Positions 1 to 64,000 of a stretch of 64,000 nt of DNA are shown here, in pieces (position 1 is the first letter of the stretch; every line of letters starts with the position of its first letter). The notes under the pieces were generated by a model. That model was not told where the DNA came from. It worked only from the letters and a program-made list of their open reading frames with translations, and did not search any database. The position numbers were made by a program, and so were the translations under genes. Source of the stretch: Microcoleus sp. AS-A8 (lineage in GTDB: Bacteria; Cyanobacteriota; Cyanobacteriia; Cyanobacteriales; Coleofasciculaceae); NCBI GenBank assembly GCA_039962225.1, contig JAMPKV010000007.1, forward strand, positions 248,001 through 312,000, given 5' to 3'.

Positions 1-283
1 AGTCAAATCTTCAGAGCTTTGCTGATGCTGGGTTTTTGCCTACCTCCGCCTCCAAGGCGGCAGCTATTTGAACTTTTAGGTACGTTATCGTACTCACTAT
101 TAAATATAACACTTATGTGCGTCAACGTACTAAAAAACTTTGTTACACTGGTTATGTAAGCAACTAGCCGTAGAGCTTGTTCTTTAGAGATTTCACCTTT
201 TGACATCGGAAGCGGAACCTTTAAACCGCACCTTGTGCCGTCAGTTGTCTTTTTTAAACACAACTGGCTCAAGGAGTGTCTCC

Positions 284-1006
284 ATGCCCCTGTCCAACCC
301 CCCCCGAACGCCAGGGGAAAACCGACTTTTGGCTGCTCTCCCCAGTGAGATCAAAGCACGTCTAGAACCCAACTTGGAAAGGGTTTCGCTGCCTTTCAAG
401 GAAGTTCTCTACGAGTCCAGAGAAGTCATCGAGTACGTCTATTTCCCCATTAATGGCGTAGTCTCTCTGCTCACCATTGTGGAAGAGCGCACCCTAGCCG
501 AAGTGGGTCTGGTAGGCAATGAAGGCATAGTCGGTCTCTCGGTTTTCTTGGGAATCGAGGCAAGTCCCTTCAAGGCGATTGTGCAGGTTCCTGGGGAAGC
601 CATGAGGATGAAGGCGGATGTATTCAAAGACTTCGTCAACCCAGATAGTCCGCTTTACAGCCTGCTGCTGCGCTACACGCACGCGCTGATGTGCCAAATC
701 TCGCAATCGGCGGCCTGCAACCGTCACCACTCAGTGGAAGAGCGTTGCTGCCGTTGGCTGCTGATGACGCGCGATCGCGTGCAGTCAGACCAGTTTCCGA
801 TCACCCATGAGTTCCTCTCCCAAATGCTGGGGGTGCGCCGCGCCGGTATCACGGTGGTGGCTGGGATGCTTCAAAAGGCGGGGCTGATTCGCTACAGTCG
901 GGGTCAGATGACGATCCTTGATCGTCCAGGTCTCGAAGCGGTTAGCTGCCAGTGTTATCGGCTTGTCAAAGAAGAAGAAGACGGGTGCATCCCTTGCGTT
1001 GCATAA
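284..1006 (+). CDS. Crp/Fnr-family transcriptional regulator
   Basis: A 240-residue transcription factor with an N-terminal cyclic-nucleotide-binding-like beta barrel (about residues 15-130, including VYFPINGVVSLL and VGNEGIVGLSVFLG) and a C-terminal Crp-type winged helix (about 155-215, FLSQMLGVRRAGITVVAGML). I chose ATG 284 because AAGGAG lies 8 nt upstream; a longer in-frame TTG start at 200 has no such site. The ligand-pocket sequence does not show an obvious cAMP signature, so the effector is unknown. It stands alone, with no operon partner on the same strand. The family assignment is secure and the regulon is not predictable. Confidence 0.9.
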   Translation: MPLSNPPRTPGENRLLAALPSEIKARLEPNLERVSLPFKEVLYESREVIEYVYFPINGVVSLLTIVEERTLAEVGLVGNEGIVGLSVFLGIEASPFKAIVQVPGEAMRMKADVFKDFVNPDSPLYSLLLRYTHALMCQISQSAACNRHHSVEERCCRWLLMTRDRVQSDQFPITHEFLSQMLGVRRAGITVVAGMLQKAGLIRYSRGQMTILDRPGLEAVSCQCYRLVKEEEDGCIPCVA

Positions 1007-1140
1007 CTGTTTTGAGAAGGGACTTTTAGAGATAAGGAAGACTTGGGGGACAAGGGGGATAGTACTGAGACAATGGGATGCTCCCCAAGTTGGGCAATTC
1101 AGAATGTTGACAGGATGCGATAGCTGAGTAATGAGTATTT

Positions 1141-1578
1141 TCACTCACCGCTAATTTGCACCAATACACTTCTTTTCCGAGGGCCATCCAAGTCAAAAAA
1201 CAAGATTGATTGCCAGGTGCCGAGAGCCAATTTACCATCCACCACAGGAATGACTTCACTGGTACTCAACATCATCGCTATCAAGTGAGAGTGAGCATTC
1301 ATGGGTTCATCCGGAGGGACATCTCTTAAGTGAAGGTCATTATGGAGATACCGCTCTGATTCAGGAGCCAACTTCCTAAAATGTATCTTTGTATCTTCGA
1401 TTAATCTTTTTTCATATTCATTAATCGCTAAGGCTGTGGTTGTATGGCGTGAGAAAACGATGACTTGACCGTTTTTGATGCCTGTTGTCTCCAGGATTTT
1501 CTCAATCTGAGGAGTGATATTGTAAATCCCAATTCCCTTGTCTGTCTCTACTTCCAGGAATTCATTTGTGATGTGCAT
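1141..1578 (-). CDS. YjbQ family (UPF0047) protein
   Basis: A 145-residue single-domain protein of the YjbQ/UPF0047 family. Family hallmarks are the HTTTALAINE segment near residue 45, NAHSHL near 95, and the C-terminal GTWQ...DLDGPR block near 120-133. Some members have been reported to have thiamine-phosphate synthase activity, but the physiological role is unsettled. The length is normal and complete. It sits alone on the minus strand between two plus-strand genes. Identification by family is firm and function is tentative. Confidence 0.85.
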   Translation of the reverse strand: MHITNEFLEVETDKGIGIYNITPQIEKILETTGIKNGQVIVFSRHTTTALAINEYEKRLIEDTKIHFRKLAPESERYLHNDLHLRDVPPDEPMNAHSHLIAMMLSTSEVIPVVDGKLALGTWQSILFFDLDGPRKRSVLVQISGE

Positions 1579-1831
1579 CGAGTCACCTGCTGCGGAACCA
1601 GCGTATTTTTAGAACTTTTTGGGCGAAAATCACTGTTGCTATCCTCTCATGGGTCGCTAACGACATGACCATCCCTTTTGTAGAGGAGGCATGAATGCAC
1701 GTTACGTAAAATTTGGTATAGTTCCCTACTCAGGGAACTGTTGTTCTGCTAATCTGTTTGAAAATTAGATAGCCTAACTTAAATAAACACAAAGATTGCT
1801 GGATAATTTTTTAACATTTTTTAACAAAAAG

Positions 1832-2152
1832 ATGATCAAACATTTTTCAGAAGAGTGGATTAATGAATGGTGCCAACTCAACGGTTGGACAGATTTATAT
1901 ATTGAGCGCTGTCACTACTGGGCTTTCCCACCGGGAGCCGTCATGCCTGAGCCAATCCCCACGGACGTGCTCAAAGTGATTAAAGCGGAAAAGGGATTAT
2001 GTGGTGAGGAACGCTGGTGGTCAATGGCAGCGGTGGTGGTGAGTTTAATGGCTGCTCTTTTGAGCTATTGCCTGAAGTCCCCCATGCCAATCGTTGTGGC
2101 TTTTGCTTTTGGGGCGATCACGGTGGGTCTTCTTGAAGTTGAGTTGAACTAG
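1832..2152 (+). CDS. Small conserved membrane protein, unknown function
   Basis: A 106-residue protein with a soluble N-terminal half rich in Trp (EEWINEWCQLNGW, YWAFPPGAVMPEPIP) and two closely spaced hydrophobic segments at the C-terminus (about residues 65-80 and 84-102), suggesting a membrane hairpin anchor. I chose ATG 1832; an in-frame TTG at 1796 would add twelve residues. It looks like the kind of conserved hypothetical seen across cyanobacteria, but I do not recognise a named domain. Confidence 0.6.
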   Translation: MIKHFSEEWINEWCQLNGWTDLYIERCHYWAFPPGAVMPEPIPTDVLKVIKAEKGLCGEERWWSMAAVVVSLMAALLSYCLKSPMPIVVAFAFGAITVGLLEVELN

Positions 2153-2336
2153 GGTAACAATCCGCTATCTCTGCGCCTAGGGAATTCTTTTAGTCCCTGG
2201 AAAACTCCGCCTCACCTCCTAGTCAGCCCTCGATTGAAGAGTCTTACTTTGTTGAGGTAGGCGGACTACCCATAATTTGCCAAAAGAATTAAGCTGAGTG
2301 CTAGATAAAGATTTAAACTCAGGTTAACTAGCTGCT

Positions 2337-4283
2337 GTGAAAATTCTGCTAGTGGAAGATGATGAGCTTGTTGCCGAAGTTCTCAAGAAAGCTCTTATAG
2401 CTCAGCATTATTTAGTCGATTTGGCGGCTGATGGTCAGGAGGGTTGGGAACTAGCAGAAGCGTTTGAATACGATCTGATCTTGCTGGATTTGATGCTGCC
2501 GAAGCTAGACGGTCTTAGCTTTTGCAAACAGAGAAGGGCAATAGGCGATCGCACCCCGATTGTGATGTTGACAGGTCAGGATACCAGCACCAGCAAAGTC
2601 ATCAGCTTAGACACAGGCGCTGATGATTATATCATAAAACCTTTTGATTTGCAAGAACTCCTGGCGCGAATTCGAGCCTTGCTGCGTCGCGGCAGTTCAA
2701 ACCTAACACCCGTGCTGGAGTGGGATTGCCTGCGTTTAGACCCCAGTAACTGCCACGTCACCTATAATGAGCAACTGTTGCATCTCACCGCCAAGGAGTA
2801 CGGTCTCCTAGAGCTTTTCTTACGGAACACGCAACGAATATTCAGTCAAAGTGCGCTGCTCGATCATCTTTGGTCGTTTGAAGAACCCCCTTCAGAAAAT
2901 ACGGTTAGGGCGCACATCAAAAGTTTACGGCAGAAGCTCAAAAAAGCTGGAGCCGCCTCGGATTTACTAGAGACGGTGTACGGGTTGGGGTATCGATTGA
3001 AACCCAGAGAAGGCAAAGTAGCGCAGCCCTCCGCTCTATCGCAAGTGGCGCGGGATGTATCTCAACAGGCACCGCAGAAAACGGAAACAACGAGTACCTC
3101 ACGTCCCGATTCTAAATCCACTGCAACCTCACAAATTCCCCCAGAACTGATGGTGCTTTGGGAACGGAGTAAGGAAAAATATCGCGATCGCATCAACATC
3201 TTAGAGCAAGCTGTGACCGCTCTGGTCACAGATACTCTCAGTGCAGAATTACGACAACAAGCTCAGATGCAGGCGCATACCCTATTAGGGTCACTCGGTA
3301 GTTTTGGCTTAATGGACGCCTCTCGTCTATCCCGTGAGATTGAACAGACGTTTCAAACCAACAGAACGCTGAATCCAGCCCAAAAAGAGCAGTTGTCTAC
3401 CCAGGTTTTAGCCTTACGGCAAGTACTGGCGCAACCCATGACTCCTGTGGCATCGGTTGAGACGGTGCCACAAATCGATCTCAATCCACCGATGAGTGTA
3501 GAGCCAAAGCCTCGACTGCTAGTGGTTGACGACGATGTTGCATTGGCGCTGGCTTTAGTTTCAGAAGCTTCATCCTGGGGAATACAGGCAGACATTGCTA
3601 GCAATTTAGCTAAAGCTAGAGAGGCGATTGCCCACATCCGACCGGATGTTGTACTCCTAGACTTATGCTTCCCAGAGTCACCAGAGAACGGTTTCGATCT
3701 GTTAACGGAACTGACATTAGAGCAGCCGTCTGTACCCGTTGTTGTATTTACGGCACAGGAAAGTTTTACTCAACGGGTCAAAGTGGCTCGTTTAGGCGGA
3801 CGGGGGTTTCTGCAAAAGCCTGTTACTCCGGCTCAAGCCATGGAAGCGATCAGCCAACTTCTGCAACAATCCAGTAAGACAGAAGCCAAATTGCTACTGG
3901 TAGATGATGATCCTCAGATCTTGGATGTTGTTCGCACCCTACTAGAGCCTTGGGGATTCAATCTGACGCTGCTAGACGACCCTCAGCAGTTTTGGGATAC
4001 CTTAGAGCAGACAGCTCCCGATTTGCTGATTCTAGATGTCGAAATGCCCGAATTGAGCGGTATTGATCTTTGCCAAGTAGTCCGTAATGACCCACGTTGG
4101 AGTGAGCTGCCGGTGCTGTTTCTCTCGGCTCGCACTGATATAGAGACCATCCAATCGGTGTTTACAGTCGGTGCTGATGACTATGTTAGTAAGCCAATTG
4201 TCGGGCCAGAGTTAGTGGCTCGTATCCTAAATCGGCTGGAACGAACCAAAATTTTACGTAAACTCCGAAAATTTATCGGCTAA
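2337..4283 (+). CDS. Multi-domain response regulator (REC-wHTH-HPt-REC-REC)
   Basis: A 648-residue phosphorelay protein starting at GTG 2337. Domain order: an OmpR-type receiver (residues 1-118, phospho-acceptor Asp51 in LLDLMLP), an OmpR/PhoB winged helix (about 124-222), an HPt-like four-helix domain (about 275-370, phospho-His in AHTLLGSLGSFG), then two further receivers (about 390-505 with LLDLCFP, and 525-640 with LILDVEMP). Having an HPt and three receivers on one chain suggests an intramolecular relay feeding a DNA-binding output. This architecture is typical of large cyanobacterial genomes. No kinase is adjacent on the 5' side. The giant kinase about 700 bp downstream is a plausible partner, but that is inference. 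Confidence 0.88.
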   Translation: MKILLVEDDELVAEVLKKALIAQHYLVDLAADGQEGWELAEAFEYDLILLDLMLPKLDGLSFCKQRRAIGDRTPIVMLTGQDTSTSKVISLDTGADDYIIKPFDLQELLARIRALLRRGSSNLTPVLEWDCLRLDPSNCHVTYNEQLLHLTAKEYGLLELFLRNTQRIFSQSALLDHLWSFEEPPSENTVRAHIKSLRQKLKKAGAASDLLETVYGLGYRLKPREGKVAQPSALSQVARDVSQQAPQKTETTSTSRPDSKSTATSQIPPELMVLWERSKEKYRDRINILEQAVTALVTDTLSAELRQQAQMQAHTLLGSLGSFGLMDASRLSREIEQTFQTNRTLNPAQKEQLSTQVLALRQVLAQPMTPVASVETVPQIDLNPPMSVEPKPRLLVVDDDVALALALVSEASSWGIQADIASNLAKAREAIAHIRPDVVLLDLCFPESPENGFDLLTELTLEQPSVPVVVFTAQESFTQRVKVARLGGRGFLQKPVTPAQAMEAISQLLQQSSKTEAKLLLVDDDPQILDVVRTLLEPWGFNLTLLDDPQQFWDTLEQTAPDLLILDVEMPELSGIDLCQVVRNDPRWSELPVLFLSARTDIETIQSVFTVGADDYVSKPIVGPELVARILNRLERTKILRKLRKFIG

Positions 4284-4977
4284 TTACAATCCCTTGATTT
4301 CTATTGATAAGGGTAACGGTTAAAGCTTTAATGTAGAGTTTTTCACCATTAATTGTGCCATGAAGGCTACAATTATTTTAGGCAATTAAAGAACCGTAAG
4401 GCTTAGGCTCAGCTAATAACCAGTCTCTCCCAATGGAGTCTGGAATTAAATTGTTACGTAATCCGTACAATTCTCGTCTTGATCAATGCTTGAGTTGATG
4501 CTGAGAAAATCGATATGCCGTTCCTAATCGGTGTTTGATTTCTGGCAGTATCACTCCTCAAAAGAGCAGTACAATTCCACGGTTTGAGGCTAACAATCAT
4601 CTAAATTGTCGATTCCAAGAGTAGAGATTTCTTGTGAGATGGGCATCCTGCCCGTCTGAGTCAGGCAACTTTAATGCACAACAGCTTAGCTGTGGTCAAC
4701 AGGTTCCTAAAAAGCTAGAAGAGAGATGGACGTTCTATCCTCAGTCTGAGTTACAACACAATCGCCACCACAGGACAGCCGTGACGAAAAACAATAGGGC
4801 GGTGGGGAGTTCCGCATCAGCTCAGGAGATTAAACACGACTTGCCCCCACCTGACTCCGTCAGCGGTTCGCACGGCAAGCCCGTCCAATGGGGACACTAA
4901 GGTTAGAGGCGCTTTTCGGGAGGGCTAATCAACGGCACTCCACCTTGATACAACGCTCTTGGGAAAGAAAACGAACA
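4284..4977. other. Non-coding interval between the response regulator and the hybrid kinase
   Basis: About 690 bp with no convincing gene. An 88-codon frame at 4634-4900 has no ribosome-binding site, no recognisable domain and an unusual composition, so I do not call it. No clear terminator hairpin was found. The interval may hold the kinase promoter. Confidence 0.5.
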
Positions 4978-7900
4978 ATGATGACAAGCGAACTGGGTCT
5001 GAGCTTGCTGATTCTTCTAGGTTTTGCCACATCGGCAACGCAGTCCAGTGTAATAGGGCTATTGGGTTCCAGCCTGATATTGGGGATTGTGTGGCTCGTT
5101 TATGCCTTGAATCGGCAAATCCAAAAGCGTCAACAAGCGGAAGCTGACTTTGAAGCCCTCTACAATCAGGCTCCTTGTGGCTATTACTCTGTAGATCAAG
5201 ACAGTGTGTTGAGCGCTATTAATGATACCCAATTGCGCTGGTTAGGTTACAGCCGAGAGGATGTGATAGGCTCGCTCCAGATTACAGATTTAATTGTTTC
5301 TGAGGATGCGTCATCCTGGGCAAAAATCTTTTCCCGTATCCAGTCTCAGGGTGAAGTCAAAGACATAGAAATTCAGATGATTCGTCAAGATGGGACAAGC
5401 ATCCCCGTACTCTTGAGTGCTACGGCAATCAGAAATGCGGTCGGTCAATTTGTGGGGGCTTGTGGCACTATCTTGAATATTACCCAGCACAAACAGAGGG
5501 AGGATGCGCTCCGCAAGAATGAAGAACGCTTTCGGTTGGCGATCGATCATATTCCCGATGGCTTCGTGATCTATGATGAACAGCGGCGGTTACAGTTTGT
5601 TAATGCTGAAGGGCTAAGACGGAGTGGACATTCCCAGGAGGAACTGCTGGGATACACCGATGAAGAAATCTATCCGCCCCAAATTACCTCTCAATATCTA
5701 CCAACCCTACTACGAGCCATAGAGACGCGCAGCTTACAGACCTCAGAATGTACGCTCACGTTGCCCACCGTTGGGACTTTTACCGTGGTGGTAACCTACG
5801 TCCCATTACTGAATAAACAAGGGGAAATCTCGTCCATTTTCGGTATCACTCACGACCTGAGCGATCGCAAGCGGGAAGAAGAAGCTTTACGTGAGAGTGA
5901 AGCACGCGTTCGCTTAGCCTTAGAAGCGACTCAAATCGGCACTTGGGACTGGGATATTTTAACCAACCAGATGACTTGGTCGAGTGGTGAGCAACAGGTG
6001 TTTGGTCTGACCAATGGGACTTTTGAGGCGACCTATGAAGCTTTTGAAACTTGTCTTCCTCCTGAAGAACGGGACTCCCTACTCGGTGCGGTGAATCGTT
6101 CTCGTCGCACACGGCGGGAATTCCATCACGAATTCCGGCTGATGTGGCCCGATGGTAGCCTGCACTGGGTGGAAGGAAAAGGCAAGTTTTTCTACAACCA
6201 GGAAGGACAGGCCATCCGCATGGTCGGCACCCTCGTGGATATTAGTGAACGCAAGCAAGTTGAGGCTCAGTTACAGCAGAGTGAAGAAAAGTTCCGCCAG
6301 TTAACCGAAAACATCAATAAAGTGTTTTGGATGACAACAGCGGATTTCAGTGAAATGCTCTATGTCAGTCCCGCTTATGAGCAAATCTGGGGACGCAGTT
6401 GTGAAAGCTTGTACGCCAATCCTAAATCCTTTGCGGAGGCGATTCACCCCGAAGATCGACAACAAGCACTCGCGAGATTTGAGGATAACACGACCCAAGA
6501 ATTGGACATTGAATATCGGATTGTCCAACCAGACGGCTCCTGGCGCTGGATTAGAGACCGCTGTTTTCCCATCCGAAACCATGCAGGAGAGGTTTACCGT
6601 CGCGTAGGGATTGCCCAAGACATTACCGAGCAAAAACAAGCTGAAACCTGCCTGCGACAGACGAACGAAGATTTAGAACGTCGAGTTGCCTTAAGAACCA
6701 CAGAATTACAACAAGCCAATAAGCGATTGCAACGCGAACTGCTGGAACGGGAGCAAATGGAACAAGCCCTGCTCCTAGCCTATCAACACTTACAGTTCCA
6801 TGTGGAAAACACCCCTTTAGCGGTGATTGAGTGGGACTGTAAATATCGCCTGATCAATTGGTCAAAACAGGCGGAAAAAATTTTTGGTTGGACAAGCGAA
6901 GAAGTCATCGGTAAGCATCCCCAGGAATGGCGGTTTATCCCTGAACAGGACAGCGAACGAGTCAATAAGGTGATGGACCAGTTAGCTACCGGCTCTCAAC
7001 CGCGCAACCTTAGTGATAATCGCAACTACACCAAAGATGGCAGAGTCATCGACTGCGACTGGTACAACTCAGCTTTGTGTGATGCCTCTGGAAACCTAGT
7101 CTCAATTTTGTCTCTCGTTCAGGATGTCACGGAGCGCAAACAAGCTGAATCTGCACTGCGCCAAGCTTATGATCAGCTAGAAATTCGGGTTCAAGAACGA
7201 ACACGAGAATTGTTCAATGCCAATAAAGAGTTAAAGAGTGAAAATACCGAACGTAAGCGGGTAGAGGCAGAACTCAACACCCGTGCCAGACAGCAAGCGG
7301 GTGTTGCCGAACTGGGTCAACAGGCACTAGCCGGTAAGCCACTCGACCCCCTGATTAATCAAGCGGTTGCTCTGGTTGCACAAATTTTAGAGGTAGAGTA
7401 CTGCAAGGTTCTAGAACTTCTGCCCGATGGAAAAGCCTTGCTTCTGCGCGCTGGTGTCGGTTGGCAAGAAGGACTGGTAGGAGAAGCCAGAGTGAGTATG
7501 GATCTTGATTCTCAGGCTGGCTATACATTACTGTCGAGAGAACCTGTGATTGTGGAAGACTTAGGGCAAGAAGTAAGGTTTAGTGACCCCTGTCTCCTGC
7601 ATCAGCATGGAGCTAAAAGTGGTATCAGTGTGATTATTCCCGGTCGAAACCGTCCCTATGGGGTTTTGGGAGCGCATACCACTCAATACCGGAAGTTTAC
7701 GAAAGATGATATTCACTTTCTCCAAGCCACCGCTAATGTGCTGGCGACCGCAATCAACCGCCAGCATGTAGAAGAGGCACTCCGTCAGGCTCATGATGAG
7801 TTAGAAATTCGCGTTCAGGAACGAACAACAGACCTGGAAAAAGCCAATGCAGAACTTCAACAGAAAATTCTTGAGCTACAGCAGGCACAAGAAGAACGAG

Positions 7901-9651
7901 CCACACTGATCGCCATTCTGGAAGCTACTCCTGATATCGTTGCCACAGCCAGCGTTGATGAACAAATATACTACCTCAATAGTGCCGCTCGGAAGGCATT
8001 TGGATTTGGGGAACAAGAGGATTTTGCCAATTTCACCCTTGCCGATGCTCATCCGGATTGGGCTTATGAACTGATTCGTCATGAAGGAATTCCAGGGGCA
8101 ATTCGTGATGGAGCCTGGGTGGGCGAAACGGCATTTTTAAGCCACCCGAGGACACGAGGAAGAAGTTCTGACGGTTCGCTCAAGGCTCCTGACGACCAAG
8201 GCATCGAAATTCCGGTCAGCCAAGTGATTATTGCCCACAAATCTCCGGATGGACATGTAAAGATGCTTTCGATGGTTGCCCGCGATATCACGCAACAAAA
8301 GAAAATCGCTGCAACCCTGTGTGAAGCGGAGCGACGTTGGCGCAGCCTACTCGAAAATGTACGTCTAGTGGTGGTGGGACTGGATAATCAGGGAAAGGTT
8401 GAGTATGCCAATCCCTGCTTTCTAGAATTGGTCGGGTACACCAAAGCCGAGGTCATAGGCAGCGATTGGTTTGAGACATTCCTGCCGCAACACCAGAAAA
8501 AGCGGCAGCAGAACAATTTTGTAGAATTTTTAGAACAGGAATTTTACACTCATAATCAGACCATCATCCTGACGAAGTCCGGTGAAGAGCGAGTGATTGC
8601 CTGGAACACGACGTTACTCCAAGATTTACAGGGTTATGTGGTTGGTACTCTGAGCATCGGGGAAGATATTACGGAACGTCAGGTGATCGAACGGATGAAA
8701 GACGAGTTTATCTCTGTGGTGAGCCATGAACTCCGCACTCCGTTGACTTCAATTCACGGGGCGCTAAACCTGTTATCGAGTGGCTTGGTGGATACTCAGT
8801 CAGAGAAGGGTCGTCGCGTCATCGATATTGCAGCACAGAGCGCCGAACGCCTCGTGCGGCTCGTCAACGATATCCTGGAGTTGGAGCGCTTAGAGTCTGG
8901 CAAAATTAGCTTGCTCAAACAAACCTGCGATGTCGCTGAGCTGATGATCAAAGCCACAGAGATGATTCAGGTGATGGCGAATCGAGCTGGAGTAACTTTG
9001 TCTGTGTCTCCCAACAGGGTTTCCCCGGAGGCATCGGCAAAGGCGATCTCACTATATGCTGACCCTGATCGGATTATTCAGGTCTTGACAAATTTACTCG
9101 GTAATGCAATAAAATTCTCGCCTAGAGGTGCTACCGTCTGGTTGACGGTGGAACTGCAAGAGCCAGAAGAACGGGAAAACAACCCCATCGTTTTAGACCC
9201 AACGTTACGGTTATCGCATCAAACCGCTCAAACGCCAACGCTCGTCAATGGGAGAACCACACACGGCCCTTCGACCAAGCTTCGCCAAGCCTCGTCAGTG
9301 GCGGAGAATTCTCTGTTCATCCTAGGTAAAACCGACCCATCCCTCGCCACCTCACCACCCCACCGCCTCACCTCCACTGTCTTGTTTAAGGTTAAAGACC
9401 AAGGACGTGGCATCCCTGCTGATAAACTGGAAACAATTTTTGAGCGCTTTCACCAAGTTGATGCCTCGGATTCCCGGAAAAAAGGAGGCACGGGTTTAGG
9501 ATTGGCCATTTGCCGGAGTATTGTGCAGCAGCACGGTGGAAGGATTTGGGTTGAGAGTACTCTAGGTGAGGGCAGTACTTTTTACTTTACGCTGCCCGAA
9601 CGCCATACTGAGGACGGCAACGATGACCACAAAGAAAGTTTTAGTGATTGA
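4978..9651 (+). CDS. Giant multi-PAS/GAF sensor histidine kinase
   Basis: About 1557 residues from ATG 4978 (an in-frame ATG at 4888 lacks a ribosome-binding site). An N-terminal membrane hairpin (about residues 5-45) is followed by five PAS/PAC modules, coiled-coil linkers (LERRVALRTTELQQANKRL type), a GAF domain (about residues 750-890), two more PAS modules, a HisKA domain with the H-box around SVVSHELRTPLTSIHG, and a HATPase_c domain (N-box, DQGRGIP, GGTGLGLAICRSIV). The ATPase domain carries an unusual Pro/Thr-rich insertion of about 70 residues between the N and G1 boxes (DNA about 9150-9385). There is no fused receiver. A separate response regulator overlaps its 3' end and is the obvious phospho-acceptor. 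Confidence 0.92.
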   Translation: MMTSELGLSLLILLGFATSATQSSVIGLLGSSLILGIVWLVYALNRQIQKRQQAEADFEALYNQAPCGYYSVDQDSVLSAINDTQLRWLGYSREDVIGSLQITDLIVSEDASSWAKIFSRIQSQGEVKDIEIQMIRQDGTSIPVLLSATAIRNAVGQFVGACGTILNITQHKQREDALRKNEERFRLAIDHIPDGFVIYDEQRRLQFVNAEGLRRSGHSQEELLGYTDEEIYPPQITSQYLPTLLRAIETRSLQTSECTLTLPTVGTFTVVVTYVPLLNKQGEISSIFGITHDLSDRKREEEALRESEARVRLALEATQIGTWDWDILTNQMTWSSGEQQVFGLTNGTFEATYEAFETCLPPEERDSLLGAVNRSRRTRREFHHEFRLMWPDGSLHWVEGKGKFFYNQEGQAIRMVGTLVDISERKQVEAQLQQSEEKFRQLTENINKVFWMTTADFSEMLYVSPAYEQIWGRSCESLYANPKSFAEAIHPEDRQQALARFEDNTTQELDIEYRIVQPDGSWRWIRDRCFPIRNHAGEVYRRVGIAQDITEQKQAETCLRQTNEDLERRVALRTTELQQANKRLQRELLEREQMEQALLLAYQHLQFHVENTPLAVIEWDCKYRLINWSKQAEKIFGWTSEEVIGKHPQEWRFIPEQDSERVNKVMDQLATGSQPRNLSDNRNYTKDGRVIDCDWYNSALCDASGNLVSILSLVQDVTERKQAESALRQAYDQLEIRVQERTRELFNANKELKSENTERKRVEAELNTRARQQAGVAELGQQALAGKPLDPLINQAVALVAQILEVEYCKVLELLPDGKALLLRAGVGWQEGLVGEARVSMDLDSQAGYTLLSREPVIVEDLGQEVRFSDPCLLHQHGAKSGISVIIPGRNRPYGVLGAHTTQYRKFTKDDIHFLQATANVLATAINRQHVEEALRQAHDELEIRVQERTTDLEKANAELQQKILELQQAQEERATLIAILEATPDIVATASVDEQIYYLNSAARKAFGFGEQEDFANFTLADAHPDWAYELIRHEGIPGAIRDGAWVGETAFLSHPRTRGRSSDGSLKAPDDQGIEIPVSQVIIAHKSPDGHVKMLSMVARDITQQKKIAATLCEAERRWRSLLENVRLVVVGLDNQGKVEYANPCFLELVGYTKAEVIGSDWFETFLPQHQKKRQQNNFVEFLEQEFYTHNQTIILTKSGEERVIAWNTTLLQDLQGYVVGTLSIGEDITERQVIERMKDEFISVVSHELRTPLTSIHGALNLLSSGLVDTQSEKGRRVIDIAAQSAERLVRLVNDILELERLESGKISLLKQTCDVAELMIKATEMIQVMANRAGVTLSVSPNRVSPEASAKAISLYADPDRIIQVLTNLLGNAIKFSPRGATVWLTVELQEPEERENNPIVLDPTLRLSHQTAQTPTLVNGRTTHGPSTKLRQASSVAENSLFILGKTDPSLATSPPHRLTSTVLFKVKDQGRGIPADKLETIFERFHQVDASDSRKKGGTGLGLAICRSIVQQHGGRIWVESTLGEGSTFYFTLPERHTEDGNDDHKESFSD

Positions 9652-10003
9652 CGATGAAGATGGTATTCGAGAAATTATCCAAATTTGCCTGGAGGCAGCA
9701 GCCGGATGGGATGTGTTAACGGCGGCTTCAGGTAGTGAGGGCTTAGCCACAGCTCAAGCTGAACAGCCTGATGCCATTTTGCTCGATGTCATGATGCCTG
9801 ATATGGATGGACCGACAACGTTTCGGCAGTTGCAAGCTCATGCTGCCACCAAGCACATCCCAACAATTCTGCTCACCGCAAAGGCCAAAATTAGCGAACA
9901 ACAGCAATTTATTGATTTGGGTGTAACAGGGGTGATTACAAAACCTTTCAAAGCTCAGGATTTAGTCAATCAGATTTGCGCGATTTTGCACTGGAAAGAA
10001 TGA
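9623..10003 (+). CDS. Single-domain response regulator (CheY-like)
   Basis: A 126-residue stand-alone receiver. It has the acidic pocket (VIDDEDG), phospho-acceptor Asp in LLDVMMPDMDG, a conserved Thr in ILLTAKAK, and Lys in ITKPFKAQD. The start at ATG 9623 follows a GAGG element and lies inside the 3' end of the kinase gene, overlapping it by 29 bp in another frame. Translational coupling and a cognate kinase-regulator pair are therefore likely. There is no output domain, so it acts through protein contacts or a phosphorelay. Confidence 0.92.
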   Translation: MTTKKVLVIDDEDGIREIIQICLEAAAGWDVLTAASGSEGLATAQAEQPDAILLDVMMPDMDGPTTFRQLQAHAATKHIPTILLTAKAKISEQQQFIDLGVTGVITKPFKAQDLVNQICAILHWKE

Positions 10004-10144
10004 CAAAAAAGTAGAAATGATGAAGTATCAAATAGCCCATTTTTTATTCTTCATACTTTATCTTTCAGTCTTCTATGACTGTTGTTTCGTCTATTTCTTC
10101 TGAGGTTATTTTCAGAGGGCGATTGGCCTTCGATCAGGGTTTCG

Positions 10145-10531
10145 ATGATGGCAGAAACTAGAAAGAAAGCGCCAACAGCCATAAAGCTTAAAATTACTGG
10201 CATTCTTTTCGACTCCACTGTTGATACTTCAACAGTAGAAGTCTTTTCTTTGCTAGAGCTATTCCCTTATGCAACTCGTTTAATCGACTCTCTACTTTGG
10301 GTAAAACGAGGGCAATTTTTAAGGATGACTGAAATCTCGGAGTGGACAGTTTGGCAACTGGTACAGATGAGTTTGGCTTTTGTGGCGTGTCTGGGAATAC
10401 TAACGATGGACAACATAACATACACCAAGCCAGAGCTAGGTGGGGAACTTCTGCTGATGGTTCTGGCTTTTTCTTTTTATCGCAACTCTCAGGTCAGCAT
10501 ATCTGTAAATAGGCAGACTTCTGCTGATTGA
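10145..10531 (+). CDS. Possible membrane protein, unknown
   Basis: A 128-codon open frame downstream of the kinase operon. Two weakly hydrophobic stretches lie near the C-terminus (LVQMSLAFVACLGILTM and GELLLMVLAFSF). No domain, ribosome-binding site or operon context supports it strongly, and its 5' extension to 10082 looks non-coding. It could be a real small membrane protein or a chance frame. Confidence 0.3.
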   Translation: MMAETRKKAPTAIKLKITGILFDSTVDTSTVEVFSLLELFPYATRLIDSLLWVKRGQFLRMTEISEWTVWQLVQMSLAFVACLGILTMDNITYTKPELGGELLLMVLAFSFYRNSQVSISVNRQTSAD

Positions 10532-10627
10532 TGTTGTTGGAGTATAAAGATGATTTCCCCATTCTAGGGGGATAGTGCTTGAATATTAACCCAGGATGAC
10601 CCCTAACTAGGATGACCTCTAAAATAA

Positions 10628-10651
10628 TAGGGTGCGTCTCAACGCACCCTA
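10628..10651. repeat. Perfect palindrome, TAGGGTGCGT family
   Basis: A 10-bp perfect inverted repeat (TAGGGTGCGT / ACGCACCCTA) with a 4-nt loop. A closely related imperfect copy lies at about 46698-46722. No U-tract follows, so it is more likely a dispersed repetitive palindrome than a terminator. Confidence 0.7.
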
Positions 10652-10688
10652 CAGCAGTCACATAGCAAGATGCTTGCTTGTCAACTCC

Positions 10689-11468
10689 CTAAGTGGCTAA
10701 GGCTCGTGGCTTAAGTTCTAGTTCAAAGCGATCGCCTGGTTTAGGTTCGATGACTTGGGTAGAGAGATTGTTTTGAGCCAGCTTTGAACGAAATTCCTCA
10801 ATACTCCCCACCGACCGCAGCGCAGAAACCAGCATTCCTGCATATTCGACTTCACCCGGTTCTGCTGAGGGCAGCATCACTTGGGGTTGCAGCCATTGTG
10901 CAACTTCTAAGCCGCTCTGGGTTCCTCTAATAATTGGCCCAATCAGGGGCAGCGCTAGGTCTATAAGTGGGGTAATCACGACATCAACAGGTGCAGCTTT
11001 CTTCAAGGATGGGGAATGAAAGCCATGGGGTTCGTAGTAGATCGTTAAATCCGTGCCTAACTCTTTGAGGAGATAGCCATTTTCTACAAGAGTCGGCCCA
11101 ACAGGGCTACCGGGAGTTGCTTTGATTTCAACTCGATGATCGAGGCTGAAAGTTTCTCCATGCTTGAGGGCTGTCACTTCGGTATAACCCAACTCCCGCA
11201 CCACCTTGGCGGCATTGGGAGAACCCACGACAGGAATTGTGCGAGCCAGTTGCTTCAGAGTTGGCGGATGTGCATGGTCTTCCAACCCTTGGGATAGCAC
11301 GATTAGATCGATGTTGTCTGGAATTGCGCGATCGCTGTGTCGTGAACCTTTAAACAGCCAGTCGAGCTTACCAAAGACTAACGAATCCACTAACCAGGGG
11401 TCAATGAGGATTCGTTTTCCTCCAAGTTCAATTAGCCAGGAGTTACTGTCGAACCAAGTCAGGTACAT
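10689..11468 (-). CDS. Metallo-beta-lactamase-fold protein with a degenerate metal motif
   Basis: A 259-residue UlaG/RNase Z-like MBL-fold protein. The N-terminal strand pattern (YLTWFDSNSWLIELGGKRILIDPWL) and the spacing to a later His (YYEPHGFHSP) fit the family. The usual HxHxDH metal signature reads SQGLEDHAH: the first two His are replaced while Asp-His is kept. I start at ATG 11468, where the conserved strand begins; an upstream start at 11507 would add thirteen residues. It may bind metal differently or be non-hydrolytic. It stands alone on the minus strand. Confidence 0.8.
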   Translation of the reverse strand: MYLTWFDSNSWLIELGGKRILIDPWLVDSLVFGKLDWLFKGSRHSDRAIPDNIDLIVLSQGLEDHAHPPTLKQLARTIPVVGSPNAAKVVRELGYTEVTALKHGETFSLDHRVEIKATPGSPVGPTLVENGYLLKELGTDLTIYYEPHGFHSPSLKKAAPVDVVITPLIDLALPLIGPIIRGTQSGLEVAQWLQPQVMLPSAEPGEVEYAGMLVSALRSVGSIEEFRSKLAQNNLSTQVIEPKPGDRFELELKPRALAT

Positions 11469-11850
11469 AGTCGTTGTGAAGAGGACGCCTGTTCTTATTT
11501 TAAGCAATTGTTACGTAATATTAACTATTGCCTCAAAAAAAGGTCAAGAATTGAATATACAAAGCCATATAATTGAGTTGTCACTGCCTATTGAACTAAA
11601 TAGTATTACGATAAAAATTGGTTTTTTCCGCAATAGTGTAAACAGCAACCCTTTGAAAACTTTTTTATATTGAAAGAGGGGCTTTATTCTGGCATGACCC
11701 AGATCTAAACGATATCCATCCCCAAAGAAGAACTTATCCCTATCTTTACTGGGTGTTTCTGACTTCACAAAATTTTCACGAATTTTTTTTAAATTACAGA
11801 ATGTGATGTATGAATTAATTTTAATACTCATAAGTTAAGGAACATTAACG

Positions 11851-12207
11851 ATGAACAGGTATCAAATAAGCCAATTAGAAGCTGCGGGCGAGTTCCTAAA
11901 TCTGCTGGGTATTCCCGGTCCTTATACTTTCAAAGAAAAAATCAGAACGATTGAAGTTTCCCAAGAGGCGATAGAGGGTAGACTTCTAGGCTCTTGTGAA
12001 AGCTGCTACATTTCCATTCGAGAAGTAACAACTAAGATTTGTAAAGATATCTATGCTGAGCGCCTCAAGCGGCAAAAGAGGTTTCCTAGAAAACTTAACT
12101 TTGTGGATTGGCGGGATGATTTAGAATTATCTTCCTCAATAGTTAGTCCTAAGGGGTGGCTTGGAAGGAGGTTAGGTTCAAGACAAGGAAAAAGCTATCG
12201 CCTGTGA
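11851..12207 (+). CDS. Hypothetical protein
   Basis: A 118-residue soluble, basic protein with no domain I recognise. It starts at ATG 11851, preceded by a weak AAGG element. The middle contains SCESCYIS, two nearby Cys, and the tail is rich in Arg/Lys. No clear operon partner is present. It is plausible as a real small gene from its position and codon pattern, but it is unidentified. Confidence 0.45.
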   Translation: MNRYQISQLEAAGEFLNLLGIPGPYTFKEKIRTIEVSQEAIEGRLLGSCESCYISIREVTTKICKDIYAERLKRQKRFPRKLNFVDWRDDLELSSSIVSPKGWLGRRLGSRQGKSYRL

Positions 12208-12289
12208 GATATTGCGCTCATGCTGTACTCAAAATGACTGCTCAAAGCCCCATTGCAGCCCGTGTGGACTATATAGTATCGAGCTTATT

Positions 12290-12428
12290 CGTTGCCTAAA
12301 AGCTCCCCTTGACAATATCACCCAATCGGGTGAACGCATCAGGTGAAGCCTAAGGAACTGCATCGAGCCTACGATCCAGAAATGTAACCACTGAGTCACC
12401 CCACCCTTTCACTCCGGTGGGGTTTTTT
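12290..12428 (+). ncRNA. Candidate structured RNA ending in an intrinsic terminator
   Basis: An intergenic segment with three successive hairpins: CACCC-AATC-GGGTG around 12317-12330, ATCG/CGAT around 12362-12375, and a strong 8-bp terminator. A TATAGT-like -10 lies near 12270-12280. I do not recognise the RNA family. It could equally be the 3' untranslated region of the upstream gene. Confidence 0.3.
12398..12428 (+). terminator. Rho-independent terminator
   Basis: Perfect 8-bp stem ACCCCACC / GGTGGGGT (12398-12405 with 12416-12423), a 10-nt loop, and a run of T directly after it. It terminates plus-strand transcription from the 11851 gene or from the candidate RNA. Confidence 0.85.
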
Positions 12429-12456
12429 GGGGAAATTTCGGCAATTTCAGTTATTT

Positions 12457-12873
12457 TTATTGAGAAAATCGCGAACAATCTCTTTTAGAGACTCTCCCCT
12501 CTGGCAGGGTAGTATTGCACAAAAGAACAACGGAAAGTGTCGCTTTACTCAAGGTTGCATCCCTCAGGTTAGCATCGCTTAAATCGGCATCCATGAGGTT
12601 AGCATCGCTTAAATCCGCACCACTGAGGTTGGCTCCACTCAAGGTAGAACCACTGAGATTGGTACGCCTTAAATCAGCCCCCCTGAGGTTAGCCTTACTC
12701 AAACTGGCACCTTCTAAGTTGGAACCATAAAGGTTGGCTCCATTCAAGTTACATTGATCACACTTCTTAGTGGTTTGTAATTGCCGAATCAGCTCAGGGG
12801 TTTGAGCTTGGGTTGGACTTGCCAATACAACCAGAACCAGCAGTAAAAGAGAAGTCGGAAGCTTGAGATGCAT
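12457..12873 (-). CDS. Secreted pentapeptide-repeat protein
   Basis: A 138-residue protein with a clear Sec signal peptide (MHLKLPTSLLLLVLVVLASPTQAQ, cleavage after AQA) and a short linker holding CDQC. About twelve consecutive A(D/N)LxX pentapeptides follow (residues about 42-110), forming a short right-handed quadrilateral beta-helix. The C-terminus has two more Cys. It is probably periplasmic or lumenal. Pentapeptide proteins are abundant in cyanobacteria and their function is usually unknown. The gene is complete and lies opposite in direction to the terminator upstream. Confidence 0.88.
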   Translation of the reverse strand: MHLKLPTSLLLLVLVVLASPTQAQTPELIRQLQTTKKCDQCNLNGANLYGSNLEGASLSKANLRGADLRRTNLSGSTLSGANLSGADLSDANLMDADLSDANLRDATLSKATLSVVLLCNTTLPEGRVSKRDCSRFSQ

Positions 12874-12948
12874 AAACTTAGGAGCTACAACAATCCATGT
12901 AGGGGTAAAGGGTTTGAGGGCACCTTGACAAGAGTGCCCTCAAAAGTG

Positions 12949-13290
12949 TTAACTGTGCGACAAACTCTCTAAACTTAAGGGAACCATATCTCCACTTGTT
13001 GTCAGTCCTAATAGCATCGGCTCGTGCGGTCGAATAAACTTACCCGTGAGTACGCAGCGTTCTTCTTGTTGGGCTACAGCTTCTATACTGGCTCGGATAT
13101 CAGACCGGGAAAATTCGGGGCGATAATCACCGGATTTTTGCTGCACATAGTTCCAAAGTACATCTCGTATCAGAGCTTGATATCCCTGGTTGCCAGAGAG
13201 TTCTTTGAGCTTCTCTTTGAGTTCTCTCTCTAAACGGATACTGGTCACTTCCATGTCAGTGGTTGCCGTTCTAGTGAGTGTACGCATCAT
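12949..13290 (-). CDS. Ribbon-helix-helix domain protein
   Basis: A 113-residue protein. Start ATG 13290 is preceded by GGAG at good spacing; a longer frame to 13371 has no support. The segment MEVTSIRLERELKEKLKELSGNQGYQALIRDVLWNYV (about residues 12-50) matches an RHH/CopG-like DNA-binding fold. The C-terminal part is an uncharacterised region ending in VPLSLESL. It could be a stand-alone regulator or an antitoxin without a detectable partner. Confidence 0.75.
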   Translation of the reverse strand: MMRTLTRTATTDMEVTSIRLERELKEKLKELSGNQGYQALIRDVLWNYVQQKSGDYRPEFSRSDIRASIEAVAQQEERCVLTGKFIRPHEPMLLGLTTSGDMVPLSLESLSHS

Positions 13291-13539
13291 CTTTTTTCTC
13301 CAAAATATATGGACATGTTTGTAATACCAGTGTAGTATGTAAAAGTCAGCTTTCAAATCCATCTTTACCAATTCACTTTCTGTGAGCCTTCATATATCTC
13401 TTTCCACCCTATGCCCTGATGCTGCCGCCCTTCGAGGTTGGCACTCAGTGACATCACGGGTGGATTTTTGGTATGAGGGCAGGTATAGCTCGATAGAAGA
13501 ACATAAAGCAGAGATTGGCAATCAATTTAATAAAGACGC

Positions 13540-13707
13540 CGGGAATTTCCTGGGTGTTGATAGTAAAGCGGGACGCAATAGCGTCTTTCCACAACGAGAT
13601 ACCAGCCGGGGGAGGTACAGGCGAACAAACGCCGTACCAACATAGGACAAGAAGACTCTTAATGTTTTCACCTAACCCCCGCTCTTAAACCAAAGAGGCG
13701 GGGGTTT
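13540..13707 (+). ncRNA. Candidate structured RNA upstream of the HNH gene (OMEGA/HEARO-like)
   Basis: A run of hairpins leads directly into the HNH start codon. They are an imperfect stem at about 13535-13560, a perfect GACGC-AATA-GCGTC stem at about 13571-13584, a 9-bp stem GGTAC(A)GGCG / CGCC-GTACC at about 13614-13640, and a GC-rich hairpin of about 13 bp at 13674-13706. Small HNH proteins of the IscB/IshB group are preceded by such RNAs (HEARO, omega RNA). I infer the match from architecture and have not aligned it to a covariance model. Confidence 0.45.
13674..13706 (+). promoter_or_regulatory. GC-rich hairpin directly before the HNH start codon
   Basis: AACCCCCG plus CTCTT pairs with AAGAG plus CGGGGGTT, a stem of about 13 bp with one bulged G, followed by TTTAACT and then ATG 13713. 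It resembles a terminator or attenuator and would bury the only purine-rich stretch available as a ribosome-binding site. Confidence 0.6.
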
Positions 13708-13712
13708 TAACT

Positions 13713-14267
13713 ATGAGGAAGCAAACCGTGACGAGCGCAACTGAAGTGTTAAGGCAATCTGTGGTGGTGTTCTCGAAGAACTATCTGCCAGTCAGTCGGG
13801 TCAACATTAAGCGAGCGATCGCTCTCCTCGTGACGGGGAAAGCTGAACCTCTAGATTTTACGTTAGGCAAAGGAGGCAAAGGCATTGCCGTGCATTCACC
13901 CAGTGTGGTGCTGTTGGTACCTGAACACATTCGTTTGACGATTACAGATCGAGAGCGGGTTTGGAAAGTGCCTCCTGTGAATCGACGGGAAGTTTTAAGA
14001 CGAGATAAGCACACCTGTCAATACTGCGGCAGCACCAAGCACTTAACACTCGATCACGTAATTCCCCGATCAAAAGGCGGAAAACACACTTGGGACAACG
14101 TAGTTATAGCTTGCGAACGGTGTAACAGCCGAAAAGGCGATCGCACTCCCCTGCAAGCGGGAATGACACTACGCACCCAGCCGAAAGCGCCAATGCACCC
14201 AACTGTTGCCTTCTCGGAGCAGTTCTGGCGTGAACAGCAAGTAAACCTGGAGAGGCAGGAGATATAG
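13713..14267 (+). CDS. Small PLMP-HNH endonuclease-like protein (IshB-like)
   Basis: 184 residues. The N-terminal region (about 14-60, NYLPVSRVNIKRAIALLVTGKAEPLDF) resembles the PLMP domain that opens IscB-family proteins (PLMP...RAR.LL..GKA). It is followed by a compact zinc-type HNH nuclease (about 92-150: CQYCG, LDHVIPRSKGG, WDNVVIACERCNSRKGDR). There is no RuvC domain, so the size and order match the group described as IshB. A strongly folded leader lies directly upstream. The alternative is the widespread chromosomal cyanobacterial HNH family that shares this N-terminus without a guide RNA. The nuclease motifs are intact. Confidence 0.8.
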   Translation: MRKQTVTSATEVLRQSVVVFSKNYLPVSRVNIKRAIALLVTGKAEPLDFTLGKGGKGIAVHSPSVVLLVPEHIRLTITDRERVWKVPPVNRREVLRRDKHTCQYCGSTKHLTLDHVIPRSKGGKHTWDNVVIACERCNSRKGDRTPLQAGMTLRTQPKAPMHPTVAFSEQFWREQQVNLERQEI

Positions 14268-14270
14268 CTG

Positions 14271-14651
14271 ATGCTGAAACTCACTTATACCGAAAACGGC
14301 TTTTATTTAGAGCGTCTGGCTCAACCCCTTGAGGAATGGGTCACGGCACGAGTGATTCTGGCGCTGAGAGCGGGTACTAACCTTTGTGTCGAACCCAGCA
14401 CGGCATCGTTTCTGCTGCCCGTGGGGATGCCACAGCTGCGTCATCTGGAACGGCATAAGGAGGGAGAAGATGCGATCGCGCTTTCAATCTGCGATGCCGA
14501 ATACGTCGAAGTCAGCCTCAAAGGAACTTGGATGACATCAGACATTGATGGTGCTGAAGGGGTCTTTGTAACATCCCTGAATTACGCGGTTGAATTTTTC
14601 CTGATCAAGCTGTGGGAAGAGTCTCAAATCCGGACTAGTTGTCTGCCATAA
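14271..14651 (+). CDS. Conserved hypothetical, cotranscribed with the HNH gene
   Basis: A 126-residue alpha/beta protein beginning 3 nt after the HNH stop codon, with CAGGAG as ribosome-binding site inside the HNH 3' end, so the two genes are translationally linked. There are no transmembrane segments and no motif I recognise. The tight coupling suggests a shared role, but similar proteins may also occur alone. Confidence 0.6.
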   Translation: MLKLTYTENGFYLERLAQPLEEWVTARVILALRAGTNLCVEPSTASFLLPVGMPQLRHLERHKEGEDAIALSICDAEYVEVSLKGTWMTSDIDGAEGVFVTSLNYAVEFFLIKLWEESQIRTSCLP

Positions 14652-14671
14652 CTCGCGCAGCAACCCTAATC

Positions 14672-14777
14672 ATACCAAGTTGCGTTCATACGTAGCACTT
14701 TCTCTCCCCCTTGTCTCCCTTGTCTCCCTTGTCTTCAACAGTCCCCCTATCTACTATCTTTGACTGCAACTTGGTAT
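14672..14777. mobile_element. MITE-like element, copy 1 (106 bp)
   Basis: Terminal inverted repeats ATACCAAGTTGC / GCAACTTGGTAT enclose 2-3 copies of a 9-bp CTTGTCTCC repeat. An inverted near-identical copy lies at 17551-17665. The TA at each edge suggests TA target duplication, as for IS630-type elements (inference). Confidence 0.8.
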
Positions 14778-15354
14778 CAGCCACCAATTGAATTGTGTGA
14801 GGTAGCACGGCGATGCTACCTCCTCTTTCCTTCGGCTGTATGAGAGGCACTCTTACAGAAGACTAAGGGCAAAAAATTTGCACTATATATTATCGACACT
14901 TCCTTAGCTTCTCTCGCTCAAGCCTAGTAACTGCAAGGCATTGACAACCTCAAAAAAAACTTTCCCCAAACCCTTGACACTTTATGTAGTATTTATGTAG
15001 TATTTATGTAGTGAAGCAAAGAACGGAGCTAAAAACTCCAACTCCAAAGCACTATGTTGTTACTACTGATTCGATTCCCCGGTCAACGTAGACCAAATCG
15101 GGATTCAAACAAAAGACCGAATCAGCCTCCTTTCCAAAAACCTGAAAGAGTGCGAGAACAACGGTCATCCGAACACATCAATCAAATACAAACCAACGTT
15201 CGCTATCACAATATCAGACAGATATATCAACTAGAACGTCGGTTCTTTCTCTAAATAATCTAAGTTCTTTCACTGAACCTTGAAAACTGAATAAGAAAGC
15301 ACCCATTTAATTCATCAATCTGTGCTGACAGCCATAAGCACAGATGTCTTGAAC
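14778..15354. other. Leader region of the tRNA array
   Basis: About 580 bp without a convincing protein gene. A 66-codon frame at 15054-15254 has no ribosome-binding site or domain. The interval holds the array promoter with 11-bp repeats (14974-15013) and an 8-bp stem hairpin TCTGTGCT / AGCACAGA at 15319-15344 just before the first tRNA-like unit. Confidence 0.6.
14974..15013 (+). promoter_or_regulatory. Predicted promoter of the tRNA array with three 11-bp direct repeats
   Basis: TTGACA (14974-14979), an 18-bp spacer and TAGTAT (14998-15003) make a good sigma-70 type promoter. The spacer and -10 lie within three head-to-tail copies of TTTATGTAGTA (14981-14991, 14992-15002, 15003-15013, the last ending in G). 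The period equals one helical turn, which suggests a repressor or activator binding site. Confidence 0.65.
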
Positions 15355-15462
15355 GGAAGCGTAGCTCAACTGGTAATTAGTACAAGATGTTCTTCAATCT
15401 GTTCTGAAAACCCGTTGATTTCCTCTTACAAAAAGAGGTCAGGTAATAACCGGCTACGCTCC
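15355..15462 (+). pseudogene. tRNA-like structure with degenerate T-arm
   Basis: A tRNA-like 5' end (GCGTAGCTCAACTGG) and a 3' strand that pairs with it over 10 bp with one bulged A. An anticodon-like arm is present (AGAT / ATCT with an 8-nt loop), and a strong hairpin CCTCTT / AAGAGG sits where a variable arm would be. The canonical TTCRA T-loop is missing. The anticodon cannot be assigned. Probably a decayed tRNA or a processing leader. Confidence 0.4.
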
Positions 15463-15507
15463 CAAAAATCAAGACCTATAAATAGTGGGAATTGCTGATT
15501 GAGTCCT

Positions 15508-15580
15508 GGGACTGTAGCTCAGTGGTTAGAGCGTTCCCCTGTCGAGGGAAGGGTCGCCAGTTCAAATCTGGTCAGTCTCG
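15508..15580 (+). tRNA. tRNA-Asp(GTC)
   Basis: Full cloverleaf: acceptor GGGACTG with one G-T pair, D-stem GCTC/GAGC, anticodon stem TTCCC/GGGAA around loop CTGTCGA, T-arm GCCAG-TTCAAAT-CTGGT. Confidence 0.93.
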
Positions 15581-15595
15581 CTCAACGGCAATTAT

Positions 15596-15745
15596 GGAAG
15601 TTTAAATTCAGATCTTGCACCAGGCTTTTTACCCCACCCCAACCCTCCCCTTATCAAGGGGAGGGAGCTAAAGTTCCCCCGAACTCAAGCCGGAGCTTTA
15701 GTGAGGAGGCTAGGGGGGTGGTGCAAGATGTGAGTTAAAACTTCC
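15596..15745. mobile_element. MITE-like element between tRNA genes (150 bp)
   Basis: Terminal inverted repeats of about 27 bp (GGAAGTTT...ATCTTGCACCA and its complement, three mismatches) enclose a GC-rich inner inverted repeat (CCCTCCCC / GGGGAGGG). No open frame. Unrelated in sequence to the ATACCAAG element. Confidence 0.75.
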
Positions 15746-15759
15746 TTCTCCCACCGAAT

Positions 15760-15831
15760 GGCCCCATCGAATAAGGGCTAATTCACCTGTCTTTCAAGCA
15801 GGCAATACGGGTTCGAGTCCCGTTGGGGCTA
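15760..15831 (+). tRNA. tRNA-Glu(TTC)
   Basis: Acceptor GGCCCCA/TGGGGCT, D-stem GAAT/ATTC, anticodon stem CCTGT/GCAGG around loop CTTTCAA, T-arm ACGGG-TTCGAGT-CCCGT. Confidence 0.92.
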
Positions 15832-15845
15832 TCAGATTGATGAAC

Positions 15846-15923
15846 GAGGTCGAGTACCCAAGTGGTTCAAGGGAGCGGATTGCAAACCCGTTATTCGTGG
15901 GTTCAAATCCCACCTCGACCTCT
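15846..15923 (+). tRNA. tRNA-Cys(GCA)
   Basis: Acceptor GAGGTCG/CGACCTC, anticodon loop TTGCAAA, T-arm GTGGG-TTCAAAT-CCCAC. The last anticodon-stem pair (A-C) is mismatched. Confidence 0.9.
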
Positions 15924-15947
15924 CAATCTGCTAATCATCTGGTGCAT

Positions 15948-16020
15948 GGGAGTATAGCTCAACTGGCAGAGCAGCGCCCTCTTAAGGCGAATGTAGCAGG
16001 TTCGACCCCTGCTACTCCCA
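15948..16020 (+). tRNA. tRNA-Lys(CTT)
   Basis: Acceptor GGGAGTA/TACTCCC, D-stem GCTC/GAGC, anticodon loop CTCTTAA, T-arm GCAGG-TTCGACC-CCTGC. The C34 anticodon is an addition to the usual Lys(TTT). Confidence 0.92.
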
Positions 16021-16033
16021 CATCAGTTCGCGA

Positions 16034-16105
16034 GGCTCCATCGTCTAGTGGTTAGGACGTCGCTCTGTCACGGCGGAGATGGGGGTTCAATTCCCCCTGG
16101 GGCCG
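16034..16105 (+). tRNA. tRNA-Asp(GTC) with a Glu-like body
   Basis: Acceptor GGCTCCA/TGGGGCC, D-stem GTCT/GGAC, anticodon loop CTGTCAC, T-stem GGGGG/CCCCC. The D-arm and 3' half closely match the tRNA-Glu(CTC) at 16208, not the tRNA-Asp at 15508. Confidence 0.9.
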
Positions 16106-16124
16106 TTGTTCGATTTAATGGCTT

Positions 16125-16196
16125 GGGAGTATAGCTCAGAGGTAGAGCAGTCCTCTCATAAGGGACTAGTCGCAGGTTCAAGTCCTGCTACTCCTA
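16125..16196 (+). tRNA. tRNA with CAT anticodon (Met or Ile2)
   Basis: Acceptor GGGAGTA/TACTCCT, D-stem GCTC/GAGC, anticodon stem GTCCT/GGGAC around loop CTCATAA, T-arm GCAGG-TTCAAGT-CCTGC. Acceptor and T-arm resemble the nearby tRNA-Lys(CTT), so charging identity is uncertain. Confidence 0.9.
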
Positions 16197-16207
16197 CTGA
16201 AAAACAT

Positions 16208-16303
16208 AGCCTCATCGTCTAGTGGTTAGGACACTGCCCCCTCAAGGCAGAAACGAGGTGTACCCTTCGGGAACACTGACGCGAACAAATCCCCCTGGGG
16301 CTA
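16208..16303 (+). tRNA. tRNA-Glu(CTC) with T-arm insertion
   Basis: Acceptor AGCCTCA/TGGGGCT, D-stem GTCT/GGAC, anticodon stem CTGCC/GGCAG around loop CCCTCAA. The 5' side of the T-arm is disrupted by an insert of about 28 nt (about 16259-16286) that forms a GTGT(A)CCC / GGG(A)ACAC hairpin and ends in GCGAAC. It is possibly a pseudogene. Confidence 0.75.
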
Positions 16304-16306
16304 TTT

Positions 16307-16391
16307 GGAGAGGTGGCTGAATTGGTTAAAGCACTTTCCTGCTAAGAAAGCATGGGGCAACCCATTGCAGGTTCAAATCCTGTCCTCTCCG
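16307..16391 (+). tRNA. tRNA-Ser(GCT)
   Basis: Class II tRNA: acceptor GGAGAGG/CCTCTCC, anticodon stem CTTTC/GAAAG around loop CTGCTAA, long variable arm, T-arm GCAGG-TTCAAAT-CCTGT. Confidence 0.95.
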
Positions 16392-16402
16392 CCTTTTTAC
16401 CT

Positions 16403-16485
16403 GGGTCGGCTCGCCTATTAGCGTGGGCAACTGTCTGTAAAACAGCCGCTTTCGTGCGTTGCAGGTGCAAGTCCTGCTCGACCCA
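16403..16485 (+). tRNA. tRNA-Tyr(GTA)
   Basis: Class II tRNA: acceptor GGGTCGG/TCGACCC, anticodon loop CTGTAAA, variable arm CGC...GCG, T-arm GCAGG-TGCAAGT-CCTGC. The T-loop has G in place of the second T. Confidence 0.92.
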
Positions 16486-16530
16486 TTGAATTTTGGATTT
16501 CAGATTTGGGTTTCAAAGTTCAAATCGTAT

Positions 16531-16602
16531 GTGGGGATGGTGTAATTGGCAACATCTCGATCTCCAAAATCGAAGATCTGAGTTCAAATCTCAGTCCCCG
16601 CG
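16531..16602 (+). tRNA. tRNA-Trp(CCA)
   Basis: Acceptor GTGGGGA/TCCCCGC, D-stem GTGT/ACAT, anticodon stem TCGAT/ATCGA around loop CTCCAAA, T-arm TGAG-TTCAAAT-CTCA. A 3' CCA is encoded at 16603-16605. Confidence 0.94.
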
Positions 16603-16607
16603 CCAAT

Positions 16608-16682
16608 GAGAGCGTAGTTTAACTGGATAAAACATTAGTCTACGAAACTGAAGAGGTGAAGGTTCGATTCCTTCCGCTCTCG
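16608..16682 (+). tRNA. tRNA-Arg(ACG)
   Basis: Acceptor GAGAGCG/CGCTCTC, D-stem GTTT/AAAC, anticodon loop CTACGAA, T-arm GAAGG-TTCGATT-CCTTC. Confidence 0.94.
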
Positions 16683-16689
16683 TCAACTT

Positions 16690-16775
16690 GGAGAGGTGGT
16701 CGAGTGGCTTAAGGCGCAGACTTGGAAAGTCTGATTAGGTTTTACCTAACGCAGGTTCAAATCCTGTCCTCTCCG
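16690..16775 (+). tRNA. tRNA-Ser(GGA)
   Basis: Class II tRNA: acceptor GGAGAGG/CCTCTCC, anticodon stem CAGAC/GTCTG around loop TTGGAAA, variable arm TTAGGT...ACCTAA, T-arm GCAGG-TTCAAAT-CCTGT. Confidence 0.95.
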
Positions 16776-16784
16776 TTGAAACTT

Positions 16785-16858
16785 TCCCCGGTAGCTCAGT
16801 TGGTAGTAGCGCCTGTTTGAAGCACAGGAGGTCGTCAGTTCGATACTGACCTGGGGGG
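16785..16858 (+). tRNA. tRNA-Phe(GAA)
   Basis: Acceptor TCCCCGG/CTGGGGG with terminal wobble pairs, anticodon stem CCTGT/ACAGG around loop TTGAAGC, T-arm GTCAG-TTCGATA-CTGAC. The D-stem has one mismatch. Confidence 0.9.
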
Positions 16859-16865
16859 CTGTCGT

Positions 16866-16937
16866 TGCCTCATAGCTCAATGGTAGAGCCACGCGCTGTT
16901 AACGCGGGGGTTGTAGGTTCGAGTCCTACTGGGGCAG
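16866..16937 (+). tRNA. tRNA-Asn(GTT)
   Basis: Acceptor TGCCTCA/TGGGGCA, D-stem GCTC/GAGC, anticodon loop CTGTTAA, T-arm GTAGG-TTCGAGT-CCTAC. CCA is encoded at 16938-16940. Confidence 0.94.
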
Positions 16938-16950
16938 CCATTTATTTCAT

Positions 16951-17022
16951 TGCCGGGTGGACGAATAGGCAAGTCGCAGTTCTCTGAAATCTGAGATACA
17001 GGTTCAAGCCCTGTCCCGGCAT
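16951..17022 (+). tRNA. tRNA-Gln(CTG)
   Basis: Acceptor TGCCGGG/CCCGGCA, anticodon loop CTCTGAA with one mismatch in its stem, T-arm ACAGG-TTCAAGC-CCTGT. CCA is encoded at 17023-17025. Confidence 0.9.
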
Positions 17023-17030
17023 CCACGAAT

Positions 17031-17105
17031 TGGGGAGTAGGCGACGTTGGCAAAGCCACCTGATTTTGGATCAGGATTTCGTAGGTTCGATTCCTGCCTC
17101 CCCAG
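17031..17105 (+). tRNA. tRNA-Gln(TTG)
   Basis: Acceptor TGGGGAG/CTCCCCA, anticodon stem CCTGA/TCAGG around loop TTTTGGA, T-arm GTAGG-TTCGATT-CCTGC. Confidence 0.94.
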
Positions 17106-17141
17106 TTGTGCTCTCTGACTTTGATAGAGCAGCTAAATAAT

Positions 17142-17215
17142 ACTCCTGTAGCCCAATCGGAAGAGGCAGCAAGCTTAAACCTTGCGCGTTGCTGGTTCAA
17201 ACCCAGCCAGGAGTA
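17142..17215 (+). tRNA. tRNA with TAA (Leu) anticodon and class I body
   Basis: Acceptor ACTCCTG/CAGGAGT, anticodon stem GCAAG/CTTGC around loop CTTAAAC, a 5-nt variable loop, T-arm GCTGG-TTCAAAC-CCAGC. Bacterial tRNA-Leu normally has a long variable arm, which is absent here. Confidence 0.85.
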
Positions 17216-17219
17216 TCTA

Positions 17220-17293
17220 CGGGATGTGGCGCAGCTTGGTAGCGCAGCAGCTTTGGGAGCTGATGGTCGCAGGTTCAAATCCTGTCATCCCGA
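17220..17293 (+). tRNA. tRNA-Pro(TGG)
   Basis: Acceptor CGGGATG/CATCCCG, D-arm GCGC/GCGC, anticodon loop TTTGGGA, T-arm GCAGG-TTCAAAT-CCTGT. Confidence 0.95.
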
Positions 17294-17296
17294 TAT

Positions 17297-17370
17297 GCCC
17301 CTGTAGCCCAATCGGAAGAGGTGCCGCACTTAGAATGCGGAGGTTACTGGTTCAAGCCCAGTCAGGGGTA
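17297..17370 (+). tRNA. tRNA with TAG (Leu) anticodon and class I body
   Basis: Acceptor GCCCCTG/CAGGGGT, anticodon stem CCGCA/TGCGG around loop CTTAGAA, a 5-nt variable loop, T-arm ACTGG-TTCAAGC-CCAGT. Body nearly identical to the TAA tRNA at 17142. Confidence 0.85.
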
Positions 17371-17379
17371 TTGGTGCGA

Positions 17380-17456
17380 TGCGGGGATAGAGCAACGGTT
17401 AAGGATCGGCAGTCTCATAAGCTGAAATCAGCAGGTTCGACCTGCCCCCGCCACCA
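17380..17456 (+). tRNA. tRNA-Met(CAT), initiator-like
   Basis: The acceptor GCGGGG pairs with CCCCGC. A T1-C72 mismatch and the following TAGAGC recall initiator tRNA. The anticodon loop is CTCATAA. The T-arm GCAG-GTTCGAC-CTGC is one pair short. CCA is encoded at 17454-17456. Exact ends are uncertain. Confidence 0.75.
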
Positions 17457-17460
17457 AATT

Positions 17461-17532
17461 GCAGGCGTGGTGCAATGGCAAGCATAGGAGTTTCGTAATC
17501 TTCTGATGCGAGTTCGACTCTCGCCGCCTGCT
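17461..17532 (+). tRNA. tRNA-Thr(CGT)
   Basis: Acceptor GCAGGCG/CGCCTGC, anticodon loop TTCGTAA with the closing pair mismatched, T-arm GCGAG-TTCGACT-CTCGC. Confidence 0.9.
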
Positions 17533-17536
17533 TCGA

Positions 17537-17771
17537 GCAGATGTGGTGTAATACCAAGTTGCAGTCAAAGATAGTAGATAGGGGGACTGTTGAAGACAAG
17601 GGAGACAAGGGAGACAAGGGAGACAAGGGGGAGAGAAAGTGCTACGTATGAACGCAACTTGGTATAAGTGGTAACACAAGGGCATGGTAAGTCCTCGATG
17701 TGTGTACCCTAGCCTTCGGCAACGGCTAACGCCGAACGGGAACGCTTCGCGAACAATCCCCGCCGTCTGCT
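17537..17771 (+). pseudogene. tRNA-Thr(GGT) split by a MITE and a palindromic insert
   Basis: The outer ends pair as an acceptor stem (GCAGATG at 17537, CGTCTGC at 17764-17770). A MITE sits in the D-loop, between D-stem halves GTGT and ACAC. The anticodon stem AGGGC/GTCCT with loop ATGGTAA gives GGT. The T-arm is broken by a second insert (about 17703-17753) rich in TTCGGC/GCCGAA palindromes and ending in GCGAAC. Unlikely to yield a functional tRNA. Confidence 0.75.
17551..17665. mobile_element. MITE-like element, copy 2 (115 bp, inverted relative to copy 1)
   Basis: Reverse complement of the element at 14672-14777, with one extra 9-bp GGGAGACAA unit. It is inserted in the D-loop of tRNA-Thr(GGT). 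Confidence 0.85.
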
Positions 17772-17780
17772 CCAGATAAT

Positions 17781-17852
17781 GCAGGTGTGATGTAACTGGC
17801 AACATGAGGCTCTTGTAAAGCCTTCTTGCGAGTTCAAATCTCGCCACCTGCT
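17781..17852 (+). tRNA. tRNA-Thr(TGT)
   Basis: Acceptor GCAGGTG/CACCTGC, D-stem ATGT/ACAT, anticodon stem AGGCT/AGCCT around loop CTTGTAA, T-arm GCGAG-TTCAAAT-CTCGC. Confidence 0.95.
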
Positions 17853-17898
17853 TGTGGCTAGGCTAGAGGTCTTTTTTTGTAGTGGAGAGGAGGGAAAT

Positions 17899-18528
17899 AT
17901 GACAACCATGACGGTTACGGATGCTCTAGCAGAGTTGACGCTGTTGGAAAAGCGTATTAATTCAGCAAGAGTAGCTTTGGACAATAACACATTGATTGCT
18001 GTTGTTGAAGTCGGCAAAGTGCCAACAGGCTTTAAGTCCAGAGACGATCATGCAGCGCAAGCGAGAGCATCTCTGCAAAGGGTGGACGCTCTGATCGATC
18101 GCAGACGAGTTATCAAAAGAGCGATCGTTCTTTCTAACGCTTCGACGATGGTTTTTGTTGCAGGGCAAGAGATGACAATCGCAGAAGCCATTGAAATGAA
18201 AAGCTTCATCTCCTACTACAAAGAAGTGCTTGCCACGATTACCTTAGCTTACTCTCGCACCTGCCAGGAGTACAAAGTTGCCCAAGCGCGGGTGAAAGAG
18301 CGACTGGATAAACTGGCGATAGAAGTGTTAGGTAAGAATGCTTCTTCGGAAAAGTACCAGTCATTAGCGGATAGCTTCCTGGCACGCGAGGGGGTTGAAC
18401 TGCTCGATCCAACTACTTTGGCAGAAGAAATTGCCAGACGAGTGACGTTCGTCGAACAGTTCGAGTCAACTTGCGATCGCGTTCTGTCTATCAGCAATGC
18501 GCGGACAATGATTGAAATTCCCGACTAA
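17899..18528 (+). CDS. Phage-like hypothetical protein inside the tRNA array
   Basis: 209 residues from ATG 17899 behind a very strong GAGGAGGG ribosome-binding site. The predicted fold is almost entirely helical with long amphipathic stretches: LAELTLLEKRINSARVAL, a central DALIDRRRVIKRAIVLSNAS, then IAEAIEMKSFISYYKEVL and LDKLAIEVLG. The pattern vaguely recalls septicolysin/DIP1984-like proteins of phages and mobile elements, but I cannot make a firm family call. It lies between tRNA-Thr(TGT) and tRNA-Gly(TCC) on the same strand, so it is likely read through with the array. Cargo of the element that brought the array is my inference. Confidence 0.7.
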   Translation: MTTMTVTDALAELTLLEKRINSARVALDNNTLIAVVEVGKVPTGFKSRDDHAAQARASLQRVDALIDRRRVIKRAIVLSNASTMVFVAGQEMTIAEAIEMKSFISYYKEVLATITLAYSRTCQEYKVAQARVKERLDKLAIEVLGKNASSEKYQSLADSFLAREGVELLDPTTLAEEIARRVTFVEQFESTCDRVLSISNARTMIEIPD

Positions 18529-18571
18529 AATGGGCTTGCTGGTCACTCGAAAATCTCTAAATTTATGGTTT

Positions 18572-18644
18572 TGGTGGATAGCTCAATGGGTAGAGCGCAT
18601 GACTTCCAATCATGAAGTTGTTGGTTCGAGTCCAACTCCATCAA
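18572..18644 (+). tRNA. tRNA-Gly(TCC), first copy
   Basis: Acceptor TGGTGGA/TCCATCA, D-stem GCTC/GAGC, anticodon stem CATGA/TCATG around loop CTTCCAA, T-arm GTTGG-TTCGAGT-CCAAC. CCA is encoded at 18645-18647. Confidence 0.94.
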
Positions 18645-18647
18645 CCA

Positions 18648-18830
18648 TGAATGTTAAAGCTTAAAGCTCAACGCTTAACGCTCAAAGTTCAATCGTTAAA
18701 GATTAGACAGTCAACATTCAAACCATAAAGGTTAAAGCTCGATAAAATCCAGGGGTTCTGGTTGTAGGTTCCATAAAACCTTGAGGTTTCCACCTGGCTG
18801 AGTGGTCAGCATCCCACTTCTTTTAATCAA
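18648..18830 (+). other. Spacer with short TTAAAGCTC-type repeats and tRNA-like fragments
   Basis: It begins with degenerate repeats of TTAAAG/GCTCAA motifs. From about 18750, pieces resemble parts of tRNAs: an AGGT...ACCT arm with a CAT-containing loop, then CCTGGCTGAGTGGTCAGC and a TTTTAATCAAG loop. No complete cloverleaf can be drawn. Probably tRNA remnants. Confidence 0.35.
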
Positions 18831-18901
18831 GCGGATATGGTGTAACGGTAGCATCTGAGCCTTCCAAGCTTTAGGTACGAGTTCAAATCTCGTTGTCCGC
18901 T
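18831..18901 (+). tRNA. tRNA-Gly(TCC), second copy
   Basis: Acceptor GCGGATA/TGTCCGC, anticodon loop CTTCCAA, T-arm ACGAG-TTCAAAT-CTCGT. The body differs from the first Gly(TCC). Confidence 0.92.
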
Positions 18902-18911
18902 CTTTCAAAAT

Positions 18912-18983
18912 GCGGGTGTGATGTAGTGGTTAGCATCTGAGTCTGCCAGTCTCAGCGCATGGGTTCGAGTCCCATCATCCGCT
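18912..18983 (+). tRNA. tRNA-Gly(GCC)
   Basis: Acceptor GCGGGTG/CATCCGC, D-stem ATGT/GCAT, anticodon loop CTGCCAG with a T-T closing mismatch, T-arm ATGGG-TTCGAGT-CCCAT. Confidence 0.92.
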
Positions 18984-18988
18984 TTCGT

Positions 18989-19061
18989 AGTCCTGTAGCT
19001 CAGTCGGGAGAGCGCCTCTCTTACAAAGAGGATGTCACAGGTTCAAATCCTGTCAGGACTA
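18989..19061 (+). tRNA. tRNA-Val(TAC)
   Basis: Acceptor AGTCCTG/CAGGACT, D-stem GCTC/GAGC, anticodon stem CCTCT/AGAGG around loop CTTACAA, T-arm ACAGG-TTCAAAT-CCTGT. CCA is encoded at 19062-19064. Confidence 0.96.
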
Positions 19062-19069
19062 CCAATTAT

Positions 19070-19143
19070 GGGAGTGTAACTCAACTGGATAGAGTACCAA
19101 TCTTCTAAATTGGCTGCTGTAGGTTCAAGTCCTACCACTCCTG
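19070..19143 (+). tRNA. tRNA-Arg(TCT)
   Basis: Acceptor GGGAGTG/CACTCCT, D-stem ACTC/GAGT, anticodon stem CCAAT/ATTGG around loop CTTCTAA, T-arm GTAGG-TTCAAGT-CCTAC. Confidence 0.95.
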
Positions 19144-19214
19144 TTGCAAACAAGATAAAAGGAGGTTTTTTTTTCTGAAATTAATTGAACGGAATGTTGC
19201 GATCGCGATTGTAT

Positions 19215-19288
19215 GGGTCTGTAGCTTAATTGGTAAAGCATCGCTCTGGCAGAGCGAAAGATGTCAGTTCAAGTCTGACCAGTATCCA
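19215..19288 (+). tRNA. tRNA-Ala(GGC)
   Basis: Anticodon stem TCGCT/AGCGA around loop CTGGCAG; T-arm GTCAG-TTCAAGT-CTGAC. Acceptor GGGTCTG pairs with CAG-ATCC only if one extra T in the 3' strand bulges out. The G3-T70 Ala identity pair is kept. Confidence 0.88.
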
Positions 19289-19296
19289 GAAAACAT

Positions 19297-19369
19297 GGGT
19301 CTGTAGTTCCAATGGGAGAACGCTTCTCTTGCAAAGAAGAAGTTGTGGGTTCGACCCCCACCAGATCCA
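19297..19369 (+). tRNA. tRNA-Ala(TGC)
   Basis: Acceptor GGGTCTG/CAGATCC with the G3-T70 identity pair, anticodon stem CTTCT/AGAAG around loop CTTGCAA, T-arm GTGGG-TTCGACC-CCCAC. Confidence 0.95.
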
Positions 19370-19370
19370 C

Positions 19371-19401
19371 TGTGTCTGAAGTAAAAGTGGTCAAGGTATC
19401 T
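19371..19401 (+). pseudogene. 5' remnant of a tRNA-His
   Basis: About 30 nt matching the first part of the intact tRNA-His at 20383 (GTGTCTGAAGT, AAG, GGTC shared) with scattered changes. It ends where the HNH-gene leader begins. Confidence 0.55.
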
Positions 19402-19428
19402 TACAATATTCTTTGACCTTGACCACTT
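19385..19428 (+). promoter_or_regulatory. Long inverted repeat upstream of the HNH gene
   Basis: Perfect 13-bp arms AAGTGGTCAAGGT (19385-19397) and ACCTTGACCACTT (19416-19428) with an 18-nt loop, ending 6 nt before ATG 19435. It could be an operator or an mRNA hairpin that limits HNH translation. Confidence 0.7.
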
Positions 19429-19434
19429 AAGCCA

Positions 19435-20313
19435 ATGACTAAGAAGCAGCGTAAGTACAGCAAAGAGATTTTAGAAAGTGTTGTTAAAGAATCGCGAAGT
19501 ATTAGTGAAGTTGCTAGAAGACTAGGCATTCCTGATAGAGGAGGAAACAGGAAAACAATTAAAAGTAAAATTAAGCAATTTGGAATTGATTGCAGTCACT
19601 TCACTGGACAAGCTTGGGCTAGAGGTCAAACGGCAGATACAAGCGAACCAATTCGTAGAATGAGAACGAAGCTCTCATATTCAAATGATGAAATATTTGT
19701 TCAAAATTCTAAATACTTAGGAGGGGGTAGCAGACTAGCTCCAAGACTCAGGAGCCTGGGATGGAATTATGTTTGTCAAGAGTGTGGATTGTCAGAGTGG
19801 AGGGGGAAAGCCTTGACCTTGCATTTAGATCACATCAATGGTATCCCTGATGACCACCGTTTGGAAAACTTACGTTTTCTTTGTCCTAATTGTCATCAGC
19901 AAACACAGACTTGGGGGAATAAGAGAAGGGATGGATATTGCAGTCCACCTTTATTAATTCAAAATAGTCAACTAATTTTGTCAACAGAAATAAATCATAT
20001 ATCGGTTAATACTTCTATTAAATTTTATTCTAAAAATCAATCAATAAATTGCTCTTATTGTGCTAAAGCTCTTACTACATCAAATCAACATAGTTACTGT
20101 TCTATGCAATGTTTCAACTTAGCATCCAGACGAATTGTAAGACCGCCTAAAGAGGAGTTAGAAAAAATGATTTGGACTAAACCAACTACTCATATAGCAA
20201 GGAATTTTGGGGTCAGTGATAAGGCAGTCGAAAAATGGTGTAAGGCTTATGGCATTGAGAAACCTCCCAGAGGTTACTGGGCAAAGCTAAATTCCAAGAA
20301 TACGGGTCTGTAG
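19435..20313 (+). CDS. Phage-type HNH endonuclease within the tRNA array
   Basis: 292 residues. An N-terminal HTH-like segment (about 20-55, SISEVARRLGIPDRGGNRKTIKSKIKQFGID) precedes an HNH nuclease core (about 112-165: CQECG, LHLDHINGIPDDHRLENLRFLCPNCHQQT). A second zinc-knuckle-like region follows (CSYC...YCSMQC, about 212-232), and the C-terminal HTH (HIARNFGVSDKAVEKWCKAYGIEKPPRGYW) is typical of phage homing endonucleases. The stop codon lies inside the tRNA-Ala(CGC) gene, overlapping it by 10 bp. The upstream flank holds a tRNA-His remnant, as expected if the gene entered by homing or by a local duplication. AT-richer than its neighbours. Confidence 0.9.
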   Translation: MTKKQRKYSKEILESVVKESRSISEVARRLGIPDRGGNRKTIKSKIKQFGIDCSHFTGQAWARGQTADTSEPIRRMRTKLSYSNDEIFVQNSKYLGGGSRLAPRLRSLGWNYVCQECGLSEWRGKALTLHLDHINGIPDDHRLENLRFLCPNCHQQTQTWGNKRRDGYCSPPLLIQNSQLILSTEINHISVNTSIKFYSKNQSINCSYCAKALTTSNQHSYCSMQCFNLASRRIVRPPKEELEKMIWTKPTTHIARNFGVSDKAVEKWCKAYGIEKPPRGYWAKLNSKNTGL

Positions 20314-20377
20314 CTTAACTGGGAAAGCAGCTAATTCGCAATTAGCGAGATGTGGGTTCTATTCCCACCAGTATCTA
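20304..20377 (+). tRNA. tRNA-Ala(CGC)
   Basis: Anticodon stem GCTAA/TTAGC around loop TTCGCAA; T-arm GTGGG-TTCTATT-CCCAC. The acceptor carries the same bulged T as tRNA-Ala(GGC). Its 5' end overlaps the HNH stop codon. Confidence 0.88.
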
Positions 20378-20382
20378 CTTAC

Positions 20383-20459
20383 GGTGTCTGAAGTCGAAGC
20401 GGTCGAGACACCAGGCCGTGACCCTGGTCATTAACGGGTTCAAGCCCCGTCAGGCACCC
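20383..20459 (+). tRNA. tRNA-His(GTG)
   Basis: The eight-pair acceptor GGTGTCTG/CAGGCACC shows the extra G-1 typical of tRNA-His, with C73. Anticodon stem CCAGG/CCTGG around loop CCGTGAC; T-arm CGGG-TTCAAGC-CCCG. Confidence 0.95.
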
Positions 20460-20465
20460 TTGAAT

Positions 20466-20551
20466 GGAAGCTGCTGCCGAGAGGACGGCAACCTGTCTCG
20501 AAAGCAGGAGTGCAGTGAACAACTGTAGGGGTTCGACTCCTCCAGCTTCCG
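20466..20551 (+). tRNA. tRNA-Ser(CGA)
   Basis: Class II tRNA: acceptor GGAAGCT/AGCTTCC, anticodon stem CCTGT/GCAGG around loop CTCGAAA, long variable arm CAGT...ACTG. Confidence 0.93.
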
Positions 20552-20562
20552 TTATTCAACTT

Positions 20563-20649
20563 GGAAGATGCCGCTGAATGGACGGCAACTGCGCTTGAAC
20601 CGCAGGGTACGGCAGAGATGTCGTAGGGGTTCGATTCCTCCATCTTCCT
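20563..20649 (+). tRNA. tRNA-Ser(TGA)
   Basis: Class II tRNA: acceptor GGAAGAT/ATCTTCC, anticodon stem CTGCG/CGCAG around loop CTTGAAC, variable arm TACGGC...GTCGTA. Confidence 0.93.
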
Positions 20650-20651
20650 TA

Positions 20652-20725
20652 TCCACCAGAAGCCGAGAAGCGAGGCACTGTGCTGATAACGCAGAGGTAG
20701 GAGGGGCAGTACCTCCCTGGTGGAT
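20652..20725 (+). tRNA. tRNA-Ile(GAT) with aberrant T-loop
   Basis: Acceptor TCCACCA/TGGTGGA, D-stem GCC/GGC, anticodon stem CTGTG/CGCAG around loop CTGATAA. The T-stem GGAGG/CCTCC is perfect but its loop reads GGCAGTA, lacking the TTC core. Confidence 0.8.
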
Positions 20726-20727
20726 TT

Positions 20728-20787
20728 CCCTTACCTGCGGGATGCAGACTTGTCCCTCCGAAGGACAAGTAGCCAGGTTCAACTCCT
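20728..20787 (+). tRNA. tRNA-Arg(CCG), only 60 nt
   Basis: Acceptor CCCTTAC/GTAAGGG, a very short D-arm (CTGC/GCAG with a 5-nt loop), a long anticodon stem CTTGTCC/GGACAAG around loop CTCCGAA, and a normal T-arm CCAGG-TTCAACT-CCTGG. Positions 8-9 appear to be missing. Confidence 0.7.
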
Positions 20788-20790
20788 GGG

Positions 20791-20874
20791 TAAGGGGTCA
20801 TTCCTCGATCGCTCAACACCAGAGTTCTCTCCTGTCAACCGCAGGGTTCCTGCATCAAATCCAGGTTGAGGAGT
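20791..20874 (+). pseudogene. Degenerate tRNA-like sequence
   Basis: The ends pair as an acceptor (TTCCTCG/TGAGGAG) and a D-arm CTC/GAG is visible. The best anticodon arm, TCCTG/CAGGG with loop TCAACCG, lacks T33. The T-loop ATCAAAT lacks the normal start. The anticodon is uncertain (AAC or CAA). Confidence 0.5.
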
Positions 20875-20884
20875 TCACGTGAAT

Positions 20885-20956
20885 GGGGATGTAGCTCGAT
20901 GGCAGAGCAATCGGCTTTTAACCGATTGGGTGTGGGTTCGAGTCCCACCATCCCCA
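20885..20956 (+). tRNA. tRNA-Lys(TTT)
   Basis: Acceptor GGGGATG/CATCCCC, D-stem GCTC/GAGC, anticodon stem ATCGG/CCGAT around loop CTTTTAA, T-arm GTGGG-TTCGAGT-CCCAC. It is the last member of the array. Confidence 0.96.
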
Positions 20957-20975
20957 CTAATTTACCCATTCGTTG

Positions 20976-21206
20976 TCAGTCACTTGTGGGGTTGGCGTCA
21001 GGGTCATAATTGCCCGTGGGCTGGAGTTTGGTCATCATTTGTCTGAGCAAGAAAGCATTGCTATTCCAAGCAGCGTATTGATTTGAGCCTCGCCCTCTCT
21101 GCCTCAGATAAAGTTCAGCTTTATCCCGGCAGCAAGTAGCCAGCAAGCTAACGACTGATACTAGACCAAGTTCATCAATCAGTTCCATCAGGTCATCTTG
21201 AGTCAT
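20976..21206 (-). CDS. Small hypothetical protein at the array's downstream edge
   Basis: 76 residues from ATG 21206, chosen for the GGAGG ribosome-binding site 8 nt upstream. Helical and acidic at the N-terminus (MTQDDLMELIDELGLVSVVSLLATCCRDKAELYLRQR), with a disordered tail. It resembles small conserved cyanobacterial proteins of unknown role that carry a LIDE-G-L motif. It converges on the tRNA array. A palindrome (GTACCC-TCAAA-GGGTAC, 21251-21267) lies in its upstream region and may be an operator for the adjacent RHH protein. Confidence 0.65.
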   Translation of the reverse strand: MTQDDLMELIDELGLVSVVSLLATCCRDKAELYLRQRGRGSNQYAAWNSNAFLLRQMMTKLQPTGNYDPDANPTSD

Positions 21207-21250
21207 GAGTAAACCTCCAGGGTTGTTTATTTCCTGAAGAATACCATGGC

Positions 21251-21267
21251 GTACCCTCAAAGGGTAC
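21251..21267. promoter_or_regulatory. Palindrome upstream of the 76-residue gene
   Basis: Perfect 6-bp arms GTACCC / GGGTAC around TCAAA, between the RHH gene and the start of the downstream gene. A candidate RHH operator (inference). Confidence 0.45.
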
Positions 21268-21284
21268 TTACTGTATACTGATGG

Positions 21285-21449
21285 TTACTTGCTTTGTTGT
21301 TCGTCTACGAGATTGTATTCCTTTACGGCTGCCATAACTAGCAGAGTGGACATGGGGATTCCAGTCTGTTGGGAGATATTTTTCAATTTTTCCTGCAAAC
21401 GTTTAGGAACTGTGACTTTAATCACAGCCGTCTCTTCTTTATCAGTCAT
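21285..21449 (-). CDS. Very small ribbon-helix-helix protein
   Basis: A 54-codon gene read from ATG 21449. The sequence AVIKVTVPKRLQEKLKNISQQTGIPMSTLLVMAAVKEYNL is a textbook RHH fold: a basic strand, helix, Gly-Ile-Pro turn, second helix. It lies 78 bp upstream of the 76-residue gene in the same direction. It may be a CopG/Arc-like repressor or an antitoxin. Its small size means automated annotation could miss it. Confidence 0.65.
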   Translation of the reverse strand: MTDKEETAVIKVTVPKRLQEKLKNISQQTGIPMSTLLVMAAVKEYNLVDEQQSK

Positions 21450-21662
21450 TTCGAGGAGTCATGTTTAGATGAAACCAGCTTATCCCCTTTCCGAGTACCG
21501 ATAAAGGGTAGCTATAGTCTTTGGCAGTACCGCTTCAGTGGTCGGAGTAGGGTAGTAAAGACATTTAGGCTTCAGAAGTACACGATAACATTACAGATAA
21601 GCGTGTTATATCGCTCTGCACATTTGAATAAATAGTCAGTTCCGCAGTCATAGAAGGAAATT

Positions 21663-22490
21663 ATGGGAGTTGCCATTTGGGCTGCACTTCGGCAAATAGA
21701 AGCACTTCGTGAATCTGTTGCTTTCACAATTGAACACGGGGCTATCCAAAAAAACAAAAAATTAGATCTTGAAGAATTTGCTCAATGGATCAGGGATCAA
21801 GGTGTCACACCTGTAATCATAACTTATAGGGATTTTGAGACAGACCAAGAAACTGGAGAGGAAGAAGTCAATCTCCTTATATCAATGGAGAAATTTCTTG
21901 AGGAACGTTATCCATATGCACGAGCTGTTAGCAACGAGATGCGCCACATACAACATGGCGGTTTCGATTTTGGAGTTCATCGCAGTGGCGTAAGCTGGCA
22001 CAGTTTACCCAACTTTGTCATTACTTCCGCTTTTGTTCGATTATTGGGAGCATCCGAGCAGTTTGAGTTAGATGTTCTCAAATCCCTTCTGTACTACAGA
22101 CCTGCTGGAAAAGATGAGCTAGTCGATGAGTGTGATGTGGTTGCGGTAACTCCTGAAGTTTTAACAGAAGAACCTGACGAATCTGGTGCTTACTCAAGAC
22201 CAACGATTTGGACGTGGATTAAGAAATCCGCTGAGAATAATGTAGAGCGAAAGAAAATTTTCAAGGGAGTTTATGAGATTGAAACTACACCAGAAGAATT
22301 TAATGGATTAAAGAAATCCGCTGTCAACAAGTATAGAAATGAACTTTATGAGAAACGTAACGCGATTGCACATGGACGTGCAAACGTCAAAATGCTTCTG
22401 AGCGATTACTGCACTGCTGAAATGTTTATGTTTGAAACAATTCGCACAATTGGTCAGCAGTGCCTTGATAAGCTGAAGGTAAATTTATGA
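21663..22490 (+). CDS. HEPN-domain protein (putative RNase)
   Basis: 275 residues. The C-terminal helical domain carries the HEPN catalytic signature Rx4H (R232-NAIA-H237 in EKRNAIAHGR), as in MAE_28990/RiboL-PSP-type HEPN proteins. The N-terminal half is mixed alpha/beta without a recognised domain. HEPN proteins with this motif are metal-independent ribonucleases in toxin-antitoxin and abortive-infection systems, several of which cut tRNA or mRNA. It is followed 82 bp later by a second HEPN gene on the same strand. No nucleotidyltransferase antitoxin is visible. Confidence 0.82.
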   Translation: MGVAIWAALRQIEALRESVAFTIEHGAIQKNKKLDLEEFAQWIRDQGVTPVIITYRDFETDQETGEEEVNLLISMEKFLEERYPYARAVSNEMRHIQHGGFDFGVHRSGVSWHSLPNFVITSAFVRLLGASEQFELDVLKSLLYYRPAGKDELVDECDVVAVTPEVLTEEPDESGAYSRPTIWTWIKKSAENNVERKKIFKGVYEIETTPEEFNGLKKSAVNKYRNELYEKRNAIAHGRANVKMLLSDYCTAEMFMFETIRTIGQQCLDKLKVNL

Positions 22491-22572
22491 GTTCAGCTAG
22501 CTGGACATAGTTACAATATTGGTTTTTATGGATAAAAAATATTGGACGTAGCCTTGCTACGAGAAGTGTTCT

Positions 22573-23292
22573 ATGATTTTCGAGTTTCCATCTGAGGATG
22601 ATTGGCAGCGTATATCTCGCACTTTTCCGTTTAAGGAACTCAATATTCCAAACGATAGTTTCGGTCAATACGGAGCTGCAAGTAACGATTTCAACCTACT
22701 ATTTACGAAGACAGAACTGGAGGAATGGACAAAACATCTAAAAAATCGATTGTATGACGTTCACATGAGTTATGTAATGTTGTGCTTCTACTTTGAAAAA
22801 GGTATTCCAGACAAGGAATGGTTTATTTCGCCAGGACGGAATGGTGAGTCCGTTCAATATTTTCCACATTTCACCCAATATCACTTTCAAATAAAGAGTT
22901 GGTTTGATTACTATGTGGACACGTTCTATTACAAACTGTTTTCGGCACTGGATACTATAGGGCAGATTCTCAATATCAGGCATAACCTAGGGATAAAGAA
23001 ACCAGATTTAGGTAAGGTTATGAAAAAACTAGAAAAGATGCGTCCGGATATTCATAACGAGCTAAAGCGATTGAAAGACAAGTCTGCTTTCAAGCAAGCG
23101 AATGAACTGAGAAACGATATTACACATAACTTCTTACCAAGTAGCATAGGTGGAAGCATTACAAAATTTCAGGATGCACCTGCTTTAGGGATCGGAGAAT
23201 ATGTACCATCGGCAACTATTAAACAAAATGTTATCGATGTGCTTTATGTATTTGCCGATATCCTGAATTATCTCAAGAGAGATGATAAATAG
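22573..23292 (+). CDS. Second HEPN-like protein (Cthe_2314-type)
   Basis: 239 residues, mostly helical. FDYYVDTFYYKLFSALDTIGQIL (about 115-137) and the C-terminal R180-NDIT-H185 give the Rx4H motif and helix arrangement of Cthe_2314-like HEPN domains. The motif is intact, so RNase activity is possible. It follows the first HEPN gene by 82 bp. The pair could form a hetero-oligomer or be independent cassettes. Upstream sequence shows no strong ribosome-binding site. Confidence 0.75.
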   Translation: MIFEFPSEDDWQRISRTFPFKELNIPNDSFGQYGAASNDFNLLFTKTELEEWTKHLKNRLYDVHMSYVMLCFYFEKGIPDKEWFISPGRNGESVQYFPHFTQYHFQIKSWFDYYVDTFYYKLFSALDTIGQILNIRHNLGIKKPDLGKVMKKLEKMRPDIHNELKRLKDKSAFKQANELRNDITHNFLPSSIGGSITKFQDAPALGIGEYVPSATIKQNVIDVLYVFADILNYLKRDDK

Positions 23293-23350
23293 AGTTTTGC
23301 ACAGCCATAGCTGTGCAAGCGGATAACATTATCTATATCGATAGATCTTT

Positions 23351-23451
23351 GCGATCGCGTTTACCTTCCATCTCACTTCAAGCGTTGGGTTTCGTTTCGA
23401 GTTATATGTCACCGATGAGTTTAGCTGTTAGCGTTCCAAGGATGCGATCGC
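23351..23451. repeat. ~100-bp repeat, copy 1 of 3
   Basis: Bounded by GCGATCGC at both ends. The minus strand holds an open frame ending in a stop, LNSSVTYNSKRNPTLEVRWKV, conserved in all three copies. It lies between the HEPN pair and the Doc module. Confidence 0.8.
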
Positions 23452-23554
23452 TATGCTTGAAGATGTTATATAAGAATTTATACTCACAAAAAAGAGCTGT
23501 GTTAGTAGATAGATACAAGTGCTAGACTTTGTGGACTCCCAAAGAGGATTAGCT

Positions 23555-23752
23555 GTGGCTTCCATCACCATTAACATTCCAGACGCTCAATTACAGAAGT
23601 TGCAACAATTAGCACAGGAAAACGGAATCTCTCTTGAAGACTTGCTACGTGCAAGCATTGAGGATTGGCTCAGTTATCCAAAGAGCGAATTTGTCCAAGC
23701 GTCAAACTATGTGTTGAAGAAAAATGCTGAGTTATATCGACGCTTGGCATGA
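23555..23752 (+). CDS. Antitoxin of the Doc module (ribbon-helix-helix-like)
   Basis: 65 residues from GTG 23555 behind AGAGGA. The N-terminus ASITINIPDAQLQKLQQLAQENGISLEDLLRASIEDWL is an RHH-like DNA-binding fold. The C-terminal tail (PKSEFVQASNYVLKKNAELYRRLA) is the usual extension that threads into a Doc toxin's active site. The last four bases overlap the toxin start (ATGA), so the two are translationally coupled. It probably represses its own operon. Confidence 0.85.
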   Translation: MASITINIPDAQLQKLQQLAQENGISLEDLLRASIEDWLSYPKSEFVQASNYVLKKNAELYRRLA

Positions 23753-24141
23753 TACGTTACCTGACGCTAGTCGAAGTGCTTAATCTGCACCGTCAGATTA
23801 TCGAGCAGTCAGGAGGTGCTTTGGGTGTGCGTGACTTGGGTGCATTGGAATCTGCTCTAGCTCAACCTCGCATGACATTTGGCGGAGAAGATTTGTATCC
23901 AACGCTTGTTGATATGGCTGCTGCTGTAGGTTTCTCGATAGTGATGAATCATCCGTTTGTGGATGGCAATAAGCGCACAGGTCATGCGGCAATGGAAACG
24001 TTCCTGGTCTTGAATGGAATGGAGATTAGCGCTTCTGTCGATGAGCAAGAACAGGTTATCCTCGCGTTAGCATCTGGTAATTCAGGGCGTGAGTCGTTTG
24101 TCGAGTGGTTGAAGCAACATATCACAGCCATCGAACAGTAG
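23749..24141 (+). CDS. doc: Doc-type death-on-curing toxin
   Basis: 130 residues of the Fic/Doc fold with the complete active-site loop HPFVDGNKRTGH (about residues 68-79). Doc toxins phosphorylate elongation factor Tu and so stop translation. The length is normal and the motif intact, so the toxin is probably active unless its antitoxin is present. It forms a two-gene operon with the 23555 antitoxin. Confidence 0.92.
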   Translation: MIRYLTLVEVLNLHRQIIEQSGGALGVRDLGALESALAQPRMTFGGEDLYPTLVDMAAAVGFSIVMNHPFVDGNKRTGHAAMETFLVLNGMEISASVDEQEQVILALASGNSGRESFVEWLKQHITAIEQ

Positions 24142-24179
24142 CTTTAACTATTATCTACTACAGTAATGTATCAGTTGGA

Positions 24180-24279
24180 GCGATCGCGCTTACCTTCCAT
24201 CTCACTTTAAGCGTTGGGCTTCGTTTCGAGTTATCTGTTACTGATGAGTTTAGCCCTTAGCGTTCCAAGTATGCGATCT
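24180..24279. repeat. ~100-bp repeat, copy 2 of 3
   Basis: About 85-90% similar to copy 1, with the same minus-strand frame (LNSSVTDNSKRSPTLKVRWKV). It lies between the Doc and HicBA modules. One end has a degenerate GCGATC site. Confidence 0.8.
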
Positions 24280-24408
24280 GCGCTTCGCAGCAGCGCTTCG
24301 CTATCGCAGTTAGGTTGAGATTGTGATGGGCGATTGCCCAAGGGGCACCAGCAAAGCTGATCGCACAGCTACGCTAAAATCTAGGCACAGTACTCTGAGA
24401 GCTTGATT

Positions 24409-24609
24409 ATGAAAATTAAGGCAGTCATCTGGCAGGAAGATGGGGTATGGTGTGGTTCTGTACCTGCTCTACCAGGCTGTCACACTTGGGGAGAAAGCTA
24501 CGAGCAACTGTTGGAGATGCTAGAAGATGCTATTCAGGGTTGGCTGGAAGTTGCTAGTCAACAGGAAGAGCTTGAACCTGAGAAACAATTGATTGAGCTA
24601 TCTGTATGA
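24409..24609 (+). CDS. hicB: HicB-family antitoxin
   Basis: 66 residues with the partial RNase H-like HicB fold: MKIKAVIWQEDGVWCGSVPALPGCHTWGESYEQLLEMLEDAIQGWL, including the PALPGCHTWG turn. There is no C-terminal DNA-binding domain, so it is the short form of the family. It overlaps the downstream toxin gene by 4 bp (ATGA), with antitoxin first and toxin second. Confidence 0.92.
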   Translation: MKIKAVIWQEDGVWCGSVPALPGCHTWGESYEQLLEMLEDAIQGWLEVASQQEELEPEKQLIELSV

Positions 24610-24815
24610 AATCTGTTTCCGGTAAAGCTCTTTGTAAGATTGTTGAGCGATATGGTTGGGAACTAAAACGAGTCACTGGTAGCCATCATATCTACGCTCA
24701 TGAAGATATTAGGGCGATTCTCTCCATTCCTGTTCATGGTAATCGGGATCTGCCTACTGGAACTTTAAGAAGACTTCTCAAGGATGCTGAGCTTACTGAA
24801 GAAGACCTAGACTAA
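24606..24815 (+). CDS. hicA: HicA-family mRNA interferase toxin
   Basis: 69 residues of the double-stranded-RNA-binding-like HicA fold. The catalytic His lies in GSHHIYAH (about residue 27), followed by ILSIPVHGNRDLPTGTLRRLLKDAEL. HicA cleaves mRNA and tmRNA independently of ribosomes. It is complete and coupled to hicB. Confidence 0.92.
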   Translation: MKSVSGKALCKIVERYGWELKRVTGSHHIYAHEDIRAILSIPVHGNRDLPTGTLRRLLKDAELTEEDLD

Positions 24816-24898
24816 CAGCGCGATCATCCATCACGGTAGGTTGAGTTGACACAAGGAAATCCAACATCTACTTTTGCTCATCATCTATGCCAATAACA

Positions 24899-25000
24899 GC
24901 GATCGCGCCTACCTTCCATGTGACTTCAAGCGTTGGTTTGGTTTCAGGGTTATCTGTCACCCAAGAGTTTAGCCGTTAGCGTTCCAAGGGGAGCGATCGC
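24899..25000. repeat. ~100-bp repeat, copy 3 of 3
   Basis: GCGATCGC at both ends; minus-strand frame LNSWVTDNPETKPTLEVTWKVGAIA. It lies between HicBA and the 25040 module. Confidence 0.8.
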
Positions 25001-25039
25001 AAAGCTTGATATACTCATGAGATTTGACAATCAAATTCC

Positions 25040-25381
25040 ATGAGCGGCATTGACCGTGACATTATCCTCGACCTCCGGCATATCGCCAAACATCTACCCG
25101 ATACAACTCCAGTGCAAAGGTTATTGAGACGAGGACGATCAGCTCACGTTTTTAACGATGATGCCACAATGGATAGAATTGCCCAAGCCATTATAGAAAC
25201 AGGAGAATATACAGGCATCATCAGAGGATATGAGCGTTACGGGTTATTTTTTACTGAACCCATTGGTTACAGAATCAATCCTGATGATGGTTCCCGAACT
25301 CCACTATTCTATGGAGAGGTGAAAATTGATACAGAAAACCGATATCACGTCATCCCCCGCACTCGACCCAGTGAGGGATAA
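25040..25381 (+). CDS. Small DUF6972-like protein, possible toxin
   Basis: 113 residues. The C-terminal part (ETGEYTGIIRGYERYGLFFTEPIGYRINPDDGSRTPLFYGEVKIDTENRYHVIPRTRPS) resembles cyanobacterial proteins of the DUF6972 type and the beta-rich core of small RNase-like toxins. It has a conserved-looking Arg/Tyr/His pattern and no signal peptide. It overlaps the next gene slightly, consistent with a two-gene module. A toxin role is inferred from the neighbourhood and not shown. Confidence 0.65.
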   Translation: MSGIDRDIILDLRHIAKHLPDTTPVQRLLRRGRSAHVFNDDATMDRIAQAIIETGEYTGIIRGYERYGLFFTEPIGYRINPDDGSRTPLFYGEVKIDTENRYHVIPRTRPSEG

Positions 25382-25598
25382 TTGGCACTTTACAGAAGTC
25401 TGGATCGATCCAATGTTGTCACCTCCATATGTATTACTACTCCTGAGCAACCAAGCAGGACACTGTTGCGTGTACGATCCTGCCGAAGGTTACAAGGTGA
25501 TATTTAGCAGTTCAACCTACCAAGAAGCGCAGAATTGGCTGCTAGAAGATGAATATGAGCCAATTGAAGGGCGACTCTGTGCATCTGACTTTCAGTAG
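25374..25598 (+). CDS. Small protein paired with the 25040 gene, possible immunity protein
   Basis: About 74 residues if started at GTG 25374, which overlaps the upstream stop by 8 bp; a longer TTG start at 25326 is possible. Content: NWHFTEVWIDPMLSPPYVLLLLSNQAGHCCVYDPAEGYKVIFSSSTYQEAQNWLLEDEYEPIEGRL. It is acidic and compact, a pattern common in immunity or antitoxin proteins. No named family recognised. Confidence 0.6.
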   Translation, partial: RDNWHFTEVWIDPMLSPPYVLLLLSNQAGHCCVYDPAEGYKVIFSSSTYQEAQNWLLEDEYEPIEGRLCASDFQ

Positions 25599-25698
25599 AG
25601 TGCGATCTGCTGAAAGCAGCAGCGCAACGCTCTCGCAAGCTTGCTGACGGTAGTTTTATTGCTTCATTATTGGGTAAAGAAGTGAACCGTTGAAGCTC

Positions 25699-25812
25699 AT
25701 ACCAATTCTCTATGAAGTTGCACTTTATGAACCCCCGGCTATCGCCGTCCCCCTTATTAAGGAGGACTACAGGGGGTAATCAATTAAGTGTATTGTTACT
25801 GAGAAATGGTAT
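25699..25812. mobile_element. MITE-like element (114 bp)
   Basis: Terminal inverted repeats ATACCAATTCTC / GAGAAATGGTAT (one mismatch) with a short G/C-rich inverted core and no open frame. A different family from the ATACCAAGTTGC element, though the first six bases are shared. Confidence 0.7.
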
Positions 25813-25879
25813 CACAACCGATTAACAACCCCTTGCACTTAACTGCCAATCAACTTGAGCCTTGCAATACTGTGAACTG

Positions 25880-26401
25880 ATGAGTTGTGTACTCGAAACA
25901 ATACGATTACAGCTTCGTTCTTGCCAGATAGAGGATGTTCAAATTGTCCACATACTCTGGATAAATGACTGCATTCGCTATTTCCTCTTCGACAACCGAG
26001 TAATTTCGTTGGACGAGGCACAATCCTTCGTTGAGGACAGCCTTGCAAACTTTGAACAGCATGGGTATGGAATCTGGCTAGTTTTTGAGCGCGGCAATGA
26101 CAGTCTCGTCGGTTTTGCTGGCTTCTTGCCTTCACAAGAAGGGACTCCCAGTTTAATTTACGGAATTCATCCTAATCGCTGGGGATGTGGTTACGCCACG
26201 GAAGCCACCAGTGCCGTGTTGAATTATGCACTGGAAAATCTTGCTCTGTCCAAGGTGAGGGCGGATGTAGACGAACCGAATGTTGCATCTGTGCGAGTAC
26301 TTGAGAAGCTACGCATGAGGCGAATCGGTGACGCAGTCGTTAATGGGCATCCACTTATTTATTTTGAGCGCTCGCGCTCGGAGGAGTCAATCAATAGTTA
26401 A
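25880..26401 (+). CDS. GNAT acetyltransferase (RimJ/RimL type)
   Basis: 173 residues from ATG 25880. RimL-like start (LETIRLQLRSCQIEDV), acetyl-CoA-binding strand and loop in YGIHPNRWGCGYATEATSAVLNYAL, and the C-terminal NVASVRVLEKLRMRRIG. It probably acetylates an amino group on a protein or small molecule. The substrate cannot be predicted. Confidence 0.87.
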   Translation: MSCVLETIRLQLRSCQIEDVQIVHILWINDCIRYFLFDNRVISLDEAQSFVEDSLANFEQHGYGIWLVFERGNDSLVGFAGFLPSQEGTPSLIYGIHPNRWGCGYATEATSAVLNYALENLALSKVRADVDEPNVASVRVLEKLRMRRIGDAVVNGHPLIYFERSRSEESINS

Positions 26402-26545
26402 CCGACTTAAGCTACTAATGGAGGCGGTAAGTTAAGAGTTATTTGGCACAAACAATAATAGAAACGTAGTGATCAGCAAAATGTTGATAATCGTATTAAA
26501 CTGCTGAAGTTGGCATTAGCAGAAATACAGAGGGGCATAAATCTT

Positions 26546-27184
26546 ATGTCAGATTGCGGTTGCAAGATGGAAGCGCGAAACAAGCAGGAGCGGAAAACCC
26601 TTCTCACCGTTCTTACTATCAACAGATTGATGTTTTTTATCGAGTTTGGCTTCGGGTTCTTGGCACAATCTATAGGACTCATTGCTGATTCCCTCGATAT
26701 GTTTGCCGATGCTTCTGTTTACGCTATCAGTTTGTACGCGATCGGTCGCAGTGTTTCACTTAAAACTAAAGCGGCTTTCATCAGTGGCATTACGCAAATA
26801 GCGCTAGCGTTGACGGCACTAGCGGATGTAATGCGTCGATTTATTTGGGGTAGTGAACCCATCAGTGGCTTAATCATAGGAATTGGTCTTCTTGCACTCA
26901 TTGCTAACGTTACCTGCTTGCTTCTGATCTCCAAGCATCGACAAAGAGATGTTAATATGAGAGCCTTGTGGATCTTTTCCAAAAATGACGTGATTGCGAA
27001 TTTAAGCGTTATTGTTTCTGGCGGTATTGTCGCGTTGACAGGTTCTCGGTATCCTGATTTTGTGATTGGATTCATGATTGCTGTTTTGGTATCGTGTGGT
27101 GGCTTTCAAATTTTACGCGAAGCTCGAACCTTATCAGTTGTGAACAATGAACGAAAACAAAGAACCCAATCAATTTTTTCGTAA
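26546..27184 (+). CDS. Cation diffusion facilitator family transporter
   Basis: 212 residues with six predicted membrane helices. The second helix holds ADSLDMFADASVYAISL, and the fifth FSKNDVIANLSVIVSGGIVA keeps the Asp but lacks the His seen in zinc transporters. The N-terminus MSDCGCKM could be a metal-binding patch. It lacks the long cytoplasmic C-terminal domain. Likely exports a divalent metal, identity unknown. Confidence 0.82.
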   Translation: MSDCGCKMEARNKQERKTLLTVLTINRLMFFIEFGFGFLAQSIGLIADSLDMFADASVYAISLYAIGRSVSLKTKAAFISGITQIALALTALADVMRRFIWGSEPISGLIIGIGLLALIANVTCLLLISKHRQRDVNMRALWIFSKNDVIANLSVIVSGGIVALTGSRYPDFVIGFMIAVLVSCGGFQILREARTLSVVNNERKQRTQSIFS

Positions 27185-27299
27185 TGAAAAGTTAGATGAA
27201 AATCAAATCTTTGTTGAGGTGCCCACCGATCAACAATCCCAGAAAATTAGATTGACACGACACACCTTAACAGCAATAAATGTCAAAGATTCACAATAG
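27147..27299 (+). CDS. Possible 50-residue protein overlapping the transporter gene
   Basis: An ATG frame starting inside the 3' end of the transporter gene and running to a TAG at 27297. It encodes a polar peptide (MNENKEPNQFF..., VEVPTDQQSQKIRLTRHTL). No domain. The overlap would fit translational coupling, but it may be a chance frame. Confidence 0.3.
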   Translation: MNENKEPNQFFRNEKLDENQIFVEVPTDQQSQKIRLTRHTLTAINVKDSQ

Positions 27300-27331
27300 T
27301 GAGAGTGGGCTAACCGTTCGCGTAGCGAGAA

Positions 27332-27859
27332 ATGATTGTGACAGACTATATTCTTCAGATAGCAACCAGCCTTGATGGATACATTGCAAGATTAGATGGG
27401 AGTATTGATTGGTTACCAGTCCCTGAAGAGGGTGGCGAAGATTACGGCTACACTAAATTTTACAATTCAATTGAAGCATTGGTCATGGGTGCTACCACCT
27501 ATGAACAGGTTTTAAGTTTTGGCGATTGGCCTTATCCAGGCAAATTTTCGTATGTTTTAACCACTCGAAATTTATCGACGACACGCACTGATGTACGTTT
27601 TGTGAAAGGTGGTGTTGAAGAAGTTGTAGAGGATGTCAAGAAGAAGGGTTATAAACGAGTTTGGTTGGTCGGAGGTGGAAAGGTTGCAGCCTCATTCATG
27701 GAGAAGGGATTAGTGAGCGAGTACATTATTGGAGTCATTCCCATTATCTTAGGAGCAGGTATCTCTCTGTATCAATCAGTACCAGAACAAAATCTCGATT
27801 TGATTGAGACAAACACTTTCTCTTCTGGTGTAGTCGGGCTTCGTTACAGGAAGAAGTGA
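27332..27859 (+). CDS. Dihydrofolate reductase/RibD-C family protein
   Basis: 175 residues. QIATSLDGYIARLDGSIDWL at the N-terminus, LVMGATTYEQVL, and a nucleotide-binding VWLVGGGKVAASFMEKGLV are characteristic of the RibD C-terminal/YyaP-YwjB reductase group. Likely an NADPH-dependent reductase with unknown substrate. Distinct from classical FolA. Confidence 0.87.
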   Translation: MIVTDYILQIATSLDGYIARLDGSIDWLPVPEEGGEDYGYTKFYNSIEALVMGATTYEQVLSFGDWPYPGKFSYVLTTRNLSTTRTDVRFVKGGVEEVVEDVKKKGYKRVWLVGGGKVAASFMEKGLVSEYIIGVIPIILGAGISLYQSVPEQNLDLIETNTFSSGVVGLRYRKK

Positions 27860-28083
27860 TACCTTGATTGATTGATTATCCATTGGCACGCGATCTAACA
27901 ATTGTTGTAGCCAACACTCAAAGCCATTCGTGTTGTGTTCAAGCGTCATTACTGCTGCTGAATGTACATTCAATAGCAAAAGCAGAATTATCTTGGCGAT
28001 CGCCACTTGGATGCGTCAACCTGAAAAACGCTGTAGTGTCTCCAAGTATAATCTCTACTATTTTCTGAACTTCCAGCCCAGCT

Positions 28084-28344
28084 ATGATTCACCCAAAGCA
28101 AGTCGATCGCTTCAACGGTTCACTCACCGAATTGGCAGAAGACCTAGGGAATCTTCAGTACGATGTCCTTGCAGAATTTCTCGGCTTACTTGCTGTCAAG
28201 ATTGAGCAGGATGCAAAAAAGGATAACGAACGTGGCAGAGTCAAGCTTGCAGCCTCATTGAAGCGATGCGCTGATGACCTGAAGAATGCGAAGGATGGGA
28301 TTACCCAAGCATGGACAATCTGTCAACCTTATATAAAAGATTAG
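28084..28344 (+). CDS. Small helical hypothetical protein
   Basis: 86 residues, predicted all-helical (FNGSLTELAEDLGNLQYDVLAEFLGLLAVKIEQDAKKDNERGRVKLAASLKRCADDLKNA). Composition fits a helical bundle. No family recognised and no tight operon link. Confidence 0.55.
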   Translation: MIHPKQVDRFNGSLTELAEDLGNLQYDVLAEFLGLLAVKIEQDAKKDNERGRVKLAASLKRCADDLKNAKDGITQAWTICQPYIKD

Positions 28345-28469
28345 AGCGAAAGCTGATCACCCAATTGGGTCAGCCAACAGGATGAAGTGTGATTTCCGTA
28401 ATCACTTGTAGCATGAGTGTAGTTAACTAAAGCTTAAATTGCTGCAACTGCCGCATCCTACGAAATTTT

Positions 28470-29474
28470 ATGACTACGCTAACCATCCGCCCTTATGCCG
28501 GGGAAGCCGATTTAGAAGCGATCGCACATCTCATAAACGCTTGTGAAGCAGTAGATCGCACGGATTCAGGTACATCTGTCTCCGAACTACGACAATCGTT
28601 TGATGACCCATCCGTAGACAAAGCCCGTAACATCTATCTTTGGAAAGATGCAGAAAATCAGATAATTGGAATAGGTCGGTTGTGGATTCCTCCAGCAGAC
28701 ACAGTCATTGATGGCTTTCTGGGGTTTCGCGTCCACCCCACGGCACGGGGCAAGGATCTAGAGAAACAGATCATTGCGTGGGGCGAGGGACGGATGCGCG
28801 AGATACAGCAAGAGCGTGGTGTGCTGATGAAGCTACGCTCTCGCTCTCGCGCCGATCAATCTGAGCACGTTGCCCTACTAGAAAGCTCCGGTTTCAGAGC
28901 CGATCGCTACTTCTTCACAATGGAGCGATCGCTCTCACTACCTATCTCAGAACCTCAACTGCCAGAAGGTTTTGTAGTGCGGGAGATGCAAGGAGAACAG
29001 GATATTCAGGCTTGGGTAGAGATGTACAACCAGGCGTTTATCGACCACTGGAATCATCATGAATTAACTGTCGAGCGAATGCGCCATGAATGGAAAAACC
29101 CATACTACAAACCCGAATTAGACTTGATTGCGACGGCAACCGATGATACCTTTGCAGCCTTCTGCCACTGTCATATCAATCCAGAAGACAACAAACGGAA
29201 CGGACGCCATGAAGGTTGGATTATCTGTCTGGGGACACGGCGAGGCTTTCGTCATCGAGGACTGGGACGGGCAATGTTGCTGGCTGGAATGCAGCGTTTA
29301 CAAACGGCTGGTGTAGAAATAGCCAAGCTTGGTGTTGATGTCGAGAACCCCACTGGTGCGCTTCGGCTTTACGAATCCGTGGGTTTTCAAAAAGCTTACA
29401 CTAACATCAGCTATGTCAAGGATGTGTCTAATACCGAGTTGCTGTCTAACGTAGAATTTAACGTAGACGCGTAG
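28470..29474 (+). CDS. Tandem-GNAT acetyltransferase
   Basis: 334 residues with two GNAT domains. The N-terminal domain (about 1-150) keeps strands but has a weak acetyl-CoA loop (VHPTARGKDLEKQI). The C-terminal domain (about 165-315) has a clear loop (GTRRGFRHRGLGRAMLLAGM) and the NPTGALRLYESVGF motif. Resembles mycothiol-synthase-like double-GNAT proteins in layout, but mycothiol is not expected in cyanobacteria, so the substrate is open. Confidence 0.87.
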   Translation: MTTLTIRPYAGEADLEAIAHLINACEAVDRTDSGTSVSELRQSFDDPSVDKARNIYLWKDAENQIIGIGRLWIPPADTVIDGFLGFRVHPTARGKDLEKQIIAWGEGRMREIQQERGVLMKLRSRSRADQSEHVALLESSGFRADRYFFTMERSLSLPISEPQLPEGFVVREMQGEQDIQAWVEMYNQAFIDHWNHHELTVERMRHEWKNPYYKPELDLIATATDDTFAAFCHCHINPEDNKRNGRHEGWIICLGTRRGFRHRGLGRAMLLAGMQRLQTAGVEIAKLGVDVENPTGALRLYESVGFQKAYTNISYVKDVSNTELLSNVEFNVDA

Positions 29475-29519
29475 CGGCTTGCCGCAGCGTCCCACAAAGG
29501 GCACTCCAGGACGCTGAGG

Positions 29520-29562
29520 TAAGAGAAAGAGAGAGTTATATGTTTGAATGCAACTTGGTATA
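29520..29562. mobile_element. Solo end of the ATACCAAGTTGC MITE
   Basis: GAGAAAG...ATGCAACTTGGTAT matches the right end of the 17551 element. No matching left end is nearby, so this is a truncated copy. Confidence 0.6.
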
Positions 29563-29586
29563 ACATTTTGATTTCCCTGTTACAGC

Positions 29587-29624
29587 AAAAAGACTGGAGT
29601 CGCAATTGACTCCAGTCTTTTTTG
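29587..29624 (+). terminator. Strong bidirectional intrinsic terminator
   Basis: Perfect 15-bp stem (AAAAAGACTGGAGTC with its complement, 29587-29601 and 29608-29622), a 6-nt loop, A-run before and T-run after. It terminates the GNAT transcript at 28470. Confidence 0.9.
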
Positions 29625-29688
29625 TTTCGCCCAAATTTGAATTTTGCCTATATCGTTAATTGAATTAAGAAGTACATGGTTTAGCAGT

Positions 29689-30093
29689 ATGTCGATTCAA
29701 GCAGGGAGAGAGGTGAAATTTACACAAGTCCTAGAGAAGTTAACCAAATGGAGACACGAACTGGTTGAGCAAATGAGGAATCCCAGCACAACTCAGCGAG
29801 TGAGAGAGGAGACGCTGCTATTGAAAAGTCAGCTCGATCACGCGATCGCCTGTCTCCAGATGTGTGAACGATACCAAATCTCACTCAATGCCAAAGTGAT
29901 GGAAATCCCTCCACCCCAAAATAGGCGTTCATCTAAATACTATTTAATGGATGACTGTGGCTCAACAGAGCGTGATTGTTGGACAGAGGTACAGGCTAAT
30001 GGCAAATCTCTTGCCGTTTCACCTGAAACTCTTCTGATTCAGCGGGACGCTGGTGCTTCTTGTTCAACCGTTAATTCTCAGCGTCGAGCTTAG
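29689..30093 (+). CDS. Hypothetical protein
   Basis: 134 residues from ATG 29689. The N-terminal half is a helical, charged coiled-coil-like region (VLEKLTKWRHELVEQMRNPSTTQRVREETLLLKSQLDHAIACLQMCERY). The C-terminal half is low in structure. No family recognised. Confidence 0.5.
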   Translation: MSIQAGREVKFTQVLEKLTKWRHELVEQMRNPSTTQRVREETLLLKSQLDHAIACLQMCERYQISLNAKVMEIPPPQNRRSSKYYLMDDCGSTERDCWTEVQANGKSLAVSPETLLIQRDAGASCSTVNSQRRA

Positions 30094-30141
30094 AGGCATG
30101 TATACTTTACCCTGCACTATGTGCCGCTTCGTTAACATACT

Positions 30142-30627
30142 TTATTGGGTCAGCTTGTAGGTTTTAACAATATCTTGTAGTAGACCTTCACAAGCATCTA
30201 GGAGCAAATCGATCACTTTGTCAAATCCCTCCGGTCCACCGTAATAGGGATCAGGGACTTCTCGCTCACCGTGATGGCTGGCAAAATCACACATCAGTCG
30301 TACTTTATCCCGATACTTTCCGACTGGATCGAGGGAGAGAATATCTCGATAATTCTCCCGATCCATGGCTAAAATTAGGTCGAAGGTTTCAAAATCCGAT
30401 TTTTGAAACTGCCGTGCTTGTCCCTTGAGCTTTATCCCCCGACGCAGAGCGGCTGTTGTCATGCGTCGATCTGGGGGAGAACCAATATGATAACCGCCAG
30501 TTCCAGCCGAATCACAGATAATGCTGTCAGTGAGACCTGTTTGTTCAATCAGGTGATTCATAATGTTCTCGGCGGATGGAGAACGGCAGATATTACCAAG
30601 GCAGACAAAAAGGAGTTTGCAGGACAT
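30142..30627 (-). CDS. Low-molecular-weight protein tyrosine phosphatase
   Basis: 161 residues. The phosphate-binding loop CLGNICRS (Cys9, CX5R) is near the N-terminus and the catalytic Asp is in VPDPYYGG (about residue 128), both in the usual places. Dephosphorylates phosphotyrosine; in bacteria often linked to exopolysaccharide control. Length normal, gene complete, monocistronic. Confidence 0.95.
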   Translation of the reverse strand: MSCKLLFVCLGNICRSPSAENIMNHLIEQTGLTDSIICDSAGTGGYHIGSPPDRRMTTAALRRGIKLKGQARQFQKSDFETFDLILAMDRENYRDILSLDPVGKYRDKVRLMCDFASHHGEREVPDPYYGGPEGFDKVIDLLLDACEGLLQDIVKTYKLTQ

Positions 30628-30925
30628 AGGTATAATACTTAGCTTCTTGTGCCGTCAGAACAACGACCAATTGTTAGACAATGAGAATCTTGCACGTTTG
30701 TGTCGGGAACAGTTATCGCTTCCTGTCCTACTCCGTGCAGGCTTCTCGCTGTACCAGTGTTAAGTTTAGCAACGAAACTGCCCCATGCTGCCGTTACTCC
30801 TCTTGAAACCGGATAGCTCAACTCAAGCTCAACCATTGGCACTGTCCTTCCGGCAAAAGTCCATTGGTTACCCTAAATGTCAAAGGATGCTGCCTGATTC
30901 CAGGGTAATTTAAGGAAAGTATTGA

Positions 30926-32320
30926 ATGTTCAAGTCGCGTCGCCGCTCTTATCGAAAGCCCCGTCGTTCATTGCCACTCCCACTCATCCTCGTAGCTATC
31001 CCTCTAGCTTTGATTCTCCTGGAATTGTCGGTACGGCTTTTCGTTGGTGTTACGGGTAAAAGCGCTGAATTAGCAGCTTATGAAGGTCAACCAGCTAATG
31101 TCACCGCTTACTGTCTCCAGTTCCTGAGTCAAGAAAAAAAGCCCTACGACGGTTTACCCGACCGTGGACGCCTTGCCGCCCAACCCAGTCTAGCTGGAGG
31201 CTACAAATTAGTCGGCAACCAAAAGAATAGTTTCTGGCAGATTAATGAGCAGGGTTTCCGCGACGACAACCCAGTTCCCTTAGAAAAAGCCAAAGAAGAA
31301 ATCAGAATTTTTCTTTTAGGTGGCTCTACCGCTTTCGGTCAATGGAGTGCCAGTAACCAAGCAACCGCGACCATAGCAAAGAAGCTGGAAGTCCGTCTGA
31401 ACGAACGGGTGGCGCAGCAGAGGAGTTCTCCCCAAAAGTACCGACCGATACCGTTGCCAGTCTATAAACCGGAACTAGAAAAAGCACTGACTTTGCCACC
31501 GAAACTTCGAGAGGGTCAGTATCGAGTAATTAATGCGGCTGTACCAGGCTATGCCTCTGGAAATCAACTGGCTCAGCTAGCCCTGCAAATTTTGCCCTAC
31601 ACTCCAGATGCTGTGATTGTTTTGGATGGATATACCGACCTGATGCTGCCCAGTCATAAAGCTCAAACGGATATTCCCGAAATCGACGGCTTCTTGAACA
31701 ACGCACCAAGACACTTATGGGCTTACCTCACTGGGAAATTGACCGATTGGATTACCGATACTTATTTAGTGAAAGCTATACAGTACTGGCTATTGCGTCC
31801 GCAGCCATCAGTCAGTCAGCTCAGTTTGGTGGTCACGGAAAAGACCGCGCCCTTAGAACAACATCTTGCTCCTGACCCGACTGAACTACAGCGTCGTGTG
31901 GCACGATACCACAACTTCCACAAGCAAATGGTCAAGCTGACGACAGGGGCAAACATTCCTTTATTGATTGCTGTTCAGCCAGAAATTACAGGTCGCGGTA
32001 CGCGTCAGCTTTCGCGCGATGAGCAAAAGCTTTTAAAGGAATTGGGAGCTATTTACAAACAACGGGTACAAACAGGGTACGCCCAGTTGGAGAAAGTCAC
32101 ACAAAAACTACAGGAGGCGTTTCCCAAAAATGTGAAAACTCTATACTTTTACAATCTTTACGAAAACTTTCCCAGTCGAGCGTTTTATGACGCCATTCAC
32201 TTGACCGAGGAAGGGAACGCCCTGCTAGCAGAGCAATTGTATCAGGCGATCGCAACTGTACCCAAGCTACAAGTGGCTCCCCCCAAAAAAAGGGGGATTG
32301 GGAATGATAACGAAGGATGA
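30926..32320 (+). CDS. Membrane-anchored SGNH/GDSL-type hydrolase
   Basis: 464 residues. A basic N-terminus and one membrane helix (about 17-40, LPLILVAIPLALILLELSVRLFV) anchor a periplasmic SGNH-like domain: LGGSTAFGQ (nucleophile Ser block), NAAVPGYASGN (Gly/Asn blocks), LDGYTD, and DAIHLTEEGN with the catalytic Asp-His near the C-terminus. Possibly an esterase or acyltransferase accessory acting on cell-envelope sugars. The last residues (KKRGIGNDNEG) look like run-on sequence. Confidence 0.82.
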   Translation: MFKSRRRSYRKPRRSLPLPLILVAIPLALILLELSVRLFVGVTGKSAELAAYEGQPANVTAYCLQFLSQEKKPYDGLPDRGRLAAQPSLAGGYKLVGNQKNSFWQINEQGFRDDNPVPLEKAKEEIRIFLLGGSTAFGQWSASNQATATIAKKLEVRLNERVAQQRSSPQKYRPIPLPVYKPELEKALTLPPKLREGQYRVINAAVPGYASGNQLAQLALQILPYTPDAVIVLDGYTDLMLPSHKAQTDIPEIDGFLNNAPRHLWAYLTGKLTDWITDTYLVKAIQYWLLRPQPSVSQLSLVVTEKTAPLEQHLAPDPTELQRRVARYHNFHKQMVKLTTGANIPLLIAVQPEITGRGTRQLSRDEQKLLKELGAIYKQRVQTGYAQLEKVTQKLQEAFPKNVKTLYFYNLYENFPSRAFYDAIHLTEEGNALLAEQLYQAIATVPKLQVAPPKKRGIGNDNEG

Positions 32321-32444
32321 AGGATGAAGAAGGGAAATTTTATACGAGGCGATGTCCTCATATGAACTCCAGCGCGGCGCTAATACCCTTCACACTTCAT
32401 ACTTCACACTTCATACTTTCCCAGCCCCTACTGCTTGCAAGCAA

Positions 32445-32789
32445 TTACATTCCGGGAAGATTTAGCCCACTGGTGAGTTCTTCCATGCGTTCGCGCATCG
32501 TCGCGGTGGACTTATCGTAGGCATCTCTCATGGCTATTGTCACGAGTTCAGAAAGTGCTTCTGCGCCCTGACCCATAGCATCGGGAGAAATGGTTACTCG
32601 TATCGGCTCTTGGTTACCGCTAAGAACAACCTTGACAGTACCATCGTCTGAGGAACCCTCAATCTCCATCTGCTCCAATTCTTCCTGAAGCTGTTTGGCA
32701 CCTTGTTGAACCTCTTGGGCTTTTTTGAATGCCTCGGCAAGCTCTTTCATCTTGCCTAAACCGAAGCCAAATCCTTGTCCTTTTGTCAT
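32445..32789 (-). CDS. YbaB/EbfC nucleoid-associated protein
   Basis: 114 residues of the YbaB family: helical [37 protein letters not shown], strand-rich [23 protein letters not shown], and a C-terminal helical segment. Dimeric DNA-binding protein. It lies downstream of murC-murB on the same strand. Confidence 0.93.
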
Positions 32790-32909
32790 AAAAATCTCCG
32801 GGAAGTCTGGGAACCCACTCCTTCCAGGGGTGGGAGGAAAGACAACTCAGCAGCTAAAGCTGCCTACAGTAGTCTTAATCTTAGTACTACTCGTGTCTCT
32901 GTAACAGCT

Positions 32910-33887
32910 TTAGACGGGTTGAAACTCGCCTAATATTTTCACCTCTGGCTCTAACCAGAGTGACCAATGCTGTTCTACTTGTTGTTGAATATGACGAATG
33001 ATTTGGAAGATATCGCTGGCTTGGGCACCGCCACAATTGAGGATAAAGTTGGCATGGCGCTCCGCGACTTGAGCACCACCAATGGTGTAGCCTTTTAGGC
33101 CGAGTTGTTCAATTAACCAAGCCGCCGGACGAGTATCGGGATTGCGAAAGACGCTTCCACAACTGGGTAAGTGATAAGGCTGAGAGCGTCGTCGTTGCTC
33201 TAAATGTTGAGAGGTTGCGGCTCGAACTTGAACTGGATCAGCGCCCGGTTTTAACTGAAAGGTTGCCTCAACGACTAAGCGATCGCCGCATTGTAAGCTA
33301 GAGGTACGGTACTGAAAGCCCAAGTCTTGAGGGGTTAGCTCCTCTATGACTCCTGTCGGTGAAAGAGTTTGGGCATTGACCAATATATCTGCTGTGCAGT
33401 TTTTGTGCGCTCCTGCATTCATGACGACTGCACCACCGACGGTACCAGGAATGCCCACCGCCCACTCTAGCCCTTCCCAACCGCGTTCTGCGGCTTGCCA
33501 TGCCAGACGAGCAATGGGTTCACCAGCACCGGCTGTGACTGTCCCTGTTTCCTCGTCGAACTGGGTGCGGCGTAAATGGCGAGTACAGATCACTAAACCG
33601 GGCAAGCCGCGATCGCTAATTAATAAATTGGAACCCGCCCCCAATAGCGTTAGGGGCAATCCTTGAGAGTGCCCCCACTCAAAGCTCGCTTGCAGATCTT
33701 CTAGGCGTTGGGGAGCAACGTACCACTCGGCTGGACCTCCGACTCGAAATGAGGTCAAGCTAGCTAAAGAGGCTTGAGCTCGGAGCGGGCAATCGGTTCC
33801 GGGCAGGTAAAGCAGCGACTCGTTATAAAGTATTTTCTTTTGGGTGAGTGTGCTATTAACACGGGGGGGATCGTGGGACAGAGTCAT
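32910..33887 (-). CDS. murB: UDP-N-acetylenolpyruvoylglucosamine reductase
   Basis: 325 residues. FAD-binding PCMH domain with SFRVGGPAEW, LGAGSNLLI and GIPGTVGGAVVMNAGA; C-terminal substrate domain with the proton-donor Ser in CGSVFRNP and Glu in LEPEVKILG. NADPH-dependent reduction to UDP-MurNAc in peptidoglycan synthesis. It lies 182 bp after murC, forming a murC-murB pair as in other cyanobacteria. Confidence 0.96.
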   Translation of the reverse strand: MTLSHDPPRVNSTLTQKKILYNESLLYLPGTDCPLRAQASLASLTSFRVGGPAEWYVAPQRLEDLQASFEWGHSQGLPLTLLGAGSNLLISDRGLPGLVICTRHLRRTQFDEETGTVTAGAGEPIARLAWQAAERGWEGLEWAVGIPGTVGGAVVMNAGAHKNCTADILVNAQTLSPTGVIEELTPQDLGFQYRTSSLQCGDRLVVEATFQLKPGADPVQVRAATSQHLEQRRRSQPYHLPSCGSVFRNPDTRPAAWLIEQLGLKGYTIGGAQVAERHANFILNCGGAQASDIFQIIRHIQQQVEQHWSLWLEPEVKILGEFQPV

Positions 33888-34069
33888 ATTAATATGCGTG
33901 AAAAGAATGCCAATGGGTCTTGGGCAATGGAGTTGGGGCCAACCGTATGGTTCTGGGTTTAATTGAGTGTGAATTATGCGCTTGGGTTTTGCGATTGGGG
34001 GTTAGGAGCGGGATTTGGGGTTCAGCTTCCCAGTCCGAGCCCCCCATGCCGAGAGTGCCTCCATCAAAC

Positions 34070-35662
34070 TCAGGCTTTCTGGCTCAACTCTTTGGAGCTA
34101 TCGCTGTCAGCCTTTTGATAAAATTCCATCACCTGGGGAATAATTTGATTGAGATTGCCCGCTCCCAAAAACAGGGCAAGGTCTCCAGGTTGGAGGGTTT
34201 GTGTGAGAAATTCGGTGACAGACTCTAGAGTGGGTTGGTAATACACCCTCTTACTCTCGTGACAAGCCCCGTTCGCTGAATTCTGCGAGGCAGCACAGAT
34301 CTCATCTCGAACCCGTTGGCCTGTTATTTGTCCTAAGTTGGGTTCGCCAGCACTATAAATATCGGTAATCACCACAATGTCAGCATTGTCGAATGCTTTA
34401 GCAAATTCTGACAAGAATGTCAAGGTGCGGCTGTAGCGGTGGGGCTGAAAAATTGCCACAATGCGTTGTTGCTCGGACGGTAGTCCTAGAGTTTCGCCTC
34501 CCCGCAAGCGGGCGGCTGCGAGTGTTGCCTCGATTTCACTAGGGTGATGGGCATAGTCATCGACAAACGAGATGCCATTGCACTTACCCCGCAACTCAAA
34601 GCGGCGCTTCGCTCCTTCAAAGGTAGCGATCGCCGACTCGATCACGTTAAACTCTAAACCCAGATATCGCCCTACGGCTACGGCGGCTAAGGCGTTGCTG
34701 AGATTGTGTTTACCCAGCAGCTTCAGATGTAACTCACCCAAAACCTGATCGCCTTCCCACACACAGGCTGTAGTCCCAAACGGTTGATATCTCACATTAT
34801 CAACGCTGTAGTCAGCACCAACATCTCTCCGCAGGCTATAACTTTTGGTAAGTTTGAGACGCGATCTCACCGTCTCACAATCAATACACCCGATTAACGT
34901 TTGGCAGTGTTGAGCAAACGTCTCGAAGATGCTAATCACCTCTTCGAGTGACTCATAGTGGTCTGGATGATCCAACTCAATATTAGTAATGACACCAATC
35001 TTCGGAGAAAGCTTGGCTAAAGACCCATCCGACTCATCCGCTTCGGCAACAAGATAAGGACTCTCCCCTAAGCGCGCATTACCCTCCCATGCATCGACCT
35101 CACCCCCTACGACAATCGTGGGATCAAGACCCGCTTGCATTAGGAGATAACCAATCAAACTACTCGTTGTTGTTTTGCCATGAGTTCCTGCAACTGCAAT
35201 GCTTTGGTAATCTTGAATCAAAGCAGCCAGTAAGTCCGAGCGATGAAAAATAGGATAGCCTCGTTCTAAAGCCGCCTGATACTCAGAATTAAATGGATTA
35301 ATCGCGGTTGAACAAATGACTTGAGGCAAGTCTAAGGGAACTTTTTCCGTCGGTAGGAGCGAGTTCGATTTTGAGGGTTCACACGAGATTCCCGCATTCG
35401 TACTCATACCAATCGCGGTCGGGAATGCTTCATAGATGGACTCGCTTCCTGTTCGGAAAAATTCCAAGTTAGTCGCATCTTGCTTTCTAAAAAGATGAGC
35501 ACCGACCGCTTGCAAACGTCGAGTAATATGCGTCGAACGAAGGTCTGACCCAGATACAGGGAGTTGACGCTTTGCTAGAACGTAGGCAAGGGCTGACATG
35601 CCAATTCCACCAATCCCGATGAAATGAAATGGCTTCCCGCTAAAATCAACATTATTCGGCAT
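34070..35662 (-). CDS. murC: UDP-N-acetylmuramate-L-alanine ligase
   Basis: 530 residues. N-terminal FIGIGGIGMSALA, ATP loop GTHGKTTTSS, NIELDHPDHY, and DDYAHHPSEI are all present. About 40-60 residues longer than typical, owing to insertions near residues 60-100 (FRTGSESIYEAFPTAIG...) and in the C-terminal domain (AASQNSANGACHES). Cytoplasmic; adds L-Ala to UDP-MurNAc. Start ATG 35662. Confidence 0.96.
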   Translation of the reverse strand: MPNNVDFSGKPFHFIGIGGIGMSALAYVLAKRQLPVSGSDLRSTHITRRLQAVGAHLFRKQDATNLEFFRTGSESIYEAFPTAIGMSTNAGISCEPSKSNSLLPTEKVPLDLPQVICSTAINPFNSEYQAALERGYPIFHRSDLLAALIQDYQSIAVAGTHGKTTTSSLIGYLLMQAGLDPTIVVGGEVDAWEGNARLGESPYLVAEADESDGSLAKLSPKIGVITNIELDHPDHYESLEEVISIFETFAQHCQTLIGCIDCETVRSRLKLTKSYSLRRDVGADYSVDNVRYQPFGTTACVWEGDQVLGELHLKLLGKHNLSNALAAVAVGRYLGLEFNVIESAIATFEGAKRRFELRGKCNGISFVDDYAHHPSEIEATLAAARLRGGETLGLPSEQQRIVAIFQPHRYSRTLTFLSEFAKAFDNADIVVITDIYSAGEPNLGQITGQRVRDEICAASQNSANGACHESKRVYYQPTLESVTEFLTQTLQPGDLALFLGAGNLNQIIPQVMEFYQKADSDSSKELSQKA

Positions 35663-36014
35663 CTTGACTCCTTACACACCACACCACACAAGCCTACTGT
35701 GCCAATAACACGCGCTATCATATCAAGAATTGATTTTTCAAGATATAGCGAACAAGAGATTTATCTGAAGTTTCTCGCTATAGGTCTACTTATGATAGAT
35801 TGTGTTATTGGTCAGTTGGATTTTTCTATCCCTAGACGGTTTTTATTATTAAACATATAGGCTAAATCCTGATCCGGAAACTTAAATCAAGGAATGACAT
35901 TCCTAAACCCCAGGCGCGAGTTGCCAAATGTCGCGCTCGACTGGCTCCGTCACGCCAGTACCCTCCAGCGATTAATCCTAACCTTGAGTTAGTCTAATCT
36001 GTGCTGAATTGCGT
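35663..36014. other. Divergent intergenic region murC / nadD
   Basis: About 350 bp between divergently transcribed genes, expected to hold both promoters. An AT-rich tract with inverted halves around 35725-35790 is visible, but I cannot assign a promoter with confidence. No gene seen. Confidence 0.5.
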
Positions 36015-36680
36015 ATGGAACGAATAGCCATTTTGGGCGGCACATTCGATCCGGTTCACTGGGGACACCTGAAGATTGCCGAGACAGCATTGAGCCAGCT
36101 AGAGCTGGAAAGGGTGATTTGGGTACCCGTTCACCGTCCTCCCCATAAACGTGGGCGACGCTATGAGCATCGGCGGTTAATGGTGGAAATCGCGATCGCA
36201 CAAAACTCAGCGTTTGTCCTCGATCCGAGGCAAGCCAATCATACTGAACCCGATTTTGCGAGCGATACTTTAGCTGACCTTCAAGATACATATCCTAACC
36301 GCCAGTGGTTCTGGATTGTCGGTCTAGACGCCTTCCAGACTTTACCACGATGGTACTGCCGTGAACGACTGATTCCAGCGTGTGATTGGTTAGTGGCACC
36401 CCGCCCTCTGGCTATGACTTCAACTGATGCTGGAGTCTCAACCCGTACTAGTCATCCCCAGGAAATCGATTTCCAAGCAAGCTGGCTGTGTCAACAAGTC
36501 GCTGAGCAGCTAGCCTCTCAAGATATCCCGATTCGCTGGCAGATGCTACAAATGACACCCCTTAAGATCTCATCCAGCCTGATTCGTCAGTACTGCTCTC
36601 AACGCCACTCTATTCGCGACTGGGTGCCAGAAGGGGTCCGAGCTTATATTACTACCCACAACCTCTATGTAGAAAATTAG
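36015..36680 (+). CDS. nadD: Nicotinate-nucleotide adenylyltransferase
   Basis: 221 residues from ATG 36015. Nucleotidyltransferase signature GGTFDPVHWGHLKIAE at the N-terminus, and the C-terminal ISSSLIRQYCSQR matches the ISSTxIR motif. Adenylates nicotinate mononucleotide in NAD synthesis. Confidence 0.94.
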   Translation: MERIAILGGTFDPVHWGHLKIAETALSQLELERVIWVPVHRPPHKRGRRYEHRRLMVEIAIAQNSAFVLDPRQANHTEPDFASDTLADLQDTYPNRQWFWIVGLDAFQTLPRWYCRERLIPACDWLVAPRPLAMTSTDAGVSTRTSHPQEIDFQASWLCQQVAEQLASQDIPIRWQMLQMTPLKISSSLIRQYCSQRHSIRDWVPEGVRAYITTHNLYVEN

Positions 36681-36951
36681 GGATTAAGCGTTTGACATAG
36701 AGGCAGGGAAAGGTAAGCCCAGCGAATAGACATGGGGTAAGGGGGAAAACTTGCTCAATAATCCTGGACAGAAATTCGTTCCCTCTCCTGCTTCCCTGCT
36801 CTCACGCTCTTGTCCGCCGCCGCTTTTGCTTCTCCATTGTCCCTTCTCAACATCCTTAACTAAATTACCTGTTAGAAATACTCATGCTTTGCGATATGAT
36901 CGGGAATATTAAAAAAGTATTTACTTAGTTGAAGACAGAGGGCAAGACGCA

Positions 36952-37968
36952 GTGATTAGAGTAGCGATCAATGGGTTTGGGCGCATCGGCCGCAACTTCG
37001 CACGATGCTGGCTGACCAGAGAAAACAGTCAGATAGACTTAGTGGGCATTAACGATACTTCTGACCCCAGAACCAATGCCCACCTGCTGAAATATGACAC
37101 CATGCTGGGGACATTGGATGCTGATATCAGCGCTGATGATAACTCCATCATCGTTAACGGTAAAACCATTAAGTGTGTATCCGATCGCAATCCGCTAAAC
37201 TTGCCCTGGGCTGATTGGGGAATTGACTTAATCATCGAATCGACGGGTGTCTTTATTGACAAAGACGGAGCTTCCAAGCATATCGCAGCCGGAGCCAAAA
37301 AAGTGCTGATTACAGCTCCTGGCAAAGGCCCGGATGTTGCTACCTTTGTGGTAGGCGTTAATCATAACGACTATGACCACAGCAAGCACAATATTGTTAG
37401 CAATGCTAGCTGTACCACCAACTGTCTAGCTCCTTTTGCCAAGGTGCTTCATGAACACTTTGGCATCATTAAAGGGACGATGACGACGACCCACAGCTAC
37501 ACCGGGGATCAACGTCTTCTGGATGCCAGCCACCGGGATGTTCGTAGGGCAAGAGCGGCAGCGATGAACATCGTGCCAACCACCACCGGTGCAGCAAAAG
37601 CCGTGGGTTTGGTTCTACCCGAACTGAAAGGTAAGTTGAATGGTATTGCCTTGCGGGTACCAACCCCGAATGTGTCCGTGGTCGATTTGGTGGTTCAAGT
37701 CGAGAAAAGCACCATCGCTGAGCAGGTGAATGACGTTCTCAGAGGTGCCGCCCAAGGCGAACTCAAGGGCGTTCTAGAATACAGTGACCTGCCGCTGGTT
37801 TCCTCAGACTATAAGGGTCATGATGCTTCTTCGATTGTGGATGCCAGTCTGACCATGGTCATGGGTGGCGATATGGTCAAAGTTGTTGCCTGGTATGACA
37901 ACGAGTGGGGCTACTCTCAGCGCGTTGTAGATTTGGCTGAGCACATGGCGAAGAATTGGCAGAGTTAG
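36952..37968 (+). CDS. gap2: Glyceraldehyde-3-phosphate dehydrogenase (Calvin-cycle type)
   Basis: 338 residues from GTG 36952. NAD(P)-binding [13 protein letters not shown] and the catalytic Cys in [12 protein letters not shown]. The [16 protein letters not shown] region is characteristic of cyanobacterial Gap2, the dual NADP/NAD enzyme used in carbon fixation and gluconeogenesis. A terminator follows at 38068. Confidence 0.95.
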
Positions 37969-38067
37969 CAAAGAGATTTGAGGTTTTAGATTGGCGATTT
38001 TGGCGCAAGCACACTGACATCTAACAAGCTCAAATCTAAGTCTAAATTTGCTGTTGTTGGATCTATC

Positions 38068-38099
38068 TGAGGGTAACCGACTGGGTTGCCCTCATTTTT
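38068..38099 (+). terminator. Rho-independent terminator of gap2
   Basis: Stem TGAGGGTAACC / GGTTGCCCTCA (one G-T pair), a 5-nt loop, then TTTTT. Confidence 0.9.
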
Positions 38100-38246
38100 G
38101 TCACAGTTATTCACACAAAGATCGGTGTCTATTCATCTTTCGCTTGCGGTCGCTCACGACATGCGGCTTGTAAGCACTGAGGAATAAAATTCATCCGTCC
38201 AATACTCAAAACCCACAGAGAAAATCCGAGAAACGATCGCCCAATC

Positions 38247-39266
38247 TCAAAAATGCTGAAATCCCCTACTCAGCGTCAACCGTTCCTCAGTAAAAGTGCC
38301 AGCGCTGTCTCTTAACCAAACCTCATTACCCCTGGTAATCGTACCAATCACAGTGGCTCCTTCACCTAGTTGTGTCACCAAGGTTTCAGCAGGTTCTGGA
38401 GGCAAACACAGTACGAGTTCAAAGTCTTCACCGCCATATAACGCCCAGTTCATCGCCTGCTCTGGGGACAAGAACTGACTCCAGGGCGCTGGCAAGGAAA
38501 TCTTCGTGCGTTCAATAACAGCACCCACGCCACTAGCACGGCAAATTTGGATAACGGCATCGGCTAACCCATCGCTGCTATCCATTCCAGCTAGGGTAAT
38601 GGGTAATGGAGAATCTAAAATTTTCCCCAAATTAGGCAGGATATCAAGTCTGGGTTTGGGGCGTTGGTGAGCTTGGATGAAACGCGATCGCTCATCTTCA
38701 CTCAAATTTTCCCCTAACTCTGGGTTGAGCAGTAATTCTAACCCGGCTCGCGAGGCACCATGAACGCCTGTAACCACAATCGCATCCCCAACTTGGGCAG
38801 CATTGCGGCGGATCATCCGGGCAGGGGAAACTTGCCCGAAAGCGGTAATTGCGAGACTAACAACGGGCGATCGCACCACATCACCGCCAACAATCTCTGT
38901 ATTGTATTGCTGCAAGCAATCAGTTAGACCTTGGTAGACTCTCTCTACCCAACTGACTGAAGTCTCACTCCTAATACTTAAACCCACCGTAATCCCTAAC
39001 GGGGATGCTCCCATTGCCGCTAAATCTGATAAATTAGCCGCCGCCGCACGCCAACCAACATCTTCTGGTGAGGTGGTGCGATCGCTAAAATGCACTCCAT
39101 CCACCAAAACATCCGTTGTCACGACCAACGATTGCCCCGACTCTGGAAATGGAAGGACGGCAGCATCATCGCCCACAATATCTCTAGGGCAAAATTGCTG
39201 CAAGCGTTCCAGAAGTCCCTGTTCCCCAATGTCTCGAACGAGTAGGGAGGACAGTTCACCACTCAT
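38247..39266 (-). CDS. thiL: Thiamine-monophosphate kinase
   Basis: 339 residues of the ThiL/PurM-like ATP-binding fold: GDDAAVLPFP, VTTDVLVDGVHF, RAAAANLSDLAAMGASPLG, and IVGGDVVRSP. Phosphorylates thiamine monophosphate to the diphosphate. The start overlaps the stop of the 111-residue gene upstream by 4 bp, forming a three-gene operon with the cyclophilin. Confidence 0.95.
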   Translation of the reverse strand: MSGELSSLLVRDIGEQGLLERLQQFCPRDIVGDDAAVLPFPESGQSLVVTTDVLVDGVHFSDRTTSPEDVGWRAAAANLSDLAAMGASPLGITVGLSIRSETSVSWVERVYQGLTDCLQQYNTEIVGGDVVRSPVVSLAITAFGQVSPARMIRRNAAQVGDAIVVTGVHGASRAGLELLLNPELGENLSEDERSRFIQAHQRPKPRLDILPNLGKILDSPLPITLAGMDSSDGLADAVIQICRASGVGAVIERTKISLPAPWSQFLSPEQAMNWALYGGEDFELVLCLPPEPAETLVTQLGEGATVIGTITRGNEVWLRDSAGTFTEERLTLSRGFQHF

Positions 39267-39598
39267 GCCGATTTATCAGCATGAGGACGCCGCTGAATCT
39301 TCGGGAAGCGATAGAAGGTGTCCCCATCAGCATCTACTTCGGGAACTGCTCCAAACATCTTCACCTGACGCTCTAGATACTTCCGCGCTTGCTCCACATC
39401 TACTCTCGATGCTGCCGTTAGCTGAATCAGAGAGATACAACTGCTTTGCTCTTCAAGGAGCTGATAGAAGGAATCATCCAACTGCTGACGATTGAAGGCC
39501 GTTTCCAACTGCTGCTGGCGATTTAGGGGGCCAACACGCAGAAATACGCCCGCCAGAATGACGAGCGTAATCACCAGTACTAAATCAACAATTGGCAT
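39263..39598 (-). CDS. Conserved membrane-anchored protein in the cyclophilin-thiL operon
   Basis: 111 residues. One N-terminal membrane helix (VDLVLVITLVILAGVFL), then a soluble winged-helix-like region (YQLLEEQSSCISLIQLTAASRVDVEQARKYLERQVKMFGAVPEVDADGDTFYRF) resembling a DNA- or protein-binding wHTH. It lies 14 bp after the cyclophilin gene and overlaps thiL. Function unknown. Confidence 0.75.
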   Translation of the reverse strand: MPIVDLVLVITLVILAGVFLRVGPLNRQQQLETAFNRQQLDDSFYQLLEEQSSCISLIQLTAASRVDVEQARKYLERQVKMFGAVPEVDADGDTFYRFPKIQRRPHADKSA

Positions 39599-39612
39599 TG
39601 AGAATCGAGCAA

Positions 39613-40929
39613 CTACGAGGTTGGGGTGTCAAGTATCGTGGGTTGAGAATTAGGAGTGATTACTGCTTCTGGCTTGGCTATAGCCTCAGTAATTTGCGAA
39701 TTGACTAAATTCTCAGCCTCTTCAACCACTTTAGCGGATTCAATTTCATCCCGCTTTGTAGATGTTTGCTTTTGCCCAGATGAAGCTTCCGCGACTTGGG
39801 GTGTGACCAAATTCTCGGCTCCCTTCACAACTTTAGCGGATTGGATGACATCGCCCTCTTTCAGCTTTTCGAGTACCTCTTTGCCCTCGACGAGATAGCC
39901 AAAGACAGAATAACGTCCATCTAGAAGGTTGAGACCGGCTGGGGTTAATTCGGGTTCAAACAGGAAGAAGAAGAACTGAGATGAGCCACCATTCGGGTCA
40001 TCGCCTGGACGCGCCATAGCGACGGTACCGTAGGCAGAGAAGGGCAGTACCGGCTGGTCACGGTAACGACCTGCGTCTTCTAAGGTAATGCCATAGACTG
40101 GCTCGGAGTCTCCTCTGACGAGGACTTCTAGGGGAATGGCTCGGTATTCGCCTGTTGCGGGGTCAACAAAACCCTCTTGTTTTCCCGGTGGATCACCAAC
40201 TTGTAACACGTAGAAGTCTTCGGCGCGGATAAACTCCAGTCCGTTATAAAACCCTCGCTGAACCAAGTCCACAAAGTTACCAGCCGTAACAGGGGCACTG
40301 TAGCCATCAACCACTACGGTTAAGTTACCTTTGTTGGTGGTCATTTCTACAGTGGCGCGGCCTTTGAGCTGAGGCAGGTTGCTGTACTCTGCGGGTACCT
40401 CAAAGGGAAATTTCCCCATCATCAACTCTTCAAGTTCACCCACTTGATCGAGGATTTGACCCCGCAGAATCAAGATCTGTTCTTTATCTTTCGCTTCAAC
40501 CGCTTCTCGGATTGAGGCAATGCCTTGATTCATTTGAGCAATCAAGGCTTCGGCTTGGGGTTGTTTCTCAATAGGGATGTCGGCGAGAAGTTTCTGTGCG
40601 CGATCGCTCAAAATTGTAGCCGCTTTGGTAATATCTCTACCGACCGGACTCCAGCGCTTAGCCCGTAATTGTGTGGAAATATCTTCAAGACTGGCTTGAA
40701 TATCCCGCACAGGCTGATTGTCAATCGGTAGCGAATATCGCAACAAGGCTTTGCCATCTGTGATCGCATTTCCCACGGGTAATCGGCTTTCACGGGCGGG
40801 TTGGCTGTTCCCCGAATCCCACCAAGCCCCAGACAAACCTAGGGAGAGCGTAACTAAGAGCAGCGCTAGGAGGCTGGTCTGTGTCAAGCGTTTGTACCAA
40901 TCAAGCTTGAGAATTTTTGAAAATCGCAT
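39613..40929 (-). CDS. Cyclophilin-type peptidyl-prolyl isomerase (TLP40-like)
   Basis: 438 residues. Signal peptide or anchor (LLALLLVTLSLGLSG), a helical N-terminal domain (about 55-180), and a cyclophilin domain (about 195-375: VDGYSAPVTAGNFVDLVQRGFYNGLEF, SSQFFFFLFEP, GRYSVFGYLVEG). The layout matches plant TLP40 of the thylakoid lumen, linked to photosystem II repair. The C-terminus contains an imperfect duplication of the motif SAKVV-AENLV-Q-EA. Confidence 0.9.
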   Translation of the reverse strand: MRFSKILKLDWYKRLTQTSLLALLLVTLSLGLSGAWWDSGNSQPARESRLPVGNAITDGKALLRYSLPIDNQPVRDIQASLEDISTQLRAKRWSPVGRDITKAATILSDRAQKLLADIPIEKQPQAEALIAQMNQGIASIREAVEAKDKEQILILRGQILDQVGELEELMMGKFPFEVPAEYSNLPQLKGRATVEMTTNKGNLTVVVDGYSAPVTAGNFVDLVQRGFYNGLEFIRAEDFYVLQVGDPPGKQEGFVDPATGEYRAIPLEVLVRGDSEPVYGITLEDAGRYRDQPVLPFSAYGTVAMARPGDDPNGGSSQFFFFLFEPELTPAGLNLLDGRYSVFGYLVEGKEVLEKLKEGDVIQSAKVVKGAENLVTPQVAEASSGQKQTSTKRDEIESAKVVEEAENLVNSQITEAIAKPEAVITPNSQPTILDTPTS

Positions 40930-41500
40930 AGCTATATCACTGAAGACTTCGCACCATTAGGTTTGAGGCTTATCCACAGCATGAAAGAACTTTATTTTTC
41001 ATATTGCCATGAAGGGTTACACCTTAGACGGTTGAAGGTTGAAGCTTAGCAGGTCGAGCCAATTGGCAAATTGTCATTCAAGAAGGCAGAAGGCAGAAGA
41101 AGGAAGGCAGAAGGGAACCCATTGAAAGGGGTTTCAATCCCCTTTCAATTGGGAGCCATCAAACCGAAGTTTTGTTTATGGGCTTCATACCCTTACTCCT
41201 TAAAAGTCGTGGGCCAAGGATAAAGACATTTCTTCTGCCGTCTGCCGTCTGCCGTCTGCCGTCTGCCGTCTACCGTCTACCGTCTACCTTCTACCTTCTG
41301 CCTTCTGCCTTCTGCCTTCTGCCTTCTACCTTCTACCTTCTGCCTTCTGTCCTCGTATGATCTCCGGTTTGCCTTTTCTGGTGAAACCGGATTTTCCCAC
41401 CTACAATCTTTGATGACCGCAACAGAGGTAAAATAAAGTGCCGATAGCCAAGCAGTAGCGAGTCTATCGAGCGTCTTGTTCTGCCCTTTGAAACAGGTTC
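40930..41500. other. Non-coding interval with heptanucleotide repeats before efp
   Basis: About 570 bp. No gene; short frames here are low-complexity translations of the repeat. Contains AAGGCAGAAGG repeats near 41080-41115 and the long tandem tract at 41231-41349. The efp promoter is expected near the 3' end. Confidence 0.6.
41231..41349. repeat. Tandem 7-bp repeat tract (STRR)
   Basis: About 17 consecutive units of CTGCCGT, CTACCGT, CTACCTT and CTGCCTT. A short tandemly repeated repetitive sequence of the kind common in cyanobacterial genomes. Confidence 0.95.
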
Positions 41501-42058
41501 ATGATTTCTAGTAACGACTTTCGCCCTGGTGTCACGATTGAGTTAGATGGGTCTGTATGGCGGGTAGTGGAGTTTCTCCACGTCAAGCCTGGGAAGGGTT
41601 CCGCCTTTGTGCGTACAAAACTGAAAAACGTGCAAAGTGGAAGTGTTGTTGAGAAAACCTTCCGCGCTGGAGAAACGGTACCCCAAGCCAATCTGGAAAA
41701 GCGCACAATGCAGCATACCTACAAAGAAGCTGACCAGTTTGTCTTCATGGATATGGAAACCTATGAGGAAAGCAGTCTGAATTCGTCTCAGATTGGCGAA
41801 CGCGTCAAGTATCTCAATGAAGGGATGGAGGTTAATGTTGTGACTTGGGGTGATCAAGTTCTGGAAGTAGAACTTCCCAACTCGGTCGTGTTAGAAGTTG
41901 TGGATACCGACCCCGGTGTCAAAGGCGATACCGCAACTGGTGGTACGAAACCCGCGATCGTTTCAACCGGTGCTCAGGTCATGGTTCCTCTGTTTATTTC
42001 GATCGGAGAGCGGATTAAAATCGACACCCGTAACGATTCCTACTTGGGTCGCGAATAA
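41501..42058 (+). CDS. efp: Translation elongation factor P
   Basis: 185 residues with three beta-barrel domains: [40 protein letters not shown] (modification loop with the Lys between conserved Gly), central [17 protein letters not shown], and C-terminal [29 protein letters not shown]. Relieves ribosome stalling at polyproline. It precedes accB, as in many cyanobacteria. Confidence 0.97.
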
Positions 42059-42293
42059 TCGGTTTTGACCAGGCAAGAAGCATCGGGGTGGGTTGAAAGT
42101 TGGCAAGTCTTAGGGTTGAATGTTGACCCGTTGCAAGTTGACCGTTAATTAAAGATAACCTTTAACCTTCTTTCCCGACGCGACGCTTGAACACATGCTC
42201 CGAAAGGGCTTATGCTGTGCCATACAACCTTTTAACCCTCAATCCTTCCTTCAACCTTCAAGCTGTTTCTCGCCCCTAGCTCCTGATTTAGTT

Positions 42294-42830
42294 GTGACAT
42301 TAGACTTTAATCAACTTCGCGAATTGCTCACCGCGATCGCACAAACCGATATTGCGGAATTGACCTTAAAAAGTGCTGACTTTGAACTGACAGTGCGTAA
42401 AGGCATTCCGATGGCTACGAGTGTTGCCCCATCTCTAAGTAGCCCTGGCGGCAACACAATTTCGGGATTGGTCAATGCCTCTACCCCAATGGCAACCCTG
42501 CCGACTTCATTGACTCCTGTCCCGGCAACCGCCACTACTGAGACGGCACCAGCACCGCCCGTGGCGACTCCTCCAACCGTAGATCCCAAATGGGTAGACG
42601 TTAAGTCTCCTATGGTGGGGACATTTTACCGATCACCCGCTCCAGATGAACCGCCTTTTGTGGAATTGAGCGATCGCATCCGCACGGGACAGACAATTTG
42701 CATCATCGAAGCGATGAAGCTCATGAATGAAATTGAAGCCGAAGTCTCAGGACAGGTCATGGAAATTCTGGTGCAGAATGGAGAAGCTGTGGAATACGAT
42801 CAGCCATTGATGCGGATTAATCCAGGTTAA
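42294..42830 (+). CDS. accB: Biotin carboxyl carrier protein of acetyl-CoA carboxylase
   Basis: About 178 residues if started at GTG 42294, where the conserved N-terminus [36 protein letters not shown] begins; an ATG frame to 42195 is less likely. A Pro/Ala/Thr linker precedes the biotinyl domain with [12 protein letters not shown] (biotinylated Lys in EAMKLM). Carries CO2 in fatty-acid synthesis. Follows efp. Confidence 0.94.
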
Positions 42831-42964
42831 GACTCCTCCTGTTTCGCCTGCGTGGGCTTTCTTAAGCGATTTCTGTAAGAATTCCTTGAAGATTACTCCA
42901 TTGTTATCAATAGACTAACGATAGCTGGTAAAATTTGGGGATCACTTAGTTCGGGATAGTAGGG

Positions 42965-43318
42965 ATGCCCACAGCGAACACTGTACCACAAGAAGTAGTA
43001 CAACAAGTTGCTGAATATTTTAGTATCTTGAGTGAGCCAATGCGACTGCGAATTTTAAATTTGCTCCGCGAAGGCGAAAAATGTGTACAAGAGCTAGTAG
43101 AGGCAACAGCCACGAGTCAGGCGAATGTATCCAAACACCTCAAGGTGATGCTGCAAGCCGGTATCCTCAGTCGTCGATCTGAAGGAACATCAGCTTACTA
43201 CAAAGTAGAAGACGAGCTAATTTTTGAGCTTTGTAATTTGGTTTGCGATCGCCTCGCCACACGAATTGAACAGCAAGCCCGTCATTTCCGGGACTTCAGC
43301 CTCACCAATAAGGAGTGA
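42965..43318 (+). CDS. ArsR-family transcriptional regulator
   Basis: 117 residues. Winged helix with SEPMRLRILNLLREGEKCVQELVEATATSQANVSKHLKVMLQAGILSRRSEGTSAYYKV. One Cys before the recognition region (EKCVQEL) and one near the C-terminus (ELCNLVCDR) could sense metal or redox, but the canonical ELCVCDL metal motif is absent. No adjacent target gene is obvious. Confidence 0.9.
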   Translation: MPTANTVPQEVVQQVAEYFSILSEPMRLRILNLLREGEKCVQELVEATATSQANVSKHLKVMLQAGILSRRSEGTSAYYKVEDELIFELCNLVCDRLATRIEQQARHFRDFSLTNKE

Positions 43319-43444
43319 CCTAAACTTCCCCTAGCTGATCAATTCAGGAAATAACTTTCTTGCACGGGTCGATGGTACAAAGATGAGTGGGAGAGCGAAA
43401 ACCCTCCTAACCCCTAATCCCTCGTTGTCAGAGCTAGAAAAACG

Positions 43445-44122
43445 CTATAGATTAAAGTTTTGCTCGAAGGTTTCGCGAGTGATCGGCTGATCCAGCATTA
43501 ACCCCTCTCCCCCTAAAACTTCTAGTGGCTTCCCTTCTACAGAAATCCAGACTTTAGCTGATGGCTCTAAAGTACTAGCGGTGTAGATAACCTGCGCTAC
43601 CCGACCCGTCATGGAGGCACTGCCGCCACCATCGGTAAATTCCTTGGACAAATCTACATGAACACCGTCAGGTTTGGAAGTGACCTTTCTCAGCGTTGTT
43701 CCTTGAGGAATTGTTGTAGCGAAAGCTGGGTCAGTCGGCCCTGCTAATAAGCTGTTGAATGCGCTTTCTAAAAGTTCACCAGGTTTGCCGGTACTTTTGA
43801 GTGAGACCGGACTAGGAACGACCTGTACTTTGTTATTGACATTATTGACCCAATAAACCTTAACGGTTTCCCCTTGCACGGACTCGACAGGCTTATTCGG
43901 TCTTGAGCCTAAGGGCTTCGCAGGCTGGGGCTGTACTGATGTGGAGGGCTGGGCAGGCTGAGACGGTACAGATGCAATTGGTGATGGTGTCGTTGTCGTG
44001 GAAGACTCACTAGAATTCGAGTTTTCCCCCGGTGAACATCCTCCTACGGCTACGAGTACAGCAGAAATACCAGCGATCACACATAAAACAGGAATGCGAC
44101 GAACATTATATTGGTCTTGCAT
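43445..44122 (-). CDS. GerMN-domain lipoprotein
   Basis: 225 residues. Lipoprotein signal with lipobox AVGGCS (Cys about 29), a Ser/Pro/Thr linker, and a C-terminal GerMN (sporulation/germination-like) domain (VKVYWVNNVNNKVQVVPSPV...LLESAFNSLLAGP...VHVDLSKEFTDGGGSASMTGRVAQVIYTAS). Probably a periplasmic or outer-membrane-attached protein. Function unknown in cyanobacteria. Confidence 0.88.
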   Translation of the reverse strand: MQDQYNVRRIPVLCVIAGISAVLVAVGGCSPGENSNSSESSTTTTPSPIASVPSQPAQPSTSVQPQPAKPLGSRPNKPVESVQGETVKVYWVNNVNNKVQVVPSPVSLKSTGKPGELLESAFNSLLAGPTDPAFATTIPQGTTLRKVTSKPDGVHVDLSKEFTDGGGSASMTGRVAQVIYTASTLEPSAKVWISVEGKPLEVLGGEGLMLDQPITRETFEQNFNL

Positions 44123-44223
44123 TGTAAATAGTTCCTCACAACTTTGACTTTATTTGACAAACTGAGCTAAATTTTTTCTGGGGGCTTTGATATAATTGAT
44201 ATAATTGAATCAAAGAGGTGATA

Positions 44224-44379
44224 GTGAGACATTCGCTCTTAGACAAGCTTTCCCGTGAATCTAGGGAAGCTTGGGAAGATATCATTACAACTCTCAGGCG
44301 AGGAAAGACCCCAAACCTGATTACTGAAAAACGTAAACAAGCGTTGCTAGAATTGGCAAAACTTTTAGAGGAACAATAG
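44224..44379 (+). CDS. Possible 51-residue protein upstream of the TnpB relic
   Basis: Frame from GTG 44224 to TAG 44377: charged and helical (RHSLLDKLSRESREAWEDIITTLRRGKTPNLITEKRKQALLELAKLLEEQ). It stops 6 nt before the ATG of the TnpB-like remnant. It may be a genuine small partner gene of the element. Confidence 0.4.
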   Translation: MRHSLLDKLSRESREAWEDIITTLRRGKTPNLITEKRKQALLELAKLLEEQ

Positions 44380-44385
44380 TCTTGC

Positions 44386-44803
44386 ATGGCATCCAAGCGT
44401 AACAAGAACTTGATCAAACGCACGGCAAGGATTTACCTGAATGATTTGAATCAGGGTAAATCCCAAATTGTGCGTCAGTTCTTGTATCAATGCCATCTCT
44501 CGCGTGTTTAACAGGCGGTTGTCCCATTGGCTGTATAGAACTTTGGTGCAGTTGTTGGAAAGAAAGTGTGAGGAAGAGGGGATTCAGCCGGTGGTGAAAG
44601 ACCCCTTCAAGACTTCGCAATTCTGCTCTGCCTGCAACAGATGGGACAGACGAAACCGAAAAGGCGATAGGTTCAAGTGTGTTCATTGCGGCTACCTTGC
44701 TCATGCTGACCACAATGCGGCTCACAATCTAGAACTTTTAGGTGTGGCGGGAGTTTATGGTCTCCGTTCCTACTTAAGTTCAAAATGTCAAACTTTTGGG
44801 TAA
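44386..44803 (+). pseudogene. Internally deleted TnpB-like transposon protein (IS200/IS605 or IS607 relic)
   Basis: Two fragments in different frames. 44386-44511 (MASKRNKNLIKRTARIYLNDLNQ...) looks like an intact N-terminus and runs into a stop. From about 44507 a second frame encodes the TnpB C-terminus: NRRLSHWLYRTLVQLLERKCEEEGI, then a zinc ribbon CSACNRWDRRNRKGDRFKCVHCG and AHADHNAAHNLELLG. A large central part carrying most of RuvC is missing, so it cannot be an active nuclease. No tnpA was found. Confidence 0.85.
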
Positions 44804-44884
44804 CCATATCAAAAAACCTCCATGAAAATTAGACAGCATGGGCATACAGAGGTTTTAACAAATACGACACCTACACAAGATAAT

Positions 44885-45703
44885 TTATGGACGACGCTCC
44901 CCTGATATAGAGGCAGACGACTGGTTGGAGGCATCAACTCGGACAAACGCTGCGACTTGTAGTTCATCAGTATCTACCTTCCATTGTAAGACTCGTGCTG
45001 TAATCCCGGCCTCTTCCAGGGTGCGGAGATCGAATCGTCTACCGATACCCTCAGAAAACCCTGCAATTAATATCGGTGAGAGCGATTGCCCGTTAAGAGT
45101 AACGGCTGGTTCCATGAGTTTTAAGCTGTGTCCGGCGGTAAAACTCAGTCCTGACTCCACCATCAGCGCGGTTGTTTCAGCATCTTTTTGGCGCAACTCG
45201 ACCTGAAAACGGATGCGGTTGTTGCCCAAAAAATCCATCCGGGGATTGAGAACCTCATAAGCCTCCGGTGAACCTCCCAAAAAGCGACTACCTAGAACCC
45301 GTAATCGAGCCATCACAGCAGGTGACTGCAAAGCCTTGTTGATATCTGCCTCGGTAAGAGCTAAACGTACCCCCGCTTGTGCCGGTTGCCGTAGCGCTGC
45401 CTTGGGTGACCTCTGCCCTCCCTGCCTGAGACGTTGTAAATCCACATTTAGGGGGTCTGTTTCTATTTCCAAGGCCCCAATGCGAATATCCGGAGTGAGC
45501 CATAATCCTCGCCCAGCAATTCGCACTCGCTCCACTTTTCCTTGCACAAGCTGATAGCTAGGAGCATTGTCAACACGGACTTGCAATTGCTCTACCTTAT
45601 TTAATCGAGAGCGGAGATTCTTCGCAATAATTTTATCCGTTACTATGCCGATTGGGGAGACAAGTGCAAGTAAGCCAGAGAGTAGGATGGTTAAAAATTC
45701 CAT
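44885..45703 (-). CDS. DUF2993 (LmeA-like) lipid-binding protein
   Basis: 272 residues. One N-terminal hydrophobic segment (LTILLSGLLALVSPIGIVTDKII) and a DUF2993 beta-rich domain (VRVDNAPSYQLVQGKVERVRIAGRGLWLTPDIRIGALEIETDPLNVDL...). LmeA family members are periplasmic phospholipid-binding proteins; conserved across cyanobacteria. It lies 6 bp after the 45710 gene on the same strand, so probably one operon. Confidence 0.88.
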   Translation of the reverse strand: MEFLTILLSGLLALVSPIGIVTDKIIAKNLRSRLNKVEQLQVRVDNAPSYQLVQGKVERVRIAGRGLWLTPDIRIGALEIETDPLNVDLQRLRQGGQRSPKAALRQPAQAGVRLALTEADINKALQSPAVMARLRVLGSRFLGGSPEAYEVLNPRMDFLGNNRIRFQVELRQKDAETTALMVESGLSFTAGHSLKLMEPAVTLNGQSLSPILIAGFSEGIGRRFDLRTLEEAGITARVLQWKVDTDELQVAAFVRVDASNQSSASISGERRP

Positions 45704-45709
45704 ATTAAA

Positions 45710-46681
45710 TTATTGTTTATAAATCAATAAATCCGTGATTAAAGGTAAATGGTCGGAACCAACCTGACGACCCGTGCGAATCTTTAAGACTTTAATATCT
45801 TCACCTACTAAACAATGGTCGATGGGAATAGATAGTAATGGAGAGTAAGTCGGCCATGTGGGTAAAATGCCAAAACCCCTTCGTGCGTTGCGTAGCCCAG
45901 CCTTGCTGACAAAGCGCTTATAATAGGGAGACCACATTGTTATATTCAAATCTCCAACCACCAAAGAATTTTTTTTATTTGCAACCTGAACGGCAATTGC
46001 ATCCAGTTGGCTGTTTCGTTCCTCAAAAAAAGGCTTTCCAGTTGCCATAGAAGGATGGGAAGCGACCATTGAAATCATGTTTCCTGGAATCGTGACATCC
46101 GCCAAGACACTTCTTCTACCCTTTCCTAAGGACTTAACGGATTTGTTTTCCAGAGGTAGCTTGCTATAAATGGCTGTCCCATCTACCTCCTCCTCTTGGT
46201 GAGCTATGGAGTAGGGAAGAATATCTTGTAAAACTTCTAATTTTTTAGCTCCCGTCTTGCCGACTTCCAGGAAAACTGCAATATCAGGCTTTTCTTCCCT
46301 AACTAGAGAAATGACTTTAGCATAGTCATTATGATATTTATCAACATTGGACTGTAAAATTCTGATTTTTTGTCCCTGTATATTATTTGCACTACCAAAT
46401 GACTGAGGAAGATACCAAGGCGCAATGTCATATAGGTTAATGAGGAGACAGAATAAACTTAAACCTAATCCTAAGCTATGGCGCGTGAGCAAAAAGAAAA
46501 AGAAGGGACAAAAGCTAACTATTAAATATTGCAGTTTGAAATGAGAAGTCAGTTCTAGGTAATTATTAAATAATCCAAAGTATCCTGCCAGAGAAACTAG
46601 AGTTAATAAAGCTGTTCCGAGTAAAAATATTCCGTCAAAGACAGATTTAAAGATAGGTCGCCATTTAAGAAGATTAGGCAT
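45710..46681 (-). CDS. Membrane endonuclease/exonuclease/phosphatase-family protein
   Basis: 323 residues. Three N-terminal membrane helices (about 14-35, 45-62, 66-88), then an EEP catalytic domain: ILQSNVDKYHNDYAKVISLVREEKPDIAVFLEVG, VVASHPSM, VVGDLNITMWS (catalytic Asp-x-Asn) and GSDHLPLITDL (Asp-His). An extracytoplasmic nuclease or phosphodiesterase by family; substrate unknown. Confidence 0.9.
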   Translation of the reverse strand: MPNLLKWRPIFKSVFDGIFLLGTALLTLVSLAGYFGLFNNYLELTSHFKLQYLIVSFCPFFFFLLTRHSLGLGLSLFCLLINLYDIAPWYLPQSFGSANNIQGQKIRILQSNVDKYHNDYAKVISLVREEKPDIAVFLEVGKTGAKKLEVLQDILPYSIAHQEEEVDGTAIYSKLPLENKSVKSLGKGRRSVLADVTIPGNMISMVASHPSMATGKPFFEERNSQLDAIAVQVANKKNSLVVGDLNITMWSPYYKRFVSKAGLRNARRGFGILPTWPTYSPLLSIPIDHCLVGEDIKVLKIRTGRQVGSDHLPLITDLLIYKQ

Positions 46682-46697
46682 AATTCTCCATACTTGT

Positions 46698-46722
46698 AAG
46701 GTGCGTTGTTAACGCACCCTAC
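46698..46722. repeat. Palindrome, TAGGGTGCGT family, copy 2
   Basis: AAGGTGCGTT-GTT-AACGCACCCT, an imperfect copy of the palindrome at 10628-10651, in the proS-to-EEP intergenic gap. Confidence 0.65.
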
Positions 46723-46731
46723 TACTAATAA

Positions 46732-48537
46732 TTATTGCAAAGCAGCGTTAATCCAGTCTTTTAAGGTTGATACCACTTTATCCAGGGGAATATCCTGGGA
46801 TTTTTTGGTGGCTCGTTCGACAACTTCTAATTTACCGTCTTTGAGCGATCGCCCCGTTACAATCCGGTAGGGAATCCCAATTAAATCAGCGTCTTTGAAC
46901 TTCACACCGGCGCGTTCGTCGCGGTCATCGAGTAGAGTTTCGATACCTGCTTGATTGAGTTCGGTGTAGAGTTTTTCTGCTGCCTCCATCTGCGCGGCAT
47001 CTCCCACGTTGGGAACGGTGACGATCGCATGGTAAGGTGCGATCGCAACGGGCCAGATTATTCCATCTTTGTCATAAGACTGCTCTACTGCTGCCTGAGC
47101 TAATCGCGACACGCCGACGCCGTAACATCCCATAAGTAGGGGAAGTTCTTCGCCTGACTCACTGGTGTAGGTGGCACCCATCGCTTTAGAGTATTTTGTT
47201 CCTAATTGAAAGATGTGTCCTGCTTCGATGCCGCGTGCGCTTTGCAGAGTTTGGCTGGGGTTATGGATTGCGCGATCGCCTATTTTTGCCTTCCGTAAAT
47301 CGACCTCTAATTTAGGTAACTGGAATTGTTCGCCCCAGTTCGCCCCAACGACGTGATAGCCTGATTCGTTGGAACCTGTAACAAAGTTTTTTAGCTCAAC
47401 GACTGTCTTATCCACCAATCGCAAAAATACAGGCGCGACTTCTTTATTGGGGCTGATGTAATCGTCTGCAATATCTGGGGCAATGTAGCCCAAGGGTAGC
47501 GGTTTCGATGCCCATTTTTGTTGAGCTGCGGCATCGGGTACGGTGAGCGAGAGGAGGGTTTTCGCCTTGTACTGCTCTGCCTGTCTCACCAGCTCGTTGT
47601 TCAGCTTCACTTCATTAACATCTTGATCGCCTCGAATGCTCACTAGCACCAGTACCGTCATGCCATTGTCATAGACGGCTTGGTAGAGGACGTTTTTCAC
47701 TATTTGGGTCGGTGAGCATTTCAGGAATTGACAGAGGGAGTCAATGGTTGGGGTGTTGGGGGTTTCGCGTTTTTCGTAGGTGGTAAAGGGTGAGGGTTCG
47801 GCAACGTCGGGCAAGGATACTGCTTTTTCTACGTTGGCAGAGTACTGACCATCTTCGGTGTAGAGAACCTCATCTTCTCCCGCTTCTGCCAAAATCATGA
47901 ACTCGGTGGAACCCGAACCGCCGATTGCCCCGGAGTCTGCTTCTACGGGTCGGAATTTCAGACCAGAGCGACGCATCATGTTGCTGTACGCTTGGTACAT
48001 ATCCTGATAGGTCTTTTTCAGGCTCTCTTCATCGGTATGGAACGAGTAGCCGTCTTTCATGATGAATTCGCGACCGCGCATCAGTCCGAAGCGAGGGCGA
48101 ATTTCATCCCGGAATTTGGTTTGAATTTGGTACAGGTGCAGGGGGAGTTGGCGGTAGGAGCGAATCATGTCACGGGCAACGGTCGTGATCACTTCTTCAT
48201 GGGTTGGGCCGAGTGCCACTTCTCGCTCTTGCCGGTCTGTGAAGGCGAACATGATGCCTTCGGCTTTGGTGTAGGTATCCCAGCGTCCGGACTCTTTCCA
48301 CAATTCAGAGGGTTGCAACTGCGGCAGCAGACACTCTTGAGCACCTGTGGCATTCATCTCCTCGCGCACGATTTGGGAGACTTTTTGCAGTACGCGCCAC
48401 ATTAAGGGGAGATAGGCGTAAATCCCGCTACCGATGCGACGTATGTAGCCTGCGCGGAGTAGTAGTTTGTGACTGGGGATTTCCGCTTCTGCTGGGTCTT
48501 CCCGCAGGGTGACGAAAAGCATATTAGACAGTCGCAT
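46732..48537 (-). CDS. proS: Prolyl-tRNA synthetase
   Basis: 601 residues, bacterial-type class II enzyme. Motif 2 lies around [26 protein letters not shown]. The editing (INS) domain spans about 230-400, motif 3 is in [15 protein letters not shown], and the anticodon-binding domain is at the C-terminus. Charges tRNA-Pro, including the array's Pro(TGG) if that is expressed. Start ATG 48537. Confidence 0.97.
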
Positions 48538-48727
48538 CGTATGTTCCCTTTCTCTTACTGGATTATCGCTATCCCAGTCTAGAACATCAGTTGCAACGCT
48601 TCAGCAGGGAAGTTGGGGAGGGTTAAGGTGTAGCGCTGTCAGAGTCACCTGGTAGTACATCTCCAGAATTTATACAACTGTGTTCGATTTATCCGGATTG
48701 GCAATACATCAAATGGTGTATGTAGCT

Positions 48728-48961
48728 ATGCCACGAATCCAACATCTAGATATAGAAAACCTCATTAGTGAAATCCGTCAGCGGTTAGAGCTAACTCAGG
48801 AGCAATTAGCCCACCAGTTGGGCGTTACTTGCTTAACGGTCAACCGTTGGGAAAATAGACACGCCAAACCGTCTCCGATGGCACTGAAACTTATTGAACT
48901 GAAGCTGAAGCAGATGGGTGAACGAGGTCAAGATCTGTTAGAGCGGTATTTTACCGAGTAG
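48728..48961 (+). CDS. XRE-family helix-turn-helix regulator
   Basis: About 77 residues from ATG 48728 (an ATG at 48713 is also possible). HTH_3 domain: ISEIRQRLELTQEQLAHQLGVTCLTVNRWENRHAKPSPMALKLIELKLKQMGERG. Likely a small DNA-binding regulator. No partner toxin or obvious target. Confidence 0.8.
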   Translation: MPRIQHLDIENLISEIRQRLELTQEQLAHQLGVTCLTVNRWENRHAKPSPMALKLIELKLKQMGERGQDLLERYFTE

Positions 48962-49037
48962 CGAAGCGCCATCAATTCCTTAATGCGAGGACACAACCAT
49001 GAGCCAAAATGCCAAAACCGTAGGAGGAGGTACAAGG

Positions 49038-49928
49038 ATGAAGAAGTTTAACTATACCAAATGGGGCTTAATAATTGCTATTGCTGGAGTTATTGTTACT
49101 GCGTTAACAGTACCAGAACTTAGGAGGGTTATCGGGCTTCAATCTGAGACACCTAAATCAGAATCACCTATAGTATCAAAGGCAGTGGTTGAACTCATTA
49201 CACAGACAGAAACAGGGGAAGCTTTAGACGGAGTACAAATTCGGTTTATCTCTCAAGGAGCACCTGAAGTTCAATACACCGATAATAATGGTTATGCTAA
49301 AGTTCAAATTCCCAGCCAAGGTGATGTGGTTGTCAACTTAAGCAAAAAAGGTTATCCGCCTCAAAACTTTATGATTAACTTAGAAAATGACCAAACTAGA
49401 ACTAGAATTGTAAGGTTTACACAATCAGGTGTACCAAATGTACAACCACTTGCTTCTGCGTCTCTGCTTCCTTCCCCAAGTAGTTCACCTTCCCCCTCAA
49501 CCTTACCTCCACAGAATTTATCGCAGGCAAATTCAGTTTCCCAACTAAGTTTTAAAAACGAAGAATTTCAATTTGATCTTCAAAAATGCCAGAGAAAACA
49601 GGGAATAGTAACTTGTGATTTTTTGTGGAAAAATATAGCAGATAAAAATAGAAATGTCGGCATAGGTAATGGCTCAAGCATACGTTCTCGCTGTTTTGAT
49701 TTTTCGGGTAATGAATACTTCCCCCAAGAAGTGCAGCTTGGAAAAAGCCAAGGCAAGGAAGCCTATATAAGCCTAATCCCTGGTATTGCTGTAAAAGCAA
49801 GTCTGCGCTTTGAACTACCGCAAGACATAACCAAGTTAGCAGTACTGGAAGTAAAATACGATAACGTCTCGGGTGGACAATTCCAATCTGCTGAATTCCG
49901 TAACGTTGACATCGTTGTATCCAACTAA
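49038..49928 (+). CDS. Membrane-anchored protein with a carboxypeptidase-regulatory-like domain
   Basis: 296 residues from ATG 49038, preceded by AGGAGG; an upstream ATG at 48999 is an alternative. One membrane helix (WGLIIAIAGVIVTALTV), then a beta-sandwich resembling a CarboxypepD_reg/PEGA-like domain (AVVELITQTETGEALDGVQIRFISQGAPEVQYTDNNGYAKVQI...). A Ser/Pro linker and a second beta-rich domain follow (FQFDLQKCQRKQGIVTCDFLWKNIADKNRNVGI). Probably periplasmic. Role unknown. Confidence 0.65.
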   Translation: MKKFNYTKWGLIIAIAGVIVTALTVPELRRVIGLQSETPKSESPIVSKAVVELITQTETGEALDGVQIRFISQGAPEVQYTDNNGYAKVQIPSQGDVVVNLSKKGYPPQNFMINLENDQTRTRIVRFTQSGVPNVQPLASASLLPSPSSSPSPSTLPPQNLSQANSVSQLSFKNEEFQFDLQKCQRKQGIVTCDFLWKNIADKNRNVGIGNGSSIRSRCFDFSGNEYFPQEVQLGKSQGKEAYISLIPGIAVKASLRFELPQDITKLAVLEVKYDNVSGGQFQSAEFRNVDIVVSN

Positions 49929-50079
49929 AACTCACCGTGGCTCTTGGTAAACAGCTTCGGTTGCTGACATTCTCATCAGTACGCCGAGTACGATCGCACA
50001 CAAAGCCTTCCTCACCTTTCTAGCTGTGTCGTGTAAGGCAAGGGTGATGTGAACAGCAGGTGCGATCGCCTCTCTTCCC

Positions 50080-50547
50080 CTAAGTCACCACATCAGCATC
50101 AAAAACAACCTCGAACTCAGCCGCAGGCATCCACTTCCCAAGAAAGCGCTTATGATTTTCCGCTTCTATGCGGCTGTAGAAGCGACCAACCGTATAGTGT
50201 TGAGCATTCGGCAACAACCTAACCAGTGTCCAGGGATAATTCTTTTGATTCCAGAAGCTTTGCGTCGGAAGTGGGGATGGTTCTGCTATTCGACCACAAC
50301 CCCGATGCTGCAAAATAGAGTGAATCTGAGCTAAAAGTTGCGCTCTCTCTGGTGCCTCATCATTCGGTAATAAGCTCCATTCACGCACTGGCGCTGGTAG
50401 CCAAGTCAAGCTGTAAGAAACTGAGCCTTTGCAAAGATGCCAAGACAAGCGGCGCGGTTGTTTGCGGCAGTTGAACCCATCGGCTCGTAAAGACGCAACA
50501 ACTCTGTCGCCCTCAGCTTGGAGGCGAAGCCATTCGGAGTGTTTCAT
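50080..50547 (-). CDS. Hypothetical protein, tail duplicated elsewhere in the window
   Basis: 155 residues, Trp/Arg-rich, no membrane segments and no named domain (HSEWLRLQAEGDRVVASLRADGFNCRKQPRRLSWHLCKG...). Its C-terminal coding end (50087-50153) is partly duplicated at 52546-52606. Start ATG 50547. Confidence 0.6.
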   Translation of the reverse strand: MKHSEWLRLQAEGDRVVASLRADGFNCRKQPRRLSWHLCKGSVSYSLTWLPAPVREWSLLPNDEAPERAQLLAQIHSILQHRGCGRIAEPSPLPTQSFWNQKNYPWTLVRLLPNAQHYTVGRFYSRIEAENHKRFLGKWMPAAEFEVVFDADVVT

Positions 50548-50977
50548 TGTATGATTTTGGTGATTGTTTTTTTAGAAAGGGCGATCTGCGACAATTGCGA
50601 AAATGCGATAAATGCAAAAATGCGATCGCCCGTTATTTCATGGAAGATTTCAAACAGTACACACGAATAATTTCTGGTTAATCGTCTACGCATCACCTCC
50701 TTAGTCCACTCATCCGCAAGCGAGTCAGCAAGGGAATTAATTCCCTTGCTAACAGCGAAAGTCCTCTAAAGAGGACTAAATGCTGATTGCACAAGGATTT
50801 CAGTCCACTTAAGTGGACTTGATCTATGAGCCAAGAGTTTAAACTCTTGGCGGACTGGCTTCGTGTGAGAAACTACCCATAGAGAGACAGGGAAACAGGA
50901 AGTATGGGGACTTCCCAAAGTGTTTCCCCGTCCTTTTTGTTGTCTTCAACCGGAACAAGTGTCCGGTTATAGAGAGA
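50548..50977. other. Palindrome-rich intergenic region
   Basis: About 430 bp with no gene. It holds four perfect palindromes within 125 bp (50727-50850) and a GACACTTG/CCGG hairpin near 50950. May contain the promoter of the XRE gene at 50978. Confidence 0.6.
50727..50850. repeat. Cluster of four perfect palindromes
   Basis: 50727-50750 AGCAAGGGAATT and its complement (24 bp); 50760-50777 AGTCCTCTA palindrome (18 bp); 50802-50819 AGTCCACTT palindrome (18 bp); 50831-50850 CCAAGAGTTT palindrome (20 bp). All have no loop, unlike terminators. Confidence 0.85.
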
Positions 50978-51220
50978 ATGGTAAATGATAAAAACTCAAA
51001 TAGCAACCCTGAATTGGCAACTCTTAAACAGTTACGCGAACGACTGGGAATGACGCAGGAAGAATTAGCCACTCAGCTAGGAACAACAAGCAGAACAATT
51101 AGACGCCATGAAACAGGCGAAAGAGAAATTAGGTTTTCGCTTCCTCAAATCAAACGATTGATTGAGCTAATGCAAAGAGCAGGAATGTCCTCTGATGACT
51201 TACCCGACAACATCGACTGA
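50978..51220 (+). CDS. XRE-family helix-turn-helix protein
   Basis: 80 residues. HTH_3 fold: LKQLRERLGMTQEELATQLGTTSRTIRRHETGEREIRFSLPQIKRLIELMQRAGM. Small regulator, probably autoregulating. The upstream palindromes are candidate binding sites. Confidence 0.82.
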   Translation: MVNDKNSNSNPELATLKQLRERLGMTQEELATQLGTTSRTIRRHETGEREIRFSLPQIKRLIELMQRAGMSSDDLPDNID

Positions 51221-51517
51221 GGCGGCATCAGTTCATCCCAGTCTCAAGATTCGGTTGCAACAGCTCTCTCAGTGAGGCTGAGGGAGGGGATGCGTGAAGC
51301 GTAGCTATTCCGTTGGAATCGCGTTTGTTTGTGTGGGGAGTGCGATCGCGCACAATTACAGATAGTGCGTCTACATCATTGAGTCTAACTAATTAGCTTC
51401 ATTACCTAATACTTGAGTTTGATGGAAACTTTTTGGGATTGTAACTCTTAAATAATGACTTTTTTGTCTTCACCTGAATTCTAGGATTCAATTAGACACA
51501 CTATCTTACTGAACTCA

Positions 51518-52063
51518 TCATCTCAGAATCAAAAAAACAGCAACTAAGAAAACAATGAACAAAATGATTCGCCGAATCCATTTCTCCCTCTCTGTCACAG
51601 GGATTAACTGCTTCTGCATATTTACACATGGTATCCAAATCGTTGGCTCTGACCAAAAACCAGATTCGATAGTTATTGTGTAGCCTCTCGCTTGATAAAA
51701 ATCAATAGCTGACAGTGATGACATCACATACATAGTTTTGTGCTTCTTCTCAATCGCTGTATTTTCTATAGCATTAAGTAACTTTGTGCCAATGCCTAAA
51801 CGAGTAAAATCAGGATGCACAAAAATGGCATTAATTGTAGGTGTATGAACTGACAAAGAGGCGAATCCAACCAGTTTAGAGTCGGAATAGGCTACGAATG
51901 ATATCTCATTTTGATATGATCTAATTGGCTTCTGACTTCTAATTAAAGACTCAATTTGCCTAGCATCATACTCTTTAGATGTTAAAAACCTCAGGGAACT
52001 TTCTTGGAGTTCTAATATACTCTCTAAATCCCCAAACTTTGCTAAATCTATTTGAACATCCAT
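51518..52063 (-). CDS. GNAT acetyltransferase with C-terminal membrane anchor
   Basis: 181 residues from ATG 52063. GNAT core with IFVHPDFTRLGIGTKLLNAIENTAIEKKHKTMYVMSSLSAIDFYQARGY and a C-terminal hydrophobic helix (ILFIVFLVAVFLIL). The anchor is unusual for the family. Substrate unknown. Confidence 0.82.
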   Translation of the reverse strand: MDVQIDLAKFGDLESILELQESSLRFLTSKEYDARQIESLIRSQKPIRSYQNEISFVAYSDSKLVGFASLSVHTPTINAIFVHPDFTRLGIGTKLLNAIENTAIEKKHKTMYVMSSLSAIDFYQARGYTITIESGFWSEPTIWIPCVNMQKQLIPVTEREKWIRRIILFIVFLVAVFLILR

Positions 52064-52142
52064 GAGATGTCTTTCCCCAATTTCTGCGTTCTGCCCTGCC
52101 AAAATATATAAATTCTAAGTTCGAGCGTCGATGCAAATATCG

Positions 52143-52517
52143 CTACGATTCCTTGTGATATTCACCGATAATTTCTAGAAGACCAACAATGTTGTCATTG
52201 AGTTCTTCCAACTCTTCAGCCGGAACCCACCACTCAGTATGATATGAGTCACCTACCTGTTGAATCTGGTACTTGTCCATGAAAGACTTTTTGACCTTGA
52301 AGCGCGTCACATAGCCAACTCCCTTGTCTCTCACATTCCACTTGGTCGTAATTTCAGTGGCATAGCGCTCATTTGTGACTGGGTAGAAAATTGGTTGCTC
52401 ACGTAAGCGAGGTGGCCAACGCTTGAAGCTGCTCTGTTTAACTAGCTCAAGTTCTTTCGCTCCAGTCGGTCGGTATAAAGTTACAGTTTCCTCAGAAGAT
52501 GGGCTATCTGGTTTCAC
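52143..52517 (-). CDS. Protein of the ADP-ribosylation/crystallin J1-annotated small family
   Basis: 124 residues: VTLYRPTGAKELELVKQSSFKRWPPRLREQPIFYPVTNERYATEITTKWNVRDKGVGYVTRFKVKKSFMDKYQIQQVGDSYHTEWWVPAEELEELNDNIVG. This pattern recurs in proteins commonly labelled ADP-ribosylation/crystallin J1. The family has no proven role and the label is historical. Complete. Confidence 0.72.
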   Translation of the reverse strand: MKPDSPSSEETVTLYRPTGAKELELVKQSSFKRWPPRLREQPIFYPVTNERYATEITTKWNVRDKGVGYVTRFKVKKSFMDKYQIQQVGDSYHTEWWVPAEELEELNDNIVGLLEIIGEYHKES

Positions 52518-52545
52518 GTTTGATGCCAGCCAAGAGTCGTTAAGT

Positions 52546-52606
52546 TAGCATATCAGAATCAAAAATAACCTCGAACTCAGCCGTAAGCATCCACTTCGGA
52601 AGAAAT
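52546..52606 (-). pseudogene. Duplicated 3' fragment of the 50080 gene
   Basis: About 60 bp closely similar to 50091-50153, covering the C-terminal codons around AEFEVVFDAD. No complete second gene is present. It ends just before the carotenoid oxygenase start codon. Confidence 0.6.
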
Positions 52607-52610
52607 CGCT

Positions 52611-54341
52611 ATGGTATCTGTTCAAAATTTTACTCGTTCCAGCATCGGTCAATATGAAGCTACAATCTCTGGCGCTTGGCCTCAGGAGCTATCGGGTCAT
52701 ATTTTCGTAGCGGCTCCCTATCACCAGCTTGGAGAACGTCATCTGTTTGGTGGTGCGGGTGTCACCATCCGTTGGGATCTGGCCCCACAAAATGGTAAAG
52801 TCAAACTCCTGTGCAAACGAGTTAATACCTGGGATAGTTTTTGGCAAGATTTGCTTCCCCTCACTTGGCGGCAGAGAGCTTTTTTTCCGGCAAGAATGAG
52901 TCTATTTGGTATTGCCGAGCCAGCGAACACCGGAGTTGTCAACATGAATGGGCGACTGCTCCTAACCGCCGATGCGGGACGCTACTGGGAAGTCGATCCG
53001 GTCACCCTAGAAACGATTACGCCGGTGGGATACTTTGACGAACATATCATCAGTGTTCCCCTATCATTCTTCCCAATGGTGGCGAATACAGCTCACCCTT
53101 TTTACGACCCAGAGACGGGTGAGCTAATTAGCTGCGAATTGAAATGTGTGCCGCGTCCAGGGCAATTGTTCTATGACATGATCAGTCAAGTTTATATTAC
53201 AGTTTGGGACGGCAAAGGCACATTAAAGCACTGGGAGTTGGATGGAACTCAACTCGATGGTAGCCCCCATACCATCATCCTCACCGAAGAATGCGCGATG
53301 ATTCCCGATATGCCTTTCCAAATGGGCTTAACCACACTCATGGGGCTTAAGGTTCCACCCACCAATGCTTATCCTCATACTCAGGTTTATATCGTAGACC
53401 GTAAAGACTTAACAGCCGCCAACTATAAAGTTCCTGCACGCCTGGTTACTTTTCCGGGTGATAGTTACCATTTCTTGTGCAACTACCGTCATAACGATGG
53501 AAATATTCAGATGGTGGCTGTCCAACAGGGAACAATTAGCCTGACTCAATCATTGGAACCCTCTGATGTCATGCACTTTACGGGCAAACCCTACAGCGAA
53601 GAATATTGGGGTATTCCCTGGATGTTTGGTTTTGACCCAGGTGTTCTACGTAAAGTAGCTATTGGTGATGGTCAAGTAATTCAAGAAGAAGCGTTTATCC
53701 ATCCCGGATGGTATTCCACCATGCTCTATACGGCTGACCCACGGGAGCAGTTTACCGCTTCAGGTTATTCGGCAATTTACCAAGGTTATGCTGGGTATTG
53801 GCGGGATTTAATCTGCCGTCGTCAGTACCTTGCTTTCCGGGATCATCCCAACCGTATCCTGACGGATAAGAAACTGCCCACTCACAATTTACCCTCTATT
53901 TTAGCTCGTATTCCTCTAGCAGAAGATTGGAAAACCCTTACCGCTCAGTTGGAAAAAGAACAACAAGAACATCCGGAGCGGGAGTTAGCTACCTTAGGTC
54001 GTGAGTTCCTTGATTTTTATGTGTTCCCCGATGATTGTCTTCTCGACAGTGTTCAATACATTCCTCAAGGTAAGGGATATATTTTCACGAAAGTATTTGT
54101 CGGAAATCATCTGGAAGCCTGGTTATTTGCTGCCGATAACCTCAAGAACGGCCCTGTTGCCAAGCTGACTCTGCCAGACAAGGTTAACTTTGGCTTCACC
54201 TTACATTCTGAGTATTTTGAGAAGCTGGTTTCTGCTCCTCCTTCCTATCGTGTTGATCGGGTTTCCTGTGCTTTGCGGAGTTTAGCCAAAGTTCCTAGAG
54301 AATTTATCTTCAATCAACCCGATCAAGTCCTTAATCGTTGA
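52611..54341 (+). CDS. Carotenoid cleavage oxygenase family protein
   Basis: 576 residues of the RPE65/CCD seven-bladed propeller. Candidate iron-binding His: NTAHPFYDP, SPHTIILTEE, SYHFLCNYRHND, and LHSEYF near the C-terminus. Longer than the simple apocarotenoid oxygenases and closer to other large cyanobacterial members. Cleaves a carotenoid or apocarotenoid; substrate not predictable. A terminator follows at 54378. Confidence 0.88.
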   Translation: MVSVQNFTRSSIGQYEATISGAWPQELSGHIFVAAPYHQLGERHLFGGAGVTIRWDLAPQNGKVKLLCKRVNTWDSFWQDLLPLTWRQRAFFPARMSLFGIAEPANTGVVNMNGRLLLTADAGRYWEVDPVTLETITPVGYFDEHIISVPLSFFPMVANTAHPFYDPETGELISCELKCVPRPGQLFYDMISQVYITVWDGKGTLKHWELDGTQLDGSPHTIILTEECAMIPDMPFQMGLTTLMGLKVPPTNAYPHTQVYIVDRKDLTAANYKVPARLVTFPGDSYHFLCNYRHNDGNIQMVAVQQGTISLTQSLEPSDVMHFTGKPYSEEYWGIPWMFGFDPGVLRKVAIGDGQVIQEEAFIHPGWYSTMLYTADPREQFTASGYSAIYQGYAGYWRDLICRRQYLAFRDHPNRILTDKKLPTHNLPSILARIPLAEDWKTLTAQLEKEQQEHPERELATLGREFLDFYVFPDDCLLDSVQYIPQGKGYIFTKVFVGNHLEAWLFAADNLKNGPVAKLTLPDKVNFGFTLHSEYFEKLVSAPPSYRVDRVSCALRSLAKVPREFIFNQPDQVLNR

Positions 54342-54795
54342 TGAATCACTAAGTCAAGGTTATTACACACAAAACCGATCCCCTCTCCTTGTCTGAGAGG
54401 GGATTATTTTTTCTTTTCATGTTGTCAAATTTTAGAGAATATGTATCCCTTGTTGCGAAGGACTACAAAGACAAAACAATATTCTAGACACTCCGGCTGT
54501 GGCGAGTGTGACAGTTACAAAAGTGATTGAATTATCTAATTTTAAAAAGCCTGGATTAATCTAGCCATAATTCTGAAAACTACTACCCAAAAGGTCAATC
54601 CTTAGAAAGGGAAAGCAGTTTGATGGAATGGCTACTGTTTCCTTGATAGGGTTTGCTGCCCCAGACTTTCCGCCGCACGACCCAAAGAATTTATGACAGT
54701 CGAGGTACTGGTTGTATCGCCAGAGTGCATAATCATTATTTCAGCTAAATCTTAGGATGTGCAGTAGCGATGTTAGGAGCATCGGCGTCACATGA
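54342..54795. other. Intergenic region after the carotenoid oxygenase
   Basis: About 450 bp. Contains the terminator at 54378 and a short ACACTC / GAGTGT inverted repeat near 54489-54510. No gene seen. Confidence 0.6.
54378..54412 (+). terminator. Rho-independent terminator
   Basis: Perfect 10-bp stem ATCCCCTCTC / GAGAGGGGAT (54378-54387, 54395-54404) and a 7-nt loop, followed by TATTTTTT. Confidence 0.92.
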
Positions 54796-56280
54796 GTGCT
54801 GCTGCCAAACTTGATCGCCACTCAGGAGACAACCCCCTTGCCAGATTTGATTATTCAGGCTCAGCCCCCTCTAGAATTTATCCCACCGACTTTTAATCCC
54901 TTGGTGCTAAGAGTCGCTCAACAAGTGATGCCGATGTGGAGGCATCGGCACACAGCGATTAGCCAAATTGAAGCAGACAACGTCGAGGTTTTGGTCGATT
55001 TGTATCGTCAGTTTCAGGAGGGTAAAATTCGTTTCTTAATGGCATTTCGGCATCCCAGTGTTGATGACCCCTTTTGTGTGGCTCACTTGCTGTGGCGGTT
55101 GGTACCGCAGGTTGCCAAACAACAGGGTATATCGTTACAGTCCCCCATTCATAGCCATTTTATTTATGATCGGGGCATTCCCCTCTGGGCGGGTTCACAA
55201 ATGGCTTGGCTCTATTCCCGATTGGGTGGCACTCCGATCCATCGGGGTAAGGCCGATTGGATGGGGTTACGCTCGATTCGGAACTTATTTGCAAATGGTC
55301 AGTTCCCGATGCTGGCTTCCCCCGAAGGAGCGACTAATGGACATAATGAGATTATCAGTCCCCTAGAACCGGGAATTGCACAATTTGGATTTTGGTGTGC
55401 TGAAGATTTGCACAAGGCAGAGCGATCGCAACAGGTGTGCATTTTACCCATCGGAATTCAGTATCGTTACGTTGAAGCGCCCTGGAAAGCCATAGAAAAG
55501 CTGTTAAGCGAATTAGAAGCGGCGAGTGGTTTACCGGTTGAACCGGTAAGTGTTGAGTTGATCCCTTCCACTCAAACCCTAACCCCGAAAGCTGAACACT
55601 CACTTTATCGCAGGCTCTATCGTTTGAGCGATCGTTTATTGTCGTTTATGGAAGAGTTTTACACTCGCTTCTATCATCAAACTTTGCCAAAGGTGACGGC
55701 GGATACCACTCCTCCATCCCCAGAGTCAATCACCCATCTCAATCATGCGTTAACCGTTCGCCTCCAAGCGTTACTCAATGTTGCGCTACAGGTAGCCGAG
55801 GAGTATTTTGATTTGTCTGCGAAGGGGAGTTTAATTGATCGCTGTCGTCGTTTAGAGCAAGCCGGCTGGAATTATATCTATCGAGAAGAGTTGAAGAATG
55901 TGAAAGCCATCTCTCCTCTGGAGAGAGGATTAGCCGATCGCATTGCGGAGGAAGCTAACTTGCGGATGTGGCACATGCGTTTAGTCGAAACGTTTGTGGC
56001 TGTAACTGGGTATTATGTGATTGAAAAACCGACTGTAGAGCGATTTGCTGAGACGACCTTACTGTTATGGGATATGGTCACTCGCATTAAGGGTCATAGC
56101 CCTTTCCAGCGCCCTCGGTTAGGCCGACAACGGGTACAGATGACTGTTGGAGAGCCTCTATCGGTTTCAGAACGCTATCCTATGTATCAGGCGAGTCGTC
56201 AGAGTGCTAGACAAGCGGTGGCGGATCTGACTCAAGACCTGCAAAAAGCGATGGAATCTCTGATCTCGTCAGAAGCCTAA
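54796..56280 (+). CDS. PlsC-like acyltransferase
   Basis: 494 residues from GTG 54796. LPLAT-type motifs: MAFRHPSVDDPF (the H-x4-D motif, preceded by Arg), GGTPIHRGKADW, and SPEGATNGHNE. The C-terminal half is helical and lacks membrane segments, longer than typical PlsC. Probably transfers an acyl group to a lysolipid or glycerolipid; exact substrate unknown. Confidence 0.82.
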   Translation: MLLPNLIATQETTPLPDLIIQAQPPLEFIPPTFNPLVLRVAQQVMPMWRHRHTAISQIEADNVEVLVDLYRQFQEGKIRFLMAFRHPSVDDPFCVAHLLWRLVPQVAKQQGISLQSPIHSHFIYDRGIPLWAGSQMAWLYSRLGGTPIHRGKADWMGLRSIRNLFANGQFPMLASPEGATNGHNEIISPLEPGIAQFGFWCAEDLHKAERSQQVCILPIGIQYRYVEAPWKAIEKLLSELEAASGLPVEPVSVELIPSTQTLTPKAEHSLYRRLYRLSDRLLSFMEEFYTRFYHQTLPKVTADTTPPSPESITHLNHALTVRLQALLNVALQVAEEYFDLSAKGSLIDRCRRLEQAGWNYIYREELKNVKAISPLERGLADRIAEEANLRMWHMRLVETFVAVTGYYVIEKPTVERFAETTLLLWDMVTRIKGHSPFQRPRLGRQRVQMTVGEPLSVSERYPMYQASRQSARQAVADLTQDLQKAMESLISSEA

Positions 56281-56602
56281 TGGGGTGATGCGATCGCCCA
56301 GTTTGTAATAAGCGCTTGAGCGCTGAAGCCCAAGTACGAAACCATCACAACTCATTCGATAGAGTACTAGCCGCCGTTTTTCAGGAGATAATATCTATTT
56401 GAGGCTTGACAACGAGTTTTAGATATGTTGTCAAAGTACGAGTAATACCTGTTTAAATTTTGTACACTTTCTCACTAGGGAGTTTAAAAATTCCAGTGGC
56501 GCAATGTTTACACTCAAAGGGTATGAGGGGGTGACGAACAGCGAGATGATGGCTTTTCGCTGTTTCCAACACTGAAATTGATGAATCTGACCAAAGTTAA
56601 CC
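56281..56602. other. Intergenic region, no feature found
   Basis: About 320 bp between the acyltransferase and the phosphatase. A short AGCGCTTGAGCGCT palindrome near 56311. A 62-codon minus-strand frame here has no support. Confidence 0.5.
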
Positions 56603-57307
56603 ATGCGTATTCTTGCCATTGGCGATATTCACGGATGCTCAACTGCATTTGATACCCTGATCTCTAGGGTTAGGCCACAGCCAACCGATACCATCATCAC
56701 CCTTGGCGATTATATAGACCGAGGACCCAACTCAAGAGGCATCCTGAATCGGTTAATCAAACTACACAAGACCGGAAAGCTTGTGGCTTTACGCGGCAAT
56801 CATGAAGTGATGATGCTGGCAGCACGTTTCAGCCGTAGGGAGGAGTCCCTGTGGCGCTGTCGGGGTGGCAAGGAGACGCTAACGTCTTACTCGAAATCGA
56901 ACCGAGTGGCTAAGCTCAAGGATGTCCCCGCTCGTCACTGGCACTTTATAGAGAATGTGTGTGTAGACTGGTACGAAACCGATACCCACTTTTTTGTCCA
57001 TGCCAACGTCCATCCGGATATACCGCTAGCACAGCAGTCCGCAAACATGTTGTTCTGGGAGAAATTTGGCAATCCAGTGCCCCACATTTCAGGCAAAACG
57101 ATGGTTTGTGGACATACGAGTCAGAAAAGTGGCCTGCCGATCAATCGGGGTCACGCGATTTGTATTGATACGAGAGTTTACAGCAAAGGCTGGTTAACTT
57201 GTTTGGATGTGACCAGTGGCAGAATCTGGCAAGCCAATCAGGCAGGGAATGTACGAACAGCCTGGATTGCTCAATTTGCCACCTATTCAACCCATGCGAG
57301 ATTTTAG
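56603..57307 (+). CDS. PPP-family metallophosphatase
   Basis: 234 residues. Signature blocks GDIHGC (residues 7-12), GDYIDRGPNS and LRGNHEVMM, and later His in CGHTSQ, all in place for a two-metal centre. Similar to bacterial ser/thr or diadenosine-tetraphosphate phosphatases. Cytoplasmic, no extra domains. Confidence 0.92.
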   Translation: MRILAIGDIHGCSTAFDTLISRVRPQPTDTIITLGDYIDRGPNSRGILNRLIKLHKTGKLVALRGNHEVMMLAARFSRREESLWRCRGGKETLTSYSKSNRVAKLKDVPARHWHFIENVCVDWYETDTHFFVHANVHPDIPLAQQSANMLFWEKFGNPVPHISGKTMVCGHTSQKSGLPINRGHAICIDTRVYSKGWLTCLDVTSGRIWQANQAGNVRTAWIAQFATYSTHARF

Positions 57308-57348
57308 ATTTTGGATTTTAGATTCATTGCCTTGTTCCCTATTCCTGC

Positions 57349-60300
57349 TTACCAAGGACTGCCAATCATCGTAAAACCGGCCCAAAAATAAGGATGTGTC
57401 AAATTGCGGGTTCCTAGCTTGGCCAGTTCTGGTGGTAAAGCTACATTCTCTTTACCCGAAAAAAGTTTACCTTCTTTGAGCGAGACTTGCCCCCTGAGCA
57501 TCGCTAGTTGTGCCTGCCGCAGCGCTTCCGCTTTAATGGGTGATACTTTCAATTGCTGGTATAGCTGTGTCATGAGTGCTAAAGTTCCTTCATCACTCAC
57601 AGACCAGAGGGATGCGATCGCTGATTTTACCCCAGCTTGTACCGCTAACCCCGCAAAACCTAACTCGGCTTGCTGATCTCCCAACGCCGTCTTACAGGCG
57701 CTCAATACCAATAACTCCACAGGCGGATTACCCCAACCTAACCCAGACAATTGGTCTAGTTGTAGCTTCGTATCCCAAAATTCAATGTAAGAGTTGCCTG
57801 GTGCTCCCGGACGGAAGGTGGCATGGGTTGCCAGGTGAATCAGTCCAAAGGGCTGTTGCTGTCGTTGTGCCTTCAGATTGGCTAGGGTAAAGTTATCGTT
57901 CAGGAAGGACTTGCCCTGCCACAAAGAAGGTGTAATGAGCGATAGCTCGACAGGCACCGCCGGTAAAGGGCTTTTCTCTGGGAATTTTGACGCTCCCATC
58001 GCCAGAACCTGTAAGTCTTTAATGCTCTTGTAATTAGTATCAGTAATCAGACTGAGACTGGGCATCAAGCCAAGGCTATATTTCTCAACCAGAAACTGTT
58101 GACCATCATAAAGAGCTGCGATAGGCAGAGAGCGCAAGCCTTGATCCATGATGAAAGAGAGATTCTGGATACCTCGCGCTTTAATCTCCGCATCTAGAGG
58201 AGCTATCAACCATTGATAGAGTTGCTTACCAGGAGCCTCGTAATCACGGCCACTTTGAGCATTGGTCACTTCAGACTGAAATTGATAAACCACTTGGAGA
58301 ACTTTCTCACGCGTTGCCCCAGTCACTTGGCGACGAATCGGTTCGCCCTCCCCTGTCACCAGCACTAATTCCAATTGGTATGGAGAATTTGGGGCTTCAA
58401 GGTTTGAGTTTCGGTCTGGAGGAGTTATATTGCTTGCCCCATTGACTACAAGCCGTTGGGGTACAAATGTTGCATAGATTAGTGCTGGTTTGACGCCAGT
58501 TGCTGTCTCCACTTTACGAAGAATATTACGAGCGTCTGCCAGAGTTACAGTCGGAGTCTTACCAGCGTGGCCCAAATATTGCTCGAATTGCCGTGTTAAA
58601 GGTTCTTCCAGGGAAGGAACCAAGTTAGGTGTCACTTCAGTTGAAGACGAGTTTCCGACTAACTGTTGTGGTGATGAACTCTTTGTTTGCGAAGAGTTTG
58701 CTCCAGCAATAGGAAAATTATTAGTATTCCCATTGCGTGATGGATTAGTTGCTCCACCCCTATTTGGTGAATTGGGCGTGCTACCACCGGCTGTAGTGCT
58801 GGTAGTGCCACTGGATGGATTCGCTGCGACGTCACTGGCTGTAGCCCCTGTGCTACCACCGACTGTAGTGCTGGTAGTGCCACCGGATGCGTTGGTTGCG
58901 ACACCACTGGCTGTAGCGGCTGTACTACTACCGGATGTACAAGAGGGACAGGTATTGGAAGTACTGCTTGTACTTCCACTAGAATTACTATCTTTACTAC
59001 CTCCGGGGGGATTAGTAATGCTGCCACCCGTGGGAGGAGGCGTTGTCCCACCCGTAGGAGGAGTCGTTGTCGTGCCACTTGTGGGTGGAGTCGTTGTCGT
59101 GCCACTTGTGGGTGGAGTCGTTGTCGTGCCACTTGTGGGTGGAGTCGTTGTCGTGCCACTTGTGGGTGGAGTCGTTGTCGTGCCACTTGTGGGTGGAGTC
59201 GTTGTCGTGCCACTTGTGGGTGGAGTCGTTGTCGTGCCACTTGTGGGTGGAGTCGTTGTCGTGCCACTTGTGGGTGGAGTCGTTGTCGTGCCACCCGGTG
59301 GCGGAGTGGTACCACTCGTGGGTGGAGCGGTTGTACCGCCACTCGTGGGTGGAGCGGTTGTGCCACCCGGTGGCGGAGTGGTACCACCCGGTGGCGGAGC
59401 CGTTGTACCGCCACTCGGTGGAGGAGTCGTTGTACCGCCACTCGTGGGTGGAGTTGTACCGCCACTCGTGGGTGGGGGAGGGTTGGTTCCCCCTAGATTG
59501 TGTAAGACTACAGGGGGGCTTGCTTGATTTCCCGTTCCCAGATTATTCCAACTCAACTCGCCGTGTGTAACGGTGCCAGCGGCGATCATCTTTATAGTGC
59601 CCGAATTGCCGGCTCCCTGGTCAGTTGTATTGACATTTTCAACCTTAATATTGCCCCCAGCGGATAACAACGAGACAGAACCCGCATTTCCCGCATCCAA
59701 ATCCTTGGCGTTGATATCACCGGTCGTAATGTTCCCTTGGGCCGTCAATCTCACATGCCCAGCATCACCTACAGTTTGATCAGAAGTATTGATATTCCCT
59801 ACATTAATGCTCCCTGCTGCCTTCATAATCAGCGACGGAGTGGTGGTCAAAATCACATAATCTGGATCGCTCGTAGGAATCGAGAGAGTATCAGGTTGGG
59901 TAATAGTAATATCTGCGGCTGTGATACTGCCGCCTGAATCTACCTTGAGAGCCGCCCCTGTGTAGTTTCCTAGTGCAATGTTACCTCCAGAGGTAATGAT
60001 GGGGTCATGTTCACTGATGACGTTGGCGGGGCCGCCTGATAAGTTGATAAACAAGACACTCCCTCCACTCTGGGAGTGACTATCAAAAGAAATAATTCCA
60101 TCACTGACAAAACTTAAGTTGCCGCCACTTTGAAAGGGGGGTGTATTTGGAGTGTTTAGTGCCAGGATGTCAATACCTTGCTTGGCCTTAATCTCAAGGT
60201 TCCCTCCTGCCTGAGCTAGGAAAGGATTGGTGGCTGTATCTCGTACCGTCAGCGTGTTCTGCGCCAGTAGATTTAAGTCACCCGTTGTTTGCAACTGGCT

Positions 60301-61332
60301 TTCTACTAAAGTGAGGTTATTTTGAGCGGACACAATGGCGGTCTGGGCTGTTACACTCCCTTTGATCGCAACATCTCCGCTTTGGATGGGAAGACCAGAC
60401 CCCGTCAGTTCTACCTGGCCTAAGCTATTAACGCCCAAACCCGTAGCTTGAGAACTCCCTGTCAATAGCTGGGGTAAGGTGCTTGGAGTGATCGTGGAGA
60501 CTTCTGAGGCCGGAACCTCTAGGCTGAGTACGTTCCCTGGTGTACTCAGGAGTACTGTACTCTGACCAGGAACTGCCGTAACGGTAATTTGTCCTCCTGG
60601 CGCATTTAATTGACCAGTACTCACCACCGTACCGCCCACTAGAGATAAGTTGTTCCCCTCGCCTACACTGAGTTGACCCATATTCACCACTGCTCCGGGT
60701 GTCTGGGATGTAGCGAATGTGAAGTTACTGGGTTGACCGACCAATGTAGCGTAGTTATTGGGTTCGGTGGCGCTAAACAACTGATTATTACTAAGGCCAA
60801 TACCCGTCGCTGTAGTCGCGGTGAACGAGGCTGGAACGTTCAAGCTGGCATTTGAGCCAAACACAATCCCCGCCGGGTTCATCAGATATAGATTGGAATT
60901 GCCGCCCGTAACTTGGAGGAGTCCGTTAATATAAGAAGCGCTGCCCCCTGTCACACGGGTCAGGATATTCTGGATAGTTGGGTTAGAGAGGAAGTTGGCG
61001 ATCTGACCTTGATCCAAACCAAACTGGCTGAAACTGTGGAAAAGATTCGCTCCTGACTGAGTGCCCCCTTGGATATCCAATTGGTTGGGATTGCTGTTAG
61101 GAGTAACAAGAGTACCTGTACCATCGGCAGCTGGCACAATCGGTTGCGCCTGCGCTACATTCCAGGGGCAAATCAGGCACGCAACCCAAGGGAGCAGCGA
61201 TAGGCCAATATGTTTTGCTTTATGTTCCCTATTGAGTTTAATCCCAAAAAGGCAGAGCGGTTGACCTTTGGGTATAATATAATCTTTCTTTTCCGCAGGA
61301 TTGGTGACCAGCCATCCGCTGATTCTAAACAC
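57349..61332 (-). CDS. Haemagglutinin-domain CHAT protein
   Basis: 1327 residues. Signal peptide (about 42-62), then a filamentous-haemagglutinin N-terminal TPS domain (about 66-190: QIANFLSNPTIQNILTRVTGG, LYLMNPAGIVFGSNASLNVPASF). A beta-helical shaft follows, then a Pro/Thr/Ser/Gly linker with about ten TTTTPPTSG repeats, and a C-terminal CHAT caspase-like domain with catalytic His1170 (HLATHAT) and Cys1213 (LSACKTALG). The TPS domain implies two-partner secretion through an outer-membrane TpsB not seen in this window. Similar CHAT fusions occur in cyanobacteria. Confidence 0.9.
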   Translation of the reverse strand: MFRISGWLVTNPAEKKDYIIPKGQPLCLFGIKLNREHKAKHIGLSLLPWVACLICPWNVAQAQPIVPAADGTGTLVTPNSNPNQLDIQGGTQSGANLFHSFSQFGLDQGQIANFLSNPTIQNILTRVTGGSASYINGLLQVTGGNSNLYLMNPAGIVFGSNASLNVPASFTATTATGIGLSNNQLFSATEPNNYATLVGQPSNFTFATSQTPGAVVNMGQLSVGEGNNLSLVGGTVVSTGQLNAPGGQITVTAVPGQSTVLLSTPGNVLSLEVPASEVSTITPSTLPQLLTGSSQATGLGVNSLGQVELTGSGLPIQSGDVAIKGSVTAQTAIVSAQNNLTLVESQLQTTGDLNLLAQNTLTVRDTATNPFLAQAGGNLEIKAKQGIDILALNTPNTPPFQSGGNLSFVSDGIISFDSHSQSGGSVLFINLSGGPANVISEHDPIITSGGNIALGNYTGAALKVDSGGSITAADITITQPDTLSIPTSDPDYVILTTTPSLIMKAAGSINVGNINTSDQTVGDAGHVRLTAQGNITTGDINAKDLDAGNAGSVSLLSAGGNIKVENVNTTDQGAGNSGTIKMIAAGTVTHGELSWNNLGTGNQASPPVVLHNLGGTNPPPPTSGGTTPPTSGGTTTPPPSGGTTAPPPGGTTPPPGGTTAPPTSGGTTAPPTSGTTPPPGGTTTTPPTSGTTTTPPTSGTTTTPPTSGTTTTPPTSGTTTTPPTSGTTTTPPTSGTTTTPPTSGTTTTPPTSGTTTTPPTGGTTPPPTGGSITNPPGGSKDSNSSGSTSSTSNTCPSCTSGSSTAATASGVATNASGGTTSTTVGGSTGATASDVAANPSSGTTSTTAGGSTPNSPNRGGATNPSRNGNTNNFPIAGANSSQTKSSSPQQLVGNSSSTEVTPNLVPSLEEPLTRQFEQYLGHAGKTPTVTLADARNILRKVETATGVKPALIYATFVPQRLVVNGASNITPPDRNSNLEAPNSPYQLELVLVTGEGEPIRRQVTGATREKVLQVVYQFQSEVTNAQSGRDYEAPGKQLYQWLIAPLDAEIKARGIQNLSFIMDQGLRSLPIAALYDGQQFLVEKYSLGLMPSLSLITDTNYKSIKDLQVLAMGASKFPEKSPLPAVPVELSLITPSLWQGKSFLNDNFTLANLKAQRQQQPFGLIHLATHATFRPGAPGNSYIEFWDTKLQLDQLSGLGWGNPPVELLVLSACKTALGDQQAELGFAGLAVQAGVKSAIASLWSVSDEGTLALMTQLYQQLKVSPIKAEALRQAQLAMLRGQVSLKEGKLFSGKENVALPPELAKLGTRNLTHPYFWAGFTMIGSPW
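59066..59308 (-). repeat. Tandem 27-bp coding repeat in the CHAT gene linker
   Basis: Nine near-identical head-to-tail 27-bp units (nine residues, TTTTPPTSG) without spacers; flanking diverged units extend the tract to about 59030-59480. Likely length-variable between strains. Confidence 0.9.
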
Positions 61333-61782
61333 AGGACATTTCCCCTAGTTTTTTGAGATTCAACACGCTGTTGCTACAACGTGTCGCACTGTTAGACCAA
61401 CTCCAGCCTCCGAATTACAGGGATACAGAGATTCGGTGAGACTGCACCCATTTGTTACTTAATCATTACTGCGGTTCTGACTGTTTGTCAGATTGTAGGG
61501 CAAAAATTTTTGAATATTCTCAAGCTTCACTAGTATTTTAAGCTAGCTTACTCCTAATTATGATCACAAGTTATCCTCTCTAGGGTGCAATTTAGTCCCT
61601 AGAAAAATTGAGAGCTTACCGACCTCAAGCGAACGGGTCTTTGAGAGAGGACGATTCAGGTGTTTTGGCTCAGACGACAGCGCCAGATTTACCCGTCAGT
61701 ATATTGAGCTAGTGCATCTTAGCCAATTGCTCAAGCGCATTGATATATTGATATCGACGAGCACCTGGAACTCACCCTCGGC
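61333..61782. other. Upstream region of the CHAT gene
   Basis: About 450 bp. No gene. Contains an ATATTGATATCGA inverted motif near 61740. Probably holds the CHAT promoter; no consensus was identified. Confidence 0.5.
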
Positions 61783-62466
61783 TTAGAACTGTCTAACCAC
61801 AGGTTCTCTCAACCCCACCGCTTCAGGCGCACCAACGACCAAACGCAACTGATTCAAGGAAAGCGTTAACCAAGGATGGTCTAAGCCTAAATTGGCAAAA
61901 GAACTCTCACTAGGTACTTGCAATTGATTCGCGACTATGCTTATGCGAGACTCAATCTGACTTGGAAATAACAAAATAGAATCCGATTTCGTGCTAAAAG
62001 CATTGGCACTTAACGGTAACTGCAACTCGAAGTTGGGTGGGTTGTAGCTAAAGTGGCACAAGGTTCGTTCTCCCTGACGAACCAGGAGGCGATTTTTATA
62101 CCCTGAATTGGCAGAAGTATTTTTCTCCCAAGTAAATTCTGCCAATTCCTTCGGTAAACCCCAAATATTGCGACCTCCTGCCACCGAATCAGCATTATCT
62201 ACATAAATATGGGAAACCCAACCCCCAATTTGGCCTGAATAGCGGACTAGACCAGCGACAACGATCAGTTCGCTATATTCCAATACAGACCCTGCACCAT
62301 AATGAGAAGCATAAATCCCACCTACGGTTTTTCCCGGCAAAACACAAACGAGTTCAAACTGTGGGGGGATGAAGGGGCTTACTTGTTTAGCATCGAGGAA
62401 GTGGCAAGTTTGGAGCGCATAGCCCAGAAGCGTCCAAGGTGCCTTGGGATAGGTCATTTGTGTCAT
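61783..62466 (-). CDS. Acetoacetate-decarboxylase-like protein
   Basis: 227 residues with the ADC beta-cone fold: PPQFELVCVLPGKTVGGIYASHYG, YSELIVVAGLVRY, SHIYVDNADSVAGGRNIWGLPKELAEF. The catalytic Lys of true ADC (in an EPCK-type motif) is not obvious; GLPKELA provides the best candidate. ADC-like proteins often have other decarboxylase or hydratase activities. Confidence 0.85.
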   Translation of the reverse strand: MTQMTYPKAPWTLLGYALQTCHFLDAKQVSPFIPPQFELVCVLPGKTVGGIYASHYGAGSVLEYSELIVVAGLVRYSGQIGGWVSHIYVDNADSVAGGRNIWGLPKELAEFTWEKNTSANSGYKNRLLVRQGERTLCHFSYNPPNFELQLPLSANAFSTKSDSILLFPSQIESRISIVANQLQVPSESSFANLGLDHPWLTLSLNQLRLVVGAPEAVGLREPVVRQF

Positions 62467-62598
62467 TCCCAGAGATTCTATTTAGTTGTATTAAGCCTTT
62501 TTTTTCATCCATAAACATCCACACGTTGATAGGTAACCGTTGGCTTGTAGGATGGGTCTCTTGCGCGTCCGGATGATGCCAATTAGAGGTACAGGCAT

Positions 62599-64000
62599 CT
62601 ATACGCCAACGGCTAATTCCCAGCTTTTGAGGACACCCGTATCCATCGGCGCATAATCGATCACCTGCAACTGCCAAACTCCCACTGCCGATTTATGCAA
62701 AAATTGTTTGAGCGCCGGCGTCGTTTCCACAGAATAGGTTTTTTGTAACTGAGTTAATGAACCCAGTGTACGATTTTGCAACAAAACAACCTGACCATTG
62801 GGAGCCTTTAAGCTCACCTCAATATCTCCCAGAAAGTCGTGTTGAATATCGACAATGACCTGAATCTCTCGCAGTGAGGCCGAATCATTGACTTGAATCG
62901 CACTCGTAACGCCTTGAGGGTTGTCATCGGGTATTCGCACAGGGGTGTCATTGCGTGTAGAGAGGCGTCGGATACCGGATTGGGGACTTTGGGGTGTTTT
63001 TTGCTGAGCCGCTTGTACGGCGTTAAAGGCATTGACTTTGCCATAGCCAAACCACTGTGAGTGACCGTTCGTATCGTAAGTGCCCAGTCGCATCCCCAAC
63101 TGGGGATCGGCGTCACGGTCAACGATTTTATCCGCCGTTTCTTGGAGAATACGCTTGACTTCCTGCGCCGTGAGGTCGGGGTTAGCACACAGAACCAGTG
63201 CGGCAACGCCAGCCACAACCGGACAGGCACTAGAGGTACCACCAAAACTACTCACGTAGTCCCCCGATTCATACCCTAGCGCCCCTACTAAGTCAGCGCT
63301 GAACATCCCTAATCCTGGAAGTGACACCATCAGTTCGGGTGCCGTGCTAATATAGCCCGTGCGTTCAAACCACATTCCCGGCGGTGCGTTGTTACTAGGC
63401 GCACACACTGAGACATTCGTTCCCCAGTTACTATAAGCCGCTTTTTTGCTCAGGCTGGTACAGGCGGAAACGGTAATCACGTCGGGATGAATCGTAAAGC
63501 CACCTAACCAGTTGGTGGGTCCTTTGAGCAAATCGTTAGGCCAACTTTTCTCATAAACCGTACCACTGACAGGGCGATTGGCATTCCCTGCCGCAAACAC
63601 AATCACACAGCCTTTCCCCCGACGCCCCTTGGTGGCAGCACGAGTCAGGGCCGCGCGTTGGCGGAGAGAGAGAGGAAAATAAACGGCAGCCGGCCCCCAA
63701 CTGCAAGAGATGACGCTGGCATCATGGGCGATGCAATAGTCAAACAATTGTTCTATCGTGTCATCATCCAAGAACCCAGTCGTGCGGATGGGCATCAAGG
63801 CACAACCAGGAGCAACACCCGCAATCCCGACGCCGTTTTCTTCCGCAACAGCGATTCCCGCGCAGGCGGTGCCATGACTCTCTTCTGAGATGTCCGGCAG
63901 CGGCAAGAAGTCATTATCTTTAAAGTCTTTGGGGGCGACAATTTTGCCCGTTCCCTGAAAATCTGAGTGGTTCAAGTCAATGGCATCATCGGCGACGGCG
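62599..64000 (-). CDS. Subtilisin-like S8 serine protease with P domain (5' end outside the window)
   Basis: At least 465 residues; the frame continues past base 64000 and the N-terminus is missing. Visible: the catalytic Asp region (ADDAIDLNHSDF, at the edge), His block SHGTACAGIAVAE, oxyanion Asn region (VIVFAAGNANRP), and Ser block FGGTSSACPVVAG. The C-terminal about 130 residues form a proprotein-convertase P domain (IQVIVDIQHDFLGDIEVSLKAPNGQVVLL). Likely secreted or cell-surface. Lies near the CHAT protein and the ADC-like gene on the same strand. Confidence 0.93.
   Translation of the reverse strand, partial: AVADDAIDLNHSDFQGTGKIVAPKDFKDNDFLPLPDISEESHGTACAGIAVAEENGVGIAGVAPGCALMPIRTTGFLDDDTIEQLFDYCIAHDASVISCSWGPAAVYFPLSLRQRAALTRAATKGRRGKGCVIVFAAGNANRPVSGTVYEKSWPNDLLKGPTNWLGGFTIHPDVITVSACTSLSKKAAYSNWGTNVSVCAPSNNAPPGMWFERTGYISTAPELMVSLPGLGMFSADLVGALGYESGDYVSSFGGTSSACPVVAGVAALVLCANPDLTAQEVKRILQETADKIVDRDADPQLGMRLGTYDTNGHSQWFGYGKVNAFNAVQAAQQKTPQSPQSGIRRLSTRNDTPVRIPDDNPQGVTSAIQVNDSASLREIQVIVDIQHDFLGDIEVSLKAPNGQVVLLQNRTLGSLTQLQKTYSVETTPALKQFLHKSAVGVWQLQVIDYAPMDTGVLKSWELAVGV

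Follow-up and report, generated by a model that had tools for sequence, protein, structure and literature searches.

An additional tRNA operon adjoining the repressor gene trcR in Microcoleus sp. AS-A8, most likely a stress-induced back-up tRNA set

A dense array of tRNA genes was analyzed within the window, i.e., the whole 64,000-nucleotide stretch of Microcoleus sp. AS-A8 DNA considered here. Judged by its sequence, it is an L-array of the cyanobacterial trn operon type. The locus very probably represents a self-contained L-array, namely an inducible, supernumerary tRNA operon with the gene of its repressor TrcR adjoining, and the array would most likely serve as a back-up tRNA operon that TrcR represses and stress induces. 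Comparison with the chromosomal tRNA set revealed at least 40 dispersed tRNA genes in the rest of the genome; the array is therefore supernumerary, and the possibility that it constitutes the organism's only tRNA set was ruled out.

Gene content and integrity of the tRNA array

In total, 32 tRNA genes, all located on the forward strand between positions 15508 and 20957, were predicted by ARAGORN at default settings, and none in the window outside the array. These calls were corroborated by Rfam tRNA matches that reached or exceeded the threshold, and 200 dinucleotide shuffles of the array region yielded no ARAGORN call. Relaxed ARAGORN settings added a His(GTG) gene (20384–20459) and an initiator-type CAT gene (17381–17452), resulting in 34 tRNAs and thus a density of 32–34 tRNAs in 5.5 kb of a single strand. 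A non-canonical Ile(GAT) cloverleaf (20652–20726) brings the array to 35, and four forward-strand relics raise the total to about 39. In view of these counts, the estimate of about 38 one-strand tRNA genes given in an earlier note on this DNA was fair.

The array is preceded by the first relic, a degenerate tRNA-like leader (15355–15466) with related copies in the genomes L032 and L035. Block 1 (15508–17532; ARAGORN, Rfam) comprises genes for Asp, Glu, Cys, Lys, Asp, CAT, Ser, Tyr, Trp and Arg in its first half, and for Ser, Phe, Asn, Gln, Gln, Leu, Pro, Leu, the initiator-type CAT and Thr in its second half; a Glu(CTC) relic split by an insert (16208–16303) lies inside it. It is followed by a Thr(GGT) relic with two inserts (approximately 17537–17776, compared with L032) and, both supported by ARAGORN and Rfam, tRNA-Thr(TGT) (17781–17852) and the series Gly, Gly, Gly, Val, Arg, Ala, Ala (18572–19370). 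Further downstream, Ala(CGC), His(GTG), Ser(CGA) and Ser(TGA) (20304–20649) were called by ARAGORN, His at the relaxed settings. A short tRNA-Arg(CCG) with an extended anticodon stem (20728–20797; ARAGORN) has 10 homologues. It is followed by the fourth relic, a degenerate tRNA-like sequence (20799–20880), and by the final gene, tRNA-Lys(TTT) (20885–20957; 74.2 bits in Rfam), which is identical at 73 of 73 positions in a same-genus genome.

Based on ARAGORN calls alone, 19 amino acids are covered and Ile is absent, so that the earlier note's statement that every amino acid is represented holds only if an Ile gene missed by standard tools is counted. This gene (20652–20726, forward strand) would encode a tRNA-Ile(GAU)-like RNA with the T-loop GGCAGUA and A73. 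It features GGCAGTA where the canonical T-loop TTCRANN was looked for, its D-loop is devoid of GG, and it fell below detection by both ARAGORN and Rfam. The predicted cloverleaf with its 7-nt anticodon loop is strongly supported by covariation: across 31 sequences, 98.9% of cells were paired and 12 of the 20 pairs featured double changes, a level of pairing reached by none of 500 shuffles. Moreover, GAU is invariant in the underlying alignment (A1), and U33 occurs in at least 90%. The corresponding model (R1) yielded 103 bits, with strong matches confined to the order; an origin of the gene from phages was discarded, no noteworthy phage match having been obtained. In the array, Ile is covered only by this non-canonical RNA, which explains why Ile is seemingly missing from nearly all cyanobacterial arrays under standard annotation.

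Ser(CGA) and Ser(TGA) both possess an 8-bp acceptor stem and scored weakly against tRNA-Sec. In this respect they resemble tRNAs with the 8/4 acceptor-T branch, which Mukai et al. reportedly described in 2017 for tRNAs of Ser and His in certain bacteria and phages. In contrast, the Ile(GAU) scaffold with its GGCAGUA T-loop and 7/5 branch represents a different departure from the norm.

Two protein-coding genes interrupt the array on the same strand. The first (17899–18528) encodes a 209-aa protein of the phrog_1491 family with the DUF6847 (PDB 3KDQ) fold; this assignment replaced the tail fibre suggested by the PHROG name, and direct profile comparison with DUF6847 was weak (probability 15%). 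This ORF occurs in the arrays of many relatives and is under strong purifying selection (dN/dS of about 0.05). The second (19435–20313), an HNH homing-type endonuclease gene (phrog_10822, E 1e-55), interrupts the run of Ala tRNAs.

A number of the array tRNAs look weaker than their housekeeping counterparts, structural flags having been raised for 25 of 34 array tRNAs versus 13 of 40 housekeeping tRNAs. In Thr(GGT), which is intact in the same-genus genome L032, the D-loop is interrupted by a 115-bp repeat element and the T-arm by a palindromic insert, and the initiator-type CAT tRNA features a 2-nt deletion in the T-arm. With this deletion and the disrupted Thr(GGT) and Glu(CTC) genes, the set is eroding. 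Between same-genus arrays, primary-sequence divergence was not lower in tRNA genes than in spacers; in the stems of two such arrays, 59 pairs had changed, of which 50 still pair, 27 of them through double changes. The earlier note had proposed a self-sufficient back-up translation set. Completeness and self-sufficiency are doubtful in view of the two insert-bearing tRNA genes, the damage to the initiator-type tRNA and the dependence of Ile on a non-canonical tRNA, whereas the back-up part of the proposal is upheld by the dispersed set, to which the array is extra, and by the promoter and operator described below.

The repressor gene trcR, its operators and the genomic setting

Upstream of the array, trcR (12949–13290, reverse strand) encodes, according to its translation, a 113-aa ribbon-helix-helix repressor orthologous to Anabaena All0854. 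The earlier note overlooked this informative neighbour. The gene is present once in its own genome, and a homologue was found in 133 of 149 genomes from the order. The protein matched a VapB-type RHH in NCBIfam weakly, and the search for TrcR on phages returned nothing beyond half-length 41% matches in Nodularia phages. In Anabaena, TrcR was described as repressor of the trn operon (PMC10272220). A candidate autoregulatory operator, ATACTACACTGGTATTAC on the reverse strand (13321–13338), lies over the −10 box TACACT of trcR; it is identical at 17 of 18 positions to the Anabaena trcR motif ATACTACACTTGTATTAC (PMC10272220) and was also recovered by the promoter scan and the genome pattern scan.

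Between trcR and the array, an alr0856-like HNH endonuclease gene (13713–14267; Pfam HNH E 2e-16) and a gene of the alr0857 family (14271–14651; NCBIfam NF045647 E 3e-50) are located on the forward strand. Copies of the former with 64–98% identity were found beside the arrays of relatives, plasmid arrays included. The predicted array promoter (14974–15014, forward strand; TTGACA-18 nt-TAGTAT), recognized from the sequence and by the promoter scan, contains putative TrcR sites with a spacing of 11 bp, namely TGTAGTAT at 14985 and 14996 and TGTAGTGA at 15007; a TGTAGTAT site overlaps the −10 box TAGTAT. Among 149 genomes from the order, 65 contained the tandem operator pattern, and the reversed control gave no match.

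Accordingly, trcR resides 2 kb from the array in the order trcR, HNH, alr0857, tandem TrcR operator, tRNAs. Arrays are present in the genomes of many relatives, and the same order was observed in 16 of the 39 array-bearing genomes, against approximately 0.1 expected from chance placement. Linkage is not required, since 23 of the 39 arrays are unlinked to trcR. In L076, L127 and L129, merely two tRNAs are left beside trcR. Kinship with other cyanobacterial arrays was evident from blastn matches over 15–25% of the query in Nostoc, Calothrix, Tolypothrix and Kovacikia plasmids. A plasmid or phage location of the present copy was unsupported; MurB and Mur-ligase genes follow 12–15 kb downstream, and a same-genus copy of the array sits on a 7.47-Mb contig.

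The trn operon of Anabaena sp. PCC 7120 is an L-array of 26 tRNA genes on the delta plasmid that is repressed by TrcR (PMC10272220, PMC9938897). It is silent until translation is inhibited, and a TrcR site over the −10 box of its promoter was footprinted (PMC10272220). Both systems share a long one-strand tRNA operon additional to the housekeeping set, an adjoining HNH gene and a TrcR-type TGTAGTAT overlapping the −10 box TAGTAT; the Anabaena-type promoter and operator support the back-up reading. In Anabaena, the array is plasmid-borne and trcR chromosomal, whereas here trcR, HNH and alr0857 lie directly upstream on a chromosome-type contig. Furthermore, the present locus features three operator repeats, more tRNAs, the conserved internal DUF6847-fold ORF and the non-canonical tRNA-Ile. 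The tRNA array units of mycobacteria and of their phages and plasmids likewise combine dense tRNAs with internal HNH genes on mobile replicons (PMC5966550); however, no TrcR system was described there and the gene order is another one, whereas the cyanobacterial arrays have a common dedicated promoter.

By analogy with Anabaena, from which TrcR repression, silence in normal growth and induction by translation inhibitors are taken, the adjoining trcR most likely controls the array, which is probably silent in normal growth. TrcR, repressing itself as well, would then be bound at the −10 box to the tandem TGTAGTAT repeats lying over it. Upon an elongation block or tRNA damage, the TrcR level would drop and the array would be transcribed as a single long RNA, from which RNase P and other processing enzymes would release tRNAs that refill the pool. 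We infer that the array is expressed and its tRNAs are charged.

A putative emergency-translation regulon

Scanning of the own genome uncovered TrcR-type operators upstream of the rplL2-tsf2-DUF6847 operon (spare L7/L12, EF-Ts and a DUF6847 protein; contig C16), an EF-G paralogue (C18) and rtcB (C3), and a further site ahead of a gene for a 456-aa protein (C17); in a relative, KptA is preceded by the same control element. Since spare-factor genes and rtcB carry the same site, the array probably forms the tRNA component of a broader emergency-translation regulon, in which the spare factors and RtcB would be co-controlled parts presumed to act together with the array. The present case resembles bacterial RNA repair regulons centred on RtcB in that a single control element is common to RtcB, slipin, KptA and related genes. 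It differs in that EF-G, EF-Ts, L7/L12 and an entire tRNA array lie behind this element as well, and in featuring an RHH repressor instead of RtcR.

More tentatively, TrcR might run a full emergency translation apparatus consisting of spare tRNAs, including a tRNA-Ile of a new structural class with the GGCAGUA T-loop, together with a spare EF-G, EF-Ts and L7/L12, RNA repair enzymes and a pair of DUF6847-fold proteins. Attack on the regular tRNA pool or elongation machinery might bring it into use, and its altered parts may be less sensitive to agents hitting the regular ones.

Alternative explanations and significance

The HEPN and toxin genes reported in the earlier note are present downstream of the array (HEPN_Cthe2314, 22573–23292, E 1e-30; Fic/Doc, 23749–24141, E 1e-21), and together with rtcB and, in a relative, KptA under the same operator they could speak for an anti-phage or anti-toxin device in which the array replaces tRNAs cut by these or other toxins or by invading phages. 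The implied association was not borne out: the two HEPN genes were found in none of 23 relatives' array loci and Doc in only two, so a functional link was rejected, the linkage not being conserved. Moreover, the genome pattern scan found no operator-like site at the HEPN/Doc genes, and PADLOC returned no matching complete defence system and nothing convincing. This explanation is considered unlikely. That the array is mobile cargo derived from a phage or plasmid and driven by HNH genes, spreading through recombination between them with little host benefit and regulated for harmlessness, is quite improbable, although HNH genes occur beside and within arrays, plasmid arrays with HNH have no nearby trcR, homologues of the embedded ORF exist in 705 phage records (several adjoining phage tRNAs), and the Ala-His-Ser module underwent mosaic replacement between two same-genus arrays. 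Compensatory changes preserve tRNA stem pairing, and the conserved repressor linkage and the operators in common with chromosomal translation genes argue for host regulation; the Anabaena array is reported, as cited in PMC10272220, to aid survival under antibiotics. The four broken or degenerate copies, the damaged initiator-type tRNA and the relatives reduced to two tRNAs could also indicate a degenerating relic devoid of present function. This is very unlikely, given the intact operator and promoter, at least 30 structurally sound tRNAs, the pairing kept in 50 of 59 changed stem pairs and the selection on the embedded ORF.

For the proposed stress-induced back-up operon, the trcR linkage with its recurring order, the operator on spare factors, the odd tRNA-Ile and the ORF fold are new here. 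The trcR-array locus bears on the question of why bacteria retain silent second tRNA sets. Since trcR, operator and array form one locus whose order and orientation recur across many genera, the unit lends itself to study or transfer in its entirety. If charged, the non-canonical tRNA-Ile would represent a new tRNA architecture. With an operator common to the array, RtcB and the spare EF-G, EF-Ts and L7/L12, the 'extra tRNAs' can be viewed as part of a back-up elongation system, a hypothesis that lends itself to testing.

The repressor gene, its operator and the array

TrcR (All0854), a ribbon-helix-helix protein, keeps the 26 tRNA genes of the delta-plasmid trn operon silent in Anabaena PCC 7120. 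Its binding site there, TGTAGTAT, overlies the -10 box TAGTAT, and it controls its own gene via the motif ATACTACACTTGTATTAC (PMC10272220). The sole trcR gene of the Microcoleus sp. AS-A8 genome was located at 12949-13290 on the minus strand, with the site ATACTACACTGGTATTAC upstream of it at 13321-13338. An HNH gene and then an alr0857 gene lie between trcR and the array promoter (TTGACA-18-TAGTAT), which carries TGTAGTAT at 14985 and 14996 as well as TGTAGTGA at 15007 and is followed by the array. Whereas the Anabaena operon is plasmid-borne, the array described here has trcR close upstream and is most likely chromosomal, since genes encoding MurB and a Mur ligase were found 12-15 kb downstream and the copy of a same-genus genome resides on a 7.47-Mb contig. 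Other genes downstream of the array (25040-29474), encoding a DUF6972 protein, GNAT acetyltransferases, a cation-efflux protein and a RibD_C/DHFR-like protein, showed no link to the array.

Within the 149 genomes of the order, the tandem-operator pattern was detected in 65 and its reversed control in none, while TrcR was found in 133. Array and trcR were at most 6 kb apart in 16 of the 39 genomes featuring both an operator-led array and a TrcR gene, and the order in the linked genomes was invariant, namely trcR(-), HNH(+), alr0857(+), operator and tRNAs. The loci L076, L127 and L129 of relatives retained trcR, HNH and alr0857 with just two tRNAs remaining; in plasmid arrays of Nostoc and Calothrix the HNH gene persists but trcR is not close by. 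These patterns are most simply read as an ancient trcR-HNH-alr0857-array unit, from which arrays were later lost or relocated. Alternatively, trcR and array may have been joined repeatedly via the common HNH gene.

An in-frame TAA in the array-adjacent trcR of one relative (L089, genome G002) suggests loss of the repressor in that genome. The tandem operator of relatives is often located 5' of a conserved 66-aa ORF (MVHIRFEGRSYDIAENHL...), behind which lie between one and three odd tRNA-like sequences. Such loci (L093, L094, L096, L098, L119, L123, L128, L148, L153, L160) are possibly a further, shorter kind of tRNA-like locus under control of this operator.

Content and integrity of the array

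Scanning of the whole window with ARAGORN yielded 32 tRNA genes, every one on the plus strand and within 15508-20957, and none in the rest of the window. Rfam tRNA matches were concordant for the array, and 200 dinucleotide shuffles of the region gave no calls. Relaxed settings added His(GTG) and a second CAT tRNA; the approximately 38 genes counted in the earlier note are reached when four degenerate copies are included, as opposed to 32 by ARAGORN default alone. Elsewhere in the host genome, which spans 7.75 Mb in 54 contigs, at least 40 dispersed tRNA genes cover nearly all isoacceptors. This makes the array supernumerary and rules out its role as the organism's sole tRNA set.

Self-sufficiency of this back-up set, as proposed earlier, is doubtful, because several genes are damaged. 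Thr(GGT) is broken at two places, the D-loop by a 115-bp repeat element and the T-arm by a palindromic insert, and Glu(CTC) holds a palindromic insert, both genes being unbroken in the same-genus relative. The second CAT tRNA lies 5' of the Thr genes; in most arrays it resembles an initiator (5' C/T-GCGGGG, with CCA encoded), and the copy in the window is two bases short in the T-arm. The repeat, about 110 bp long and bearing ATACCAAGTTGC as terminal inverted repeats, is present in two inverted copies (14673-14778 and 17551-17665). One copy splits Thr(GGT), which suggests a miniature element that was mobile until recently. The small palindromic inserts in Glu(CTC) (16253-16285) and Thr(GGT) (17705-17760) resemble short dispersed repeats of cyanobacterial genomes.

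Comparison with the same-genus array revealed 59 changed base pairs, 50 of which still pair, 27 via changes on both sides; primary sequence of the tRNAs was no more conserved than the spacers between these two arrays. The Ala-His-Ser module could not be aligned, and the arrays are thus mosaic. Ahead of the first tRNA lies a conserved, tRNA-like leader (15345-15475); related copies occur in the same-genus array (L032) and in L035, the latter holding a TrcR-like site. Arrays of L041, L042, L043, L045, L050, L146 and L149 also contain an anticodon-CTA tRNA (ARAGORN 'Pyl'), mostly adjoining Val(TAC), which is possibly amber-reading.

The HEPN and toxin genes noted earlier are indeed present downstream of the array, as HEPN_Cthe2314 and Doc genes. 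The two HEPN genes were found beside arrays in none of 23 relatives and Doc in only two; given this lack of conservation they are probably unrelated neighbours, and the suggested link was not upheld.

A putative non-canonical tRNA-Ile

ARAGORN called no Ile tRNA in nearly all arrays compared. A tRNA-Ile-like cloverleaf was located at 20652-20726, featuring the anticodon loop CUGAUAA and A73; its T-loop reads GGCAGUA and its D-loop lacks GG. Array loci held 38 homologues. In an alignment of 31 sequences, 98.9% of cells pair and 12 of 20 pairs show both-side changes, and none of 500 shuffles equalled any measure. When 194 genomes sampled across the phylum were searched with the corresponding covariance model, 16 gave a match; strong matches were confined to the host's order, one of the 16 being weak and outside it. 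No Rfam family reached threshold. We take this element to be the array's putative tRNA-Ile. The anticodon UAC (Val) occurs on the same scaffold at L101:11288-11362, in L109 near 9560 and in L045 near 10354, and the GGCAGUA-loop scaffold may represent a family of non-canonical tRNAs.

Operator-associated genes and proposed function

A pattern scan of the host genome identified 12 operator-like sites (reversed control: none), seven of which could be placed before genes, three of these being those of trcR and the array. The others precede a spare L7/L12 gene with EF-Ts and DUF6847 genes behind it (contig C16), an EF-G paralogue (C18), rtcB (C3) and the gene of a 456-aa protein (C17); for the latter, a relative in L079 gave no match to Pfam. 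The host encodes two L7/L12 and three EF-G-type genes. In relatives, EF-G, L7/L12, RtcB, KptA and slipin genes are also preceded by the operator. Previous work in Anabaena established RtcB, slipin and other genes as targets of TrcR, and EF-G, EF-Ts and L7/L12 are not among the strongest targets listed there (PMC10272220); their control by TrcR in AS-A8 is a prediction from the operator sites.

The array further contains an embedded ORF (ATG at 17899, 209 aa), which is present in many relatives' arrays and whose dN/dS of about 0.05 indicates strong purifying selection. Named genera with related ORFs are Coleofasciculus, Symploca and Moorena, which places the host in this group of filamentous cyanobacteria. 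Its predicted structure (mean pLDDT 79.6, pTM 0.56) matched PDB 3KDQ, a DUF6847 protein by sequence, as top Foldseek result (probability 1.00, E 0.006), superseding the PHROGs name tail fibre. Profile comparison with DUF6847 was weak, and the kinship thus rests on the fold. Of five phages inspected, three have their homologue adjacent to tRNA genes. Our guess is that the product acts in tRNA or ribosome maintenance.

Based on these results, the array is an L-array of a variant in which it shares a single conserved locus with its repressor gene. As judged from sequence, this variant also has the putative non-canonical tRNA-Ile, as well as a set of predicted spare translation factors defined by the operator. 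By analogy to Anabaena, repression of the array by TrcR is quite probable, and a wider role in emergency translation is proposed tentatively, being somewhat less likely than not.
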